From the IMG/VR virus record IMGVR_UViG_3300006033_000031, positions 1 through 59,381 of that record: a stretch of 59,381 bases of DNA. The stretch is one strand, 5' to 3'. Under the pieces are notes generated by a model. The model had not been told where the DNA came from and made no database searches. It saw only the letters and a program-made list of their open reading frames with translations. The position numbers and the translations under genes were made by a program. Shown here one piece after another: positions 1 through 59,381 of this stretch (its first letter is position 1; each line of letters opens with the position of its first letter). This stretch comes from a virus.

Positions 1-807
1 GCCGGCCACGCCGCTGAGAGCACCGATGTGACGGATCACTGCCTGCTGCTGGCTGACGCCCTGGATCCCCATCGTGCGCAGATTGCCCATCGTCTGCGTG
101 ATCTCGCCGACGCTCATGTGCAGCGTGCGCGTCAGCGATGCCGTGGCAGCAGCGAGTTCCTTGGTGCGCTTGATGAAGTCGTCGGTCGAACCCACGTCGT
201 TGAACTGGTTCGTCCGCATCCCCGTATCGACGATCTGGCTGTAGTCGCCGAGCGACAGCCGAGAGTCGTGCATGGCCAGCTGGCTGACGCTGTGTGCGAG
301 CTGCGCCGAGTGTCCGTAGCTCAGGCCGGCACCGAAAGCATTCGCCATCGGGTTGCCAGCGCGGATGAAGCGCTGGCTGTTCTTGTAGATCGTGCCTGCG
401 AGTTCGTTCGAGAACTGCGTGTACTCAGGAGCGATGAAGTTGCCGAGCAGGTTGGCAGTTCGAATGCCGAGCGACTGGCGGGCCGTCGCCTGATACTCCA
501 GCTGCGTCATCGACGACGGAGCGCGGTTCAGGCCGATGGCGCCGAGCAGATCACCGCTGTAGCTCGACTCGTAGACGTGCTTGTACGCGTTGCTCCAACC
601 GAGCGTGTTCCACTCGCCGAGCATCGTGCGGTCAGCGGCAGCCTGGAACTTGGAGAAGGTCTGGCCCGCTGGTGCACCACCAACAGAGGCTCCGCCGCCG
701 CCACCAGCCATGGCCGACGCGGTCGACCTGCTCATGCGCAGCTCGTCGCGGATCTCCCGCAGCAGTTCCTGCTGCTGCGTCAGATAGGCTTGGTCGACTT
801 CGGGCAT
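1..807 (-). CDS. Tail tape measure protein, N-terminal part (runs off left edge)
   Basis: An open frame of 269 codons starts at ATG 807 and leaves the window at position 1 without a stop, so only the amino-terminal part is present. An AGAAGGTAG ribosome site lies just upstream. Residues 1-25 are charged and helical, followed by a short Gly-rich linker, then Ala/Ser/Gln-rich helical sequence. Around residues 220-265 it has the pattern of tape-measure segments that repeat short helices such as EITQTMGNLRTMGIQGVS. The strongest argument is position: the two genes upstream in the same direction form a slippery-site chaperone pair, which in long-tailed phages directly precedes the tape measure. 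The tape measure would set tail length and travel in the tail lumen. A different large tail protein cannot be excluded. Confidence 0.6.
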   Translation of the reverse strand, partial: MPEVDQAYLTQQQELLREIRDELRMSRSTASAMAGGGGGASVGGAPAGQTFSKFQAAADRTMLGEWNTLGWSNAYKHVYESSYSGDLLGAIGLNRAPSSMTQLEYQATARQSLGIRTANLLGNFIAPEYTQFSNELAGTIYKNSQRFIRAGNPMANAFGAGLSYGHSAQLAHSVSQLAMHDSRLSLGDYSQIVDTGMRTNQFNDVGSTDDFIKRTKELAAATASLTRTLHMSVGEITQTMGNLRTMGIQGVSQQQAVIRHIGALSGVAG

Positions 808-859
808 GCGCTACCTTCTAGGGCTGCATCATCTGACAGCGCATGCTCAAGGGAAGTCG

Positions 860-1276
860 TCACTTCCGTTTCACCACCGGCTGCTGACGGCTGATCTCGC
901 GGGTGACATCCACGCCGTGGGTGAACGACGGCGGTGCGTTCGTCGGCCGTGAGACCTTCACCACCCCATTCTCAAGCCCGGCTTCGAGCGGCGCCATCTT
1001 CGCGATCTCGTTCATGCGTGCATCGAGCGAAGCCTGATGCTCCAGCTTGCTCTCGACCGTGATCGGAACGGCCATCTCCATATACTCGCCGGCAGCCTTG
1101 GCGGCTGCTTCTCCGTTGCCCATCATGGCGAGGAACATCGCCTTCGTCTTCAACGCGTCCATCAACATGCGCCGCTGGTAGACGAAGAACTTCATCCGCT
1201 CCTGAAGGTTGTCCGACCCGGTATCTACACCGTCAAGCTGCGCGTTGACGGTGTAGTAGACGACCGGGTCGGCCAT
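860..1276 (-). CDS. Tail assembly chaperone, downstream (T-like) frame, 138 aa
   Basis: A 138-residue soluble, helix-rich protein. Its ATG overlaps the stop of the upstream gene in a TGATG arrangement, and it lies in the -1 frame relative to that gene. A GGGAAAC slippery heptamer sits directly before the upstream stop, so a -1 slip would continue into this frame and make a fusion of about 329 residues. That is the arrangement of lambda G and G-T, where the fusion chaperones the tape measure during tail assembly. The central MMGNGEAAAKAAGEYMEMA helix is the only notable segment. It may also be made separately from its own ATG. The family is inferred from context rather than from residue similarity. 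Confidence 0.55.
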   Translation of the reverse strand: MADPVVYYTVNAQLDGVDTGSDNLQERMKFFVYQRRMLMDALKTKAMFLAMMGNGEAAAKAAGEYMEMAVPITVESKLEHQASLDARMNEIAKMAPLEAGLENGVVKVSRPTNAPPSFTHGVDVTREISRQQPVVKRK

Positions 1277-1848
1277 CAGTTTCCCAGTTCACGCTCCATG
1301 ACCACGCTGAGATACGTGTTCAGGATTTCGCACTCTTCGGCGAGGCGGTTGATCAGCTGCACCGGCAGCGTGCGGATCATCTTCAGCTTCTGTGCGATCG
1401 GGTACTTCGAGATGTCGCGCTTCTGGCCGTTGGCGACCTCGACCGGCGGCTGGATCGCGCTCAGCCACTGAAGCAGCGTGGCCTCATTCGGGTGCACAGG
1501 ACCGAGATCGTCACGCACGGTCTTCCCATCAGTGGCCGGGACTTCGATCACCGGAGCCTGCACGAAGACGTCGATCTGCCGCGCTTGCTCACCGTTCGGC
1601 GGCGACAGGAAGTAGCCGGCGCCGAACAGCTTCACCTCGTGCGCAGCGACAGCACCGATCAGGGCCATCGCCGGGTTGATGTCGCTGAAGCGCGCCTTGT
1701 GCGCAGCGATGTATGCGTCCTGCGCGGCGGTGCGCTTGGCCTTGGACTCGACGGTGAGCGCCGCGATGCGGGCGTCGGTCGCCGCGATCTGCTGCTCCAG
1801 GTTCTTGGCGTCGGTCTCTTTGGCTTTCAGCTCGGTCTCGGTGGACAT
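1276..1848 (-). CDS. Tail assembly chaperone, upstream (G-like) frame, 190 aa
   Basis: I start this gene at ATG 1848, where the minus strand shows an AGGAGA ribosome site 7-8 nt upstream. The frame stays open to 2022, but that extension has a low-complexity Pro/Thr/Ser translation produced by repeats and no ribosome site. The protein starts with a charged, Glu/Lys-rich coiled-coil-like segment (about residues 1-45). It ends in a helical domain with PVQLINRLAEECEILNTYL, typical in style of small tail assembly chaperones. A GGGAAAC slippery heptamer occupies the last two sense codons, and the next gene begins in the -1 frame. By analogy with lambda gpG it should bind the tape measure and help recruit the tail tube protein. 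Confidence 0.55.
   Translation of the reverse strand: MSTETELKAKETDAKNLEQQIAATDARIAALTVESKAKRTAAQDAYIAAHKARFSDINPAMALIGAVAAHEVKLFGAGYFLSPPNGEQARQIDVFVQAPVIEVPATDGKTVRDDLGPVHPNEATLLQWLSAIQPPVEVANGQKRDISKYPIAQKLKMIRTLPVQLINRLAEECEILNTYLSVVMERELGN
1279..1285 (-). promoter_or_regulatory. -1 ribosomal frameshift slippery site GGGAAAC
   Basis: Read on the minus strand, the last codons of the upstream gene are CTG GGA AAC TGA, so the heptamer G GGA AAC is correctly phased as X XXY YYZ. After a simultaneous -1 slip the ribosome reads GGG AAA CTG ATG GCC and enters the downstream gene. The lambda G/T site is GGGAAAG, so only the last base differs. No stimulatory structure was modelled. Confidence 0.65.
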
Positions 1849-1921
1849 GGTCGGCTCTCCTGTGGCTGGGAGCTTCCAGGCGGGTGACCCTAATGCAAGG
1901 AAAGTCGGCAACACGACTCGG

Positions 1922-2176
1922 TTACCCACCTCGACGGTGGGTGAGGTGGGTAAGGAGGTGGGTAAACTCTCATAACTCCCCCTATTCCAGTCTCTTACAA
2001 CTCTCTTTACCCACCTCCCCACCTCGAAATAGAAATCCTGAGTTTCTGGGAGGACTCTGACAGTGCTGAAATGTAAATCTGCTCAGACAAAGTGCCGTTT
2101 AGTTTGAGTAGATCTACAAATCTGCATGCACGGGGCGACACCCTAAATAGCAGAGGTCTGGTGGGGAGGTGGGTAA
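1922..2176. repeat. Five copies of GAGGTGGGTAA in both orientations
   Basis: Exact 11-bp copies occur at 1943-1953, 1955-1965 and 2166-2176 on the plus strand, and at 1922-1932 and 2007-2017 on the minus strand. Neighbouring opposite copies form dyads; TTTACCCACCTCC and its complement extend one pair to 13 bp. Four copies lie upstream of the leftward start at 1848. The arrangement suits a repressor or activator binding array, or replication iterons. The binding protein is unknown. Confidence 0.7.
2073..2117. repeat. Imperfect inverted repeat, first copy
   Basis: The arms GTAAATCTGCTCA (2073-2085) and TGAGTAGATCTAC (2105-2117) are imperfect complements around a loop that contains AAGTGCC. The second copy at 2277-2330 has the same arm core (AAATCTnCTCA) and the same AAGTGCC in its loop, so the two are related copies of one element. 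Confidence 0.6.
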
Positions 2177-2276
2177 CTTTTGTTGTAAGTCGGTGTTAGT
2201 CCAGCTAGTTAAGCCCGTGGCCACCAGCTCTGGCCACCGGCTGGTGGCCGACGGTGGCCAACCAGCCGGGACACAG

Positions 2277-2330
2277 CACATGTAAATCTACTCAACGAAG
2301 TGCCATCTTGTGTGAGTAGATTTACATGTG
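2277..2330. repeat. Perfect 18-bp inverted repeat, second copy
   Basis: The arms CACATGTAAATCTACTCA (2277-2294) and its exact complement (2313-2330) flank an 18-nt loop (2295-2312) that contains AAGTGCC. It is related to the imperfect repeat at 2073-2117. There is no T-run after it, so a terminator is unlikely. An operator, a recombination or packaging site, or a structured RNA are possible. Confidence 0.75.
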
Positions 2331-2420
2331 GCCTGTACACACATCGTCTATTTTTCTAAAAGCTGCGAGGCAGCTGGTGGTGGTGGCGGTGGCCGGCACC
2401 AGATTCCTGGGTCAAAATAA

Positions 2421-2456
2421 CCACCCCACGTGCTGTCGCCGCACCGCGTGGGGTGG
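2421..2456. repeat. Hairpin CCACCCCACG/CGTGGGGTGG
   Basis: A perfect 10-bp stem (2421-2430 with 2447-2456). The CACCCCACG stem core recurs in the next hairpin 55-65 bp downstream. There is no T-run. Confidence 0.6.
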
Positions 2457-2481
2457 CTGTCTCCGAACGAGGGGACAGCTA

Positions 2482-2523
2482 AAAGCACCCCACGCGATAG
2501 GGCGCCGCCGCGTGGGGTGCTTT
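2482..2523. terminator. Strong hairpin, possible bidirectional terminator
   Basis: The 15-bp stem AAAGCACCCCACGCG (2482-2496) pairs with its complement (2509-2523), with A on the left and TTT on the right. That form suits an intrinsic terminator in either direction, although the T-run is short. It lies upstream of the promoter at 2574 and could insulate the baseplate genes. Confidence 0.45.
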
Positions 2524-2573
2524 CTGCTGGAACTTGGTATCGCGCGCATTAGCCGGCGGCTGGCGTTGCCGCG

Positions 2574-2601
2574 TTGTCCTGCTCGTGCCAGCGCGTACCC
2601 T
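2574..2601 (+). promoter_or_regulatory. Promoter TTGTCC-N16-TACCCT, probably leaderless
   Basis: The -35-like TTGTCC (2574-2579) and -10-like TACCCT (2596-2601) are separated by 16 bp. The identical hexamers and spacing recur at 12105-12132. The -10 box ends only 6 nt before ATG 2608 and no Shine-Dalgarno is present, so transcription would begin at or very near the start codon. Confidence 0.5.
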
Positions 2602-2607
2602 TCGCAC

Positions 2608-3018
2608 ATGCCGCTCGACTTGAAGACCGTGGAGATCGTCTCCAACAGCCGCCTCGTCGCGCGCACTTGGCCGAACCCGGTCTACGTCGATGGCCTCTAC
2701 TCGCTGATGCAGCGGGTCTACATGTGCCTCGTCACCGAGCCGGGCGATGTCGAAGACGACCCGCTCTACGGCGGTGGCCTGCGCTCGGCGCTGCTTGGCA
2801 TCCCAGGGCAGCTGCGCGACAGGGCCAGCGACGCGCTCACCACCGTGCTCGACAAGGTGACGAAGGATCTGCAAGCCAACCCGTCGCCGAACCCAGCAGA
2901 GCGCCTGCGTTCGCTCACGCTCGACTCCATCGAATATGACACTGACGTTGCGGCATGGCGCTGCCAGATTACCGTTTCGTCAGCCGTCGATTCGGCGCCG
3001 TTCACTGTCAACGCCTGA
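2608..3018 (+). CDS. Small baseplate protein, possibly gp25/W-like, 136 aa
   Basis: I start at ATG 2608 because a promoter candidate ends just before it; the frame remains open further upstream, but through the hairpins. The product is 136 residues, with an early hydrophobic/aromatic helix (VDGLYSLMQRVYMCLVTEPG) followed by DDPLYGGGLR, and ends in a beta-rich segment. It is immediately followed by a very large J-like baseplate protein. In contractile-tailed phages the J protein is normally preceded by the small wedge protein W/gp25, so that is the likely role, at the baseplate wedge. The residue evidence for the family is weak. No Shine-Dalgarno is visible. Confidence 0.5.
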   Translation: MPLDLKTVEIVSNSRLVARTWPNPVYVDGLYSLMQRVYMCLVTEPGDVEDDPLYGGGLRSALLGIPGQLRDRASDALTTVLDKVTKDLQANPSPNPAERLRSLTLDSIEYDTDVAAWRCQITVSSAVDSAPFTVNA

Positions 3019-3030
3019 TCCCGAGGTATC

Positions 3031-6000
3031 ATGAGCAAGCTGGAACTCCCGATCCGCGCGTTTGTTGAGGACTACGTGCGGCGCGCGTTCCCGAAGGTCG
3101 ACTTCGGTCGCGGTAGCGCAGCCAACGACCTCGTCATCAAGGCGTTCGCTGCCCTGATGCAGCCGATGCGTCACGAGATCGACGTCATCAAGGTGAACCA
3201 GAGCCTCTCGAACTGGCGCTACATGCGCACCGAAGATCTCGACCAGATCGTGGCCAACTGGGGCCGCTACCGCCAGAACGGCGGGCGTTCGCAGGGCACC
3301 GTGCGCCTCTACTTCGACAAGGCCCTGGAGTACCAGTTCTCGTCGCTGGAGTTCTACACCTCCGACGGCCTCTCCTTCTTCCTCGTCGCGCCGATCACAA
3401 TCACCGCGACCGATCTCTTCCAGCGCCGCATGAGCACCAGCGGTGAAGAGAGCCGCTACTTCTTCGATGTGAACGTGCGGTCTTCGGGCGTCGGCAGCCG
3501 CTTCGCACTTCCCGTCGGCTCGATCGTCGGCGTCCGCAACACGCCTCCGGGTATCGTCGCCGTCGAGCAGCTGGAAGACTTCGCGGTCACTGCTCCAGAA
3601 GAGAGCAACTTCGATCTCGTCAACTCGCTATTCAAGAACATCGGGCTGCGCAATCTCATCAGCCGCTCCAGCATCCGTGCGCCGCTGCTCGACAACTTCC
3701 CCGGCATCCTCGACATGTTCATCGCTGGCTCGGGCCATGCGAGCATGGTGCGCGATCTCATCGACGTGCAGCTGCCGACCGGCCCGGTGCAGATGCACGC
3801 TGGTGGCATGACCGACATCTGGCTGAACACGGCCACGCTTCAGCGCAAGCAGATCACCCTCAGCTACCTGCCGTCGTCCGGCCGCGTGAAGCTCGTCAGC
3901 GCGCTCCAGTCGCAGGAGCAGGAGCTGATCTTCGACTTCCAGCGCGGCGTCGTCACCATCGACGGCTTCTTCCAGAACCCGGAGGTTGGTGCCTACGAGG
4001 TCGACGAAAGCATCTCGCTGACGTTCGATCTCCAGGACGTCCCGGTCAAGACCTTCATCATCAGCCGCGTCGACGAGTACCGCAACGCGATCGCCGAGAA
4101 GGACATCATCGCCGGCAATGACATGATGGTGCTGCCCGGAGCGGCCGGCTACGGCAACCTGAGCGCTGACATCGTCGGCCTCAACTTCCGCAACGCGGAC
4201 ATCGTCGTCGGCGACAACATCAGCATCGGTGGCAAGCACCGTCGCATCACCCGCATGTCTGGCCGGGTGATCGAGACCTCGCCGGCCCCGGTCAAGGTCC
4301 ACGACTTCCTCTACATCGGATCACCGGCAGCGCCGGGCGACCGCACCTTCGCGCTCTCAGACGTCCATCTGCATGCTCGTGTAAACGACCGGCTGATCGT
4401 CACCACGTCGGCCGCTGCGTCGATGTACTCGGTGCTCGCGCTCAGCACGAATCAGGTGACGATCGGCCGTGTCGACGCCCAGGTCAGCGTGACCGCCAAC
4501 GACCCGCACGCCACCAACACCAATCTGCGCGTGCTGACGATCACCGGGCCAGCGGGCTCGCCGCCGAAGCACAGCCTGGATCTCGCCAACGTCGGCTACA
4601 TCTACTTCGGCACCGACGCAGGCTTCGACCAGGGCGCCTACTTCAAGATCGTGAACGTGGTTCCCGGCGTCAACAGCACCACGCTGGAAGTCATCGACCC
4701 GAGCAATGCGACGAGCGCGCTGCCGCCAGACGCGAACCTCGTGCTCGGTCTGATCGGTGCGATGCCCACGGACACGCCGATCATCATCGAGCGTGATGAC
4801 GACGCATACAGTGCACAAGCATCCAAGTTCCCCGTCGCTACGACGCACACCCACTATGCCAACGAGCTGGATGCCCCGCTCGCCTTCGGCACGGACACGG
4901 TTCCGGCGCTCGGCATCGGTCTGGTCGCGGGCGTCGGCGACGTCGTGATCTTCTTCGACGTCTCGGTGCCCTCGACGGCTCTGGCCGCCAGCGGTGCAGA
5001 CGGCAGCCGCTTCTCGGTCGTCGTATCTCAGATCCTCAGCGCTGATGAAGTTCGCGTCCAGCCGGCGCTCCCCTTCGAGCTGCCCGCCGGGGCACGCTAT
5101 GCCGTGATGCGCAACAGCTACCCGCTGGTCACCGCAGTCACGGCCGACAGCGTCGACCCGATCAACAACGACGTCACCATCAACAGCTTCCCAGTCGGAC
5201 TGGGTGATGGCCTCGGCCTCATCATCAAGAAGGGGCTCCAGCAGTACGTCGTGATGTCGAGCACCGCTGGCTCTGTCCGCACCCTGAAGTTCAAGCCGCC
5301 GGCCTACGTCCGCACACTGACCTTCAATGCTGGCGGCTACATCGCGCCCACCGTCGCAGCCAAGGGGCTGCTGGTGAAGGATGCCGTCGGCGGCTACACC
5401 GGCATCCTCTATGCCTTCGACAACATTGCGCGCACGTGGCAGGTGATCCCGACCACGCCGGCCGACGTCTTCGACACGGCGCTGAACAACGTCACGATCA
5501 TCGGCACCACGGCAGCGGGAACGCTCTCGGTCCCCTCGACCGGGCCCGCTCCTGTCGGTTACGAGACGCCCGTCGCCGGAGACCTTGGCAGCTTCGTGCG
5601 TCAGGGCAGCTCGACGGGCGTGCTCCAGGGCTTCAACACCACCCTCTTCGAGTGGTACGTGAAGCCGCTCGGTGACAGCGACACCTTCAGCGACCTGACG
5701 CTCACCACCTTCGTGGACACCGGAACTGGCGTCGTGACGCCCGGCCACGGCGCTGGCATGCTGGCCTCGGCGCCTGGACCCACCGGCATCGCCGCCGGCC
5801 CCGTCACCCTCACGCTCGACAAGCCGATCGCATTCAGCTCTGGCGACCAGATCGACTTCTACTCGCGCTTCGGCTCCAGCGGCTGCAACTTTGATGAGCA
5901 GAACCTCATCGTCGACCCGAACCCGGCCTACAGCCCCAGCTCGCTGTTCACGTCGGTCGTCGCTGGCACGGATCAGGTCGCCCTGCTGGCCGGCATCGAC

Positions 6001-7995
6001 CTCGGGCTGCTCACCGTCGAGAAGGTGAACTCGAACTCGCTGCGCCTCGCTGAAGCTGTGACGCCTGATGTCGTGCGCTTCCCGAACGCTCCTGGCGCAA
6101 CGCAGTTCAACCTGTCGGCACCCATCGCACAGGGCGAGACCGTGATTGGCCAGATCGGCATTGGCCGCTGGGCTGCCACCGGGCGCTGCCTGCTCATCAG
6201 CGGGCCGAGCGGCACGCGGCTTCTGCCCATCGCAGAGCCGCTGTCGCCTGACAGCATCCGGCTCGCTGTCGGCAACCCCGCCGTCATCTACCCCGGCCAG
6301 GGCTACACCTGGGAGGTCGTCGACGCGCTCCACATGCCCTACTGGATGGTGGAGCCGGGCGCCATCAGCCAGTACCGCGTCTACCGCACGCCGACGCTCG
6401 GTGATCTGATCCACTCCGGGACTGCTGGCATCGTCAGCAATCTCCAGCCGACCTACTTCTCTGACACCAACGCTGATCTCCAGGCTGTTCTCGTCGGTCA
6501 GGATCTCGCCGCTGGCAACGTGGAGCTGGCAATCGACAGTGGTGACTACGCCTCGTCGATCCCGTTCGTGATCAAGCGCGTCGTCTCGACGAACACCGTC
6601 GAGCTGGAGAACGCGAACTTCACCACGGCTGGGAACAACGTCAGCTATCGCATCCTGCACCGGAACGGATCGCGGCGCATGGAGAAGTGGATCGACGGCT
6701 TCGTCGCCCCGCTCGCGTCCCGCGATCGCATCGCGCTGTTCGCAGACCCTGGTTCGCTGCTGCGCAACAACACCACCGACCAGTGGGTCGCTGTGATCAC
6801 CCCGTCGGCGGCCTGGGACGGCAGCGGTGCACCGGGTGCCCCGAACTTCACGATGCCGCGCCTGAAGCTCGCCGACGTCGAGTACTCGCCGGACTCGCTC
6901 TACCTGATCAGCCGGCGCCTGGGTGCGGCTGACAACATCGCCATCGTCGAGACGTCTGCTGCGATCACCACGCTCGGCTTCGTCGGTGGCTCGCCGACCA
7001 CGCGTGCCTACGCGGAGATCACGTTCACGGCCAATCCGGTTCCCGGCGACGTGATCACCATCGGCATGTCGGGCGTGACCCACACGTTCCAGTTCCTCAC
7101 GCTGCTGTCGTCGCTGATCCCTGGCCGCATCGCTGTGACCATCGGTGCCAACAAGGAGGCAACCTGCGCGAACCTGCTCGCCGCGCTCGTCGCGCAGGGC
7201 TACCCGGCTGACATCTTCGGCAAGATCGAACTGGTCTTCGACAAGACGGCCGGGCACTACGGCGCGATCCAGGCCACCGATGCCTTCGACGCCAACGGAT
7301 TCACGCTGCCATACGGCACGCAGCTGCGCGTCATGCTGCGCAACACCGACCGCGTCGATGCTGCGGCTCTGACCGGCATGGCTCAGAACACCTTCAACTA
7401 CTACAGCGGTGAGTTCCTCGACCTGCCGGTCGTGAAGATGATCGCTGTCGAGGTGCTCGATGCTTCGACCCGCGAGCCGGTGAAGGCCGTCGAGTACACC
7501 CTGGCCGTCGATGATCCGGGCCTGCGCTACAGCGCCAAGGAGCGCAACACGCTCGTCATCTCGGACCCGACCGTGGCCTTCAAGCCACTGCGCATCACCT
7601 ACGTCTCTGATCCGACGATCGGACAGGTCGATGCCTACGTGAACGAAGACGACACGCGTGTGCTGAACGCCAACCAGCTGGCGAAGCGCATGGAGACGAT
7701 CGCCGTCTCCATCCAGGTCAGCGTCCGTTCGTCGCTCGCGTCGAACGAGATCGGCAGCCTGCTCGCCAACTTCGTGAACACCCGGCGCAGCACGCTCCAG
7801 CTGAGCAAGGCCGACATCATCAAGGCGCTCTACGACAACCGTGAGATCTCCTACGTCGAGATCCAGTCCATGCGCCTCGACGCCACCTACTTCGCGCTCA
7901 ACGGCCTGATCACGAACTACAACGACGTTTCAGAGGTGTTCGGGTCCGAGACGGCCTGCTACATTGCTGAGAACATGTTCGTGACGAAGATCTGA
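3031..7995 (+). CDS. Giant baseplate J-like wedge protein, 1654 aa
   Basis: A CGAGG ribosome site precedes ATG 3031. The amino terminus (DYVRRAFPKVDFGRGSAAND, then helical LMQPMRHEIDVIKVNQSL and a YLRT-type segment ending in GTVRLYF) is the recognisable start of baseplate J family proteins. The middle 1300 residues are beta-rich repeats. Around residues 1330-1430 there is a GDVITIG...HTFQF...GRIAVTIG module that recurs in the leftward gene at 56549-58018. The carboxy end returns to a J-type helical domain ending YIAENMFVTKI. It is several times longer than Mu or P2 J (about 300-360 residues), as in some large phages. It should form the baseplate wedge next to the 136-residue gene upstream. 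Confidence 0.75.
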   Translation: MSKLELPIRAFVEDYVRRAFPKVDFGRGSAANDLVIKAFAALMQPMRHEIDVIKVNQSLSNWRYMRTEDLDQIVANWGRYRQNGGRSQGTVRLYFDKALEYQFSSLEFYTSDGLSFFLVAPITITATDLFQRRMSTSGEESRYFFDVNVRSSGVGSRFALPVGSIVGVRNTPPGIVAVEQLEDFAVTAPEESNFDLVNSLFKNIGLRNLISRSSIRAPLLDNFPGILDMFIAGSGHASMVRDLIDVQLPTGPVQMHAGGMTDIWLNTATLQRKQITLSYLPSSGRVKLVSALQSQEQELIFDFQRGVVTIDGFFQNPEVGAYEVDESISLTFDLQDVPVKTFIISRVDEYRNAIAEKDIIAGNDMMVLPGAAGYGNLSADIVGLNFRNADIVVGDNISIGGKHRRITRMSGRVIETSPAPVKVHDFLYIGSPAAPGDRTFALSDVHLHARVNDRLIVTTSAAASMYSVLALSTNQVTIGRVDAQVSVTANDPHATNTNLRVLTITGPAGSPPKHSLDLANVGYIYFGTDAGFDQGAYFKIVNVVPGVNSTTLEVIDPSNATSALPPDANLVLGLIGAMPTDTPIIIERDDDAYSAQASKFPVATTHTHYANELDAPLAFGTDTVPALGIGLVAGVGDVVIFFDVSVPSTALAASGADGSRFSVVVSQILSADEVRVQPALPFELPAGARYAVMRNSYPLVTAVTADSVDPINNDVTINSFPVGLGDGLGLIIKKGLQQYVVMSSTAGSVRTLKFKPPAYVRTLTFNAGGYIAPTVAAKGLLVKDAVGGYTGILYAFDNIARTWQVIPTTPADVFDTALNNVTIIGTTAAGTLSVPSTGPAPVGYETPVAGDLGSFVRQGSSTGVLQGFNTTLFEWYVKPLGDSDTFSDLTLTTFVDTGTGVVTPGHGAGMLASAPGPTGIAAGPVTLTLDKPIAFSSGDQIDFYSRFGSSGCNFDEQNLIVDPNPAYSPSSLFTSVVAGTDQVALLAGIDLGLLTVEKVNSNSLRLAEAVTPDVVRFPNAPGATQFNLSAPIAQGETVIGQIGIGRWAATGRCLLISGPSGTRLLPIAEPLSPDSIRLAVGNPAVIYPGQGYTWEVVDALHMPYWMVEPGAISQYRVYRTPTLGDLIHSGTAGIVSNLQPTYFSDTNADLQAVLVGQDLAAGNVELAIDSGDYASSIPFVIKRVVSTNTVELENANFTTAGNNVSYRILHRNGSRRMEKWIDGFVAPLASRDRIALFADPGSLLRNNTTDQWVAVITPSAAWDGSGAPGAPNFTMPRLKLADVEYSPDSLYLISRRLGAADNIAIVETSAAITTLGFVGGSPTTRAYAEITFTANPVPGDVITIGMSGVTHTFQFLTLLSSLIPGRIAVTIGANKEATCANLLAALVAQGYPADIFGKIELVFDKTAGHYGAIQATDAFDANGFTLPYGTQLRVMLRNTDRVDAAALTGMAQNTFNYYSGEFLDLPVVKMIAVEVLDASTREPVKAVEYTLAVDDPGLRYSAKERNTLVISDPTVAFKPLRITYVSDPTIGQVDAYVNEDDTRVLNANQLAKRMETIAVSIQVSVRSSLASNEIGSLLANFVNTRRSTLQLSKADIIKALYDNREISYVEIQSMRLDATYFALNGLITNYNDVSEVFGSETACYIAENMFVTKI

Positions 7996-7997
7996 CC

Positions 7998-10900
7998 ATG
8001 GCCGCTCCACGCTCGCCGATCGCTGAAACCCTCGAACAGCTCGTGTGGGGGCGCCTGTCGACCTTCTGGTCGCGGGACTACAACCCCGACGACAAGGAGC
8101 GCCTCAACGCCGTCTACGAGGGCTGTCTGGAAGCTCTCGACGCCGAGTACACGCGGCTGTTCGAGATCAACAACAGCAAGTCGATCGCTGCGATCAATCC
8201 GCTCACGCAGCGCCGCTGGCTGCGCCTGGACCTGAACCGGCATGCAGAGCTGGCTGCGTTCCTGAAGTTCCTGAGCACCAGCAGCGCCGGTGGCGCGGCC
8301 AGCAGCGACGCCAGCAACGTCCTGTCCTGCGACACAACTGAGAACAACCACGCCCGGCACTGGCACATCTCGTTCCCCTATGTGGTCCCGCAGGGCGACC
8401 CGGTCACGCGTGCCTCGATCGAGCTGCGCTATCGCATCGACCTGCGCCTCGTTCGCATCTACCACATGCGGCGCGACCCGCGCACCGGCATTGCACGTGG
8501 CGTGCTACTGCGCCCTGGCGCAGACTACCAGCTGATGCCATCTGGCACAGGCATCAGGCTGTCTGCGACTGTCCCAGGTGACCAGTACGAGCTGGTCGTC
8601 GGCTTCGATCTCTCGGACCCCATGTACGACGGGCTTCAGCCCATCGTCTCGTACGCAGCCGGCTACGACGTGGCGGCACAGAACGTCATCCGTGTGAACC
8701 CCGAGCTGACGATCGCCAACCTGCCGATCCACGTGCTCGTCGTGAAGAACGTGCGCGACTCCGGTGCCGGCGGGCTGGTGGAGACCAACACGCCGTCGTT
8801 CTCCAGCAAGTACGTCTTCATCCCCTGGACGGGGCTCACGACCGGGCCGATGCACGGCGCCGTGCCTGGAACCGTCGCGCTTCCGAACACCGTCAACATC
8901 GAATCGACGGACGCCGTCTTCGTGTTCGGCCTGATCCGGGGCGAGTTCGTCGAGAACCACAAGCACGTCCTCGCCACGACGCTGCTCAACCCAGGCGCGG
9001 CTCCGCGCATCACGTCGACCCTGTTCCGTGCCGCTGGCAGCACGAGCCGCGTCACGTTCGACACGCCGCTGCGCCCTGGCCTCTTCGGTTCGCTGGCCTA
9101 TCTTGGTCAGCCGTTCGAAGTGCTCGTCGACGGCGAGCTGCTCCCGCGCTCGGACTACCAGTTCGATGCCGATGGCAACCTCAACCTGAAGTTCCCCCTC
9201 ACGTGGACTGCTGATCAGTACCGCAGCGTCGTGGTGCGTAGCACCGACGAATACGACACCCTGCACGGCGGTGCGGCTGATCAGCACATTCACATCGAAT
9301 GCATCCTCCAGAGCGCGAAGCCGCCCGAGTTCTACGAGACCTTCGATGACGGCGGCGACTTCGACGATGAAGCCGGCGGCACCTTCGATGACAAGCGCAC
9401 CCTCAACATCGTCTTCCTCGACGACGTCGGCGCAGACCTCAGCACCCTCGAAGTCTGGGTGAACGGCGTCCGCAAGCTGAGCGACATCGACTACGTGGCG
9501 ACGTTCGATGTCGACACCAAGCGCGTGCGCATCTCGTTCGGCTTCAACATCAAGGACATGACGATCTACGCGGCATACCGCCGCGAGTCGCGCACGTTCG
9601 TCTACGGCCGCTACGCCAAGGGCTTCATCTCCCAGACGCTGAGCGGGCTGCTGACAGACATCGGAGCCCTGAAGGATGCGTTCTCCAGCTCGACAGGCTT
9701 CCAGATCAAGAACATGGGCCGGCTGATCGAGGCCGCCGAGACCGCCGGTGCCGGCGGCAATCCGCTGCTCACCCTGTTCTACGACGAGCGCCAGGAGTTC
9801 TCGGACATCAGCGTCGATTCCAACCGAGTCGCCATCTCGCTCGATGACGCGCGCCTCGTCGAGTCCATCGGCACCAAGCTCGTCGCCATCCCGTTCCTCT
9901 GCGACCGGGTGCTGCGCCCGGCGCTGCGCCTCGAACAGGGCGTCGACTATGACATCGTCGACGGTGAGATCCGCTCGTCGTTCGATCTCACGGCGAAGCG
10001 CTATGAGAGCGACGCCAACCCTGGCGTCTGGTGGTGCCCGATCGTCATCCTCGACGAGCAGATGCTGAAGAAGAACTTCGGTGTCCTGGTCGGTGACGAG
10101 CGCGCAGATTCCAGCGAAGCCTACCGCACCGCGCTGCACGCCAACCTCTCCCTGCGGTTCTCGGGGCCTGTGGTTCGTGATCTGGAGCGGGCAGCCGCTG
10201 TCCTGTATGGCTCGCCAGTCTTCACGCAGGACGGGCGCATCACCAGCATCGACACGCGGACCATCGGCTACGACATCACCGTCGCCAGCGGCACGACGAC
10301 GCAGACTGTACGCGTCGGATCCAACGCCGTGAAGCCGGTGGTCGGCGAGCGCATCCTGCGCTCTCAGAGCCTCGCAGCTGCGGCGCTCTATGACGGCAAG
10401 CTCGGCGGCCTGATCCTGCACAAGCGGGCAACGGTGATCGCGGAGCTTCCGTATGTGAAGGCAGCGGCCGGCGACATCGTTCGTCTGACGACCTTCGACC
10501 CGGCTGATCCGACGCAGACGCCGCTCCCGTTCGTGACGCGGCTGCTGTCCGTTCGCTACGACGCGGACTACCTGCCGGCGCGCACCACGCTGTCGTTCGA
10601 GAATGTGCCGCGCTTCGATGTCACTGTCGAGTCTGAGCTGCGCATCCTGCGCGACGCTGGGCCGCCGTATGCAGCGCTGGACGGCATCGTGGTGTCCGTC
10701 GAGGCCATCAACGAGACGGTGATGAAGACCGCGAACAGCGAATACGTCCTGCCGCCTGGGCGCATGCCAGAGCAGCGTGTCGGCGAGTTCGTAGCACGCG
10801 GTCAGCCGATCCACCAGAGCTTCGCACAGCTGTATGACGACACGCGGCGCCCCAACTGGCACTGGCTGAAGCCGTCGCACTACGCCAAGGACTGGGAGTA

Positions 10901-11789
10901 TGTGCTGAAGGGACTCGGCACGCCAATCACCACTGCGACCGTCGAGGACAAGCGCACCGCTGTGGTGCATCCGCCCGTCGAGAGCGGCGACTACTCGACG
11001 ATCGACCTGGATCCGATCACACCACAGGTGAAGCGCGGCACGCACATCGACGTCTTCGATGATGCCACGCTGGTGACCTTCACGTTCACTGTCGTCGGCC
11101 TGAATGGCACGACGGTCTACGTCACGCCGACGGTGTCGTCCATCATCAACGGTGCAGCGACCGTCCGTTCTGGAACGGAGATCAAGCGCGAGTACTTCGG
11201 TCTCGCTACGCCTCCGAGCAGCTCGCCGGTCGAATCTCCGCTGACCTTCGCGCAGCCGATCCGTTCTCGTGTGCTGCAACTCGCTGACACCTCGCGGTTC
11301 CCAGCGTCTGGCGAGTGCACCGTGCGGCTGCCGAACGGCGGCAGCACCGAGGTGCGCTACAACCGTGTGGCGCGCGGCTTCCTGCTCGACTGCGAGTGGC
11401 CGTCGACGTTCCCGGCCCTCACAGGCCCGCGCCCGGCGCCCGGCATTGAAGGACCCCTCGATCCACAGCTGCCTGAGGGCACCGTGGTTCGTCTCATCTC
11501 AGAGCACCGGCAGACACGACTCAACCCGGCGTTCATCGCGCTCGTCAATCAGCGCGTCACGCAGGATCTGCGCACGTCCGAGAAGCGCATCCAGGTCAGC
11601 GATGCGAACGCCGATGAACTGTATGCATTCTTCAAGAACTCGTCTGCGGTCATGGAGTCAGCAGCCGTGAGCCGGCCACAGGTACTCCGCGATCTGATGG
11701 ACGATGTCGTCCCGCCCGGCTCGACGCTCGTCACCATGAGCAAGCATCGCATCATCGACGTCTACTCTGGCGGAATCGGAGAGAAGTAA
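7998..11789 (+). CDS. Large baseplate/tail protein following J, 1263 aa
   Basis: It begins 2 nt after the J-like gene. The first 75 residues are helical (TLEQLVWGRLSTFWSRDYNP, then DAEYTRLFEINNSKS), after which the protein is long, beta-rich and acidic, with an Asp/Glu/Gly stretch near residues 445-470. In Mu/P2-type gene order the J gene is followed by gene I, which connects the baseplate to fibres, so an enlarged I-like or wedge role is plausible. No catalytic motif is visible. Its final TAA shares one base with the next ATG (TAATG), which suggests translational coupling. Confidence 0.55.
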   Translation: MAAPRSPIAETLEQLVWGRLSTFWSRDYNPDDKERLNAVYEGCLEALDAEYTRLFEINNSKSIAAINPLTQRRWLRLDLNRHAELAAFLKFLSTSSAGGAASSDASNVLSCDTTENNHARHWHISFPYVVPQGDPVTRASIELRYRIDLRLVRIYHMRRDPRTGIARGVLLRPGADYQLMPSGTGIRLSATVPGDQYELVVGFDLSDPMYDGLQPIVSYAAGYDVAAQNVIRVNPELTIANLPIHVLVVKNVRDSGAGGLVETNTPSFSSKYVFIPWTGLTTGPMHGAVPGTVALPNTVNIESTDAVFVFGLIRGEFVENHKHVLATTLLNPGAAPRITSTLFRAAGSTSRVTFDTPLRPGLFGSLAYLGQPFEVLVDGELLPRSDYQFDADGNLNLKFPLTWTADQYRSVVVRSTDEYDTLHGGAADQHIHIECILQSAKPPEFYETFDDGGDFDDEAGGTFDDKRTLNIVFLDDVGADLSTLEVWVNGVRKLSDIDYVATFDVDTKRVRISFGFNIKDMTIYAAYRRESRTFVYGRYAKGFISQTLSGLLTDIGALKDAFSSSTGFQIKNMGRLIEAAETAGAGGNPLLTLFYDERQEFSDISVDSNRVAISLDDARLVESIGTKLVAIPFLCDRVLRPALRLEQGVDYDIVDGEIRSSFDLTAKRYESDANPGVWWCPIVILDEQMLKKNFGVLVGDERADSSEAYRTALHANLSLRFSGPVVRDLERAAAVLYGSPVFTQDGRITSIDTRTIGYDITVASGTTTQTVRVGSNAVKPVVGERILRSQSLAAAALYDGKLGGLILHKRATVIAELPYVKAAAGDIVRLTTFDPADPTQTPLPFVTRLLSVRYDADYLPARTTLSFENVPRFDVTVESELRILRDAGPPYAALDGIVVSVEAINETVMKTANSEYVLPPGRMPEQRVGEFVARGQPIHQSFAQLYDDTRRPNWHWLKPSHYAKDWEYVLKGLGTPITTATVEDKRTAVVHPPVESGDYSTIDLDPITPQVKRGTHIDVFDDATLVTFTFTVVGLNGTTVYVTPTVSSIINGAATVRSGTEIKREYFGLATPPSSSPVESPLTFAQPIRSRVLQLADTSRFPASGECTVRLPNGGSTEVRYNRVARGFLLDCEWPSTFPALTGPRPAPGIEGPLDPQLPEGTVVRLISEHRQTRLNPAFIALVNQRVTQDLRTSEKRIQVSDANADELYAFFKNSSAVMESAAVSRPQVLRDLMDDVVPPGSTLVTMSKHRIIDVYSGGIGEK

Positions 11790-12115
11790 TGCGAATCGCG
11801 ACAGATGTCATTCGCATCTTCCGCATCATGAACGTCGGCGTTCAGCCTGCGCCTGATGCCAACGGCGACATCTACGTGGACGTCGGGCCCTTCAGCCTGA
11901 CTGCTGTCGTCGATGACCCGGAGAACGCGACGCCACACACCTTCCTGTGGGAACAGACCCCTGTCGTCGTTCCTGGTTCCAGCTTCGGGTCGCCGACGCA
12001 GCAGTCGACCACATTCGGCCCGCTCGTCTCCGGCACCATCTACCACCTGTCAATCACCGTCACCTCAGCGCGCCTCCAGACCAAGAACCTCAGGTTCCGC
12101 GTCCTTGTCCGCTGA
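11789..12115 (+). CDS. Small beta-sandwich virion protein, 108 aa
   Basis: It starts at ATG 11789, overlapping the previous stop by one base. The 108 residues form a PKD/Ig-like pattern: short strands around HTFLWEQTPVVVPGSSFGSP and TTFGPLVSGTIYHLSITVTS, ending in a strand and RVLVR. It is probably a small accessory domain of the baseplate or tail. Its last codons overlap the promoter candidate that starts the fibre/radical-SAM unit, so it likely ends the baseplate transcription unit. There are no catalytic residues. Confidence 0.6.
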   Translation: MRIATDVIRIFRIMNVGVQPAPDANGDIYVDVGPFSLTAVVDDPENATPHTFLWEQTPVVVPGSSFGSPTQQSTTFGPLVSGTIYHLSITVTSARLQTKNLRFRVLVR

Positions 12116-12132
12116 CGCGTAGACCGTACCCT
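12105..12132 (+). promoter_or_regulatory. Promoter TTGTCC-N16-TACCCT for the fibre/radical-SAM unit
   Basis: TTGTCC (12105-12110) and TACCCT (12127-12132) have the same sequence and 16-bp spacing as the promoter candidate at 2574-2601. Transcription would start near 12139, just before a CGGAG ribosome site and GTG 12148. Confidence 0.5.
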
Positions 12133-12147
12133 TCTGTCGGAGTAACC

Positions 12148-12612
12148 GTGCACGACGTCACCCCTCTCGGTTTCCGTGGCCACGTGCGTCAGATCAGCTC
12201 GATTCACGGGCTGATTCGCGACAAGCACAACCTTGTCGTGGACGCCTGTGTCGAGCTGGTCGCCCAGGCACTGCTGGGCCGAGACCAGATCGACGCCGTG
12301 CTCTTCGGCTACAGCGGCGGCGTCATCGCCACGCCTGGGCTCCGCACGATCTACAACCCCATCTACCGCGCGCCGGTGGGTGTGAACTCCGCGTCACCGC
12401 CCTTCATCAGCAAGGATGAGCTGGGCTACAAGTCGATCATCACCTGGACCGGCGTCTACGTGAACCCAGGCCCGAGCAACGTGTCGTACGACATGCTCGG
12501 CCTGCTCTCGCAGAACGATCGCCTGTTCGCGGCCACATCCATCGACACCGTCACGGTGGCGCCCAACGAGAGCATCGCCGTTGAGTGGACCATCGTGACC
12601 CGAGGACGCTAA
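12148..12612 (+). CDS. Small virion protein upstream of the Cys-Thr fibre, 154 aa
   Basis: I choose GTG 12148, which has CGGAG 5 nt upstream and lies directly behind the promoter candidate; the frame is open further upstream only through the previous gene. The 154-residue product begins with a helix (DKHNLVVDACVELVAQALLG), carries a Gly-rich turn and continues as beta sequence ending WTIVTRGR. It resembles phage proteins that sit at the fibre/baseplate junction, but I do not recognise the family. It ends 2 nt before the fibre gene, so the two are co-translated and it could be a fibre adaptor. Confidence 0.55.
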   Translation: MHDVTPLGFRGHVRQISSIHGLIRDKHNLVVDACVELVAQALLGRDQIDAVLFGYSGGVIATPGLRTIYNPIYRAPVGVNSASPPFISKDELGYKSIITWTGVYVNPGPSNVSYDMLGLLSQNDRLFAATSIDTVTVAPNESIAVEWTIVTRGR

Positions 12613-12614
12613 TC

Positions 12615-15524
12615 ATGGCTGACATCATCAAGAATGTTCTGAGCTACGGCGAGCAGCGGCGCACGCTGTTCCTGAACGCGCACAACAAGGACGACTACGG
12701 TCGTCACCGCGCACACGTCCTCTACGGCCTCGATCTGCTGGGGACTGGCCACAAGGTGCAGATCTCGCCCGGAGCGGTCTACACCGCGCAGGGCCAGCGT
12801 CTCTTCTTCGAGGTCACTGATCGCGAGATCGACATCGGCCCCAACGGCATCGACGCGTTCAACACCAGCCGCTTCCCCGACTATCCGATCTGCGTCCTGC
12901 TCTACCTGAACTACCAGTTCCAGGTGCCCCGCGTCGCGTCGCCGATCGACACCGCGACCAGTGGCCCGACCAAGGCCGATCTGCGTGCCCGCATCGTGCC
13001 CTACGACAAGGCAACCTGTGCGCCGGCCTACAACCTGCTGCCGCACGACCCCGTCAACCTCGACGAGCTTCAGCCCAACACCTACCCGCATCTGAGCAAT
13101 GCGCTGAAGCCCAGCATCGACCATCTGCCGTCGCAGAACCCTGCGCTGGAGTCGATTCAGTTCGGTGAGATCCCGCTCGGCTACGTGCTGATCGGTGCTG
13201 ATCCGGTCAGCAATCTGCCGGCAACCAGCCTCGACAGCGCAGGCGTCAGCCTCGTCACCTACAAGAACGTCTTCGACGCAATCAGCGATCTCGTCGGCCA
13301 GGACGTTCTGCTGCCGGTACAGGCGACGCGTGTCGTCGCTGGCCTCGTCCAAGCCTATGGCTCGGCGCTTCAGCAGGGCTACTCGGATCGCCTCGTCGGC
13401 TCTGGCGCTACGTCGCCGCAGCTGCTCAACCCGCAGTTCGGCACGCCCGAGCCCGGCCCATCTGGCACGCGTGAGGACTCGCCGCACACCCTGTACCGTG
13501 AGGCATCGTTCCTGAAGGACGGCGAGCCCGTGCTCGAAGCCATGCGGCGCATGGACGTCGTACTGCGTCAGTGGATGAACCGCACCGGCGCCCAGGATCT
13601 GGTCGCGATCACCAAGGACGGTGCTGGCAACCTCATCCCCGTCGACTCACCGCTCGACGTCATCCTGCGCAAGCTCGATGGCTCGCTCGACGCAGCGGTC
13701 CCTGGCCCGGCCGCCGGCAACGCCAACGCCGTGCTCTACGACAACGGCATCCCTGCTGACGCTGCCAACCCCGACAATCACGTGCTCAAGAGCGGCATCC
13801 TGCCGCATGTCGAGAACACGGTGATGGGCAAGCTCGGCACGGCGGAGGGCGACAGCCACGAGAAGGCCATCGCTGCGCTCGACATCGGGCTCTTCACGGT
13901 GCTCGACAAGATCCTCGGCGAGGTCGTCCCGCGTGATCAGCTCCGCGACGTCTCTGGTGCGCTGTTCACGCCGGTCAACATGGACGAGCGCCCCGAAGGC
14001 CGTCCAGACAGCGCGCTGCCCGTTGTCGGTGGCGGCATGTCGCTGCACTACGTCACCACGCAGAAGTACCGCGCGCTCTTCAACGAGATCTACCGCCGGT
14101 CGCTCAGCGCACCCGGCTCGAACCTCATCGCCAACAACGGCTTCTGGGCCGGCGAGCCGCTGACCGGCACCCCGGCTCCGATGCCGCCGCTGTGGACGCT
14201 GTCGGCCGGTGCCAACTGGAGCCGCGCTCTGGTGAACGTCGGAACTGGCGCGATCAACATCTGGACGGCGACGTTCTCACTCGAAGCTGGCGGCTTCCTG
14301 CGCCAGTCGATCGTCACTGAAGACGTGGTCGGCGAGACCATCCGGTCCTCGCGCTACCTCTCGGCGTCCATCAACATCCAGAACGCCGGAGCCACTGACA
14401 TCGTCGTCGAGGTCATCCTCTACTCGGACGATGCGCAGACTGTTCCGGTCGGTTCGATGGCCATCACGGTGCCCGCTGGCCAGCCCATGCGCCTCTACAC
14501 GGCGACTGGTGAGGTCGCGCCGGCCCTGACCATCCGCAACGTGCGGTTCCAGATCCGCGCGGCCGGGCTGAGCGATCTCTGCACCTTCGTGATCGCTGGC
14601 TGCTCGCTGAACACGGGCATGCCGAACTCGATGCCCGGCATCGACACCAAGCAGACCGACTTCGAGTCGCGCTACGACAACTACCACAACCAGCGGCAGG
14701 GCGACCACTGGATGGGCGGCAAGGCCCTGCGCAATGTGGCTGACCTGCCGGCGACGACCGACACGGCGATGGACGATGTCGCCACCGACGCGCCGCATGG
14801 CGCCGGCACTGGCCTGCGTGCGATGAACGCGAAGGACATCAACAACACGATGATGCGCCGCGACGGAGCCAAGGAAGCGACCGGCGACTGGGGGATGGGC
14901 CAGCACAAGATCGGCAACACGGCGTTCGCTGGTGGTGTCGCGGCGCCAGACGCAGCCGAGCTGACGGATCTGCTGCTCAGCGGCGCTCGCAAGCGCGACT
15001 ACATCAACGCTGGCGACATCAACGAGGCGATGCTGCGCCGCGATGGTGCCAAGCCGACGACCGGGATGATCACGTTCGGCACCGGCAGCGGCGGTCTCGA
15101 TGCTAACGGCGAGGTCATCAAGAACGTCCCGGCTCCGGCCTATCCGTACTCGCCGGAAGCGCTCACTGCTGCGACGCCCTGGAGCTTCGTGAAGTCGAAG
15201 CTCCTGGCGCCGATCAACTTCCAGGCACCGCCGAACGACACGGTCCCGCTGCCCAACCGTGCTGACGGTTCGTCGAACTACCCCGACCATGCGCACCCGA
15301 GCACCTACGTCTATCCTGGCGTCGAGTACAAGGCCGGCGGCAAGATCATCGGGCAGGCGCTCAAGATGATCGACGATGGCGGCAACACGTGGTATGTCCC
15401 TGGTTCGAACGCATCGCCGAACTACTGCAACTGCACCTGCACCTGCACGTGCACCTGCACCTGCACGTGCACCTGCACCTGCACGTGCAACGGTGACTAC
15501 GACTGTGGCTCATGCATGAACTGA
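12615..15524 (+). CDS. Tail fibre with C-terminal CNC(TC)9 cysteine tract, 969 aa
   Basis: ATG 12615 has CGAGGA 8 nt upstream. Residues 1-90 look like a fibre attachment domain (SYGEQRRTLFLNAHNKDDYG). The middle contains helical linkers and a jelly-roll-like region around 495-690. Two fibre repeats with RRDGAK lie near residues 745 and 805, typical of trimeric tail fibres. The tail is extraordinary: from residue 938 it reads C-N-C, then Thr-Cys nine times (941-958), then NGDYDCGSCMN, giving 13 cysteines in the last 32 residues. The three downstream genes with cysteine-dependent radical SAM/SPASM motifs overlap or adjoin it in one unit. I infer that the tract is a substrate for those enzymes and forms the distal fibre tip. 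Alternatives are a disulfide or metal-binding tip. Confidence 0.8.
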   Translation: MADIIKNVLSYGEQRRTLFLNAHNKDDYGRHRAHVLYGLDLLGTGHKVQISPGAVYTAQGQRLFFEVTDREIDIGPNGIDAFNTSRFPDYPICVLLYLNYQFQVPRVASPIDTATSGPTKADLRARIVPYDKATCAPAYNLLPHDPVNLDELQPNTYPHLSNALKPSIDHLPSQNPALESIQFGEIPLGYVLIGADPVSNLPATSLDSAGVSLVTYKNVFDAISDLVGQDVLLPVQATRVVAGLVQAYGSALQQGYSDRLVGSGATSPQLLNPQFGTPEPGPSGTREDSPHTLYREASFLKDGEPVLEAMRRMDVVLRQWMNRTGAQDLVAITKDGAGNLIPVDSPLDVILRKLDGSLDAAVPGPAAGNANAVLYDNGIPADAANPDNHVLKSGILPHVENTVMGKLGTAEGDSHEKAIAALDIGLFTVLDKILGEVVPRDQLRDVSGALFTPVNMDERPEGRPDSALPVVGGGMSLHYVTTQKYRALFNEIYRRSLSAPGSNLIANNGFWAGEPLTGTPAPMPPLWTLSAGANWSRALVNVGTGAINIWTATFSLEAGGFLRQSIVTEDVVGETIRSSRYLSASINIQNAGATDIVVEVILYSDDAQTVPVGSMAITVPAGQPMRLYTATGEVAPALTIRNVRFQIRAAGLSDLCTFVIAGCSLNTGMPNSMPGIDTKQTDFESRYDNYHNQRQGDHWMGGKALRNVADLPATTDTAMDDVATDAPHGAGTGLRAMNAKDINNTMMRRDGAKEATGDWGMGQHKIGNTAFAGGVAAPDAAELTDLLLSGARKRDYINAGDINEAMLRRDGAKPTTGMITFGTGSGGLDANGEVIKNVPAPAYPYSPEALTAATPWSFVKSKLLAPINFQAPPNDTVPLPNRADGSSNYPDHAHPSTYVYPGVEYKAGGKIIGQALKMIDDGGNTWYVPGSNASPNYCNCTCTCTCTCTCTCTCTCTCNGDYDCGSCMN
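15435..15488 (+). repeat. Three perfect 18-bp repeats encoding (Thr-Cys)9
   Basis: The unit ACCTGCACCTGCACGTGC occurs three times in a row without a mismatch. Codon choice is part of the repeat (ACC, ACC, ACG for Thr; always TGC for Cys). A gain or loss of one unit would change the tract by three Thr-Cys pairs without shifting the frame. Confidence 0.95.
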
Positions 15525-16939
15525 TGCGATCCCCAGGCGCGGACCTCGTCTTCTCAGGCGAGGCCCCGTGGGGCTACGATCCGGCGACGCACACCCTGCG
15601 CTCGCCGAAGCATCGTGCCGCCAGACCGAGCCCGCAGCTCCAAGACGCGATCACCCGGTATCTGGCCGGCGTGAAACTGCTTGTCGAGTTGGACATGGCG
15701 ACCAAACCACCGGCCGCCATCACCATCGAGCACGACAAGCGCTGCCAGCTCGGCTGCTCATTCTGCTACGCTGGATCAAACAAGGTCACGACCTCGCCGC
15801 GTCTCGACCCCAAGCGGGTCTGGCAGTTCGTCGAGCGCTACCAGACGCGCGACGTTCATGTGTACGGTGGAGACCCGTTCTTCGACGTCAGCTACATGAC
15901 CGAGCTGCTCGAAGGGATCGCACACCGCGTCGGCGGTATCCGCAAGCTGCACATCTCAACGAATGCGCTTGGACTCCGCCCCGATGTTCTGCTCCAGCTG
16001 CGCTCGATCAGCGAGAAGCTCGACCTCCAGGTGTCGTGCGAGCCTGAGTTCTTCGGTCTTCGGAATACCAAGGGCGGCGTGCACCAGAATGGCCCGCTCG
16101 CTGAACGCATCGCTGCGCTGCCCGTCGACTATGCGCTGAAGTTCTCCACGGTCCTCGCCCCTTCAGCGGGCGTGACGAATCAGACGTTCATCGACGGGCT
16201 CATGGCCTACGACACCTTGGCAGCTGGGCGTCCGTTCAGCATCGTGTGGATGATGGAGACCGAGAACAAGAATGCACAGATGCCGCCGTGGGTCATCCGG
16301 TGGATCGCTGAGAACTGGATGATCCACGCAGAGAATGCGATCCCGACGAAGTTCCAGAATGCAATGCTCGGCAGCGCATACATGCGCTACGTGAAAGGCT
16401 GGTCGAACTCGCAGATCCACGATGCCCTGATGGGCAACCTCATGGGGTGCGGCTCCGGCACTGGAAACTTTGCATTTGCCAGCGATGGCCATGTCTACAC
16501 GTGCCACGAGAAGGCAGCTGCCGGTGTCGAGACGTTCCGCGTCGGTACGAAGAACGCTTGGGAGCGTTGGAAAGCCAGCCGCCAGTTCTTCACGCCCGAC
16601 TACGTGCGTCCTGAGTGCCGCGCGTGCCCAGCAAAGTTCGGCTGTCAGCTCTGCTCTGTGAAAGCCTCGAACACCACGTGTTCGTTTGAGCAGGAGCGCT
16701 TCGCCCTCGGCGTCCATCTCCTGTATCTGCTCGACAACGGCAGCTACATGGCTCTGGCTGACAAGCTGGAGGATCGCTACTACCGGATTCTGGAGCAGCG
16801 CGAGGACATCTACCGCATCGTGCGTTCGCCCTACTGGGATCGACTCTTGTCAAGCACAGAAACTGTTGACGATGTGCAGTGGTGCTATTCGGCGGCGTTC
16901 GGTCGCCCCATGAAACCCCTCCTGGAAGTCACGCTGTGA
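15512..16939 (+). CDS. Radical SAM/SPASM enzyme 1, 475 aa
   Basis: The radical SAM cluster motif CQLGCSFC supplies C78, C82 and C85, followed by a GGDP motif (119-122) and STNALGL. A carboxy-terminal SPASM region is visible: C313, G326-x4-C331, then C369-x2-C372-x5-C378-x2-C381 and C390, enough for auxiliary iron-sulfur clusters. SPASM enzymes include those that make sactionine and other peptide cross-links and formylglycine. Start 15512 overlaps the fibre gene by 13 nt. ATG 15524, sharing one base with the fibre stop (TGATG), is an equally plausible start and neither has a clear ribosome site, so translation is probably coupled to the fibre. I infer that it modifies the fibre's Cys-Thr tail. 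It is not QueE or NrdG, which lack SPASM. Confidence 0.85.
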   Translation: MHELMRSPGADLVFSGEAPWGYDPATHTLRSPKHRAARPSPQLQDAITRYLAGVKLLVELDMATKPPAAITIEHDKRCQLGCSFCYAGSNKVTTSPRLDPKRVWQFVERYQTRDVHVYGGDPFFDVSYMTELLEGIAHRVGGIRKLHISTNALGLRPDVLLQLRSISEKLDLQVSCEPEFFGLRNTKGGVHQNGPLAERIAALPVDYALKFSTVLAPSAGVTNQTFIDGLMAYDTLAAGRPFSIVWMMETENKNAQMPPWVIRWIAENWMIHAENAIPTKFQNAMLGSAYMRYVKGWSNSQIHDALMGNLMGCGSGTGNFAFASDGHVYTCHEKAAAGVETFRVGTKNAWERWKASRQFFTPDYVRPECRACPAKFGCQLCSVKASNTTCSFEQERFALGVHLLYLLDNGSYMALADKLEDRYYRILEQREDIYRIVRSPYWDRLLSSTETVDDVQWCYSAAFGRPMKPLLEVTL

Positions 16940-18396
16940 AGCCACTCATCACGGACGAATACCCAGTAGAGTTCGGCCGCTTCCGCGACATCTTCGACCC
17001 TGAGGTGTACGACACTGACTTCAACCTGTACAAGGATAGCTGCGATCCACAGCTCATGGCCATCATGGGCAACTTCACCGAACAGGACAAGAAGGACTAC
17101 TACAACTTCTTCCTGCTGCTGCGCGCCGCGCATGCAGGGATCGCGGCAACCGTTCGGCGCCCGCAGAAGCTCGTGATTCACGGCTTCAAGGAATGCCACC
17201 TCAAGTGCAGCTACTGCATCGTGGAGGCGAACCAGCCGGGCGCGTCGACTGAGCATCTGAACCTCGACGTCATCAAGCAGCTGCGTGACACCTACGCGAT
17301 CAACTCTGTGCACTTCGTCGGCGGCGAACCGACGTATGACTGGGATCAGCTGTATCGGTGCCTCGACATCCTGGGGCCGATGCTCAATGTTTCGCTGACG
17401 ACCAACGGTCTCGGACTCACGCAGCGACACCTCGACGAGATGGATCGTCGGTGCCAGGACGTCTCATACCACGTGTCCGTCGAGCCCCAGTCGTGGGGAC
17501 AGCGGATGTTCACAGATGGAGTGACGCATCAGAACGTCGCGCTCAAGCGCGTGTTCGAGAAGCTGAACCCCGAACAGGTGTTCCGCTCGAAGACGAGCTG
17601 CCTCAACGTAGTTCTGCCGATGGATTTCAAGTCGGCATCGGGCATCGAAACGAAAATGGATGTCGATGCCATCGTCGACGAACTCTCGGACGTCGTGAAC
17701 TACCGTGACTGGATGGGGATCTGGCATGTCGAGTTCGCGATGGAAGGCAACAAGACGCGTCCGCTCGACGACTGGATCTATCGACTGCTCGTCGACGAAT
17801 CTGCGAAGGCCGCATCTGGCACGATGACGAAGCAGCGCTTCCTCAATGGCCCCATTGGTGAGATGGCGTACCGGATGATCAACGTCAACAACACGAACAA
17901 GTACCCTGGCAAGTTCTTCTCGTGCGCCGTCGGCGGTTCGTCCATTCACGTGTCGTTCAACGGGAAGCTCTACGGCTGCTCGGTCGAAGCAGGACGCGGT
18001 GAAGGTGAGCGCCCCATCGACCCGCTCACCTACGGCCCGGCTGACAAGTGGGCGAGCCTCTGCGATGTCATGCCTGCGCTCACATACGACGCGTGCCGCG
18101 CATGTCCTGCCAAGTTCTTCTGCGGGAAGACATGCGGCAAGCTCAACGTCGCTGGTTGCGAGTACAACCGAATCCGCGCTGAACTGCTTCCGCGCGTTCT
18201 CAAGCGTTTCCACCCGGAGGAATACGAGGCTGTTCGTCGTGCGCAGGAGCGCTACATTTACGCCTACACCCAGCATCGCGATCTGATCCGACACGTTCTG
18301 GCTGATCCGTGGACGCAGCAGTTCATCCACGGCCAGACAAACGATCTGGAAAAGGTTCGCGAAGCGTCTGATGCCCTTGGAGTCTTGCTGTCATGA
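16936..18396 (+). CDS. Radical SAM/SPASM enzyme 2, 486 aa
   Basis: I start at GTG 16936, which overlaps the previous stop (GTGA) and has GGAAG 7 nt upstream. The cluster motif CHLKCSYC gives C87, C91 and C94; GGEP is at 129-132 and TTNGLGL follows. The SPASM cysteines fit the consensus very well: C330, G-x4-C348, C387-x2-C390-x5-C396-x3-C400 and C408. An EPQSWG motif at 183-188 matches EPESWG in enzyme 3 and EPEFFG in enzyme 1, so the three are paralogous. No separate RRE-like leader-binding domain is obvious in the first 86 residues. It should act on a peptide or protein cysteine through a 5'-deoxyadenosyl radical in the host cytoplasm before virion assembly. Confidence 0.87.
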   Translation: MKPLITDEYPVEFGRFRDIFDPEVYDTDFNLYKDSCDPQLMAIMGNFTEQDKKDYYNFFLLLRAAHAGIAATVRRPQKLVIHGFKECHLKCSYCIVEANQPGASTEHLNLDVIKQLRDTYAINSVHFVGGEPTYDWDQLYRCLDILGPMLNVSLTTNGLGLTQRHLDEMDRRCQDVSYHVSVEPQSWGQRMFTDGVTHQNVALKRVFEKLNPEQVFRSKTSCLNVVLPMDFKSASGIETKMDVDAIVDELSDVVNYRDWMGIWHVEFAMEGNKTRPLDDWIYRLLVDESAKAASGTMTKQRFLNGPIGEMAYRMINVNNTNKYPGKFFSCAVGGSSIHVSFNGKLYGCSVEAGRGEGERPIDPLTYGPADKWASLCDVMPALTYDACRACPAKFFCGKTCGKLNVAGCEYNRIRAELLPRVLKRFHPEEYEAVRRAQERYIYAYTQHRDLIRHVLADPWTQQFIHGQTNDLEKVREASDALGVLLS

Positions 18397-19127
18397 ACAC
18401 CCTCTTCGACTACGCCAAACTCTATGCAGAGACGCCACCGCACGACCCGCTGGACGAGATGCCGTATCTGTCTCGGGTTCTTGCCGGCAACCCGATCAGC
18501 TTCTTCGAGTGCCTGAAGCTCGGAGACAAGTCGCTGATCCTGAAGTGCATGGCGAACATCCGCCTGTACTACGGCATCAAGCACTACAACACGGCGCTGG
18601 CCATCATCCGCAAGGGTGACGACTGCCAGGAGCTGGCCGACTTCAAAGCCGAGTTCGAAGCGGCTCCGCTGCACCCGCAGCGCCTCATCCTGCTCGATTC
18701 GTACATGGCCACCGAAGACGAGGTCAGCGACTACGACGGTGCCGAGGAAGCGTTCGACCTGAGCACTGACCTGCTCGACTCCAAGAACTTCCACCGCGCT
18801 GGCAACGACATCATCTTCCTCACCACGCCTGTCGCCTCGTTCTCCTACATGGTCGCTGCCTCGACGGCGCTGCCTGTGTTCGAGCAGGCACCTGAACTGA
18901 CGCACAGCATCAGCGTCTTCAATGCCTCGACGGCCACGCGCGACAGCTTCCTGGCGCTCATGAAGCTCATGCGCCGCGAGTGGAAGAACGTCGAGAACCG
19001 CAATCGCTTCGTCTACATCACGCAGAAGACGCTCCTGCACCTTCGTCGTGTCCTCAACGACAACAACCCGGCGTACTCGAAGCTGTTCGACAAGCGCATT
19101 GCAACCCTCGCGGAACTGGACTCATGA
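18393..19127 (+). CDS. Unknown protein inside the radical SAM unit, 244 aa
   Basis: The ATG overlaps the stop of enzyme 2 (ATGA), and its own stop overlaps the start of enzyme 3, so expression is locked to the enzymes. It is a soluble protein with acidic helices (SYMATEDEVSDYDGAEEAFD), a hydrophobic strand (NDIIFLTTPVASFSYMV) and a basic helical carboxy half. Only a few scattered cysteines occur and there is no SAM motif. I do not recognise a family. Its conserved position suggests an accessory role, such as binding the fibre tail and presenting it to the enzymes, but nothing in the sequence proves this. Confidence 0.7.
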   Translation: MNTLFDYAKLYAETPPHDPLDEMPYLSRVLAGNPISFFECLKLGDKSLILKCMANIRLYYGIKHYNTALAIIRKGDDCQELADFKAEFEAAPLHPQRLILLDSYMATEDEVSDYDGAEEAFDLSTDLLDSKNFHRAGNDIIFLTTPVASFSYMVAASTALPVFEQAPELTHSISVFNASTATRDSFLALMKLMRREWKNVENRNRFVYITQKTLLHLRRVLNDNNPAYSKLFDKRIATLAELDS

Positions 19128-20605
19128 TCAAACCAGAGCACCGACGCCACGGAGTAATGAACAAGCCGGTCCTCGGCGGCCCCGACAAGGGCTTCAGCTA
19201 CTACGCTGCCTCGCATCAGTACGTGCTCGGTGATGCCAAGCCGATCGAGTTCTCACGCGCTGAGGAATACCTGCTCTGGCGCTATTTCCTCGGCATGCGC
19301 GTCGTCCACATGTTCGAGCGCATCTGCGCGAAGCCCGTGTCGCTGATGGCAGACCCGCTGCGTGGCTGCCAGCTCCAGTGCAGCTACTGCTATTCCGAGG
19401 TGTGGAACGACGACGGCGTTCGTGTATCACCTGAACGCTTCGCTGAACTCCAGCGGCTGTTCGGATTCCCGTCGCTGTCGATGTACGGCGGCGATCCGTT
19501 CTACGACTGGAAGTACACGAAGTCGTGCATCGAGGCCATCAACGCAGTGAAGCCTCTCGATGAACTGCTGATCTCCACGAACGGAATCGGTGTCACGACC
19601 GACAAGGTTGCGTGGCTGAAGCTGCACGTTCCGAAGATCCAGTTCCAGCTGTCGACGGAGCCAGAGAGCTGGGGCGCTCGCAAGAGTGCGAACGGAAAGC
19701 ACCAGCGCGAGATCCTCGGTGACCGGCTCCACGACGTCAGCAAGCTGCTGCCGATTCAGATCGCGCTGGCGATCCCGCGCACGGGCCTCTCCAAGTGGGA
19801 GACGCTCGACGAGACCATCGACTACTTCCAGCGTGTCGTTGGCCCGACCGACAACTGGTCGCTGAACTGGAAGCTGGAAGAGAACGACGAGCCGGAGCCG
19901 ACGTACTCGAAGGCGTCGCTGCCACCGTGGTACGCCGAGTGGCTCCAGGACGAATGGTACGCTGCGATGGAGAAGGACGGCAGCTACACCAAGTCGCGCA
20001 TGCGGAAGGGGCTCGTCAACATGCGCATGTCGTCGATCCTGCGCATGATCGAGAAAGATCAGGCCCCAGTCGACTACTACAACTGCGCTGCTGGCTTCGG
20101 TGGACTTGGTATCGGCCCGACCGGCGAGCTGAGCAGCTGCCATCACCGTGCTGCTGTCGGTGACACCAACTACCGCTTCGACACGGTGACGGCACGTGGT
20201 CTGTGGGAGAAGATGGCGCGCGAAACGCAGCACATGAACAACAGCGTGTGCGCCACGTGCTGCTCGAAATACACGTGCGGGGGCATCTGCTACACCTCGT
20301 TGAACAACAGCACGTGCGAAGCCTTCCGCGCCAACCTGGAACTCGCGCTGTTCGTTCTCGCTAACCATCTGCCTGACAAGGCTCAGCGCGTTTCTGACGT
20401 GACGCGCGCTGCTGCTGAGAAGAGCAAGAAGCTCGTCGCGCAGATGCGTCAGCTGCTGGAGTCCGAGCACTGGGACAACCTCATCCGTGCCAAGCTGAGC
20501 GCTGACGAGATGGGCGACCTGATCGCGCAGTTCCGTGGCTTCATGCCGAAGCTCGATGTACCGATCTGGGAGCTGCCAGCACCGGGCAGTCCCCAGAGTT
20601 TGTAG
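19124..20605 (+). CDS. Radical SAM/SPASM enzyme 3, 493 aa
   Basis: ATG 19124 overlaps the previous stop by 4 nt (ATGA), which sets the start. The cluster motif CQLQCSYC gives C82, C86 and C89; GGDP is at 122-125, STNGIGV near 151 and EPESWG at 179-184. The SPASM region has C321, G334-x4-C339, then C376-x2-C379 (with C380 adjacent), C385, x3, C389 and C398. It ends with a helical region of about 90 residues, rich in charged residues, that resembles the carboxy-terminal helices of enzymes 1 and 2. It is the last gene of the unit; the next promoter candidate begins 4 nt after its stop. It probably acts with enzymes 1 and 2 on the same or neighbouring residues of the fibre tail. Confidence 0.87.
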   Translation: MIKPEHRRHGVMNKPVLGGPDKGFSYYAASHQYVLGDAKPIEFSRAEEYLLWRYFLGMRVVHMFERICAKPVSLMADPLRGCQLQCSYCYSEVWNDDGVRVSPERFAELQRLFGFPSLSMYGGDPFYDWKYTKSCIEAINAVKPLDELLISTNGIGVTTDKVAWLKLHVPKIQFQLSTEPESWGARKSANGKHQREILGDRLHDVSKLLPIQIALAIPRTGLSKWETLDETIDYFQRVVGPTDNWSLNWKLEENDEPEPTYSKASLPPWYAEWLQDEWYAAMEKDGSYTKSRMRKGLVNMRMSSILRMIEKDQAPVDYYNCAAGFGGLGIGPTGELSSCHHRAAVGDTNYRFDTVTARGLWEKMARETQHMNNSVCATCCSKYTCGGICYTSLNNSTCEAFRANLELALFVLANHLPDKAQRVSDVTRAAAEKSKKLVAQMRQLLESEHWDNLIRAKLSADEMGDLIAQFRGFMPKLDVPIWELPAPGSPQSL

Positions 20606-20608
20606 CCG

Positions 20609-20636
20609 TTGCAGGGAACCTCAATCAGCCTAGACT
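20609..20636 (+). promoter_or_regulatory. Promoter TTGCAG-N16-TAGACT
   Basis: TTGCAG (20609-20614) and TAGACT (20631-20636) have the same 16-bp spacing as the other candidates. The start would be near 20643, followed by a TGAGG ribosome site and ATG 20658. It separates the radical-SAM unit from the head-related block. Confidence 0.5.
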
Positions 20637-20657
20637 GAATCCCCACATGAGGTTCCC
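20614..20657 (+). promoter_or_regulatory. Dyad GGGAACCTCA/TGAGGTTCCC flanking the -10 box
   Basis: Perfect 10-bp arms at 20614-20623 and 20648-20657 enclose the -10 box and predicted start site. The left arm overlaps the end of the -35 box and the spacer; the right arm contains the ribosome site up to the ATG. Because the left arm lies upstream of the transcript, an RNA hairpin cannot form. A DNA operator for a dimeric protein fits better. Confidence 0.5.
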
Positions 20658-21977
20658 ATGCTGACCTGCTTCCCCGACGTCGCCCTGAAGACTGCTGCCA
20701 GCGTGCGCCCGACCAACGGTGCCCGGATCGCAGTCCCGCATCCGGCGCTCGCCAATCAGGCTCCAACGCACCCGTCGCAGATCCCTGGCACCGCTGCCCA
20801 TGCGACCTCGACCGGCGGAGCGGGCCCTGCGGCTCCGACCGCCGGCCTCGGTGCAGCTCGCGCGCCGGGTCAGACCTTCGGTGGCCGCATGGGCGCCTGG
20901 GGCAACCGCCTCGGCAGCATCCGTGGCATGGCCGGGCTCGGTGCAGCGGTCGGCGCAGCCAAGGGCCTGATCGCCCCTGGCGTCGAGTACGACGAGCAGG
21001 GCCGCCCGCACCGCAAGAGCCGCATCGGCGCAGCCCTCAGCGGCGCCGGCACTGGCGCGCTGGTCGGTGGTGGCGTCGGCGTGCTCGGCAAGGCAACCGG
21101 CGCCGGCAAGGCGCTCGGCAACTGGGGCGCCAAGGTCGACGCAGGCACCGCAAACGCTCCCGACTGGATGCACAGCGTCCACGAGGGTGCTGGCGGCGGC
21201 CAGAGCCAGTTCCGCGCTGATGATCTGGCGACCCGCCCGGCCAAGGCCGCGATGGCACCGAATCAGGTCAACATCCCGGCCTCGACCCAGAACGTCTACC
21301 ACGTCACCCAGAAGAATGGCGTGGGCTTCAAGTTCACCGTGCACGGCCACGATCCGCGCACTGGTGACATTCACGGGCTCTACCATGCGCCCGATGGTTC
21401 GAAGCAGCAGACCAGCTTCAACGCGGCGCACGTCGCGTCGATGAAGCCCCTCAACATCTCCATGCCGCAGGACACCAGCCCCATGCAGACCGCCACGATC
21501 TCTCGTCCGCAGCCCAAGGCCGCCGCGCTGCGCCTCGTCCGCGATGACATCTACCTCGTCGCCGCCACCAACGGCGAGGGCTTCATCGGCACCTACAAGG
21601 GCGCGAGCGCTGACGATCGCGCTGTGTTCCTGCTCCACGCACCCGGTGTGCAGTCCGTCGAAGCTGCCTTCGACATGCGCAAGCTGGCCCACATCTCGCC
21701 GGTGATCAACACCAAGACCGGCAGCGTGGCCCGCAGCCGCGACGAGCTGCCCTTCACCCATGAGGGCCAGAAGCTCGCCGAAGCCTACGCCTTCAAGATC
21801 GCGAAGCGCACCGCACCGGCCTCGTTCGCCGAGCACCAGTTCAAGAAGAAGGACACCGGCATGGCTGCGCCGGAGCCCGCCGCCTCGGCCAGCTCGCCGG
21901 CTGACACTGCCGTCGTGGAGCCCAAGCCGAGCGGCACCCCGCTGCCCGAGCTGCGCGCCAAGTCGAAGAAGAAGTGA
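20658..21977 (+). CDS. Gly/Ala-rich virion-associated protein, 439 aa
   Basis: ATG 20658 follows a TGAGG site; an out-of-frame ATG lies at 20647. Residues 70-155 are Gly/Ala-rich with GXXXG-like stretches (GMAGLGAAVGAAKGLIAPG, GAALSGAGTGALVGGGVGVL) that could form two glycine-zipper helices able to insert in membranes. The middle is beta-like, and the end (residues 405-439) is a disordered Pro/Ala/Ser segment closing with a Lys cluster. Glycine-zipper regions occur in ejected internal or pilot proteins, so a role in DNA delivery is possible. I do not recognise the family. It opens the head-related block. Confidence 0.6.
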   Translation: MLTCFPDVALKTAASVRPTNGARIAVPHPALANQAPTHPSQIPGTAAHATSTGGAGPAAPTAGLGAARAPGQTFGGRMGAWGNRLGSIRGMAGLGAAVGAAKGLIAPGVEYDEQGRPHRKSRIGAALSGAGTGALVGGGVGVLGKATGAGKALGNWGAKVDAGTANAPDWMHSVHEGAGGGQSQFRADDLATRPAKAAMAPNQVNIPASTQNVYHVTQKNGVGFKFTVHGHDPRTGDIHGLYHAPDGSKQQTSFNAAHVASMKPLNISMPQDTSPMQTATISRPQPKAAALRLVRDDIYLVAATNGEGFIGTYKGASADDRAVFLLHAPGVQSVEAAFDMRKLAHISPVINTKTGSVARSRDELPFTHEGQKLAEAYAFKIAKRTAPASFAEHQFKKKDTGMAAPEPAASASSPADTAVVEPKPSGTPLPELRAKSKKK

Positions 21978-21980
21978 ACC

Positions 21981-22541
21981 GTGACGCCCGGATCGTCGCT
22001 CCTGCTGTCGTGGGAGAACCCCGCTGAGATCTGGCACACAGATGTCCGCGAGGTTCGGCTCACACGCACGGTCTCGACGCTGAACGGCGTGCTGATCCGC
22101 GACGTCCCATGGGGCGTCTACGAAGACCTGGAATGCCGAGATCCGACCGCGCACTACAGCGCGGCCTACATCAGCTCGACGGGCAGCGTCCTCGCCTCCG
22201 TGCCGAACCAGGACATCCGGCGCACGCTGCGTCCGCACGAGATCTGCAAGATCGTCTTCGAGTTCTACACGATGGAGGCGCTGCCCTGGCGCAATCGCAC
22301 CATCATGGTGGAGTCGATGGCAGCCAGTGAAGGTGCGTTCCGCCGCCGGCTCGTCACCAACGGCAAGGGGCTCGCCAACATCTTCCTGATGCCCGGCAGC
22401 CACGTTCGCATCCTGCCCGATGGCGACCCAAACGCTGTCGAGCTGGTCGTGCCCGACCAGCGTGAGATCAACTGGCTGGATCTGGCACCACTCGGCAGCA
22501 AGGCTCTGGTCGACCCGCGCTCATCCATCGGCGTCTTCTGA
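21981..22541 (+). CDS. Hypothetical structural protein, 186 aa
   Basis: It starts at GTG 21981, 3 nt after the previous stop, with GAAG upstream. The 186 residues are mostly beta with many conserved-looking aromatic turns (DVPWGVYEDLECRDPTAHYS, EFYTMEALPWRNRTIMVESM). There is no signal peptide or membrane segment. Its setting between the Gly-rich protein and another small beta protein, upstream of the portal, suggests a head completion or neck component. The function is not recognised. Confidence 0.6.
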   Translation: MTPGSSLLLSWENPAEIWHTDVREVRLTRTVSTLNGVLIRDVPWGVYEDLECRDPTAHYSAAYISSTGSVLASVPNQDIRRTLRPHEICKIVFEFYTMEALPWRNRTIMVESMAASEGAFRRRLVTNGKGLANIFLMPGSHVRILPDGDPNAVELVVPDQREINWLDLAPLGSKALVDPRSSIGVF

Positions 22542-22547
22542 GGTCCC

Positions 22548-23207
22548 ATGCTCCGCGCCACGCACAAGTTCGGTCGCCTCGAAGCGCTCGGCACCTACGG
22601 CACCGCTGGTCGCCTGAACGACGCTGCTGATCCGATCGCACTCGATGTCGTCGTCACGCTGAAGACAGACATCACCAAGGTCGTCGAGACCCAGTCGCTG
22701 AATGCGCTGGCTCATGGCGTGCCCAAGCCATTCAAGCTGGCAGAGGGCCTGTGGGCCGTCGATCTGAACGAGCGCTTCTACTCGCCGGATCTCGTCTACG
22801 TCGTCAACTGGCGCTACCAGATGACGCCGGGCAACGACAAGGTCGACCGCGACGAGTTCCGCTACGTCGATCCCGCAATGCCGGCGCGCGAGGCCGGCAA
22901 CTGCACGATCTTCGGCTGTGCCACCGACATGGTCGGCATGCCGATCCCGAACATCGACATCATCGCTGAAACCTACCGTGATGTGGTGACGATGACCACG
23001 CGGACTGACCAGCGCAGCCTGCGCACCGATCTGTTCGGCAACTGGCGCGTCGAGCTTCGCCAGGGCTCCATCGTCCGCTTCGTCCTCGGCGACGTCGCGA
23101 AGGTCATCAAGGTTCCCGACACGAACCGCGCTTCACTCGCGTCTGTGCCTGAACTCCAGCCGAAGGATGTGGGCCGGAAGGACAGGTTCGGGTACGCCTT
23201 CCCCTGA
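22548..23207 (+). CDS. Hypothetical structural protein, 219 aa
   Basis: ATG 22548 follows GAGG by a few bases. The protein begins with a basic strand, contains an acidic middle (GNDKVDRDEFRYVDPAMP) and a beta-rich second half with two close cysteines (NCTIFGCATDM). Segments such as VGMPIPNIDIIAETYRDVV and FGNWRVELRQGSIVRFVLGD look like a carboxypeptidase-regulatory-like or similar beta-sandwich fold seen in virion decoration domains. That assignment is tentative. It lies in a co-directional row with short spacing. Confidence 0.55.
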   Translation: MLRATHKFGRLEALGTYGTAGRLNDAADPIALDVVVTLKTDITKVVETQSLNALAHGVPKPFKLAEGLWAVDLNERFYSPDLVYVVNWRYQMTPGNDKVDRDEFRYVDPAMPAREAGNCTIFGCATDMVGMPIPNIDIIAETYRDVVTMTTRTDQRSLRTDLFGNWRVELRQGSIVRFVLGDVAKVIKVPDTNRASLASVPELQPKDVGRKDRFGYAFP

Positions 23208-23214
23208 GGCCAGC

Positions 23215-23649
23215 ATGCCCGATCCCTACATCTACATCGTCCGCTCGTTCGAAGTGCACGACGCCGACACGCTCAAGGCCGAGCTGGACCTCGGCTTCGA
23301 TCTCCGATTCAACACCAATGTGCGCATCAACGGCATCGACGCGCCTGAGCAGAGCACAGACGCCGGCAAGCAGGTCACGCTGATCGTGGCCACGGCCCTC
23401 AAGAAGATCGTCTCGCAGAAGCTCGCGCTCCTGGTCGTCAGCCACGACTGGGACAAGTACGGTGGTCGCATCGTCGGCGACCTCGTCTTCGGCGCAGAAC
23501 GTACGTCGCTTGCGAGCCGCCTGCTGGCCCTGAAGCTGGCACTGCCGTTCACTGGCAAGGTGAAGAAGTCGCCGTGGTCAGCTTCAGCCCTGAAGTTCAT
23601 CGCGACTGCTGACGTCAACCGCTATGCTTCGGAGATCGTCGCCGGATGA
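23215..23649 (+). CDS. Staphylococcal nuclease-like (thermonuclease) protein, 144 aa
   Basis: I use ATG 23215, which has GAGG upstream, rather than the longer frame that overlaps the previous gene. The whole protein is one SNase fold. Aligned by eye to S. aureus nuclease, D16-A-D18-T19 corresponds to DGDT (D21), R37 to R35, D42-A-P-E45 to D40-T-P-E43, and R85 in DKYGGR to R87. All catalytic and calcium-binding residues therefore appear present, and it should cleave DNA or RNA. There is no signal peptide. It overlaps the Nudix gene by 4 nt and sits in the head block, so it may act on host nucleic acid or during packaging. Confidence 0.8.
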   Translation: MPDPYIYIVRSFEVHDADTLKAELDLGFDLRFNTNVRINGIDAPEQSTDAGKQVTLIVATALKKIVSQKLALLVVSHDWDKYGGRIVGDLVFGAERTSLASRLLALKLALPFTGKVKKSPWSASALKFIATADVNRYASEIVAG

Positions 23650-25400
23650 AGATGCGCGTCCGTTCTGAAGTCCTTGCGTTCAGGAAGAACCGCGTCCTGG
23701 CCGATCTCACCGGCTCCTGGGTCGTCTTCCCTGGCGGCGGCGTCGACAAGGGTGAGAACCCGCGCGAGGCCGCGAAGCGCGAGTTCAAGGAAGAGGCTGG
23801 CCGCGACGTCATCAACGTCGACGTCGCCTCGCACCCGACGCTCCAGACGTGGCCCAAGGACTACGCGGCCAAGGCCACGTGGTCGAGGGGTTACACCGGC
23901 GGCTGCACCTACTGGTTCACCGGCAGCACGAGCGAAGAGGTGACCGACGGCAGCCACAAGGACTTCCAGGGCGGCTTCGACTGGCACCCGATCAAGGACG
24001 TCATCGAGAAGCTCAAAGGCGAGCTGGCCGGTGACTGGACGAACGACGTCAAGGCTCGAATCGACATCCTCAAGACCCATCTCGAAGCTGGCCAGAAGAT
24101 CGCAGAGCTGGTCGGGCCGTCTGCCCCTCTGCTGGCATCAGTTCCACTGGCCACTACGATCTCTCCCCAGGTGACACCCATGCTCAAAATGGCCTGCCGT
24201 ATCCTCGACGTGTACGACGACTCCGAGCTGGAAGTCGCATCAAAACTCGCCGCTGCTGGTCTCGGCAATGTGGCCGTGGCCGATCGCGAGGCGATCGAGC
24301 AGCTGGAGGATCGCCAGTTCGGCCTCGTGCTGAAGACGGCCTCCGGTGTCCTGCGCCGCCGCTACCCGCTGCACGACGCCGACAGCACCAAGCTCTCGGC
24401 TGCCTACTTCCGTGAGGTGAAGGACACCCTGCCAGCTGAGGTCGCTGAGCTGGTCTACACCAAGATCGCGGCGGCCGAGCGCTACTTCGACGTCGGCGGT
24501 GAGTGCATCGCTCCTGAGCAGGTCGATGCCGTGATGAGCCTCGTCAACTACGTCGACTCCGCCAAGATCGCCCAGCCGCGTCAGAAGGTCGCGCATGCTG
24601 AGCAGCACTGGGGCCTGTCGATCGACGGGAAGAACTACTTCCCGCTGCACGACGCCACGCTGGTGAAGGTCGCCGTGGCGCGCTTCACCGAGACCGCCAG
24701 CAGCCTGGAGCCCGAAGAGCGCTTCGCCTACGCCCGTACCATCGAGAAGCGCGCGAGCGCCCTCGGCGTCGAGATCCCCAACGACTCGATGGTCAACTGG
24801 TACACCGCCGACGGCCTGAACCTCAGCTCGCTGGCCGAGGCCCTGACCGAGCGCAAGCGCGTGATGAAGGCCGCGAGCGCTTCGACCGAGGTGCTCGATC
24901 AGCTGTTCGAGGCCGCTGGCTGCGCCATCGTTCGCGGCGACATCGAGAGCGACGCCAGCTTCGCGCACCGCGAGTCGAAGCAGGCCAGCATGCGCCGCGC
25001 CTCGATCGACCCGGCCAAGATCATCAGCACCCTCCAGACGATCGACAAGTTCGCTGGCTTCGGCAGCTTCCACTACATGCGCGGCCTGCTCGATCCGTTC
25101 GCTGCCTGCTTCAAGCGCGACGACATCAGCAAGAAGGCTGCGATGATCGTCGATGGCATCGACCTCTCGACCCTCTCTCCCGAGCAGCTCTCGGCCAAGT
25201 TCGGCCCCGAGTTCGTGCAGGAGTTCCAGCAGAACCCGCAGCAGGTCTACAGCTCGCTGCCGTCGCCGATGAAGTCGATCATCCGGCAGTTCTGCAACCA
25301 GGGTGGCAAGGAGCAGTCGGGCGAACCGACGCCGGTCGGCGACCCCTCGCAGGGTCTCGGAGCCACCTATGCCAACGCTGGCGGATTCGTCGGTTCCTGA
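23646..25400 (+). CDS. Nudix hydrolase domain fused to a duplicated phage structural domain, 584 aa
   Basis: The amino-terminal domain carries a perfect Nudix box: G31-x5-E37-x7-R45-E46-x2-E49-E50-x-G52, the magnesium site of nucleoside-diphosphate-X hydrolases. After about residue 178 the protein changes character to a helical region with two copies of a unit starting R/N-Y-F-PLHD (240-244 and 332-336), a motif style seen in phage head-assembly proteins, and a Gln/Pro-rich end. A second ribosome site (AGGTGA) precedes an in-frame ATG at 24180, so a 406-residue product without the Nudix domain may also be made. It lies one gene upstream of the portal. The natural Nudix substrate cannot be told. 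Confidence 0.75.
   Translation: MKMRVRSEVLAFRKNRVLADLTGSWVVFPGGGVDKGENPREAAKREFKEEAGRDVINVDVASHPTLQTWPKDYAAKATWSRGYTGGCTYWFTGSTSEEVTDGSHKDFQGGFDWHPIKDVIEKLKGELAGDWTNDVKARIDILKTHLEAGQKIAELVGPSAPLLASVPLATTISPQVTPMLKMACRILDVYDDSELEVASKLAAAGLGNVAVADREAIEQLEDRQFGLVLKTASGVLRRRYPLHDADSTKLSAAYFREVKDTLPAEVAELVYTKIAAAERYFDVGGECIAPEQVDAVMSLVNYVDSAKIAQPRQKVAHAEQHWGLSIDGKNYFPLHDATLVKVAVARFTETASSLEPEERFAYARTIEKRASALGVEIPNDSMVNWYTADGLNLSSLAEALTERKRVMKAASASTEVLDQLFEAAGCAIVRGDIESDASFAHRESKQASMRRASIDPAKIISTLQTIDKFAGFGSFHYMRGLLDPFAACFKRDDISKKAAMIVDGIDLSTLSPEQLSAKFGPEFVQEFQQNPQQVYSSLPSPMKSIIRQFCNQGGKEQSGEPTPVGDPSQGLGATYANAGGFVGS
24169..24182 (+). promoter_or_regulatory. Internal ribosome site and ATG inside the Nudix fusion
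   Basis: AGGTGA (24169-24174) lies 5 nt before an in-frame ATG (24180-24182), at codon 179, exactly at the join between the Nudix and structural parts. It would yield a 406-residue carboxy-terminal protein. Confidence 0.45.
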
Positions 25401-26325
25401 TCTGGGGGCTGCGGCCCTCCCTCTCGACGCGTCTCCGGTTGTCGACCACACCATCGACACCAGCGACGAGGACGACGCACGTTCGTACGTTGACCAGCTG
25501 GCACCGACTGACGTCAATGTCCCGCTCCTGAACCTGTCGTCCCGCGCACTCGCCATGGCTGGCGGGTCCAACCCGCAGGCTCGACGCCTCGGATTCTTCC
25601 GCGAAGCCGGCAAAGCCGTTCGCAACGCTGTCGGTCTGAGCAAGACCGCTGCCGCTGATTCCCTGCTCTCGGCGATCCTCGATGACGCCGAGTGCAACCC
25701 TGTCGCTCTCGCTGCTCAGCTTGACACCATGACCTCGAAAGAGTGGCGTGGTTGGCTCCCCGAATCGCTCTGCGACTTCGCGGATGCCACTGAGGATGAT
25801 GTCGCCAGCCGTGACAAGCTGTTGGCGACGCAAGTCGGAGTGTGTAACTCCGACGTGTTCTCGGATTGGTCGCTCTTCACTGCTGTAAGCAGTGCGTTCA
25901 ATCATCGCCGCTCCAACTTCCAGTGGCTCGACAAGCCGACCTACATTGAGGCTGCCTGGACGTGCTTTGCACTCCGCCAGCTCCAACCCGGCGTCGAGTT
26001 CCATTCGGGGGTGACGAGGTTCCTCGTCGCGCTGATGATCGAAGACGGTCTGTGTTTCTTCCCGTGGACTGGTGGCCCTGGCCTCGGCCTGGGCGTCAAC
26101 GACGAAGGCATCTCCGCTGGCCTCACCGATGTTGGTGATCTGGCGTCGAAGATCCGCACTCTCTGGGAAACCGGCGAGCTGCACGACGTGACGCCCGGTG
26201 ACCATGACGAGTCAGATCCGCTTCATGTTCAGCTGGCGAAGATCGCGGCGGCGCAAGAGTACATCAAAGCGCAGCACGCAGCTCAGCCGTCCTCCTACAA
26301 GACCAACTCCGAGAGCACCACATGA
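25369..26325 (+). CDS. Hypothetical head-associated protein, 318 aa
   Basis: ATG 25369 lies inside the end of the Nudix gene (32-nt overlap) and has GGAG 6 nt upstream, so I prefer it over longer upstream frames. The protein starts with an acidic disordered tail (VVDHTIDTSDEDDARSYVDQ), then a helical core with KTAAADSLLSAILDDAE and a Trp-rich middle (SKEWRGWLPESLCDF). Its stop overlaps the portal start (ATGA), which suggests tight coupling to portal synthesis. The family is not recognised; a scaffold, portal partner or head-completion role would fit the context. Confidence 0.6.
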   Translation: MPTLADSSVPDLGAAALPLDASPVVDHTIDTSDEDDARSYVDQLAPTDVNVPLLNLSSRALAMAGGSNPQARRLGFFREAGKAVRNAVGLSKTAAADSLLSAILDDAECNPVALAAQLDTMTSKEWRGWLPESLCDFADATEDDVASRDKLLATQVGVCNSDVFSDWSLFTAVSSAFNHRRSNFQWLDKPTYIEAAWTCFALRQLQPGVEFHSGVTRFLVALMIEDGLCFFPWTGGPGLGLGVNDEGISAGLTDVGDLASKIRTLWETGELHDVTPGDHDESDPLHVQLAKIAAAQEYIKAQHAAQPSSYKTNSESTT

Positions 26326-28355
26326 TTGGAATGAACGCGATGGACCCGAGCATTGCTCGCGGTCGCGGTTCCTACGCTGATCCCCACGCGACCATCGCGA
26401 TGCGGGACATTCCGTCCAACCTGAAGATGATCTTCAGGCTGACGCGGTTCTACTACAACACGGATGCTCTGCTCGGCGCCATCGTCGACAAGATGTCCGA
26501 GTACCCGATCACGCAGATCATCATCAATGCGATCGGCGACAACGAGCTGACGCCGGCTGCGCGTGATAAGTGGGAGCAGCTCGCCAACGTCACGCTGAAT
26601 CTGCGTCAGGTGATGATCGACATCAACCTGGACAAGTACACCTACGGGAACTCGTTCCACTACATCTACTACCCGTTCGTCCGCTACTGCACCTGCACCA
26701 CGTGCAAGGCGCGCATGCCGATCGGCACCTTGAAGGACATCAAGGTCACGCCGAAGATGGAGAACCAGAAGTTCTCGTTCACGGTTCGCAGCACGTGCCC
26801 GCGCTGCTCTGACACCAAGGCAGCTCGCGACTTCACCGTCGAGGATCGCAAGTCCGAGGCGCGCACTGGCATGAGCCTCGTGCGCCTGAGCCCGTTCCGC
26901 ATCGAGCTGGAATACAACCCGGTGACTGGCCACAAGCGCTGGTACTGGGATCCGCCGAAGCGCATCCGCGACGGCCTCATGAACGCCGACCGCACCATCG
27001 TCGACTACACCGAGATGAAGGTGCTCGCTGCGGCATTCAACGACCAGAAGCTGCACCTGAACAAGGATCGCCTGTGGGTGTCGCAGGCTCAGTCGCAGCC
27101 GGGCCTCTGGGATGGCTGGGGCATCCCGCCGATCTTCCGCGTCCTCGAAGACGTCTACTACTACAAGATCCTCCGTCGCGCCAACGAGGCGCTCGCGCAA
27201 GAGCACGTCGTGCCCATGCGCATCATCAGCCCGGCCGGCACCGGAGACGTCAGCCCGCAGCGCACGATGAACCTGACGGACTGGCGCAACCGGATCAAAG
27301 AAGAGCTGATGAACTGGAAGCGCGACCCCAACCACATGCTGGTGTCGCCCATCCCGATCAACGTCGAGCAGATCGGCGGCACAGCGCGCGTCATGATGGT
27401 GGCGCAGGAGATGGAGGCTGCGGCCCGTGTCATCGCTGCCGGCATCGGCTGCCCGATCGAGATGATCTGGGGCGGCCTGAACTGGAGCGGCGCCAGCGTC
27501 AGCCTGCGCGTGCTGGAGAACCACTTCATCAACGATCGCGAGAACTGCGAGCGTCTGCTCGACTTCATCGTCCCGAAGATCTCGGCCTACTTCCGCCTGC
27601 CGCGCGTGAAGGCCAAGCTCTCCGAGTTCAAGATGGCCGACGACACGCAGATGCAGTCGAACGCCATCAACCTGATGATGCAGGGCTTCCTGAGCCGCGA
27701 GAGCGTCGTCGGCGAGATGGGCTACGATCCGAAGGAAGAGTTCGAGAAGATGGAGGATGAGCACAAGCGTCTGAACGCCATCACGATGAAGGACAACATC
27801 GCTGCCTCGCACATGAACACCGTCATCCAGATGCTGGAGGCGAAGGCTCAGGTGCTGATGCAGTACGAGATGCAGATCACCCAGCAGGAGATGCAGGCGC
27901 AGAGCGAACGCGACCGTCTGAAGCTGCTGCGCGCCCATGTCGCCAAGCTGCATGAGCACGGTCTGACCACCCCGCTGGAGTTCGAGCAGAGCGCGCTGAT
28001 GCTCCAGCGCATGGACCCGAACCTGTCGGGCATGATCATGCAGGAGTGGTCAACCACGATGCCGAACGTCTCGCTGCTGCTCCAGCAGAAGCTGATGATC
28101 AATCAGCAGAACGCGATGCAGGGTCAGAACGCCATGGCTGCTGCCGGCGAGGCCGGCGCTGATCCTGGCGCTGCTGACGGCGAAGACCTGTCGCCGGGCG
28201 CCGAAGGCCCGTACAGTGACGGCGGCGACGGCGCCGGCCCGGCCAATGCCGGCGGTGGCGGTCCTGACGGAGCGAGCGAAGATGCTGGTGGCGACGCTGC
28301 CGGCGGCGCTCCGATGCCCGAGCAGAAGCCGCCGCGCCGCGCTGGAGGTCAGTGA
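26322..28355 (+). CDS. Portal protein with inserted zinc-ribbon, 677 aa
   Basis: It has the size and order of a phage portal: N-terminal helices, a central wing and stem with MEAAARVIAAGIGCPIEMIW and NWSGASVSLRVLENHF, then long Gln/Met-rich helices (about 500-610) of the crown. The last 65 residues are a Gly/Ala/Asp-rich disordered tail. Residues 123-162 carry C123, C125-x2-C128 and C159-x2-C162, an apparent zinc ribbon inserted in the wing. The portal forms the dodecameric DNA gate of the head and binds terminase. ATG 26322 overlaps the previous stop. The assignment rests on fold-like patterns, not a single diagnostic motif. Confidence 0.75.
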   Translation: MIGMNAMDPSIARGRGSYADPHATIAMRDIPSNLKMIFRLTRFYYNTDALLGAIVDKMSEYPITQIIINAIGDNELTPAARDKWEQLANVTLNLRQVMIDINLDKYTYGNSFHYIYYPFVRYCTCTTCKARMPIGTLKDIKVTPKMENQKFSFTVRSTCPRCSDTKAARDFTVEDRKSEARTGMSLVRLSPFRIELEYNPVTGHKRWYWDPPKRIRDGLMNADRTIVDYTEMKVLAAAFNDQKLHLNKDRLWVSQAQSQPGLWDGWGIPPIFRVLEDVYYYKILRRANEALAQEHVVPMRIISPAGTGDVSPQRTMNLTDWRNRIKEELMNWKRDPNHMLVSPIPINVEQIGGTARVMMVAQEMEAAARVIAAGIGCPIEMIWGGLNWSGASVSLRVLENHFINDRENCERLLDFIVPKISAYFRLPRVKAKLSEFKMADDTQMQSNAINLMMQGFLSRESVVGEMGYDPKEEFEKMEDEHKRLNAITMKDNIAASHMNTVIQMLEAKAQVLMQYEMQITQQEMQAQSERDRLKLLRAHVAKLHEHGLTTPLEFEQSALMLQRMDPNLSGMIMQEWSTTMPNVSLLLQQKLMINQQNAMQGQNAMAAAGEAGADPGAADGEDLSPGAEGPYSDGGDGAGPANAGGGGPDGASEDAGGDAAGGAPMPEQKPPRRAGGQ

Positions 28356-28358
28356 GCC

Positions 28359-28652
28359 ATGGCTGATGTCGTCGAGATCTGCGCGTCGGAAGATGGCAGC
28401 GAAGTGCTGCTGATTTTCCAGTGCCCTGGCTGCAAGTACGGGCACCACGCTCGCATCAAGGGCAAGGGCCCGGTGTGGGGCTGGAACGGCAGCAAGGAGA
28501 AGCCGACGTTCACGCCGTCGCTGTTGGTGAATCAGCACCATCCTGAGTCACGGTGCCACAGCTTCGTCAAGGACGGCCAGATCCAGTTCCTCGGCGACTG
28601 CTTCCACGATCTCAAGAACCAGACTGTTCCGCTCGCACCTGTGGAGTCCTAG
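28359..28652 (+). CDS. DUF6527-like small zinc-binding protein, 97 aa
   Basis: The order CPGC (22-25), HH, a VWGWNGS turn, PTFTPSLLVNQ, RCHSFVKDGQIQFLGDC and QTVPL matches the small phage/bacterial DUF6527 family as I remember it. Conserved Cys and His residues suggest a structural zinc. The function of the family is unknown; some members carry misleading enzyme names. It lies 3 nt after the portal gene and is surely co-transcribed with it. Confidence 0.7.
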   Translation: MADVVEICASEDGSEVLLIFQCPGCKYGHHARIKGKGPVWGWNGSKEKPTFTPSLLVNQHHPESRCHSFVKDGQIQFLGDCFHDLKNQTVPLAPVES

Positions 28653-28654
28653 CC

Positions 28655-28813
28655 ATGAGCATCACCAAGTACGGCGCATCAACGGACCAGATTTCCAAGA
28701 CCGCTTCAGAACGGCCGGCTGACAAGCCCGTCGATCCGAGGAAAGCACCTACGCTGCCGCTTCCGGCCATCAGCCAAGAAGAGGCTGAGCGGATTCGGAA
28801 GGAGAAGAAGTAA
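28655..28813 (+). CDS. Small hydrophilic protein, 52 aa
   Basis: ATG 28655 has GGAG 8 nt upstream, and its stop shares a base with the next ATG (TAATG). The 52 residues are hydrophilic, rich in Pro, Lys and Glu, and end in a charged helix (SQEEAERIRKEKK). Nothing catalytic is visible. Its regular spacing and ribosome site argue that it is real. It could be a small virion linker or regulator. Confidence 0.6.
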   Translation: MSITKYGASTDQISKTASERPADKPVDPRKAPTLPLPAISQEEAERIRKEKK

Positions 28814-29430
28814 TGCCCTCCCAGTTCCCGACCCAGCTCGATGATCAGGCGTCGCTGCACACCGCAGTGAACAACTTCGCCACGGCCCTGACGTCGCCGA
28901 TCAACGCGACGCAGACGGTGATCAGCGTGGCTTCGATCAACACGCTGCCGGAGCCCGGCATCGTCAGCATCGACACCGAGGTCATCTTCTACGAGAGCCT
29001 CGCAGTCGTCGGTGCATCCCAGCAGCTGATCGGCTGCACGCGCGGCGCTGATGGGACCGTCGCCTCAGCCCATGCAAACGGGGCTCGCGTCGAGGCGCGA
29101 TGGGTAGCTGAGCACCACAATGTGCTCATGTCCGCGATCATCGCGATTCAGCACGCGCTCGGCGTCAATCCGCAGGGATCATTCCTCGACGTCGCGCAGC
29201 GGCTGGCGCAGGCGACGCCTGAGGTCATCCCCTTCGCGACACCGACTACGAACTGGTCGTTCACCCACGACCGCCGCCGGCTGGTGTCCGTCCAGCTCTA
29301 CCGTCGCACGGGCACCAACACCTACGAGCTGTTCGATGCCAACATCGAACAGGTCGTCGATGCCAACGGCATGTCTACAGTGACCATCGAGCTTCCCGAG
29401 GCAGACGAAGGCGCGGTGGTGTTCCAGTGA
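28813..29430 (+). CDS. Virion protein with a beta-domain, 205 aa
   Basis: It starts at ATG 28813 overlapping the previous stop. The first half has the pattern of a short phage structural domain: strands around TQTVISVASINTLPEPGIVS, an EVIFYES strand, then LIGCTRGADGTVASAHANGA and an HHNVL helix. This unit occurs in tail-tip or fibre proteins. The second half is another small beta domain with RRLVSVQLYRRTGTNTYELF. A role in the tail or head-tail interface is likely. Its last base overlaps the GTG of the following membrane protein. Confidence 0.6.
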   Translation: MPSQFPTQLDDQASLHTAVNNFATALTSPINATQTVISVASINTLPEPGIVSIDTEVIFYESLAVVGASQQLIGCTRGADGTVASAHANGARVEARWVAEHHNVLMSAIIAIQHALGVNPQGSFLDVAQRLAQATPEVIPFATPTTNWSFTHDRRRLVSVQLYRRTGTNTYELFDANIEQVVDANGMSTVTIELPEADEGAVVFQ

Positions 29431-29792
29431 TCGAGCAGCTGATCTTCGCGCTCATCGTGCTCTCAGCGAGCGTCGGGGTCGTCGTGCTCATTCACACGTC
29501 GCCGATCCCCATTCCGAACATGAAGCCATTCAACTGCGCATTCTGCGCGATCGTCTGGATTTCATGGGCGATCTGGGGCTCGATTGGCTGGATGGACCAC
29601 GAGCATCGGCTGCTGAATCTGCTGCTCGCGATGGCCTTCCCATTCCCCGCAGCGCTCATCGTTGGGCACTTCCCATGGATGTTCCGCAACTTCGAGAAGC
29701 CCAAGGCACTGGTCGCAGCTGACGACGTCGAGACGCAGCTACACGACTTCGCTCCTACTGACGAACGACCACCGACAGGGCCTGTTCGGTAG
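29427..29792 (+). CDS. Small membrane protein, 121 aa
   Basis: The GTG start overlaps the previous TGA (GTGA). Three hydrophobic stretches are visible: residues 4-24 (LIFALIVLSASVGVVVLI), about 38-56 (FCAIVWISWAIWGSIGW) and about 64-84 (LNLLLAMAFPFPAALIVG), followed by a hydrophilic Pro/Asp-rich tail. It could be a holin-like or superinfection-exclusion protein, but there is no decisive motif. Its 3' end overlaps by 38 nt the 3' end of the convergent regulator on the other strand. Confidence 0.6.
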   Translation: MIEQLIFALIVLSASVGVVVLIHTSPIPIPNMKPFNCAFCAIVWISWAIWGSIGWMDHEHRLLNLLLAMAFPFPAALIVGHFPWMFRNFEKPKALVAADDVETQLHDFAPTDERPPTGPVR

Positions 29793-30111
29793 GCTTCTTC
29801 CGCTGCGGATCGCCGCCGAGGTCTTCGAGGATCTGCCGAACGCGCTCGGCACGGATGTCGTACTTCAGGCCGATCTGAGCGAGCTTCAGGCCCTCTTGCC
29901 GGAGTCGGAAGATCTCGGCGTTTCGGTGTGCTTTCTCACGGCTCCGAGGGCGCCCGATCTGGAAGCGCAGCCCAGCTTTCTTGGCTCGCCGCCGCACGGT
30001 CGAATCGCTCAGGTCGAAGGCCACAGCCGAGGCTGCCACGCCGTGCTCGCGGACATGGCGCGCGATCTCGGTGAGCTGCGGTTGGGGGACTGTCGAAGTC
30101 GGCATGGACAT
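29755..30111 (-). CDS. Transcription regulator with two helix-turn-helix motifs, sigma-R4-like, 118 aa
   Basis: This leftward gene is alone against a long rightward block. Residues 13-48 form a helix-turn-helix of the AVAFDLSDSTVRRRAKKAGL type. Residues 65-98 match sigma-70 region 4 style recognition helices (LKLAQIGLKYDIRAERVRQI). No other sigma regions are present, so it is more likely a DNA-binding regulator than a full sigma factor. The start may be ATG 30111 or the second ATG at 30105. It could control the divergent promoter at 30191-30218 or the phage's late genes. The confidence in its being a real gene is good; the targets are a guess. Confidence 0.65.
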   Translation of the reverse strand: MSMPTSTVPQPQLTEIARHVREHGVAASAVAFDLSDSTVRRRAKKAGLRFQIGRPRSREKAHRNAEIFRLRQEGLKLAQIGLKYDIRAERVRQILEDLGGDPQRKKPTEQALSVVVRQ

Positions 30112-30190
30112 GGCGTTCTGGCTACAACGATATGGCCGGGAAAACAGCAGTCCAGTTAATGCGTCAAACAGCTCTCGTCGGCGCCCTCCG

Positions 30191-30218
30191 TTGCGCCTAT
30201 GGGGGCCAGCCGTAGGAT
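30191..30218 (+). promoter_or_regulatory. Promoter TTGCGC-N16-TAGGAT, probably leaderless
   Basis: TTGCGC (30191-30196) and TAGGAT (30213-30218) are separated by 16 bp. The ATG at 30225 follows the -10 box by 6 nt and has no Shine-Dalgarno, the same geometry as at 2574-2608. It drives a fibre gene. Confidence 0.5.
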
Positions 30219-30224
30219 TCTGCC

Positions 30225-32267
30225 ATGCCGTCCACCGTCCGTCGTTCTCTCGGTACGCGTGACTTCCGGGGCGCCGAGCTGCGTAACGCCCGTGTCCACA
30301 TGTACCCGACCACCGTGGCGATGAACGGCGACGCCGCGAACTCCACTGGCCGAATCGCCTACGCTGCTGACACCGAGCGGTTCTACTTCGGCGTCAACGG
30401 AGCCTGGATCGGCCTCAGCGTCGGTTCGCTGTGGGGTGATCAGGTCGACACCATCGCCAACCTGCCGCCGCTGGTCCCTGACGGCGAGGTCCGCATCGTC
30501 CTGAACGACGGCAGCGGCTTCGGTCCCAGCATCTTCATCTTCAATGGCACCCTGTCGACGTGGAGCCGGTGTGCTGATGTCCGCATCCTGCTGCATGACG
30601 GCTCGGTGGAACTCACCGGGCTGCTCACCGACGCCGATCCGGTCGCACACGTGCCGACGGCCGACGGTCACCTGACGCACAAGAAGTTCGTCGATGCCCA
30701 GGACGCTGCCACGCTGGCCGCTGCCAACGCGCACAGCGATGCTGCGGACGCGGCGCACGCCTCGGACAGCAACCCGCACCCGCAATACACCACCGATGCT
30801 GAAGCGACGGTCATCGCTGACACCGAGGCCGATGCAGCTGTCGCTCAGCACCTGATCGACGCTCCGCACACGCCGGGCGCCACCATCGACTCGCAGGCCG
30901 ACGCCCGCATCGCGATCCACGATGCCGATGCTGCCGCGCACGGTGGCGTCGAGGCAGCGTTCGCTGCGCATGAAGCTGACACGGCTCCGCACGCTGCTGC
31001 TGGCTTCGCAACGGTCGCTGGCGTCACGTCGAGCATCGACGGTGCCATCGGCAGCCACGATGCCAGCGCGACGGCGCACCCTGACATCCGCGCAGCGATC
31101 ATCGCGGCATCGACGTCTGGCGCTTCGGGTGCTGGTGGCGGCGATCGCATGGTCGTCGTCGGCGGAACCACGGGCGGCGGCCACGGCTCGCCGGTCGTGC
31201 GCGACCAGTTCGTCTACGACCTGTTCCATCTCCTGACGGTCCCCGACAAGAAGCCTGACGGCATCATCGACTTCGTTTCGAACATCGTCGCGCTGTCATC
31301 GGCTCTGGTGTTCGCTGCCACGGACAGCAGCGTCACGGTCGACAGCGGAACTGGTCTCTTCGTCAACGACTTCTTCAACCCTGGAACGGCGCTCAACAAC
31401 CGCTTCTTCCGCGTCACGGCTGTCGTCGGCAACAAGCTGTTCCTCTATCCGACGCCAGTGGCTGAGACCGTTGGTGTGACGGCCTTCAACCGGATCTCTG
31501 GCGGCGCTCGCATCGTCCTCGGTGGTCAGTTCAACATCCAGCGCGCCAAGGCCGTCCAGTACGGTGTCGAGGCTGTCGTCGCTGACGGCGGCGATGGCAA
31601 GGCTGTCATCACGCTCGATGAACGCTTCTCGTACTACTACAACCGCAACCTGATCCCGGCGACAGGAGCTTCGGTCACGCTGGTTGGCCTCACGGCCAGC
31701 GCCGACGATGGCATCTACACGATCGCCAAGGTCGATGCTTCGAAGCGCGCGATCACCCTGACCACGGCGCTCACTACCGATCAGGCAGCCGCTGCTGGTC
31801 GCATGTCGCTGACGACCTCTGCGCTGGCATCGAACTTCCCGGCTGTCGCTGCGTCGCCGATCGACTTCTACGTCGATACCGGCGATGCCGCGAAGTACAG
31901 CCAGACGCCAGGGCACTACCGGCTCGGCCGTCAGGTCAGCAACGATCAGTTCATCGTCGCCATCGAAGAGGTCGGACGCACGGTGCACGCCACCACGCTG
32001 ATCGCCAACTTCACCGAAACCGTCCACGTCCCGAAGAAGACCTACTTCCTCGATTCGGCCGCCGGTGGGTTCACGCTCACGCTGCATGCCACGCCAGTCG
32101 AGTACGACCGCGTCGTCCTGAAGGACATCGGCGGGATGGCCGGCACCTACAACATCGTGGTCAACGGCAACGGGAAGAACATCGACGGTTCGCCGACGGC
32201 ACTGATCGAGTTCGATCGCATGAGCCTCACACTCGTCTACCTCAACGGTGCCTGGATCATCGAATGA
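30225..32267 (+). CDS. Tail fibre with His/Asp heptad-like repeats, 680 aa
   Basis: The ATG directly follows a promoter candidate. Residues 1-90 are a beta domain with an AADTERFYFGVNGAWIGL segment often found at the start of fibre proteins. Residues 145-295 are Ala/His/Asp-rich repeats (for example AAFAAHEADTAPHAAAGF, ASATAHPDIRAAI) like the trimeric shaft of many phage fibres. From about 300 to 680 beta-sheet domains follow, ending in an NGAWIIE motif. It should form a homotrimeric fibre. Its stop overlaps the next start. Confidence 0.7.
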   Translation: MPSTVRRSLGTRDFRGAELRNARVHMYPTTVAMNGDAANSTGRIAYAADTERFYFGVNGAWIGLSVGSLWGDQVDTIANLPPLVPDGEVRIVLNDGSGFGPSIFIFNGTLSTWSRCADVRILLHDGSVELTGLLTDADPVAHVPTADGHLTHKKFVDAQDAATLAAANAHSDAADAAHASDSNPHPQYTTDAEATVIADTEADAAVAQHLIDAPHTPGATIDSQADARIAIHDADAAAHGGVEAAFAAHEADTAPHAAAGFATVAGVTSSIDGAIGSHDASATAHPDIRAAIIAASTSGASGAGGGDRMVVVGGTTGGGHGSPVVRDQFVYDLFHLLTVPDKKPDGIIDFVSNIVALSSALVFAATDSSVTVDSGTGLFVNDFFNPGTALNNRFFRVTAVVGNKLFLYPTPVAETVGVTAFNRISGGARIVLGGQFNIQRAKAVQYGVEAVVADGGDGKAVITLDERFSYYYNRNLIPATGASVTLVGLTASADDGIYTIAKVDASKRAITLTTALTTDQAAAAGRMSLTTSALASNFPAVAASPIDFYVDTGDAAKYSQTPGHYRLGRQVSNDQFIVAIEEVGRTVHATTLIANFTETVHVPKKTYFLDSAAGGFTLTLHATPVEYDRVVLKDIGGMAGTYNIVVNGNGKNIDGSPTALIEFDRMSLTLVYLNGAWIIE

Positions 32268-32686
32268 CGTACATCAATCCCAAGTCTCGGCTCGTCGTGG
32301 TGGAAGAGGATGCTCCGCGCTGGCGGCGCTTCACGGTTCCGCACACGGCGCTGCAAGCAGCTGCTGCGCTCTACGACGTCGAGCTGTTCCAGCTGCCTGC
32401 CAAGCACGTCATCCAGGCTGTCCGCATTCGGCACACCACGCCGTTCGCTGGCGTCGGCATCACGGCCTACACTGTCAGCGTCGGCATCATCGGCACGCTG
32501 GCGAAGTACGCGCCGGCCTTCGACGTGTTCCAGGCCGTCGGCGCCCAGCAGCTGAGCAACATCCCAGGAACGGAGAGCCCGACGGTCGCGACCTCGATTC
32601 GCATCGCTGCGATCTCAGGCGGGGCAAACCTCAACCTGTCCAACGCCGGCAACGTCGAAGTAAGCGTACTGTACGGAAAGTCGTAA
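32264..32686 (+). CDS. Small fibre-associated beta protein, 140 aa
   Basis: ATG 32264 overlaps the fibre stop by 4 nt (ATGA). The 140 residues are beta-rich with PAKHVIQAVRIRHTTPFAG, YTVSVGIIGTLAKYAPAFDV and a Thr/Asn-rich end VEVSVLYGKS. This style is common for receptor-binding-tip or fibre cap domains expressed right after a fibre. No catalytic residues are seen, and the family is not recognised. Confidence 0.6.
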   Translation: MTYINPKSRLVVVEEDAPRWRRFTVPHTALQAAAALYDVELFQLPAKHVIQAVRIRHTTPFAGVGITAYTVSVGIIGTLAKYAPAFDVFQAVGAQQLSNIPGTESPTVATSIRIAAISGGANLNLSNAGNVEVSVLYGKS

Positions 32687-32688
32687 CC

Positions 32689-33378
32689 GTGAGCACGTAC
32701 GTCCCCAAGCCGCCGGGGGCGGGGGCCGTGTCGGACCCTGGAGTCGCCTGGGTCCCAGCTGCACCCGGCACCGTAGCCACCGCAGAAACTGACGTCACGT
32801 GGATCCCGAAGACCACGCCGAGCCAGCTGCAATCGGAGAAGCTGAATGAGCAGGATCTGCTCAGCGGCGGAAGCAACACGGAGTCCGAAGGCTCGCAGTC
32901 GTGGGTGCCCAAGGACCCGAACGCGCCGCCTGCGATCATCGACCCGTCGGAGTCGTGGGTCGCTGCCGAGAACGCGGTCGGCAACAGTGGGTGGCTCTCG
33001 GCGATCAACGACACTGGTGCTCTCGTCGTGCCCGGCATGCCGATCCAGCGCACGGCCAACGACAAGTTCGTGCTCGCACGCGCTGGCAGCGCACTGCTTC
33101 CGACCCTTCGGTGCCAGGGCATCGCGATCGAAGGGAAGCCACACGGGCACAAGACCAAGTACGTCTTCAACGGCCAGCTGGTCATGTCGAACTGGACGGC
33201 AATCACTGGCACCATGCTGCTGACGCCGGGCGCCATCTACTACCTGGGCGCTGTGCCTGGAACCCTCACGGAAACCAAGCCAGAGCGGCCGGACTTTGCC
33301 CTGTTCCAAGTGGTGGGACACGCAGACGATGAGCGGACGCTAGACATCAATCCTGATGTCTACGAGGTGGATCTGTGA
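32689..33378 (+). CDS. Fibre-region protein with WVP repeats, 229 aa
   Basis: I start at GTG 32689, with GGAAAG 8 nt upstream and 2 nt after the previous stop, rather than at longer upstream frames. The first 100 residues are low-complexity and Pro-rich with repeated W-V/I-P or W-V units (GVAWVPAAPG, VTWIPKTTPS, QSWVPKDPN, ESWVAAEN), each about 25-30 residues apart. The rest is a beta domain that ends in DVYEVDL. The repeats may bind along a fibre shaft. The stop overlaps the next GTG. Confidence 0.6.
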   Translation: MSTYVPKPPGAGAVSDPGVAWVPAAPGTVATAETDVTWIPKTTPSQLQSEKLNEQDLLSGGSNTESEGSQSWVPKDPNAPPAIIDPSESWVAAENAVGNSGWLSAINDTGALVVPGMPIQRTANDKFVLARAGSALLPTLRCQGIAIEGKPHGHKTKYVFNGQLVMSNWTAITGTMLLTPGAIYYLGAVPGTLTETKPERPDFALFQVVGHADDERTLDINPDVYEVDL

Positions 33379-34373
33379 CCCTTCCACGCCCGCTCGGACA
33401 TGGCACACAGCGTCCCGTCGATGCCGGTGAAGGCATCGCGATCGAGCGGCTTCAGCTCATCCCGCTGCCGGCGCTGCCAGCCACCGGCGAGCCGCACCAG
33501 ATCATCGCGCTCGAAGACGGCACGATGTGGCAGTGGATCGACACGGCCTGGACGCCGTTCGGCGCTGGTAGCGGCGGCGGTGACAGCACGTTCGTCAACC
33601 CGAACCCGGTGCCATCGACGGTTGGCGGCATCAGTGCTGGTTCCACGTTCCCGACGCCGCAGACGATGCAGGCCATGTGGGACCTGCTGCTCTATCCGTA
33701 TCAGGCTCCTGGATTCGGCAGCTTCGCGCTCAACGGGCACCCCGGAACCGTTGAGGTCGGCTACACGATCCCGACGGCAGTCAGCTTCTCGTGGAGCACA
33801 TCGAATAGCGGCAACGTGCAGGCCAACTCGCTGTCCATCGTCGACAACACGGGCGGAGGCATGCTGGGCGGCGGTCTCGCCAACGATGGCAACGAGAGCT
33901 TCACGCTCGCAGCTGCTATCCAGAAGCTGAGCGCCACGTCTCACACGTGGACGATCTCTGCGGTGAACTCGAAAGGCACAGGCTTCTCGCGAAGCTACTC
34001 GGTCTCCTGGCGGTGGAAGCTCTACTACGGCATCAACGCGTCGCCAACGGTGACTGAAGCGCAGATCGAAGCCATGGCTGGGTCGCTCGCAAGCGGCTAT
34101 GGTGGCACCTACGCGATGCCAGCAACCGGCTACAAGTACATCTGCTTCGCTCACGTCGCTGGTGGTCAGATCAACAGCGTGAAGGATCAGCTCACTGGCT
34201 TCAACGTCCCGTTCGCCACAGCCGCCGACAATCCGGCGTACAGCAACGTCGATGGCGGCGGTTTCAGCTATGCTCTCGTTTCTGTGACGAACGTGTTCGG
34301 CGTCACCACCCAGTACCGCGTCTATCGCAGCACCAACGTGCTCGGTGGAGCCGTGACCTTCGTGGTGACCTGA
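33375..34373 (+). CDS. Tail fibre/tip protein with beta-sandwich domains, 332 aa
   Basis: The GTG start overlaps the previous TGA. An amino-terminal domain with a DGTMWQWIDTAWTPFG turn is followed by a Gly/Ser linker and a fibronectin-like region (TAVSFSWSTSNSGNVQANSL ... SHTWTISAVNSKGTGFS). It ends in a module of the type WKLYYGINASPTVTEAQIEA, then a YAMPATGYKYICFAHV strand pair, which I know from phage tail tips and fibres. It probably forms a distal fibre or tip protein. Confidence 0.65.
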   Translation: MTLPRPLGHGTQRPVDAGEGIAIERLQLIPLPALPATGEPHQIIALEDGTMWQWIDTAWTPFGAGSGGGDSTFVNPNPVPSTVGGISAGSTFPTPQTMQAMWDLLLYPYQAPGFGSFALNGHPGTVEVGYTIPTAVSFSWSTSNSGNVQANSLSIVDNTGGGMLGGGLANDGNESFTLAAAIQKLSATSHTWTISAVNSKGTGFSRSYSVSWRWKLYYGINASPTVTEAQIEAMAGSLASGYGGTYAMPATGYKYICFAHVAGGQINSVKDQLTGFNVPFATAADNPAYSNVDGGGFSYALVSVTNVFGVTTQYRVYRSTNVLGGAVTFVVT

Positions 34374-34374
34374 C

Positions 34375-34959
34375 ATGCCCATTCCAGGAACCGTACAGCT
34401 CACGGGCAAGATCGCGCCAACCGCGCTCTCTGACACGTATCCGACGCACGATGCGAACTTCGGCTACGGTGGCGTTCACCATGTCACGTCAATCGCCAAC
34501 CGCGATGCAATCACGCTTCAGCGTCGCCGTGCTGGCATGCTGTGCACGGTCGACGGCGACCCGAACATCTACCGGCTCGAACTCGATCTCGTCACGTGGA
34601 CCACGATCTCAACTGGTGGTGGCGGCAGTCCGATCCCGCAGCACGGAACCACAGCAGAGCGCGAAGCTCTTGGTGCCACGTTCAGCTCGACGCAGTCTGG
34701 CTTCCCGTTCTACGACACTGAGATCGAAGCGTACTACCTGTGGAACAACGACCACTGGGAAACCGCTGTCATCATGGGCTTCGGCCCGCGCATCCGCGAG
34801 TATGTCGGAACGCCTGCTGAGATCCTGCCGTTGAACTACCGGAAGGCCGATCGCTGGACGAACACGTCGAGCCCGTCGCTGTGCGTCTACGTCTGCAAGG
34901 TCGACGTGAACACGCACACCATGGACGACTGGATCCCGCTTGGAAAGCAGGGCGTCTGA
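34375..34959 (+). CDS. Fibre-region protein, 194 aa
   Basis: It begins 1 nt after the previous gene. The middle contains ANRDAITLQRRRAGMLCTV and a WTTIS strand followed by a Gly-rich linker, then GATFSSTQSGFPFYDTEIEA and a WNNDHWE turn, a pattern of small fibre domains. The last 27 residues (LCVYVCKVDVNTHTMDDWIP then GKQ) resemble the carboxy end of the 696-residue fibre at 35286-37376, so both share an end module. The role is probably structural. Confidence 0.6.
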   Translation: MPIPGTVQLTGKIAPTALSDTYPTHDANFGYGGVHHVTSIANRDAITLQRRRAGMLCTVDGDPNIYRLELDLVTWTTISTGGGGSPIPQHGTTAEREALGATFSSTQSGFPFYDTEIEAYYLWNNDHWETAVIMGFGPRIREYVGTPAEILPLNYRKADRWTNTSSPSLCVYVCKVDVNTHTMDDWIPLGKQGV

Positions 34960-35213
34960 TGCGCTACCAAGGCGGCAAACATTTCCTGGCTGTTCTCCCA
35001 TGTGAGCTGCATGCCACGCTTCGAGCCGCAGCGAATGCAACGCGGACACGTGGCGTTCGCGCCAACATCAACCGCGTGATTGTCGAGGCACTTCTCGCGG
35101 TCTACTCGCCAAAGATGAAGGCAGAAGACGTCAGGGCTTCGCGTGACTTCATCGCTACCCACATGAGCGGCAAAAGGCCATCGAAAGCGAAGACTAACAC
35201 TTTCCACAGGTGA
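34959..35213 (+). CDS. Small basic protein, ribbon-helix-helix-like, 84 aa
   Basis: The ATG shares a base with the previous stop (TGATG). Its middle fits a ribbon-helix-helix plan: a strand (HFLAVLPCELH), a helix (ATLRAAANATRTRG) and a helix (NINRVIVEALLAVY), then a basic tail (SGKRPSKAKTNTFHR). Such proteins bind operators as dimers. It ends 2 nt before the promoter candidate of the 696-residue fibre, so it may regulate that gene. The fold call is by eye only. Confidence 0.5.
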   Translation: MRYQGGKHFLAVLPCELHATLRAAANATRTRGVRANINRVIVEALLAVYSPKMKAEDVRASRDFIATHMSGKRPSKAKTNTFHR

Positions 35214-35215
35214 TC

Positions 35216-35244
35216 TTGCTTGCTCGATCCCCGTTGGGTAATCT
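35216..35244 (+). promoter_or_regulatory. Promoter TTGCTT-N17-TAATCT of the 696-residue fibre
   Basis: TTGCTT (35216-35221) and TAATCT (35239-35244) have 17-bp spacing and are the closest to the sigma-70 consensus in the window. A leader of about 35 nt ends in AGGAG before ATG 35286. Confidence 0.6.
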
Positions 35245-35285
35245 GAAGCCCACAACCCTCGTCAACATCCTCCCAGGAGTCAGTC

Positions 35286-37376
35286 ATGGCCAACCGCCGC
35301 GTAATGGTCGCCGTCAACGAGCTGGACATTCACGACCAGCTTCCCAACGGCGACATCCTCGTCGACGATCAGGATCGTCGCTACCTCGTGGAGGGCGACA
35401 CCTCCGGCCTCATCTCGCCGTACGCGACGCTGGCCGACGCGATCGCCGACACTGCCAACCTCGTGAACGGCCAGCTGGTCGTGATCGCTGGCGGCGCCGA
35501 TGTCGGTGGCCTGCCGAACGACGATCGCGGCATCTGGCGCGTCGTGTCCAACCAGGGTGCGGCCCGCGCCGACTACACCAAGGTGCTCGACATCACCAAC
35601 AAGGCGAGCGAGCTGTACGTCGATGACGTCGGCAACTTCTTCACCGGCACCGACGCCGAGGCGGCCCTTCAGGAGATCGGCACCAAGCAGGTCTTCTACA
35701 AGCTCGGCAGCCCGAGCCTGACCGGCTCGGTCAACGGCGCGACCTCGACTGCCCTGAACGCGGCCATCGCTGCGCTGGTCATCGACAGCGGCTCGCAGAC
35801 CGACGCGACTGGCGCCGGCACCTCGACCGTGGTCGGCATCGTGCAGGATGCGGCCTACTCCTACCAGATCCCCATCCGCAACGCCTCGACCCGCGACGTC
35901 ATCGACGATGGCAGCGGCAACGAGGTCTATGCCCGCCTCAGCTGCCCCGGCGGCGTCTACACGCTGACCTTCTACAGCTACGTCGCTGGCGTCGAGACCG
36001 CCTACACCTTCGCGGCCCCGACCGCGATCGACATCGGCTACGTCCTGGTCTCGCAGGACTTCATGCGCCTGCCGGCCCACGCTGGCGTCGTCCAGGGTGA
36101 GTTCTTCGGCGATCAGGCTGGCGCCGTCGGCTCCGTCTCCGACACCCAGGTCAGCACCACCGGGCCGTTCAGCGGCCTGCTCAACGGCCTGACCACCCAG
36201 TCGGCCGTCAACGTCAAGGTCGACGAGCTGGGCCTGTCCGGCACCGGCCAGGGCGCCTCGCTGATCGCTCTCGAAGACGCCGCTGGCAACTTCGCCGTCG
36301 ACAACGTCGAGGCCGCGCTCGTCGAGCTGAACAACCGCATCGGTTCCAAGATCGTCGACTTCACCTCGATCGCTGCTGCCCAGGCTGCTGCCCCGCACAG
36401 CATGGACACCTACATCGTCATCGAGGGCTCTGGCGACCCGACCGAGCGCGGCATCTGGCAGGTCACCAGCGGCGACGGCTCGAACAGCGGCGACTACACC
36501 AAGGTGCTGGACGTCAGCCACACCGCCGCCGAGGTGCTCATCGCCAACGTGAGCGGCAAGTTCACGGGCAGCGAAGTTGAGGCTGCCCTCGACGAGCTGA
36601 TCACCGCGATCGGTGGTGCTTCGACCACCAACCGCGACTTCAGCTCGAACGTCTACGTCAGCGACAACGACTCGCTGGTCGTCGCGATCGGCAAGCTGGA
36701 CGCCGCGATCGGCGCCCTGTCCAGCGACAAGCTGCTCTCGATGGCCTTCACCGCCAACGAGGCGATTGCCGCTGCCACCAACGGCCCGCGCCTCGTCAGC
36801 CAGGACGGCGCTGCGTGGAAGGTCAACCTCGCGGTCGCTGGCGCGACCGGCCCGAAGGTTGAGATCGTCGGCTTCGCCACCGGCGCCGACTACGCCGCCA
36901 ACGCCGCGATCAACCAGGGCCAGGGCCTCGTGTCCACCGGCCTCCTGGGCGGCTTCACCGGCCTGACCCCCGGCGTCACCTACTATGCCGACCCTGCCTC
37001 GAACGGCGGGATCACCCCGACCGTGCCCTCGGTCGTCGGCCAGTGGATCATCCCCGTCGGCGTGGCCGTCAGCGCCACCTCGCTGCTCGTCCGCATCGGC
37101 GAGCCGAACGAGATCGTGCCGGCCCAGCCTGCCCTCCAGCGCGCTGTCCACTTCAAGTCCACTGCCGGCGTCGCCGGTGGCCTGGGCGAGACCGGCTACG
37201 CGGTCGCCGTCGGCGACCTCTGGATCGACAACGACGTCGCCGTGCAGAACCCGACCAAGAACGGCCTCGGCCGCTACACGGTCTACGTCTGCAAGGTGGC
37301 CTGGACCGGCGCTGGTGCTGCCCTGACCAGCGGCAACGTGAACACCAACTTCCAGTCGATCGGCAAGCAGAACTAA
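35286..37376 (+). CDS. Fibre protein with own promoter and terminator, 696 aa
   Basis: A strong AGGAG site precedes the ATG, a promoter lies upstream and a terminator downstream, so this gene is probably expressed at high level on its own. Two copies of a unit beginning RGIW (near residues 81 and 388) share DYTKVLD, then xLxVxxVxGxFxG, then AEAALxE or VEAALDE. Four such AAL.EL turns (TDAEAALQEI, DNVEAALVELNN, SEVEAALDEL, VAIGKLDAAIGAL) look like trimerising linkers of fibres. The carboxy end has YVCKV...GKQN, shared with the gene at 34375. Codon use is strongly biased to GCC/ACC/CTG, unlike its neighbours, which fits high expression. It is likely an abundant fibre or decoration protein. Confidence 0.7.
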   Translation: MANRRVMVAVNELDIHDQLPNGDILVDDQDRRYLVEGDTSGLISPYATLADAIADTANLVNGQLVVIAGGADVGGLPNDDRGIWRVVSNQGAARADYTKVLDITNKASELYVDDVGNFFTGTDAEAALQEIGTKQVFYKLGSPSLTGSVNGATSTALNAAIAALVIDSGSQTDATGAGTSTVVGIVQDAAYSYQIPIRNASTRDVIDDGSGNEVYARLSCPGGVYTLTFYSYVAGVETAYTFAAPTAIDIGYVLVSQDFMRLPAHAGVVQGEFFGDQAGAVGSVSDTQVSTTGPFSGLLNGLTTQSAVNVKVDELGLSGTGQGASLIALEDAAGNFAVDNVEAALVELNNRIGSKIVDFTSIAAAQAAAPHSMDTYIVIEGSGDPTERGIWQVTSGDGSNSGDYTKVLDVSHTAAEVLIANVSGKFTGSEVEAALDELITAIGGASTTNRDFSSNVYVSDNDSLVVAIGKLDAAIGALSSDKLLSMAFTANEAIAAATNGPRLVSQDGAAWKVNLAVAGATGPKVEIVGFATGADYAANAAINQGQGLVSTGLLGGFTGLTPGVTYYADPASNGGITPTVPSVVGQWIIPVGVAVSATSLLVRIGEPNEIVPAQPALQRAVHFKSTAGVAGGLGETGYAVAVGDLWIDNDVAVQNPTKNGLGRYTVYVCKVAWTGAGAALTSGNVNTNFQSIGKQN

Positions 37377-37435
37377 GTTCTGCGGGACAACTGACCACGC
37401 TGGCAGCAGCCGCTGCCTGACGGAGAAACCCAGCA

Positions 37436-37476
37436 CCGCCTCACCCGCACTCTAGCTGGTGAGGCGGCTGCCTTTC
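37436..37476 (+). terminator. Intrinsic terminator after the 696-residue fibre
   Basis: A perfect 10-bp GC-rich stem CCGCCTCACC (37436-37445) / GGTGAGGCGG (37458-37467) is followed by CTGCCTTTC. The T-run is short. It lies 60 bp after the fibre stop and 24 bp before the next gene. Confidence 0.6.
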
Positions 37477-37490
37477 ACGCCGGAGCACAG

Positions 37491-38147
37491 ATGCCGCGCT
37501 TCTACATCTCTGACGGTCATGCCCCCGGACTGCGCTGCCCGAACGGCGAGTACGCCACGCGCTCTGGTCGCACGTCCGACGTCCTCAACGAAGCGCAGGC
37601 TATCATGCGTGGGCGAAAGCTCACCCCTACCGAGGCGCCTGTCGTCGTCTTGAGCCGCCTCGGACCGATCCTCACCGCCACCGACTTCACGAAGGTCGAC
37701 AGCGACAACGACCGCGATGGCGCCTGGACGGTGTTCAGCGACGCACCATACGCAGACGCGGGGAACGGTGCCAACCATACCGGCAACTACTGGTATCCCA
37801 ACGTGCTCGTCGGCATCGGTGCTCCGACGCAGATCTGGGTCGATCTCGGCGCGCAGCACAGCATCCACTACTACGACGCCTCCGCGAACGCGATTCAGTG
37901 GTATCTCGAAGGCAGCAATACTGGAATGACCGGCCCGTGGACGATGATCGACAACCAGCACCCGCTCCAGCCTGGGGTTCTCAACTTCCGCGTCGACATC
38001 TTCGGCGGTGCGCGCCGCCGTACGCTGCCCGCGCCCAGCGCGCCGTACCGCTACATCCGTTTCAGCGTCACCACGGTTGGCCAGTACGACGGGGTTCAGC
38101 CGGCGTGGGGCCTGTCGATGGCGCGCATGCACCTTTACGGAGTCTGA
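37491..38147 (+). CDS. Adhesin 1: shared peg module plus discoidin-like domain, 218 aa
   Basis: The first of six consecutive genes that start with the same short module, here MPRFYISDGHAPGLR then DVLNEAQAIMRGRKLTPT. After residue 50 comes a single discoidin (F5/8 type C)-like domain: IWVDLGAQHSIHYYD, then WYLEGSNTGMTGPWTMID, and YRYIRFSVTTV near the end, followed by MARMHLYG. That fold binds sugars or surfaces. The shared amino end is probably the attachment peg to a common fibre or baseplate. GGAG lies 7 nt upstream of the ATG. There are no catalytic residues. Confidence 0.7.
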   Translation: MPRFYISDGHAPGLRCPNGEYATRSGRTSDVLNEAQAIMRGRKLTPTEAPVVVLSRLGPILTATDFTKVDSDNDRDGAWTVFSDAPYADAGNGANHTGNYWYPNVLVGIGAPTQIWVDLGAQHSIHYYDASANAIQWYLEGSNTGMTGPWTMIDNQHPLQPGVLNFRVDIFGGARRRTLPAPSAPYRYIRFSVTTVGQYDGVQPAWGLSMARMHLYGV

Positions 38148-38151
38148 TGCC

Positions 38152-39285
38152 ATGTCTCGCTTCTACATCTCCGATGGTGCGCGTCCTGGACGCCGGTCCC
38201 CGGTGCTGGACTATGCTACGCGTGTCAACGGAGTCGGCTCGGACATCCTCAACGAAGCCCAGGCCATCGCCCGTGGTCGCAAGCTGACCCCGACGATGGG
38301 GTCGCTGGCACCGATGCGGATCGAGCACGATCCCGGCGTCACGTATCGAAGCAGCGGCAACTACAACGGCGACTACGACCTCGTGAACGGCCGCCCGGCG
38401 GAAGAGGGGTCCTACCCGGCCACGCTCGCGTTCGACGACATCCAGGGGCCGGTGGACGCCAACAACTGGCTGTCTGCCCGCGTTGGCCAGAGCGTTCCGC
38501 ATTGGATCGGTGTGGACTTCGGCGTCGCGCGTTCGGTGACCGGCTACGTCCTCAAGACGCGTACCGACAGCTATGCAAACCTCGTCCCACCGCGCAAGTG
38601 GATCGTGCAGGGGAGCAACGACGGGTGGGCGGGCACGTGGACGGACATCGACACCCGCACCTCGTCGTCCTACGACTGGGCCGCGAACGGGTCCGTCTAC
38701 TCGAATCTCAACGCGTTGAGTGGATCGTACCGCTACCTGCGCTTCTACTTCCCGGCCAACGCTGCGAGTGGCGGCTTCGACTGCATCAGCATGTCGGAGA
38801 TCGAGGTATGGGGCGTCCCGCTCACAGCGGCGCCGCCGAGCTATAGCTGGTACCGCTTCACATTCTCGGGAACGCCGAAGGCGCAGTTCGGCTACATCCC
38901 TGGGCAGAGTGGTATCGGCGCCCACGGCTCTCAGAACGGCGGCGGTTCCAACCTCTTCGACACCGGGTTCATGTCAGACGCGTTCGGTGCGGGATGGACG
39001 AACGTTCCCGCCGGCCTGTTCCGCGATACCCACGGCGCGCTTGCCCCATACAGCTACACGCCCTCGTGGATCAGCGTGCGGCTCACCGCGCCGGTGTCCG
39101 CGCGCTCGTTCCACATGGTCGAGTACACGGCCGAGGGTGGAGTCTGGCGGTACACGCCGGGCGCAGTCCTCATCGAAGGGTCACTGGACGGTTCTGCCTG
39201 GAGTACGATCAAGAACGCCAACGGCGCTGACTTCGTGCTCGCTGGGACGACCAGCAACAGCTCTCGCTACTACATCAACGTCTGA
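38152..39285 (+). CDS. Adhesin 2: shared peg plus discoidin-like and second beta domain, 377 aa
   Basis: I start at ATG 38152, where the shared peg MSRFYISDGARPGRRSP then DILNEAQAIARGRKLTPT begins. A discoidin-like domain spans about 60-225 (WIGVDFGVARSVTGYVLK, then WIVQGSNDGWAGTWTDID, then YRYLRFYFPANAASG, ending EIEVWG). A second beta domain of about 150 residues follows (RFTFSGTPKAQFGYIPGQSG ... VEYTAEGGVWRYTPGAVLIE), also reading as carbohydrate-binding-like. Binding domains differ between neighbours while the peg is nearly identical, which implies recombination between adhesin tips. Confidence 0.7.
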   Translation: MSRFYISDGARPGRRSPVLDYATRVNGVGSDILNEAQAIARGRKLTPTMGSLAPMRIEHDPGVTYRSSGNYNGDYDLVNGRPAEEGSYPATLAFDDIQGPVDANNWLSARVGQSVPHWIGVDFGVARSVTGYVLKTRTDSYANLVPPRKWIVQGSNDGWAGTWTDIDTRTSSSYDWAANGSVYSNLNALSGSYRYLRFYFPANAASGGFDCISMSEIEVWGVPLTAAPPSYSWYRFTFSGTPKAQFGYIPGQSGIGAHGSQNGGGSNLFDTGFMSDAFGAGWTNVPAGLFRDTHGALAPYSYTPSWISVRLTAPVSARSFHMVEYTAEGGVWRYTPGAVLIEGSLDGSAWSTIKNANGADFVLAGTTSNSSRYYINV

Positions 39286-39292
39286 GGTACCT

Positions 39293-40336
39293 ATGCCGCG
39301 ATTCTACATCTCTGACGGCGCCCGCCCCGGTCGTCGCACGCCGCGTATCGAGTACGCGACGAAGGCAGGCGTCGGTTCTGACATCCTGAACGAGGCACAG
39401 GCCATCGCACGCGGTCGCAAGCTGGTGCCTACAGAGGCCCCTGGCATCCCGCCTCCGCCGGCATTCCGTTACTGGCGCGTGCGCCCGACCGTGCTGCTGA
39501 ATGGCACTGGCAGTCCCATTGCGTGGCTGCTCGGCGAGCTGCGCATGTTCAACGTCAGTGACGTCAACGTCGCCATGACGGCGACGCGCATGATGTCCGG
39601 CGCCCCTGCATGGGGATCGCTGACCTCACTGAACGACGGCGTCCTCACTGGCGGTGTCGCGTCGCCTGAGCACGCCAACCGCGACTGCACCGCCGAGTGG
39701 TTCGGCTATGACTTCGGGGCGCCCATCTCGATCTACCGCGTCGAGGCAAACAACTACACCGGGAGCAGCGCGTACTCTGTGTCAGCGTTCGACATCGAGG
39801 GCAGCAACAACGGGACCACCTGGGAACTCGTGCGTTCTGGTACTGGGCTTCCTGTCGCTGCCGGATCCGTTGGCATCGTCTACACCACGGCTCAGGTCGA
39901 ACCACCGGCCTACACCGGCTCGCTGCTCACACCGATCAACCTCAGTGGCCCGTCTGCACTCGTCATCAAGGGTGCAGAGTGGAACCCAGCCTGGGCCGTG
40001 TTCGATGGCAACGTCAACACGACGTGGTTCTCCAGCGGCAACGCTTCGATGACCTGGGTCGGCTACGACTTCGGCGCGTCCCCGAAGTCGGTCACGCGCT
40101 GGAAGATCTACGGGTCTGGCTCGCACTGGCCGGCGTCGTGGGTCCTCGAATCGTCGAACGACCTCAGCAACTGGACTGTGGTCGACACTGCCACGAACCT
40201 GACGCTGACCTGGAACACGCGCACGCTGTCGACGCCACCGGCTGCTGCGCGCTACTGGCGCGTTCGCTGGACCGCGAGCCTCGACAGCGATCCGGGCAAC
40301 TGCGAAGTCGGCGCACTCGAACTCTACGGGAACTGA
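39293..40336 (+). CDS. Adhesin 3: shared peg plus two discoidin-like domains, 347 aa
   Basis: ATG 39293 follows GAGGTACC. The peg MPRFYISDGARPGRRTP then DILNEAQAIARGRKLVPT is almost the same as in adhesin 2. Two discoidin-like domains follow, about 57-200 (WFGYDFGAPISIYRVEANN, IEGSNNGTTWELV) and 215-347 (WVGYDFGASPKSVTRWKIYG, LESSNDLSNWTVVDT, ARYWRVRWTASLDSD, ending GALELYG). No enzyme motif is visible; it should bind a host surface glycan. The next gene starts 2 nt later. Confidence 0.72.
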   Translation: MPRFYISDGARPGRRTPRIEYATKAGVGSDILNEAQAIARGRKLVPTEAPGIPPPPAFRYWRVRPTVLLNGTGSPIAWLLGELRMFNVSDVNVAMTATRMMSGAPAWGSLTSLNDGVLTGGVASPEHANRDCTAEWFGYDFGAPISIYRVEANNYTGSSAYSVSAFDIEGSNNGTTWELVRSGTGLPVAAGSVGIVYTTAQVEPPAYTGSLLTPINLSGPSALVIKGAEWNPAWAVFDGNVNTTWFSSGNASMTWVGYDFGASPKSVTRWKIYGSGSHWPASWVLESSNDLSNWTVVDTATNLTLTWNTRTLSTPPAAARYWRVRWTASLDSDPGNCEVGALELYGN

Positions 40337-40338
40337 GC

Positions 40339-41124
40339 ATGGCACGCTTTCACATCAACGACGGAACGCGCCCTGGCATTCGTGTCGAGCGCTTCAAGTA
40401 CCAGACCACCGAGCCACGTGGGCTCGGTGGAAAGCTCGGCTCGTCTGTTCTGAACGAGGCACAGGCTCGCAAGAACGGTCTGCTCCCCGACGCGCCGGCT
40501 GCGCCGATCGACTGGATCGGCTACTGGGACTTTGAGGACCCGGATGCTGTGAACCTGATCAGCGGCGCTCCTGGCTCGTCGTTCAACGTGAGCACACCCG
40601 GCTACGGTGGATACTACACCAGCCCGCTGAACACTGACACGCCGATCCGTGGCACCCGCAGCGTCATGAACGACGGTGGCAACACCAGCTCGCGCTTCGC
40701 GTACTGGACGCCGTCGCCGTTCGGTACGATCACGTTCGGTGCTCGCGCCCGCAACTGGTTCGGCATGGACATCGGCCCCGCCAATGCCGACGACGGCAAC
40801 TACCTCGCGATCCGCTGTGCAGTTAAGACGACAGCCGACGTCATGTACGTGAAGAACGTCAACGCTGCGACGCCTGCGGTTCCTGAGCTGGCTGGCGTCG
40901 CGCACATCGCCATCGTCTACAACCCGACAACGCGTCAGGCGAAGCTCTACGTGAACGGCGCCTATCGCTCGTCGTGGTCAATGCCGCTGGTCACCCACCA
41001 CACGACCATCGGATGCATGGGCTCCTACGCTGCAAACAACCAGTTCGACGACGCTTTCATTGTGAACGGCGAGCTGTCGCTTGCGCAGATTGCGCAGCTG
41101 GCGGCTGGCAACATCCCGACCTGA
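40339..41124 (+). CDS. Adhesin 4: diverged peg plus LamG-like domain, 261 aa
   Basis: The peg is recognisable but more diverged: MARFHINDGTRPGIR then SSVLNEAQARKNGLLP. From residue 55 there is a laminin-G/concanavalin-type jelly roll: IGYWDFEDPDAVNLISGAPG near its start, then HIAIVYNPTTRQAKLYVNGA with YRSSWSMPL, and an end DDAFIVNGELSLAQIAQLAA, typical of LamG_3 domains. So the same attachment module now carries a different binding fold. The function is inferred as host recognition. Confidence 0.72.
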   Translation: MARFHINDGTRPGIRVERFKYQTTEPRGLGGKLGSSVLNEAQARKNGLLPDAPAAPIDWIGYWDFEDPDAVNLISGAPGSSFNVSTPGYGGYYTSPLNTDTPIRGTRSVMNDGGNTSSRFAYWTPSPFGTITFGARARNWFGMDIGPANADDGNYLAIRCAVKTTADVMYVKNVNAATPAVPELAGVAHIAIVYNPTTRQAKLYVNGAYRSSWSMPLVTHHTTIGCMGSYAANNQFDDAFIVNGELSLAQIAQLAAGNIPT

Positions 41125-41133
41125 GGTATCTAA

Positions 41134-42180
41134 ATGTCCCGATTCATCCAATCCGACGGCGCCAGCAAGGGCCACCCGCGCATGCCGTTTGCTGAGTATG
41201 GCACTACACTAGAAGGACACGTTGGTAGCCCTGTGCTCAACGAAGCCCAGCTCATTCAGCGCGGCGTCAAGACGACAGCTACGCAGGCTCCGCTCATCGG
41301 GCCGAAGCGCACGTTCACGACGGTTGCCATCGGTGATGTCCCCTACTTTGGCGACTACCCCACCATCACTGATAACGGGCAGATCCTCGTCACGGGACCA
41401 GGGTCGTCGTACCCGGTGCGTCGGTCGCTTGATGGTGGCCTGACGTGGAACGGCTGGTCCAATGCACCGCCGCGCAGCTTCGCGTCTCTCGACGGAACCA
41501 AGTGGTTTGGACACGGTAACGTAGGCTTCCCGTCTATGTCGCGGTTCGATGGCAGCGCGTGGGTGAGCGTCAACGACACGTACTACATCAGTGGCCGCAT
41601 CCGTGTTTCGCTGACTGGATCACGCGTTGCGTTTCAGATCGGCAGCAATCGCATGCTGCGAATCTCTGACGATTATGGCGCCACCTTCGCCGCGCCTGTC
41701 GTCCCGTGGACCAAGGCATATGGCAATGCACTGCCGCTCATGTCGCCGAATGGTCAGCGGTTCTTCGTGCGGACTGAGACGCCAGAAGGCGCGTACAAGT
41801 CCACTGATGGCGGCGTGACGTGGCAGGCGGTGCCGGCTGGCTACCCGTCGAGTGCCTATGCAGGGATGCTCACGGACGACGGTCTCATCGTCGTTCAGAC
41901 TGGTGGTACTTCGTTCAGCAAGTCGATGGATAACGGTGTGTCATGGACGAACTGGAGCGTTGCAACGCTCAGCGGTAATATGTTCTGTTCTGCTGACGCC
42001 AAGACGTGGATCAGCTCTGGGTCGTCAGCCGCGAGCCCGGCACGGGTCTCGATAGATTATGCAGCAACATGGGAGCCACTGACCGGCGAGTGGGGCAACT
42101 ACGCTGGTATTTCACCAGATGGCAAACGCCTCATCATCGGTGGCAGCTCGACGAACCAGACTGTACGCATCAACCTCTGA
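41134..42180 (+). CDS. Adhesin 5: peg plus Asp-box beta-propeller (sialidase-like), 348 aa
   Basis: The peg reads MSRFIQSDGASKGHP then SPVLNEAQLIQRG. The rest has five Asp-box (BNR) repeats: SLDGGLTW (98-105), SDDYGATF (178-185), STDGGVTW (223-230), SMDNGVSW (264-271) and SIDYAATW (306-313). Asp-boxes mark six-bladed propellers of sialidases and other glycan-binding or glycan-cutting proteins. I do not see the arginine triad of sialidases, so binding is more likely than cleavage. GAGGTATC is upstream of the ATG. Confidence 0.72.
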   Translation: MSRFIQSDGASKGHPRMPFAEYGTTLEGHVGSPVLNEAQLIQRGVKTTATQAPLIGPKRTFTTVAIGDVPYFGDYPTITDNGQILVTGPGSSYPVRRSLDGGLTWNGWSNAPPRSFASLDGTKWFGHGNVGFPSMSRFDGSAWVSVNDTYYISGRIRVSLTGSRVAFQIGSNRMLRISDDYGATFAAPVVPWTKAYGNALPLMSPNGQRFFVRTETPEGAYKSTDGGVTWQAVPAGYPSSAYAGMLTDDGLIVVQTGGTSFSKSMDNGVSWTNWSVATLSGNMFCSADAKTWISSGSSAASPARVSIDYAATWEPLTGEWGNYAGISPDGKRLIIGGSSTNQTVRINL

Positions 42181-42187
42181 GGTCTCT

Positions 42188-44389
42188 ATGCCACGCATCA
42201 AACAGTCAGACGGCGCCGGCAAGGGCCACGAGCGGAAGATTGTCGGCATGGAGCGTCAGATCACGGTAGACGAGGCTGGAAGCCTCGTCGTTATGACTGA
42301 GACCGAGATGATCAAGCGGCAGTACAAGCTGGTGGCAACGACATCGGGTCCGTCGATCCCGACGTCTCCTGTGGCACGCTCGATCACGGCTGGCTCTTCG
42401 ACGACGTTTGCTGTCAGTGCCACTGGAACGGCCCCGCTGTCATATCAGTGGAAGAAGAATGGTGTAAACATTCCTGGAGCTACCGCAGCGTCATATGCGC
42501 TGACCAACGCGCAACTGACAGATAACGGAGCGCAGTTCACGTGCGTCGTATCGAACGCATTCGGATCAGCGACAAGCACGGCAGCGATGCTGACCGTGAC
42601 AGCTGTTGCTCCGTCGATTACCACGCAACCAGTCAACCGCTCTGTCAGCGCCGGGAACTCGACATCGTTCTCCGTCGTCGCAGCGGGCACTGCACCGTTC
42701 TCGTACCAGTGGCGTCGGAATGGTGTCGACATCCCCGGAGCTACGTCTTCATCGTATTCGATCACGACGACGCCGAGCGACAATGGCGCTATCTTCGCCT
42801 GCACGGTGACGAACATCGCTGGCTCGGTCTCTTCGTCGAACGCCACACTCACCGTGAGCTACACGTCCATCGGTATCTCGGTGCAGCCGGCAAACCGCTC
42901 GGTCCTACAGGGTCAGAGCACGAGCTTCTCGATCACAGCTACTGGTACTGGCATCTCGTACCAGTGGAAGAAAAACGGCGTGAACGTCGGAACGAACTCG
43001 TCCACATATTCCTACACCAACGCTGCCGGTGCAGACAATGGCGCTGTCATCACGTGCGTGGTGAGCAATGCGTTTGAGAGCATCACGTCGAATGCCGTCT
43101 CGCTTACGGTCATCTACTTCTCCACGCAGCCAGTTGCGCCGGCTACAATCACCCCGACGACGACGCCGCGTCCGTCGCTCTCTGTTGTCGTCAGCGGTGC
43201 TGGCCCGTACACGTATCAGTGGTATGTCAGCGGGAGCCCGATCCCTGGTGCTACAGCATCGACGCTTCCGCTGGATGACACGGCCAACTACACGCCGAAG
43301 AACGGCGACAGCCTCTACTGTGTCGCAACGTCGACAGCTCCTGCTGGATCTATCACGTCCAATACCGTCGTTCTGTCGATGTCTGGCTTCCTCGACCGTA
43401 CTGACATCTCGGTGACCGGCTGGTCATCGTCTGCTGTCTACGCTGTTGGCGTCAACCCGAGCAGTGGTGCAAACATCACCATCGCGAACTACTACGCTGG
43501 TACAGAAAAGACCAAGCAGTCAAGCAACAGCGGTCTGACATGGGGCGCTGATCTCGGCACACTGTCAAACCGCAACATGGCACGGTACGCCAACGGATAC
43601 CCGATCGTCGGGTACATCGGAAAGTTCAGCGATTGGTGGAATGGCTCGGCATGGGCAGCTATTTCTGGAGTGGCCTCCGCGATCCGCAATGAGTTCGCCC
43701 TCAGCGGAAACGTTTGGTTCTCGGTTCGCAACGTCGCATCTGGGCAGGCTTGCATCTTCAAACACGTCGGGTTCGCTGATGCCGGCACAGCGATTGGATT
43801 CACTGGCGACTATCCACCGAATCCGACGTTCTGGTTCGCCAACGATTCGTACTACGCGCCGTTGATTTACGCCTTCAAGTCATCGTATAACGGCAACGCG
43901 CTGGTGTTCTCGTCACCGACTGGAAGCGATCGCTTGCGCACGTGGGTCAACGGCGTTCTCGCTGAGAACACAGACAACAGCTACGCTCGTCCGAACGACG
44001 CGCTCGTCAGCAACGACGGATCGAAGATCGTGTTTGTCTGTGCCAATGAAGGTCTGCCACGCTACATTCACGGCGGTATCGCCAATGCGTCGCAGCTCGG
44101 GACGCTGCCGGTTGGTGTCTCGTACATCTGGCCTCTGCTTGCCTCTCGCGGAGACATGGCCGCGATCTATGCCCTAGCTCGGTACGACCCGATAGCGACC
44201 AGCTACCCACAGGTTGCACTGCTCAAGAGCACAGACTACGGCGTCACTTGGACGCGCATCAGCGCGAAGACACAGCTTCAGTGCCAGCAGCTCTCGAACC
44301 TTGGGTTCATCATGGCTCAGGACATCGAACGGGCATACATCGCGTACTACTACGGCTCGACAGGCAAAGTCGCCTGCCGTATCGGTTAA
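42188..44389 (+). CDS. Adhesin 6: peg, four Ig-like domains and an Asp-box region, 733 aa
   Basis: The peg is the most diverged (MPRIKQSDGAGKGHE). From about residue 55 come three clear Ig-like domains with the recurring pattern P-S-I-x-x-x-P, then S-Y-Q-W-K-K/R-N-G-V-x-I-P-G-A-T and DNGAxFxCxVxNxxGS, and a fourth shorter one (YTYQWYVSGSPIPGATAST, NGDSLYCVATS). The carboxy half (about 400-733) is beta-propeller-like with SSNSGLTW and STDYGVTW Asp-boxes. Such Ig repeats are common on phage virions and bind carbohydrates. The start at ATG 42188 has GAGG upstream. The codon bias is weaker than in its neighbours, which may mean later acquisition. Confidence 0.7.
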   Translation: MPRIKQSDGAGKGHERKIVGMERQITVDEAGSLVVMTETEMIKRQYKLVATTSGPSIPTSPVARSITAGSSTTFAVSATGTAPLSYQWKKNGVNIPGATAASYALTNAQLTDNGAQFTCVVSNAFGSATSTAAMLTVTAVAPSITTQPVNRSVSAGNSTSFSVVAAGTAPFSYQWRRNGVDIPGATSSSYSITTTPSDNGAIFACTVTNIAGSVSSSNATLTVSYTSIGISVQPANRSVLQGQSTSFSITATGTGISYQWKKNGVNVGTNSSTYSYTNAAGADNGAVITCVVSNAFESITSNAVSLTVIYFSTQPVAPATITPTTTPRPSLSVVVSGAGPYTYQWYVSGSPIPGATASTLPLDDTANYTPKNGDSLYCVATSTAPAGSITSNTVVLSMSGFLDRTDISVTGWSSSAVYAVGVNPSSGANITIANYYAGTEKTKQSSNSGLTWGADLGTLSNRNMARYANGYPIVGYIGKFSDWWNGSAWAAISGVASAIRNEFALSGNVWFSVRNVASGQACIFKHVGFADAGTAIGFTGDYPPNPTFWFANDSYYAPLIYAFKSSYNGNALVFSSPTGSDRLRTWVNGVLAENTDNSYARPNDALVSNDGSKIVFVCANEGLPRYIHGGIANASQLGTLPVGVSYIWPLLASRGDMAAIYALARYDPIATSYPQVALLKSTDYGVTWTRISAKTQLQCQQLSNLGFIMAQDIERAYIAYYYGSTGKVACRIG

Positions 44390-44429
44390 CGAACCTTGCT
44401 GATGCCCCGTAAACCCAGAGGATAGTCCC

Positions 44430-44828
44430 ATGGCCTACCGGCAGCTCCAATCTGGCTCGTTTTCCTCACGTTCGGGCGCCAAGGTGACCCAGAGCAAGGT
44501 CAACGGCCCGCCGGCCGAGCTGGCAGCGCTTGATCAGGCCAAGGCCGTCCGCATCGGGCAGCTGTGGGCCTCGGCCGACGCCTTTGAGCGCCGGTTCTTC
44601 TCGGCCGGCGCCCACGCCCAGATCCTCGAAGCCAAGATGGCTGGCAACAAGAAGGCCATCCGGCTCCGTCAGTGGATTCAGGGCCTGTGGCGGGACTACT
44701 ACTACCGCAAAGACATGATCATCGGGAAGCAGTCAGTGGCTGAGGTGCACAATGTCGACATCACGTTCGATGGTCGCGGTGCACCCCCGCATTCGATTCG
44801 TGAGATCCTCGAAGAGAGCCCGGCGTAG
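44430..44828 (+). CDS. Small protein after the adhesins, paralogue of the gene at 47677, 132 aa
   Basis: AGAGGA lies about 6 nt before ATG 44430. The core around residues 55-97 reads FFSAGAHAQILEAKM, then LRQWIQGLWRDYYYRKDMI. The same pattern (FFSGGAYAQILEMKL, then QGWIFALWTDYYTRKYMV) occurs in the gene at 47677-48171, so they are paralogues. Both follow fibre genes, so a fibre-assembly or attachment role is possible. There is no known domain that I recognise. Confidence 0.6.
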   Translation: MAYRQLQSGSFSSRSGAKVTQSKVNGPPAELAALDQAKAVRIGQLWASADAFERRFFSAGAHAQILEAKMAGNKKAIRLRQWIQGLWRDYYYRKDMIIGKQSVAEVHNVDITFDGRGAPPHSIREILEESPA

Positions 44829-44830
44829 CC

Positions 44831-45478
44831 ATGCCTGACTTCGTCATCGACCGTGCACTCGTCGTCAACGACGAGCCCAACGACGGCACCAAGCAGCTTG
44901 GTGCTGGCGAGGAAGCACTCGATGGCGACAGCAATGCTGTCATCACCGTCGTTCGCTCGACGCTGGCTCCGACAGCTGCAAACATCCGGCCAGACGGACA
45001 GCTGTGGCTGCGTACGACGACAAAGCAGATGTGGTGGTCTCGCGGTGACGGCCTGTGGTATGAGATTCGCAACACGGCCTCGATCCCTGTTCATGAAGCA
45101 ACGCACCGGGCCGGTGGCGTCGACGCGCTTCCATGGACGACGATCAACGGTCGTGGCCTGCTCTCAGCACGCCCGGCTGCCGACGCGTCGAACGCTGGCT
45201 ACCTCTACGACGCGACGGACGTCAAGCGGCTCTACCGCAGCACGGGCATCGTGTGGGAGGTCATCGCCGGAACCGATCTCGCCACCGAATACACGCACAC
45301 GCAGGGCGTGCCAGCCACGTCGTGGGTCATCGACCATAACCTCGGTCGCTTTCCAAAGTGCGTGTCGATTCGAGACAGTGCGAACAGCGTCGTGCACGGC
45401 GGCATCAACCACATCACCATCAACCAGCTCGTTCTGACTTTCGGCCACGCCTTCTCGGGCTCGGCTGTCGTTGGATAA
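44831..45478 (+). CDS. Tail collar/fibre protein, 215 aa
   Basis: It begins 2 nt after the previous gene. The amino-terminal half has a QLWLRTTTKQMWWSRGDGLW strand pair with an EATHRAGGVDAL segment seen in fibres. The last 65 residues form a module of type YTHTQGVPATSWVIDHNLGR then a V-S-I-R-D-S segment and a final sheet, which is a widespread fibre tip module. It is probably a fibre or collar component. There are no catalytic residues. Confidence 0.65.
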   Translation: MPDFVIDRALVVNDEPNDGTKQLGAGEEALDGDSNAVITVVRSTLAPTAANIRPDGQLWLRTTTKQMWWSRGDGLWYEIRNTASIPVHEATHRAGGVDALPWTTINGRGLLSARPAADASNAGYLYDATDVKRLYRSTGIVWEVIAGTDLATEYTHTQGVPATSWVIDHNLGRFPKCVSIRDSANSVVHGGINHITINQLVLTFGHAFSGSAVVG

Positions 45479-45487
45479 GGAAATACC

Positions 45488-46756
45488 ATGTCCATTCCCT
45501 TCCATGACAACATCGAGTTCAACGCCCTTGAAGCTCTGAACTTCAAGTGGCAGCTGCTCTCGGCTGACCCGAGCGGCAGCCAGGGCATGAGCTACTTCAA
45601 CACGGCGGATCTGCACCCGCGTCTGCACGACGGGAACGCCTACCGCGTGCTTGGCTTCGCGACCACGCTGACCCCGACCGCGCTAACCGTGTCCGGCGCC
45701 GCCGCTGTCGGCACTGGCCTTGACTACGCGCGTGCTGACCATGCACACGCGATGCCCGGCCTCGCGACTGCTGTCGCCGCCGGCTTCATGCCGTCGACCG
45801 ACAAGGCCAAGCTCGACGCGGCTACTGCGAGCCCGACGCCGAGCACGCTGATGTTCCGCGACGCTGCTGGCCGCGCCCAGGCCGCCGATCCTGCCAGCGC
45901 ACAGGACGTCACCACGATGGCGTGGGTTCTGGCCCAGATCCGTGTCCAGGTCAGCAAGGCGTCGGTCCAGTGCCGCACAACTGCGAACATCAACCTCGCT
46001 GCGCCCGGCGCCACGCACGACGGCATCACGCTGAACGTCGGCGATCGCTTCCTCGTCCCGGCACAGACGGCGCCGGCTGAGAACGGCGTCTACATCTTCA
46101 ACGGCGCGGCCTCGCCGGCTACGCGTGCTCTGGACGCTGACGCCTGGAACGAGCTGGTCAGCGCCTATGTCATCGTCGAACAGGGCACGACCTACGCCGA
46201 CACCGCGTGGCTGTGCACCGCCGACGACGGCGGCACGCTCGGCACCACGGCGCTGAACTGGATCCAGCAGGGCAACGCGATCAGCTACAGCGCGGCCAAC
46301 GACCCGACGGTCACCGGCATCGGCGTCTTCAACACCACGGTCGGAACTCAGTTCCGCTTCCGCGCCATCAAGGCCGGCAGCACCAAGCTGAGCGCGACGC
46401 TGACCGGCCAGGACATCGTGCTCGACGTCGTCGAGGCGAACCTGAACCTCGCCAACCTCGGTGGCACGCTGCCGATCATCAAGGGCGGCACCGGGGCAAC
46501 GACCGCGCCCGCTGCCCGCACCGCGCTCGGGGCCGCTGGTCGCTACGAGACCACCATCGGCAACGGCGCGTCGACGAGCTTCAACGTCGTCCACAGCCTC
46601 GGCAACGAGCGCTGCAACGTCGAGGTCTGGGAGGCTGCTGGCCTGAAGCGCAAGGTGATGCCGCGCGTGCAGACCGTCGACGCAAATACGGTCCTGGTCA
46701 CCTTCTTGACCGGCGCCCCTGCCACCAACAGCTACGTTGTCGTGGTGGTCGGATGA
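45488..46756 (+). CDS. Tail fibre with GGTGATT linker, 422 aa
   Basis: ATG 45488 follows AAGGAAA. Residues 70-110 contain a fibre linker (ADHAHAMPGLATAVAAGFM). Residues 175-250 match a common fibre module with GDRFLVPAQTAPAENGVYIF, then an LDADAWNEL segment and VEQGTTYADTAWLC. Near residue 335 there is an IIKGGTGATTAPAARTALGA linker, very characteristic of phage tail fibres. The end is a beta tip. It likely forms a trimeric fibre. The stop overlaps the start of a tiny membrane protein. Confidence 0.75.
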   Translation: MSIPFHDNIEFNALEALNFKWQLLSADPSGSQGMSYFNTADLHPRLHDGNAYRVLGFATTLTPTALTVSGAAAVGTGLDYARADHAHAMPGLATAVAAGFMPSTDKAKLDAATASPTPSTLMFRDAAGRAQAADPASAQDVTTMAWVLAQIRVQVSKASVQCRTTANINLAAPGATHDGITLNVGDRFLVPAQTAPAENGVYIFNGAASPATRALDADAWNELVSAYVIVEQGTTYADTAWLCTADDGGTLGTTALNWIQQGNAISYSAANDPTVTGIGVFNTTVGTQFRFRAIKAGSTKLSATLTGQDIVLDVVEANLNLANLGGTLPIIKGGTGATTAPAARTALGAAGRYETTIGNGASTSFNVVHSLGNERCNVEVWEAAGLKRKVMPRVQTVDANTVLVTFLTGAPATNSYVVVVVG

Positions 46757-46842
46757 TTCCCACGCTCATCGTCATCAGCGCGCTGGTCATCGGCTTCGTC
46801 GGTGGCGTCGTCTTCATGAGCTTCTTCCGGGGCCTCAAGTAA
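46753..46842 (+). CDS. Tiny single-pass membrane protein, 29 aa
   Basis: ATG 46753 overlaps the fibre stop (ATGA), and its TAA shares a base with the next ATG (TAATG). The 29 residues are one hydrophobic helix (PTLIVISALVIGFVGGVVFM) ending with a positive tail (FFRGLK). Its overlap at both ends argues that it is a real gene. A small holin-like or regulatory membrane peptide is possible, but the sequence is too short to assign. Confidence 0.55.
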   Translation: MIPTLIVISALVIGFVGGVVFMSFFRGLK

Positions 46843-47675
46843 TGATCTGCCACGCCGGCATCGTCATCGTACCGCTCCCGACCGTCGGTCCTCCTACGAC
46901 TGGCACGTGGGATCGCGGCACGTTGATCATCGACGCGAACGGCGACGTCTATAAGTGCAACGTGGCTGGTACGCCGGGCACGTGGTCAGCGCTGATTACC
47001 TCGATCCCGCCGCCGGATCTCGTGTCGAGCTTCCCCGAGTTCATTGACACGTTCCCGAACGGTCTCCAGGCCGGCGCCGGCTGGACCATCGCAGCGCTCA
47101 GCGGCACCTATGCGCAGATCGCGCCGCCGGCCGGCAAGGGCGGCCGGAACGGCGTCGTCGGCGTCATCGGCATCACGACTGGAACCTCGACGACTGGCCG
47201 CGTCGGTGCGATCCTTGGATCGAACCTGCTGCGATTCACCGGCGGTCAGAAGTACACGCTGTGGGCACGGTTTCTCGCGACTGATCTTGCAGACGCGACC
47301 AACGACTACCGCTGGCGCCTGGGCTTCATCGACAACAACACAGCCACGGAGCCGACTGACGGCGTCTACTTCGAATACAACCGCAGTGCATCGCCGAACT
47401 GGCAGGCCAAGACAGCGAGCAACAACGCGCGCACGATCGTCACGACGACGACCGTTGTGCAGAACGCCAACTGGATCGACCTGAAGATTGAAGTCGATGG
47501 CTCGGCACAGATCGCGACGTTCTACATCGACGACGTCCAGGTCGCGCAGATCAACACGAACATCCCGACGTCCGCTGGTCGTGAGACCTCGCTCGGCTTC
47601 GTGATCCACAAGACTGCCGGCGGCACGTCGCGTGGCGTGGCCCTCGATCGCATCTACCTCAAGCTGGCAGCCTGA
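46842..47675 (+). CDS. Fibre/adhesin with jelly-roll domain, 277 aa
   Basis: I start at ATG 46842, which overlaps the TAA of the 29-residue gene. The first 50 residues have a TWDRGTLIIDANGDVYKCNV segment common at fibre starts. Residues 65-277 form a beta jelly roll: YTLWARFLATDLADATNDYR, DGVYFEYNRSA, WIDLKIEVDGSAQIATFYID and a DRIYLKL end, the pattern of concanavalin-like domains. The protein probably binds carbohydrate. It lies 1 nt before the next gene. Confidence 0.65.
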   Translation: MICHAGIVIVPLPTVGPPTTGTWDRGTLIIDANGDVYKCNVAGTPGTWSALITSIPPPDLVSSFPEFIDTFPNGLQAGAGWTIAALSGTYAQIAPPAGKGGRNGVVGVIGITTGTSTTGRVGAILGSNLLRFTGGQKYTLWARFLATDLADATNDYRWRLGFIDNNTATEPTDGVYFEYNRSASPNWQAKTASNNARTIVTTTTVVQNANWIDLKIEVDGSAQIATFYIDDVQVAQINTNIPTSAGRETSLGFVIHKTAGGTSRGVALDRIYLKLAA

Positions 47676-47676
47676 T

Positions 47677-48171
47677 ATGAAACTTGCTGTTCTGCTCTAC
47701 GGTGACACGGAGAACCCGAAGAACATCCCTATTCTCTGGCCAGCCGAAGCGCGGCAGGTCAGTGACGATGAGCACGTCGCGTATCCGTGGCTCAGCATGA
47801 CGCCGGAGCAATACAAGCAGTACTGTGAAGAACATCAAGCCGAGTACGATGCATGGGAGTACCAGGACGATCTCGCTAAGCTGAAGGGTGCAAAGATCGA
47901 GCTGCTCTGGCAATCAGCATACGATTACAACTTCCAGTTCTTCTCCGGTGGCGCCTATGCACAGATTCTGGAGATGAAGCTCGGCGGCGTGCAGCGTGCT
48001 ATCCAGACGCAGGGCTGGATCTTCGCGCTGTGGACAGACTACTACACGCGCAAGTACATGGTCGGCGCCGCGATGACGACCGAGGCTGTCGAGGCCGTTA
48101 GCCTCGACTTCAGCAACAACGGCAACCCGCCGTGGACTGTGCCCGAGATGCTGGCTGAGGCTATGGGGTAG
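47677..48171 (+). CDS. Small protein, paralogue of the gene at 44430, 164 aa
   Basis: ATG 47677 follows the previous stop by 1 nt. The first 70 residues are new (a KLAVLLYGDTE strand and a Tyr/Glu-rich helix). From about residue 70 the sequence follows the gene at 44430: WQSAYDYNFQFFSGGAYAQI, then QGWIFALWTDYYTRKYMVG, and an end with VPEMLAEAMG like REILEESPA. The amino-terminal part reads like a short fibre-bound domain. Function unknown; a fibre chaperone is a guess. Confidence 0.6.
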   Translation: MKLAVLLYGDTENPKNIPILWPAEARQVSDDEHVAYPWLSMTPEQYKQYCEEHQAEYDAWEYQDDLAKLKGAKIELLWQSAYDYNFQFFSGGAYAQILEMKLGGVQRAIQTQGWIFALWTDYYTRKYMVGAAMTTEAVEAVSLDFSNNGNPPWTVPEMLAEAMG

Positions 48172-48173
48172 GT

Positions 48174-48542
48174 ATGACGCTTCACGCGACACGGAAAGCC
48201 ATTGCGATCGCGCTCAATGGCACAATACCTGAAGAGGCGCTACTCCGCTCTGCAAAAGGTGAACTCGATCAGGCCGACGTTTCGGTCAGCGTCGTCGAGC
48301 CCGTCGTCCCTGAGAACCGCGTCTCGACAGAAGAAGCCCTGAAGTCGCTGAAGACGCTCTTCATCCTGCTCGAAGATTCGATGATCGCCATGCGTCGCCG
48401 GTCTGGGAAGGACTTGCTCATCGCGAGTGAAGTCGCCGACGCCTTCATCGAAGCTCGACAGATTCTCCAGCGTGGCGGCTGCGAACTGGTGGCAAACAGG
48501 AAAGCTGAACGTCTCTCCTTCTCACGTCCAACAGGTGCCTGA
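48174..48542 (+). CDS. Hypothetical helical protein, 122 aa
   Basis: It starts 2 nt after the previous gene and its last base overlaps the following ATG (TGATG). The sequence is helical and basic/acidic mixed, with STEEALKSLKTLFILLEDS and IASEVADAFIEARQILQRGG. There is no membrane segment and no motif that I recognise. The stretch from here to 50258 departs from the fibre type and looks like small accessory or regulatory genes. Confidence 0.6.
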   Translation: MTLHATRKAIAIALNGTIPEEALLRSAKGELDQADVSVSVVEPVVPENRVSTEEALKSLKTLFILLEDSMIAMRRRSGKDLLIASEVADAFIEARQILQRGGCELVANRKAERLSFSRPTGA

Positions 48543-48958
48543 TGTCTCCAAAACTACGTTTCGAAGCAGCAGCAAACTCGCCACTGATCTGGCAGCTCGG
48601 CGTGAATGCAGCCATGAAGAAGTTCGGCCTGCGCAACGATCAGGTGCACGAGGCGCGGCAGCAGTTCATGCTCAACCACGGCGCGCGGGCCACAGTCAAC
48701 GCCCAGCAGACCCAGAAGCTGAAACGGCTGCGTAGCAAAGTCATCAACGCCGAAGTTCGGTATCCTGGTCTGTCATCTCGACTCACTACCGAGTCACTTC
48801 AGGCCATCGGATCCGATTTCAACATTTCCCGTCAGCGAGTCCATGCACTGCTTGGAAACCTGCGCGAACTGGCGAAACTCACAGGAAAGACCGTCACCGC
48901 CACGGTGTCGTCCATTCGATCTGAAGCTGTGAGGGCAACATGCATCCACTCGTCCTGA
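48542..48958 (+). CDS. DNA-binding regulator with sigma-R4-like helix-turn-helix, 138 aa
   Basis: The ATG overlaps the previous TGA. Residues 81-111 carry LTTESLQAIGSDFNISRQRV then HALLGNL, which matches a sigma-70 region 4 style helix-turn-helix (IG..F.ISR.RV). An N-terminal helical domain of about 60 residues precedes it. It resembles the regulator at 29755-30111 in its recognition segment but not elsewhere. It could act as a late-gene activator or repressor. The carboxy end overlaps the next gene by 19 nt. Confidence 0.6.
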   Translation: MSPKLRFEAAANSPLIWQLGVNAAMKKFGLRNDQVHEARQQFMLNHGARATVNAQQTQKLKRLRSKVINAEVRYPGLSSRLTTESLQAIGSDFNISRQRVHALLGNLRELAKLTGKTVTATVSSIRSEAVRATCIHSS

Positions 48959-49329
48959 CCAGCCTGATCATTGGCGGCTTCAACATCCTGCTGGCCGGCT
49001 TCGGCATCTACTACCTTGCCCGCCTGTATCTCGGGGCACGCAACAAGCGCTGCCCGCGCGATTCAGCCCTGCACCAGTGGTCCGTGATGCTGTGCTTCGC
49101 CTTCGTCGGATACATCCTGAACGAAGCGCGCTGGATCTGGCTGATGACCCTCGATCATGCATCGGCGCATGCCGTTGACGAGGTCACGTGGGTGGCCTTG
49201 GAGACCTGTTGGCTTGCAGGTACTGCGCTCTTGGCGCGGTCCATCGTTTTGAGAGAATGCGACCTCCCGCGCTGCGGGCACCACAACCACGTGCCCGATG
49301 AGCAGGCACGCGAGACCCCGAGGACCTAA
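48940..49329 (+). CDS. Membrane protein with three predicted helices, 129 aa
   Basis: ATG 48940 lies 19 nt inside the regulator gene; GTGAGGG is just upstream. Hydrophobic stretches at about 4-30 (VLTSLIIGGFNILLAGFGIY), 47-70 (WSVMLCFAFVGYILNEARWI) and 80-103 suggest three membrane helices. A Cys/His-rich tail (ECDLPRCGHHNHVP) follows and could bind metal. It fits a lysis or superinfection function, not proven. The stop overlaps the next start (TAATG). Confidence 0.6.
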   Translation: MHPLVLTSLIIGGFNILLAGFGIYYLARLYLGARNKRCPRDSALHQWSVMLCFAFVGYILNEARWIWLMTLDHASAHAVDEVTWVALETCWLAGTALLARSIVLRECDLPRCGHHNHVPDEQARETPRT

Positions 49330-50258
49330 TGGACTTCATGAAGCTCATCCAGGAGTACGGCATCGCCACGATCGTGCTCGCTGGCTTCGCCTATGCCGTC
49401 TGGCAGATCGGCCGCGCCATCGTGCGCCGCATCGTTCGCCTCATCAACAACGACGGTCGTCCTGAACCCAAGCCCGTGGAGCATAAGACGGACACCGACC
49501 GCCGCCTGCGCACTGCAACAGTGAACGATCGGCCGTCGCTAAAAGCCCACTTCTTCTTCACGACTGCAAACCAGCTGGTCAGCGACGAGATCGACAAGAT
49601 CGACTGCGGTTGTCAGGCGCGGACACTGCTCTTCCAAGACATGTGCCGCACGATGACGCTGCGCTGGCGTGACTTCCTGCTGGCCATCGTCGAGAACGAG
49701 AGTTCTGGCGTGCACATCGCAGTCGGTCGAAAGCGCGACACGAGCGGGTACAGCCTCGGGCGCGACGTCCTCGCTGCATTCCAGCGCTGGCGCACGGACA
49801 CTGAAGCAGAATGGCGCCGGAGTGGTATCCCTGAGCCTGCGATCAAAGCGTTCACCGAGTGGGTTCGGCCACGCCTGGACGCGCTGCGTGACACCACGGG
49901 CCTCATCTCGTCGAGCCAGTACTATGAAGACAGCGTGCAGCGAATCGCCTGCATCATGTCGGCGCACGAAGTTGCGCTTCGCTTGATCGTCCTCGACATG
50001 AACAATGTCATCTACTCGCTGAATGGTCGGCTCGACGGACACCTCTACAAAAACGTGGCAATCGTTCCGATCAAGACGCTCATCCTCGCGAAGATTGAGG
50101 CTGACAACGCTCGGCTCGCGGCCGATGAGAGCTTCAAGCAGCGCACGGCGTCTGAGATGGGGTTCTCTGGTGCTCGTGACGCGTACCGGACACCACTGCC
50201 CGGCTCTATCCAGGTCCCGCGCGACAATCCGATCAAGCCTGACCAGGAACCCAAGTAG
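49329..50258 (+). CDS. Membrane-anchored protein with soluble helical domain, 309 aa
   Basis: ATG 49329 overlaps the previous stop. Residues 9-35 form one membrane helix (YGIATIVLAGFAYAVWQIGR) followed by basic residues (RRIVRLI). The remaining 260 residues are a helical cytoplasmic or periplasmic domain with two close cysteines (DKIDCGCQARTLLF), ending in a Pro-rich tail. It could be part of a lysis or membrane complex with the preceding gene. I do not recognise the soluble domain. Confidence 0.6.
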   Translation: MDFMKLIQEYGIATIVLAGFAYAVWQIGRAIVRRIVRLINNDGRPEPKPVEHKTDTDRRLRTATVNDRPSLKAHFFFTTANQLVSDEIDKIDCGCQARTLLFQDMCRTMTLRWRDFLLAIVENESSGVHIAVGRKRDTSGYSLGRDVLAAFQRWRTDTEAEWRRSGIPEPAIKAFTEWVRPRLDALRDTTGLISSSQYYEDSVQRIACIMSAHEVALRLIVLDMNNVIYSLNGRLDGHLYKNVAIVPIKTLILAKIEADNARLAADESFKQRTASEMGFSGARDAYRTPLPGSIQVPRDNPIKPDQEPK

Positions 50259-50270
50259 CCGAGGTTTCCC

Positions 50271-50741
50271 ATGGCACAGAGCCCACCTGAAATCTGGTTC
50301 GTCAAGCCGCAAGGTTTCATCGGGTCTCTTGTCACTTTCTTCACGCGCGGGAAGTACAGCCACTGCGGTTTCGTTCACGAGATTGAAGGCGTTCGTGTAT
50401 TCACAGACGCTCACGCAGCTCGTGGTGTGTCCTGTCGCCCGATCTCCCTCGTCCCACACTACGACTACTGCGTTATGCTCGAAAGCCTTGACCACGCGTG
50501 GCTCAACGGAGCGCTGGCGCGTCGGTGGGGTTTGTCGTACGGATTCCGTGATGCTCTCGGGTTCGTCATTGGCGGATCGAAAGATCACAAGGGGATCATC
50601 TGCACTGAACTCATCATCGAAGTGGTAGCAGACGCCATTCGTGATGGAAAGTCCATCAAGAACGGTCTGGCTGTCTCACAACTAGAAGCGGCTACGACGT
50701 CTCCTGATCTGCTCATGCAGACGTTCACTGCTTCGAACTAA
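50271..50741 (+). CDS. Permuted NlpC/P60-like (YiiX/LRAT-type) hydrolase, 156 aa
   Basis: ATG 50271 has GAGG 7 nt upstream. H31 in KYSHCGFV and C111 in GIICTELI occur in the order His then Cys, as in permuted papain-fold hydrolases such as YiiX/YaeF and LRAT, where the Cys lies in C-T/S-E-L. Size and spacing fit that family. Known members cut lipid or peptide amide bonds. In a phage this could be a cell-wall or membrane-directed hydrolase of the lysis or injection apparatus. The neighbouring membrane genes support lysis. Confidence 0.65.
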   Translation: MAQSPPEIWFVKPQGFIGSLVTFFTRGKYSHCGFVHEIEGVRVFTDAHAARGVSCRPISLVPHYDYCVMLESLDHAWLNGALARRWGLSYGFRDALGFVIGGSKDHKGIICTELIIEVVADAIRDGKSIKNGLAVSQLEAATTSPDLLMQTFTASN

Positions 50742-50749
50742 GGCGCAGC

Positions 50750-51943
50750 ATGCACCTCACTGCACTCCGCAACAATAGCGTCTGGTCGACGCTCAAGGGA
50801 AGCTGGAAGATCGCTGGTTCAGTGTGCGGGATGATCTCGCAACGCGGCGACAGCTCTGTGTGGGCTACATTCCGTGGTGAGGCACTGTGCCTGTTCCTCG
50901 TTGAAAACGGAATCGCTGTGGCGCGTGAGACGCACGACAACCTGATGATCGCTGCGACGCTCTCAATGGCAGCAGCTCGGTTCTCGAATGCCGTTGTCTC
51001 AAGCGGTTCGCTGTGGTTCCTGGTGTTCGACGATGAAGGAAATGGAACGCTCGTCGCGTATGATGGCGAAGCTCTGACGAAGGTCGCTGTCGCAGATCTC
51101 CAGTGGCCGCCGATCCACGTGCCGCCTGTTCTCGAAGTTGTCGGTGATGTCTTCTTCGTGTGCCCGGCTTCTGTCCACCTCAGCGCGCACCAGTCGTCGA
51201 TGATGCACCACGGTGTCGTCGCGAAGAGCGGCAAGCTGATCGTTCCACCGACGCCCGTGGCACCAAGCGCACCAGCGCACAGCATCTTCTGTCAGACACC
51301 GAAGTTCACGATCACGACCAACGGAACGCTGGCTATCGTCAACGGCGACAGCTTTGACCTACGGTCGCTGCTCAAGCCGGTTGAAGCCCCATGTGTGTCA
51401 TCTGGCGCCACGTTCGACACCGAGATTCAGGTCGGTTTTGAACTGGATGACGTGCTGCCGACGATCATCGGCGGTGCCGTCGCCTGCGTAGCTCCAGACG
51501 GCTTCACGCGGCAGTCAGACATCATCGGGGTCAGCCAGACATCGAACAGCCTGTGGCTGCGCCTGGGGCGGCCCCTGGCAGTGCCAGAACATGGCATGCT
51601 GAAGATCTACGGCGGCTTCGGGGCTGATCCCGCGCCCTACCAGTACCAGAGCGGCCCGCAGGCCGGGAAGTGGGCTCCCCGTGGCATCGTGGCCCGTGCT
51701 GCCTGGGTCTCCGTCGGCGAGCACCTCTGCGTCGCCGTTGGGCGCCCCGGCGAGGTTGCCCTGGTGCAGATCAAGGGTCGGCATGTCGTGGGCGCCAAGC
51801 GCCTGGAGAACTGCGATCCGGCTACCCTCCAGCTGGTCTACGACGGCGAGGTGGCCCACCTGCTCGACACCCAGGATCGCTGGGGGCGCGAGCACCGGCT
51901 CTACCCGGTCGCTGGAGCCCCCGTCGGCGTGACCCGGCCCTGA
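50750..51943 (+). CDS. Hypothetical beta-rich virion protein, 397 aa
   Basis: ATG 50750 follows a CTAAGGC site. The protein is beta-rich with segments such as SVWATFRGEALCLFLVENGI, DDEGNGTLVAYDGEAL and SVGEHLCVAVGRPGEVALVQ, and an end HLLDTQDRWGREHRLYPVAG. These look like weakly repeated propeller blades. It is the last gene of the rightward series and its stop is only 7 nt from the stop of the convergent gene. I do not recognise a family. Confidence 0.55.
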   Translation: MHLTALRNNSVWSTLKGSWKIAGSVCGMISQRGDSSVWATFRGEALCLFLVENGIAVARETHDNLMIAATLSMAAARFSNAVVSSGSLWFLVFDDEGNGTLVAYDGEALTKVAVADLQWPPIHVPPVLEVVGDVFFVCPASVHLSAHQSSMMHHGVVAKSGKLIVPPTPVAPSAPAHSIFCQTPKFTITTNGTLAIVNGDSFDLRSLLKPVEAPCVSSGATFDTEIQVGFELDDVLPTIIGGAVACVAPDGFTRQSDIIGVSQTSNSLWLRLGRPLAVPEHGMLKIYGGFGADPAPYQYQSGPQAGKWAPRGIVARAAWVSVGEHLCVAVGRPGEVALVQIKGRHVVGAKRLENCDPATLQLVYDGEVAHLLDTQDRWGREHRLYPVAGAPVGVTRP

Positions 51944-51950
51944 AGCTCGA

Positions 51951-54437
51951 CTAGCCCCGGTTCCCGCTCGTCGGCGGCGGGCTGAACAGGTCGCGGCGGT
52001 CGCGGATGGTGCCGCCCCAGCCCAGCGACGAGGCCGGCGGCGGCTTCGGTGCGTCGTAGGGGAAGCCAGCGTCCACGCCGCCCTTCTTGCTCCAGACGCG
52101 GATGGCGAAGTCCTGCGACCGCTGCTTGCGGTCGCTGGCGAACACCGTGTAGCGGAACCGGGCATAGCCGGGCGACAGGTTGCGCAGCTGCGGCGCATAG
52201 GCTGTCGGGTCGACCACGGTCGGCTCGGGCACCATTGTCGTCTCGCCGAGCGTCCACTCGCCCGTGCCGAGGGTGTTGCTGTCGACGCTGCTGACGCGCA
52301 CGGTGACGCTACCAGAGCCCTCGGCGAAGTCGGTCCACGCGTAGAGCGCGCCGCCGGTGTGCAGGAAGAGGAACTTGTAGCCAACGCTCGCCGCAACGGC
52401 ATCGGCCTCTGACGGGAAGCCAGCGGGCGTGAAGCACGGCGCCGGGATCACATAATAGGGCTGCGCGTCGCCGCTCGACAGCCAGAAGCCGCCCATGTGC
52501 TGGCCGAAGTACGTGTTGTTGTAGTAGTTCCACTTCAGCACGTTGCCGTCGAACAGGGCGCCGGCCATGTATTCGAACTCGTAAAGACCAGCGGGAAGGT
52601 CGCTTACGATGATCTGCTTGTCGTTTGTGTCAGCAACGACTTGTGTTGACACCGCGATCGGCGGCGTCGGCTTGTAGACCGTCGACTGCGCGAGGTCCGC
52701 AGCAGTGACGTCATAGAGGTCGAAACCCTCGACGGGCGCGATGTCAGCCAGCGGGCTAATGGCGCCAGGGTACACCGGAGGCGGCTCGACGATGGCCGGG
52801 CATGGGTTGATGAAGTCGGCGCCATTGAGCTGCACCCACGGCGAGTAGTAGCGGAACGCGAGGTCCGTCGAGCCGGGGCCGTTGGCCTCGGCGACGAAGC
52901 GGGCAGCGAGGCCGTTGAGCCCGATGCACGGCGGGATCTGGTACTGCGTCGTGAACTGCTGCCGGTTCGGCAGCGCGAACGGCTCCCAGGTGTCGCTCAC
53001 GGGAATCGTCAGGTAGCCGGTGCTGGTGGCAATCTGCCAGTAGAGATCGACGAAGGCAATGTTGGTCCAGCCGGCCGAGCCGACGAGCGTCATCAGGTGA
53101 TCTTCGTCGACGGTGATGCTGTCGACTATCGGGTTCGGCGGAACGAGGACGTTCTCGAACACGTCGTATGCAGCGACGGTGCCGGCGTCGATGAGGCCAG
53201 CACCTGTTGATGCGACGCGGTCGCTGTCGAACGACACAGACTGAGCAGCCATCGGGTCGGGGACTGTGTCTTCTGGCGACAGCAGCTGGTCGTTCATACC
53301 GAGCGCGTACTGGTCGCCAGTCAGCTCCTGCGTCGCGTATGCCACAGGCGCAGACGACGCGAGCACATACTGAATGATGTTGAGGCCATCGCCGAGTGCT
53401 GAAGCACCAAAGACCGTCACGCGGCCATAGGCATACATCTGCTGATTTGCCTGCTTGCAGCGCAGCCGGATCTGAAGCGTCTGGCCTGCCGTCAGCGTGG
53501 CGAGCACCGTTCCAGCCGCGATGACATGCGGCGTACTCGTGTTCACCCACGCTGGAGTCGTCCAGTTGGAGCCGTTGATGACCCACTGGTCGTCAGGAGC
53601 CGTCATCGGCAGCGTCCCGCCGTTGTCACCAGACACGACGCGGACGTCCTCAGCGAACGGGCCGATGGTCAGGATGCGCGAGTCGAGCGCATCGAGCGCA
53701 ATGGTTCCGGTCGTTGCCGGGAACGTGTCTTCGACGCGGTACGTCCGCAGCGGGCGGATGTAGCCGGACTGCCCATAGAGCTGCGCGACTTCGGCGTCGG
53801 TCAGCGCTCGGTTCCAAATAGCGATGTCGTCGATGCGCGCCTGGAGGCCCTCGGCGATCTGCACCGGATACGTCGGGTCATGGCCAATCACACCAGAGAC
53901 GAAGGTCTCGCCGACCTTGACGCCATCACGATAGAGCCGGACATAGTTGCCATCGAACGTGCCGACGTAGTGATGCACGCCGCTGAAGTCGGTCTCTGTA
54001 TAGCTGGCGACGTACGGCGATGTCGCAGCGTCCATCACCTTGAACACGATCATGTTGCCGCCGCCGGGGAGAACGCCGAGATACCACCCGAGATTATCGG
54101 CGTTCGAGCTGCTCTTGTGTGCCAGCGCGTGCTTGGTCCCCCACATTGCATTGAACGCTGTGCCGTCGAACAGCACCCAGGCTTGGACCGAGACGTACGG
54201 ACACAGCCGGTTCCAGTACATGTCAGACGCGTCGATCAGCCCGATGGCATTGGCGTCCGTGGGCCGCACGCTGTAGCCAGCGCCAAGCAGCGGCTTGCCG
54301 GCCTGCTGGTACTGGATGTTGCCCTGCGCGACGGCGTCGTAGCGACGCGGCGTCGAGTCAAGCAGGTTGCCGCTCGCGTCGTCGCAGCGCAGCCACGCGA
54401 GCAGTCCATTGGCCTGGGAGTTGTCGGGTGTCGTCAC
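51951..54437 (-). CDS. Virion adhesin with N-terminal LamG-like domain, 828 aa
   Basis: It starts at GTG 54437, just after the stop of the upstream leftward gene. Residues 10-220 are a LamG/concanavalin domain: WVLFDGTAFNAMWGTKHALA, then YVGTFDGNYVRLYRDGVKVG and an end IDDIAIWNRALTDAEVAQLY, the LamG_3 signature. After it come several beta domains (about 225-800) with YAYGRVTVFG, DHLMTLVGSAGWTN and a Ser/Pro-rich last 20 residues. The protein should bind glycans on the host or on other virion parts. Confidence 0.65.
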   Translation of the reverse strand: MTTPDNSQANGLLAWLRCDDASGNLLDSTPRRYDAVAQGNIQYQQAGKPLLGAGYSVRPTDANAIGLIDASDMYWNRLCPYVSVQAWVLFDGTAFNAMWGTKHALAHKSSSNADNLGWYLGVLPGGGNMIVFKVMDAATSPYVASYTETDFSGVHHYVGTFDGNYVRLYRDGVKVGETFVSGVIGHDPTYPVQIAEGLQARIDDIAIWNRALTDAEVAQLYGQSGYIRPLRTYRVEDTFPATTGTIALDALDSRILTIGPFAEDVRVVSGDNGGTLPMTAPDDQWVINGSNWTTPAWVNTSTPHVIAAGTVLATLTAGQTLQIRLRCKQANQQMYAYGRVTVFGASALGDGLNIIQYVLASSAPVAYATQELTGDQYALGMNDQLLSPEDTVPDPMAAQSVSFDSDRVASTGAGLIDAGTVAAYDVFENVLVPPNPIVDSITVDEDHLMTLVGSAGWTNIAFVDLYWQIATSTGYLTIPVSDTWEPFALPNRQQFTTQYQIPPCIGLNGLAARFVAEANGPGSTDLAFRYYSPWVQLNGADFINPCPAIVEPPPVYPGAISPLADIAPVEGFDLYDVTAADLAQSTVYKPTPPIAVSTQVVADTNDKQIIVSDLPAGLYEFEYMAGALFDGNVLKWNYYNNTYFGQHMGGFWLSSGDAQPYYVIPAPCFTPAGFPSEADAVAASVGYKFLFLHTGGALYAWTDFAEGSGSVTVRVSSVDSNTLGTGEWTLGETTMVPEPTVVDPTAYAPQLRNLSPGYARFRYTVFASDRKQRSQDFAIRVWSKKGGVDAGFPYDAPKPPPASSLGWGGTIRDRRDLFSPPPTSGNRG

Positions 54438-54441
54438 AGGA

Positions 54442-56508
54442 TCAGCCGATCGTGTAGCGCTTGAGGACGATGTTCTTGATGCCGACGGTCAGGTAATAGA
54501 CAGATGAGTTCGAGCTGTAGAGGTTGCAGACATCGAGCATCATTGCGGATTTGCCGTTGTTGTTGACGAGCATCTTGCCGCCGTAGACACCACGATTCGT
54601 GCTGTACGACGTACCGAGCGCTGCTGGCCATGGCGTCGAGAGGCTACCGTAAGGAAGGTAGTCCCAATACTTCGTCTGTGAGTAGTTGCCCGCTGCGAAC
54701 CGAAGCGTCTGGTAGCGATCGCCGCCGGTGTACGAGCCGTCGCCGAAGTTGCCGATGCCTGTGTCGAGGTACGAGAAGAAGTAGCTTTCGTTGGTGCTCA
54801 GGTCACCGCTAGGCGTGTTTGGCACGCGTCCGAAGTATTCATACTCGACCGTGTAGAATGACTTGCCGTCGGTGGTCGGGATGAGCCCGCTGAAGTCGAG
54901 GATGAGGCCGAAGTACTTCGTGGTGTCCCATGAGGTCCATCCCCAGCTTGTGAGCAGCCACTCGTTGGTGCCGTCGGCCTTCGTCCAGCGCTGCGTCGCG
55001 TCGAGGTTGCTGTGCTCGCGCTGTGCGACACGAACCGAGACGCCGCTTCCAAGCGTGATCGCGACGGCATCAGTGTTCATGCCGCTTGTGTACCACGCGC
55101 TGTCGCGTGCCACGTTACGGACATAGCTCGGCGTCAGCAGTCCAGCGGCTGTGAAGTCGATTGGGATCGTATCAGCAAGCACTGGCGTCGAGGCACCAGC
55201 AGTCGGCGCAGCAACCTCGACTACACCGTCGTAGTCGAGCGCGAACGACTGACCACGCGGGTTGGCCCAGATCGAGTACCAGTTCTTGCCCGTGTTCGGA
55301 TCGGTCTTCTTGCCGGGCGTCATCACGCGGTCACCGAGTGCGAGGCCGGGGAAGTAGTAGGCGTCCTCCCACTTGTGCAGCGACTGGAGGTTCGGCTGCT
55401 TCACGGAGTGGATGCGGCCGAAGTAGGTGCCGGCGCCCATGTTGCGGTACGGGAGGATGCACGGGCGGTGCAGCACGTGTACGCCGCTTCCATTCACAAC
55501 CGCAGGGCTCGGACGTGGATAGACGTCGCTCGGGGCATTCCACACAACGGCGTCGTCGAGGTAGTCGATCGAGCGCACGAACATGTGCACGACGGTGTCA
55601 GGATACCCATAGAACACGTTGTCGAAGGTGCGAGCTGCGCCCATCGACACGGTGCCGAGGTCTCCATTTCCACCGTTGGCAAAGATGCTGGTCGCATTGA
55701 AATCGGTCGTGTACGTCGAGCCGAGATCGAAGAACGCGACGGGGTCGATAGTGTCACGCAGCACATCGTCGACCTCAGCACGAGCGCGGCCGGGGATGCG
55801 CCCGCCATGGAACGCAGCCATGAAGTTCAGGATGTTCGCGGTCTCAGCGCGACGCGTCGGATGTGTGCCGACCTGAACGACGAGGCCAGCCTTGCCAAGG
55901 TGCACGAAGATGCGGTTGACGAACAGCAGCTGCTGCATGTTCGCGTCAGACCAGCTCGACCACAGCTTCCATTCGCGGAAGCCGGTGATGGCGCCGCCTT
56001 CACCCTCACAATAGCTCGTCGTGGCTTGGCTGTTGTCCTGCTGCCCGTAGTTGTAGGTGTACCCGCCGCCGTTGTAGAGGTAGCGCGGCGTGCGCATGTC
56101 GCCGATCAGCAGACGATCAGCGCGACGACGGAAGTGCCGGAATCCGACGTTGTGACCACAGTAGTAGCCGACAGTCCCACCGATCCACTGATTCGCGCTT
56201 CCAGACCACGTGCGATAGATCGAGTGCAGAAGGCCGAGACACGGACGGTACGGCGTCGGGTTCGACACACCGCCCGGCGTGTAGTAGCCATTCGTCGGGT
56301 AGTCGAACCAGAAGTGGTCATTCGTGCTCGCGCCGGGATCGCGCTCCGCGACAGCAGGATCAGCGAGATCGTAGCTGTTGATGGCCAGCGGGATCATGCC
56401 GACGGTCTGAAGCGCCCGCGCCATGTAGTGAGCAAACCGCTGCTTGGTGAAGAACTGCGGCTTGGTGTCGATGAACGTCTTGGGCGGGATGTCCTGGCCG
56501 TATTCCAT
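54442..56508 (-). CDS. Large virion protein, 688 aa
   Basis: The ATG at 56508 has AAAGG upstream. It is rich in aromatic and Gly/Asn residues, with segments such as YYCGHNVGFRHFRRRADRLL and KWEDAYYFPGLALGDRVMTP. Its carboxy third (about 450-688) is a beta domain with LTSWGWTSWDTTKYFGLILD. There is no catalytic motif I can name. It lies between two other large leftward virion genes and looks like part of a fibre or adhesin assembly. Confidence 0.6.
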   Translation of the reverse strand: MEYGQDIPPKTFIDTKPQFFTKQRFAHYMARALQTVGMIPLAINSYDLADPAVAERDPGASTNDHFWFDYPTNGYYTPGGVSNPTPYRPCLGLLHSIYRTWSGSANQWIGGTVGYYCGHNVGFRHFRRRADRLLIGDMRTPRYLYNGGGYTYNYGQQDNSQATTSYCEGEGGAITGFREWKLWSSWSDANMQQLLFVNRIFVHLGKAGLVVQVGTHPTRRAETANILNFMAAFHGGRIPGRARAEVDDVLRDTIDPVAFFDLGSTYTTDFNATSIFANGGNGDLGTVSMGAARTFDNVFYGYPDTVVHMFVRSIDYLDDAVVWNAPSDVYPRPSPAVVNGSGVHVLHRPCILPYRNMGAGTYFGRIHSVKQPNLQSLHKWEDAYYFPGLALGDRVMTPGKKTDPNTGKNWYSIWANPRGQSFALDYDGVVEVAAPTAGASTPVLADTIPIDFTAAGLLTPSYVRNVARDSAWYTSGMNTDAVAITLGSGVSVRVAQREHSNLDATQRWTKADGTNEWLLTSWGWTSWDTTKYFGLILDFSGLIPTTDGKSFYTVEYEYFGRVPNTPSGDLSTNESYFFSYLDTGIGNFGDGSYTGGDRYQTLRFAAGNYSQTKYWDYLPYGSLSTPWPAALGTSYSTNRGVYGGKMLVNNNGKSAMMLDVCNLYSSNSSVYYLTVGIKNIVLKRYTIG

Positions 56509-56548
56509 GTGCTGCCTTTAGGTCTGTGGTGTGCCGGGCGTTGACGCG

Positions 56549-58018
56549 TTACGGCGAGGCCGGGATCGTGGTCACGTTCGAGTTGTCAGGCCACACGACA
56601 ACGATGTTCGGGTTGCGCCCGCCGTCGGTCACACGCGCGACACGGTAGGTGAGGCGCGTGCGCTTGTCGACGATCGTGTTCCACGGCAGGAGATAGCTGG
56701 AGCAGACGCCGAACTTCGGGATGTGCCGCAGACCGTTGCGGATGTCGTACATCGCCATGTATTCGGTCGTGAGCACGCCGACGTTCGTGCTGCTGCTGGT
56801 GTTCTGGCCCGTGTAGTAGCCACCGGCGTGGTTCGCTGCGAGGTGCGACACGCGGTAGAGGTCGTCGAAGTTCGACTGGAACAGACCGAGGGTGGCCTGG
56901 AACGTGGTCATCCACTCGGTGTTGCCGGTGGTATTGTGGAAGTTCACTGGCGTCAGCCAGTGCTCGCGCGGACCAATCAGCATGTCACGGTCGTCAGAAG
57001 GCGAACGCGACGCGCAGTTGGCAGTACCGCGAGCGATCATGCCGACGACACGGCCGGTGTGATGCTTGCGGTCGCCGACAGTCTCGACGAAGCGGTAGTT
57101 GCGGTCGTAGGATCGGACGTTGCCACGCAGCTCGAACGCGATGCCCTGGGCGCCCCAGGTGCGCTCACGATCACGGGTGCCGAACATCGTCTCATCGGGG
57201 TAGTAGGCAGCGACGAAGAAGTGCGCGACGTTGTTGTAGTTGCTGTCCGTACCGCCCTCGACGTAGATGCCGTCTTCACCACAGATGAAGAGGAAGTCGT
57301 TCTGCTTGACCACATCGTAGGCGATCGTCATCGGCAGCGAGGTGTTCGTCGAACGCTGTGCACCAGTCTTGGTGTTGTTCTCCAGGAACGACCCGACCTG
57401 GATGTTTGGCCCGGCCGAGTTGTACTTCACGTGCAGGCCGCAGTGCTGGTAGTAGTTGTCGCCGGTGTACCACCAGTGCCAGTGCGGAGTCGCGACGAGG
57501 TTGAACCCGCTGACAGTCGCGACAGCAGCGGCGAAGTTCTCGATCGTGTTCTCGATCGTGTCGCCGATCACGACGGCGATGCGGCCAGCGGTCACACCGC
57601 CGGTGGTTTCGAACTCGAACACCTTGGTCGTGATGCCGTCGGTGATGGTCACGGTGTCGCCGTCAGTCGGCAGCGCCGAGAACTGTACCCAACCAGCGGC
57701 CTTGGTGGACTCATCGGCGCCGAAGGCTCCACCAGCCATGTCGCCCTTCGTGATCGCAGCACCGCTGACGGTGATCGTCTGGTTGCCCGACGGGCCGTAC
57801 TTGGTGCTCACGAAGTCGATACGGAAGCGTTCGGGACGCAGGTAGTAGTTGTCGGTCAGCGAGACCGCGCCGCCGTTGCTCCAGTTCGCCAGCACCCATC
57901 CAGCGTCGATGAGCGCCGTGTGCAGCGCGCGGATGATGTGGCCGTATGTGTGCGACAGGCCGATGACAGGGGCCTGCGGACGGAACGACCACGTTGAACG
58001 CTTCCATTCGTTGGACAT
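56549..58018 (-). CDS. Virion protein sharing a beta module with the J-like protein, 489 aa
   Basis: ATG 58018 follows AAGAGAG on the minus strand. Residues 115-180 hold GDTVTITDGITTKVFEFETT then AGRIAVVIGD, the same small module as at about 1330-1430 of the giant J-like protein (GDVITIG...HTFQF...GRIAVTIG). The remaining regions are beta-rich and aromatic (ATPHWHWWYTGDNYYQH) like the 688-residue neighbour. A structural role in the tail or fibre is likely. Confidence 0.65.
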   Translation of the reverse strand: MSNEWKRSTWSFRPQAPVIGLSHTYGHIIRALHTALIDAGWVLANWSNGGAVSLTDNYYLRPERFRIDFVSTKYGPSGNQTITVSGAAITKGDMAGGAFGADESTKAAGWVQFSALPTDGDTVTITDGITTKVFEFETTGGVTAGRIAVVIGDTIENTIENFAAAVATVSGFNLVATPHWHWWYTGDNYYQHCGLHVKYNSAGPNIQVGSFLENNTKTGAQRSTNTSLPMTIAYDVVKQNDFLFICGEDGIYVEGGTDSNYNNVAHFFVAAYYPDETMFGTRDRERTWGAQGIAFELRGNVRSYDRNYRFVETVGDRKHHTGRVVGMIARGTANCASRSPSDDRDMLIGPREHWLTPVNFHNTTGNTEWMTTFQATLGLFQSNFDDLYRVSHLAANHAGGYYTGQNTSSSTNVGVLTTEYMAMYDIRNGLRHIPKFGVCSSYLLPWNTIVDKRTRLTYRVARVTDGGRNPNIVVVWPDNSNVTTIPASP

Positions 58019-58033
58019 GGGATGCTCTCTTTA

Positions 58034-58240
58034 CTAGGCAGCAGGGGTTGTGGCGAGCGCGCTGTTGGCACCAAGGCCAGGAGGAATCCAGCCCGGACGC
58101 AGATCAGCCGGAAGTTCGAACGGCGGGGGCGGCAGGGGCGGCGGATCGGGCGGAGCCGGCGGCGGCTCGGTCGGCAGCGGAGCGCCGGTCAGCAGATCGT
58201 ACAGCGGGCCGATTTCTGGTTCGGGTTCTTGGTCTGGCAT
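58034..58240 (-). CDS. Short proline-rich protein, 68 aa
   Basis: An open frame between two virion genes with the ATG at 58240. Residues 1-30 are acidic, then a Pro-rich stretch (PPPAPPDPPPLPPPPFELPA) and a short end. Such linkers occur in fibre assembly or as short disordered virion proteins. The ribosome site is weak (GAGCG). It may be real because of spacing and order, but a coding shadow in GC-rich DNA cannot be ruled out. Confidence 0.4.
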   Translation of the reverse strand: MPDQEPEPEIGPLYDLLTGAPLPTEPPPAPPDPPPLPPPPFELPADLRPGWIPPGLGANSALATTPAA

Positions 58241-58279
58241 GGGACGCTCGGGGCTGTCAGGTTGCAGTCAGGCCACCAC

Positions 58280-58307
58280 AGCATACCAGCAGCTGCGCCG
58301 GCCAAAA
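58280..58307 (-). promoter_or_regulatory. Weak promoter candidate TTTTGG-N16-TATGCT (leftward)
   Basis: On the minus strand TTTTGG (58307-58302) and TATGCT (58285-58280) are 16 bp apart, about 35 nt upstream of ATG 58240. The -10 box is good, the -35 poor. It could drive the 68- to 828-residue leftward genes. Confidence 0.3.
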
Positions 58308-58322
58308 GCAGCGGCCCAGCGG

Positions 58323-58985
58323 TCAAGCTAATGCGTCAGCGTCGTCGAAAGGCCCGAAGATGCTCAGGCACTTGCTCGCTTCCCACGCCCACTTCCGGTT
58401 ATCAGCGCCGAGGCGCAGCATGAAGGAGTAGGTCTGCATGGCGACCCACCGGCGGCTCATGTCGCTCGGCGAGTAGGAGACGTCGCCGATCTTGACCGTG
58501 CGCCAGCGGTGCACTTCGGCACGCATGCTGTAGGCCCCGTTGATGAACTTCACGAGGCCGCCGAACTGAGCGTTGCCACTGTGACGATCAGACGGCGGCA
58601 GGAGCGCAGCAGCTCGTGTCGCCGCGATCAGCACGCTCTTGAAGTAGATCATCCGGTTCTCGGGATCACCATTTGTCTTGAAGTCGCTGCCAAGCCCATC
58701 ACCGATCGGTCCAGTCAGGCGGTTCTGTGCGCTCGCACCTTGCAGCGTGATGTTCAGCTTGCCGTCGGATGTGAACCAGGAACGCAGCAGCTGGTACTCG
58801 TCGCACAGATGCCGCCAGCACTGTGCCGGGAACGAGTTGGTGTCGTCAGTCTCCAGTCGCGCTGTGCTGTAGCGGATCGGCATGTGCCGATCAGCCCACT
58901 GCTCAGGCGTGCTGGTGATGAAGTCGGTGAGGGCGTTGCCCTGGCCGTCGGTGATGAGGGCGACGACTGACTTGGTGAGCGCCAT
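58323..58985 (-). CDS. Hypothetical virion-region protein, 220 aa
   Basis: ATG 58985 lies behind AGAAAGAG on the minus strand. The product is mixed helix/strand with KSVVALITDGQGNALTDFIT, a central DGKLNITLQGASAQNRLTGP, and an end with a Trp/Lys-rich helix (RLGADNRKWAWEASKC). There is no membrane or catalytic motif. It is transcribed with the downstream leftward virion genes. I do not recognise the family. Confidence 0.6.
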   Translation of the reverse strand: MALTKSVVALITDGQGNALTDFITSTPEQWADRHMPIRYSTARLETDDTNSFPAQCWRHLCDEYQLLRSWFTSDGKLNITLQGASAQNRLTGPIGDGLGSDFKTNGDPENRMIYFKSVLIAATRAAALLPPSDRHSGNAQFGGLVKFINGAYSMRAEVHRWRTVKIGDVSYSPSDMSRRWVAMQTYSFMLRLGADNRKWAWEASKCLSIFGPFDDADALA

Positions 58986-59035
58986 GGTCTCTTTCTCGTT
59001 TTTCGTTTTCGGTGCGCGTTGAACGCGCGGCGATC

Positions 59036-59245
59036 TCAGCAGACGGGAGGCGTGTAGACGAACTCGCCTGCTTTCGGCTTCGGCTCGTTCACATGGTCGA
59101 CGACGCGCAAGATGGCGCCCGTCGCCATCGGCATGTCGTGCGTGTCGGTGACACGCTCGTCGGGGCTGTTCACCAGCTCTTCGTACTCGGCGCGCTGTTC
59201 GGGCGTGCTGATGTCGAAGACGCTGACTCGCTTCTCGGCTGGCAT
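59036..59245 (-). CDS. Small acidic protein with possibly leaderless start, 69 aa
   Basis: ATG 59245 follows a promoter candidate by 7 nt and has no ribosome site, so a leaderless mRNA is likely. The 69 residues begin with a basic strand and an acidic helix (TPEQRAEYEELVNSPDERV) and end in a KPKAGEFVYTPPVC strand. It is hydrophilic with no known motif. It is the first gene of the leftward series in the window. Confidence 0.6.
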   Translation of the reverse strand: MPAEKRVSVFDISTPEQRAEYEELVNSPDERVTDTHDMPMATGAILRVVDHVNEPKPKAGEFVYTPPVC

Positions 59246-59252
59246 GGTCGCC

Positions 59253-59280
59253 AGCCTACGCCGCCGGCCGGCGCCGGCAA
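59253..59280 (-). promoter_or_regulatory. Promoter TTGCCG-N16-TAGGCT (leftward), probably leaderless
   Basis: On the minus strand TTGCCG (59280-59275) and TAGGCT (59258-59253) are 16 bp apart, and ATG 59245 follows the -10 box by 7 nt without a Shine-Dalgarno. The spacing and geometry match the candidates at 2574 and 30191. Confidence 0.45.
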
Positions 59281-59381
59281 GACAAGGTGACGGATTACCT
59301 TGTGCCGATGTTGCGCACGGACGCGCAACCTGCTGGCAATGGTCCAGACCAACACAGAACCGGCCGGTTTTGATCCGGCCA
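59281..59381. other. Right-edge intergenic segment with short dyads
   Basis: No gene is seen. ACAAGGT/ACCTTGT (about 59281-59302) and TTGCGC/GCGCAA (about 59312-59330) are short dyads, and AACCGGCCGGTT followed by TT near the edge is a weak terminator-like stem. They may be operators for the leftward promoter or the end of an upstream unit. Confidence 0.35.

Follow-up and report, generated by a model that had tools for sequence, protein, structure and literature searches.

A phage fibre-like protein with a cysteine-threonine tail encoded beside three radical SAM/SPASM enzymes: evidence for a probable virion-maturation cassette

The stretch of viral DNA analysed here, an IMG/VR virus record of 59,381 bases referred to below as the window, encodes a large fibre-like protein that ends in a ladder of alternating cysteines and threonines, and the genes that follow it encode radical SAM enzymes. 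The question raised by this arrangement is whether the enzymes act on the ladder and, if they do, what kind of tip they would make. The proposed substrate, a tail-fibre protein of 969 aa, occupies an open reading frame at 12615-15524 on the plus strand. Its C-terminus reads ...YVPGSNASPNYCNC(TC)9NGDYDCGSCMN, the closing residues being ASPNYCNC(TC)9NGDYDCGSCMN with exactly nine TC pairs, so that the ending in CNC, nine Thr-Cys pairs and CGSCMN described in a previous sequence-only reading was confirmed. The segment CNC(TC)9NGDYDCGSCMN, the proposed modification site, lies at 15426-15521 on the same strand. Cysteines are strongly concentrated there, as 13 of the 17 in the protein fall within the last 32 residues and only four in the preceding 937.

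The fibre itself matches nothing in Pfam, NCBIfam or PHROG. Its C-terminal part resembles a 551-aa fibre-like protein of a 363-kb phage (G001), and its putative structural role is based on this similarity and on the cognate proteins described below, without a domain match. Ahead of the cysteine tail lies a "neck" of 42 residues (residues 896-937, 15300-15425, plus strand), which in local alignments against shuffled sequences gave z values of 7.6 between the window and G001 and of 5.9 between G001 and a second phage, G002. Among the loci compared, the neck matched nothing beyond Cys-tailed proteins; a role as an enzyme-recognition or capping element may be considered, and the evidence is suggestive only. 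Directly 5' of the fibre, a small protein of 154 aa (12148-12612, plus strand) matches phrog_5417, a family of unknown function, at 3.6e-4. Elsewhere in the window, a 584-aa protein (23646-25400) is a fusion of a NUDIX-like stretch at the N-terminus (PHROG, about 1e-6) and a long part of unknown kind, and the region 38008-44389 holds a series of large proteins matching F5/8 type C, laminin-G-like, BNR-like and Hoc-like/tail-protein families, which are probably further virion adhesion or decoration proteins.

Four genes lie 3' of the fibre on the plus strand without gaps, each overlapping the preceding one by 4-13 nt. They encode radical SAM/SPASM enzyme 1 (475 aa, 15512-16939, alternative start 15524), enzyme 2 (486 aa, 16936-18396, with a GTG start in a GTGA overlap), an unknown 244-aa protein (18393-19127, ATGA overlap) and enzyme 3 (493 aa, 19124-20605, ATGA overlap). 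The three enzymes scored 33.6, 41.1 and 35.3 bits respectively against PF04055, all above the gathering threshold of 29.5 bits. Each contains CxxxCxxC, GG[DE]P and a SPASM-type set, CX9-15GX4C / CX2CX5CX2-3C / C; this set had been called near-complete and was found complete in all three, enzyme 1 having CX2 where the seven-cysteine pattern (CX9-15GX4C...CX2CX5CX3C...C) has CX3. Domain scores, cysteine motifs and a mutual identity of about 23% (E 1e-25 to 1e-36) thus bear out the description of three paralogous but distinct genes after the fibre, and the overlapping arrangement, including the unknown protein, was likewise verified. The 244-aa protein matched no family in Pfam, NCBIfam or PHROG, and its single-sequence fold was unreliable (pLDDT 38.8). 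Promoter candidates had been placed before the unit (12105) and after it (20609); a sigma-70 consensus scan of 11700-21000 returned no promoter-like site, so that the proposal of a single transcript loses this support and co-transcription is inferred from the gene overlaps only.

Neither the window enzymes nor the fibre had close relatives in INPHARED or IMG/VR when these were searched with tblastn and peptide patterns; enzyme 2 had one weak match on a gut scaffold. A profile built from the window enzymes and one cognate placed CteB (5WGG) first among solved structures (1.2e-18), and the predicted structure of enzyme 3 (pLDDT 62, pTM 0.67) also returned CteB 5WGG as the top PDB fold match (1.6e-8), followed by anSME, SuiB and SkfB, with the epimerase EpeE among the further matches. 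The model shows a hairpin and a helix before the barrel and no evident RRE-like domain, at the modest confidence given by its pLDDT. Among NCBIfam models, enzyme 1 best matched the SCIFF maturase TIGR03974 (1.2e-8), far below cut-off. The highest equivalog scores of the window enzymes were 34.3 of 425 bits (TIGR03974) and 32.5 of 340 bits (NF047865), and the SPASM model TIGR04085 (cut-off 27 bits) was just missed, with 26.0, 23.4 and 19.3 bits; the enzymes were therefore not assigned to any named maturase family. CteB and Tte1186 link Cys to Thr, and the CteA link has been reported at the gamma carbon (PMC8172795). Separately, the BFVD matches included four or more radical SAM proteins of comparable fold from Myoviridae sp. 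ctkfK18.

These resemblances bear on the possibility that the enzymes are antiviral (viperin-like) or nucleotide enzymes placed beside the fibre by chance. Weak matches to pVip do exist, the best at 2.5e-8, but they span only about 90-110 core residues, none is full-length, and the SPASM-type cysteines are extra to them. The fold match to peptide maturases and a tail-enzyme association far beyond chance, described below, also count against such a defence reading, which was rejected as highly improbable.

The DNA of the window tail contains three perfect 18-bp repeats, and the ladder might be nothing more than a functionless repeat expansion. To judge by public contigs this is a common outcome, since most contigs matching the DNA pattern carry plain repeats read in the wrong frame or strand, and the window alone would not decide between function and repeat expansion. 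IMG/VR was scanned with three tail patterns and then with two more, and GTDB species genomes were scanned once. Real C-terminal tails proved to belong to few families, nearly all beside radical SAM genes, and more generic patterns added only wrong-frame repeats to the tails already known. Altogether, Cx(TC)n-tailed proteins were recovered on five different protein scaffolds, Omnitrophota prophages with a lambda gpJ-like tail tip being among the sources. Radical SAM genes were present in 17 of the 18 tailed records, the contig of the 18th stopping 5 bp past the tail, and two to four of them adjoined the tail gene in the cassettes examined. Co-occurrence of SPASM enzymes and Cys-Thr tails in other phages, set beforehand as a check on the interpretation, was thus passed strongly.

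When only loci fetched by the DNA pattern were considered, a radical SAM ORF was found at 14 of the 16 that combine a real tail with downstream sequence, compared with 2 of the 325 that lack a tail (Fisher p ~6e-21). This p-value overstates the evidence, because related contigs were counted separately, so that some loci depend on one another; independence holds at the level of the scaffold, and each scaffold is represented in few records. One of the two tailed loci lacking a radical SAM ORF (L135) is truncated, its full record holding five radical SAM genes, and the other (L190) is a repeat-rich ORF. Conversely, of the two loci counted as having radical SAM without a tail, L058 does carry one, on an ORF that is cut. 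Only L267 is genuinely exceptional: it has a radical SAM ORF (11302-12345) and a CTCTC pattern in the wrong frame, but no real cysteine tail. A further locus with a doubtful tail (L207) was set aside. Across the whole genomes of the seven tailed records tested, alternating-Cys stretches occurred at a single place, beside the enzyme cluster, and none occurred in seven phage records having radical SAM genes but no cassette. A Cys tail was also absent from Campylobacter phages and gut-phage scaffolds in which radical SAM matches had been found.

The five scaffolds differ in the body of the tailed protein and in the enzymes beside it. The window, with its 969-aa protein, three SPASM enzymes and one orphan, represents the first. 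In the second, that of the 363-kb phage G001, the 551-aa fibre-like protein ends in CGCTCTCTCTCTCNCAHSKCAKWG and is followed by four radical SAM-type genes. The third (G007) has an 814-aa collar fibre (PF12571, 3.1e-45) ending in CGCTCTCTCTCNCNHGKCAK and four enzyme genes, orthologous and in the same order as those of G001 (31-40% identity), while the fibre bodies differ. The fourth (G002, G004 and G005) has an 854-aa protein with a weak PF12571 match, ending in CGCTCTCTCQCTAPCNCCKGAGPV, and four genes, one of which encodes a MiaB/RimO-like enzyme (TIGR00089, 2.5e-43). The fifth (G006, G009, G018, G019 and relatives) has a small tail protein (187-207 aa), and its cassettes combine one B12-type enzyme with one SPASM enzyme that is PapB-like or related. 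Within it, the clade of G009, G018 and G019 encodes a tail protein of 187-191 aa and two enzymes, and G006 a tail protein of 207 aa and four enzymes, two of them of twitch type in addition to the common pair. PapB-like enzymes were detected in five cassettes (2e-36, 5e-38, 3e-59, 5e-50 and 6e-49); the cognate enzyme P0007 reached 200.9 of 340 bits, below the equivalog cut-off. The B12-type enzymes matched TIGR04479/TIGR04072. In the G006 cassette (L160:10999-12497), the tail gene is separated from the enzymes by genes for an aldo/keto reductase (PF00248, 6.9e-28) and for a short DegT-like protein. The G009 tail gene is located downstream of a lambda gpJ-like tip protein (PF24801 1.6e-20, PF13550 9.4e-16), that is, in a tail-tip module.

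Outside the window, the Cys-Thr tail peptide of unrelated phages is written in mixed codons, with radical SAM genes beside it. In the scaffold 5 clade, the tail gene and the two enzyme genes have dN/dS values of about 0.02-0.07, at a dS that is saturated or nearly so, and the tail varies from six to eight TC pairs between nearly fixed flanks. Purifying selection on substrate and enzymes is strong in this one clade. Mixed codons, the tail-enzyme contingency and dN/dS together led us to reject a DNA repeat artefact, the window repeats notwithstanding, and we give it practically no weight.

The structural bodies also bear on whether the C-terminus might be cleaved and released as a modified peptide, acting as a toxin or a signal, with the rest of the protein only a carrier. 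A Cys-rich C-terminus on a larger N-terminal part does recall RiPP logic. However, the window operon holds only the enzymes and one orphan gene, without a recognisable protease or exporter, and the criteria for a RiPP cluster (a short precursor with a leader, a protease or exporter) are not met by a 969-aa substrate. The bodies are of structural type, up to 969 aa, and the cognates include a PF12571 fibre or lie in a gpJ tail-tip module. We consider a released peptide very unlikely.

One genome allows two related cassettes to be compared. The chromosome of Ca. Velamenicoccus archaeovorus (Omnitrophota), NZ_CP019384, which is G018 above, contains two related prophage regions; a search of the phylum Omnitrophota for the small scaffold 5 substrate found it in this genome alone. 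The first region (L345, about 1,895,000-1,914,500) carries a (TC)8 tail, on a protein of 191 aa, and two enzymes. At the corresponding gene position the second (L346, about 1,850,000-1,868,000) has a different Cys-rich protein, of 245 aa, with three enzymes, an arrangement that looks like a joint swap of substrate and enzymes. An Lcl_C-domain protein (~1e-25), possibly another tip or adhesion protein, is encoded shortly downstream of the enzymes in both regions and in a third locus (L345:12144-12704, L346:6916-7464, L163:6647-7231). The sequence-only reading had held that homologous enzyme sets consistently found without a Cys-Thr fibre would refute it. L346 is one such set; since its enzymes adjoin a Cys-rich protein at the same gene position, this case fits modification rather than refutation.

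The alternating pattern admits another structural explanation, according to which the ladder is left without modification and forms a needle at the trimer end, locked by disulfides or binding metal, and the enzymes act elsewhere. T4 gp37, with its HxH iron needle, offers a comparison; alternating cysteines would, by inference, occupy one face of a beta-strand, and HxH motifs occur ahead of the tail in one clade. Such a needle leaves unexplained why the tail travels together with two to four peptide-maturase-like enzymes across unrelated scaffolds and why substrate and enzyme set appear to be swapped jointly, and we regard it as unlikely. That the cysteine tail is the substrate of the enzymes is instead, in our judgement, highly likely, although this is inferred in the absence of biochemical or mass-spectrometric data, and the earlier interpretation that the fibre is modified is supported.

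The nature of the modification is less certain. In the window, thioethers are the preferred candidate, since all its radical SAM enzymes are of the SPASM type and the closest relative of known structure joins Cys to Thr. Without any demonstrated activity, specific Cys-Thr thioether chemistry of the window tail remains an inference, and for mainly thioether chemistry we judge the case evenly balanced. The tail might instead be epimerised, C-methylated or methylthiolated, or have its Cys oxidised to an aldehyde, through a series of steps like that of proteusins, a proposal that agrees with the preferred one insofar as the tail is modified. It draws on the B12-type and MiaB/RimO-like enzymes of other cassettes, on the aldo/keto reductase and DegT-like protein of G006 and on the matches of the window enzyme model to anSME and EpeE folds. 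As the window encodes SPASM-type enzymes only, and as these match the thioether enzyme CteB best in both sequence and fold, we hold a mainly non-thioether chemistry to be a real but somewhat weaker possibility. The presence of B12-type or MiaB/RimO-like enzymes in other cassettes indicates that the chemistry varies, and methylation or methylthiolation would probably be added there.

Taken together, these data make it probable that the cassette is a phage virion-maturation system whose enzymes modify the tail before virion assembly. According to this model, the fibre would be synthesised with its C-terminal ladder, and the radical SAM/SPASM enzymes of the same translationally coupled operon would act on it, probably on the fresh, nascent or monomeric chain before trimer assembly. 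The most likely change would be the formation of thioether cross-links from Cys to neighbours such as Thr, within or between chains. The C-termini of fibres are usually distal, and the modified product would consequently form the tip that contacts the host. This end would be rigid and resistant to redox change and proteases, or chemically altered in another way, and might serve to cap the fibre covalently, as a rigid needle, or as a surface that is reactive or binds a receptor. A role of the tip in host contact or stability is inferred, and phages with such cassettes probably remodel the chemistry of their own host-contacting tip. Whether this amounts to a modular system across unrelated tailed phages and prophages, in which two to four radical SAM enzymes of different types (SPASM, B12-type, methylthiotransferase-like) form exchangeable sets, are swapped together with the tail and give various fibre or tail-tip proteins Cys-rich tips that bear several modifications, is a proposal that we find as easy to defend as to doubt.

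Should the tail indeed be the substrate of the enzymes, phages would be maturing a host-contacting structural protein by RiPP-type radical chemistry, and both host recognition and virion stability would gain a further layer. A role would then be provided for at least some phage radical SAM genes, often listed as "auxiliary metabolic genes", and the cassettes would represent natural enzyme sets for Cys-Thr ladder cross-linking on large proteins. The sequence-only reading knew of no described system of this kind, and none was found in the open PMC full text, preprints and most subscription journals being outside the search. We consider the proposed phage fibre-tip maturation system new as a system, its enzyme chemistry being expected to fall within known radical SAM chemistry.

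Among phages, the closest precedents concern the genes alone. Pelagimyophages vary in the radical SAM cassettes of their host-recognition clusters (PMC7029224), and 12 radical SAM genes are present in a T4-like marine genome (PMC5332604), so that such genes are near host-recognition genes or numerous there too; the passages on them mention neither a substrate nor a Cys tail or a role. Campylobacter phages CP220 and CC_R7 also encode radical SAM proteins but, in the regions read, as a solitary gene without a neighbouring paralogue, and their genomes lack an alternating-Cys stretch. Outside phages, anSME and QhpD are SPASM enzymes that modify whole proteins, and anSME is a strong fold match; their targets, however, are enzymes modified at one or few sites, whereas in the window several enzymes face a repeat tail on a virion protein. 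The PapA/PapB (freyrasin) system is related through the PapB-like enzymes of several cassettes (up to 3e-59), and PapB forms in-line and nested links with flexible spacing (PMC9413430). Its acceptors are Asp/Glu, whereas the phage tails have mostly Thr and some Glu/Asp/Asn/Gly, and the cassette enzyme stays below the cut-off at the score given above. SCIFF/thermocellin (CteA/CteB, Tte1186) differs in its short precursor, as opposed to a 969-aa fibre-like virion protein, and in its single enzyme, as opposed to three phage-encoded ones without a clear RRE and far below the equivalog cut-off. It shares with the window the combination of radical SAM and SPASM domains and a substrate with a Cys-rich C-terminus, in its case carrying Cys-Thr thioethers (PMC8172795), and CteB is the best PDB match of the window enzymes by both sequence profile and fold.
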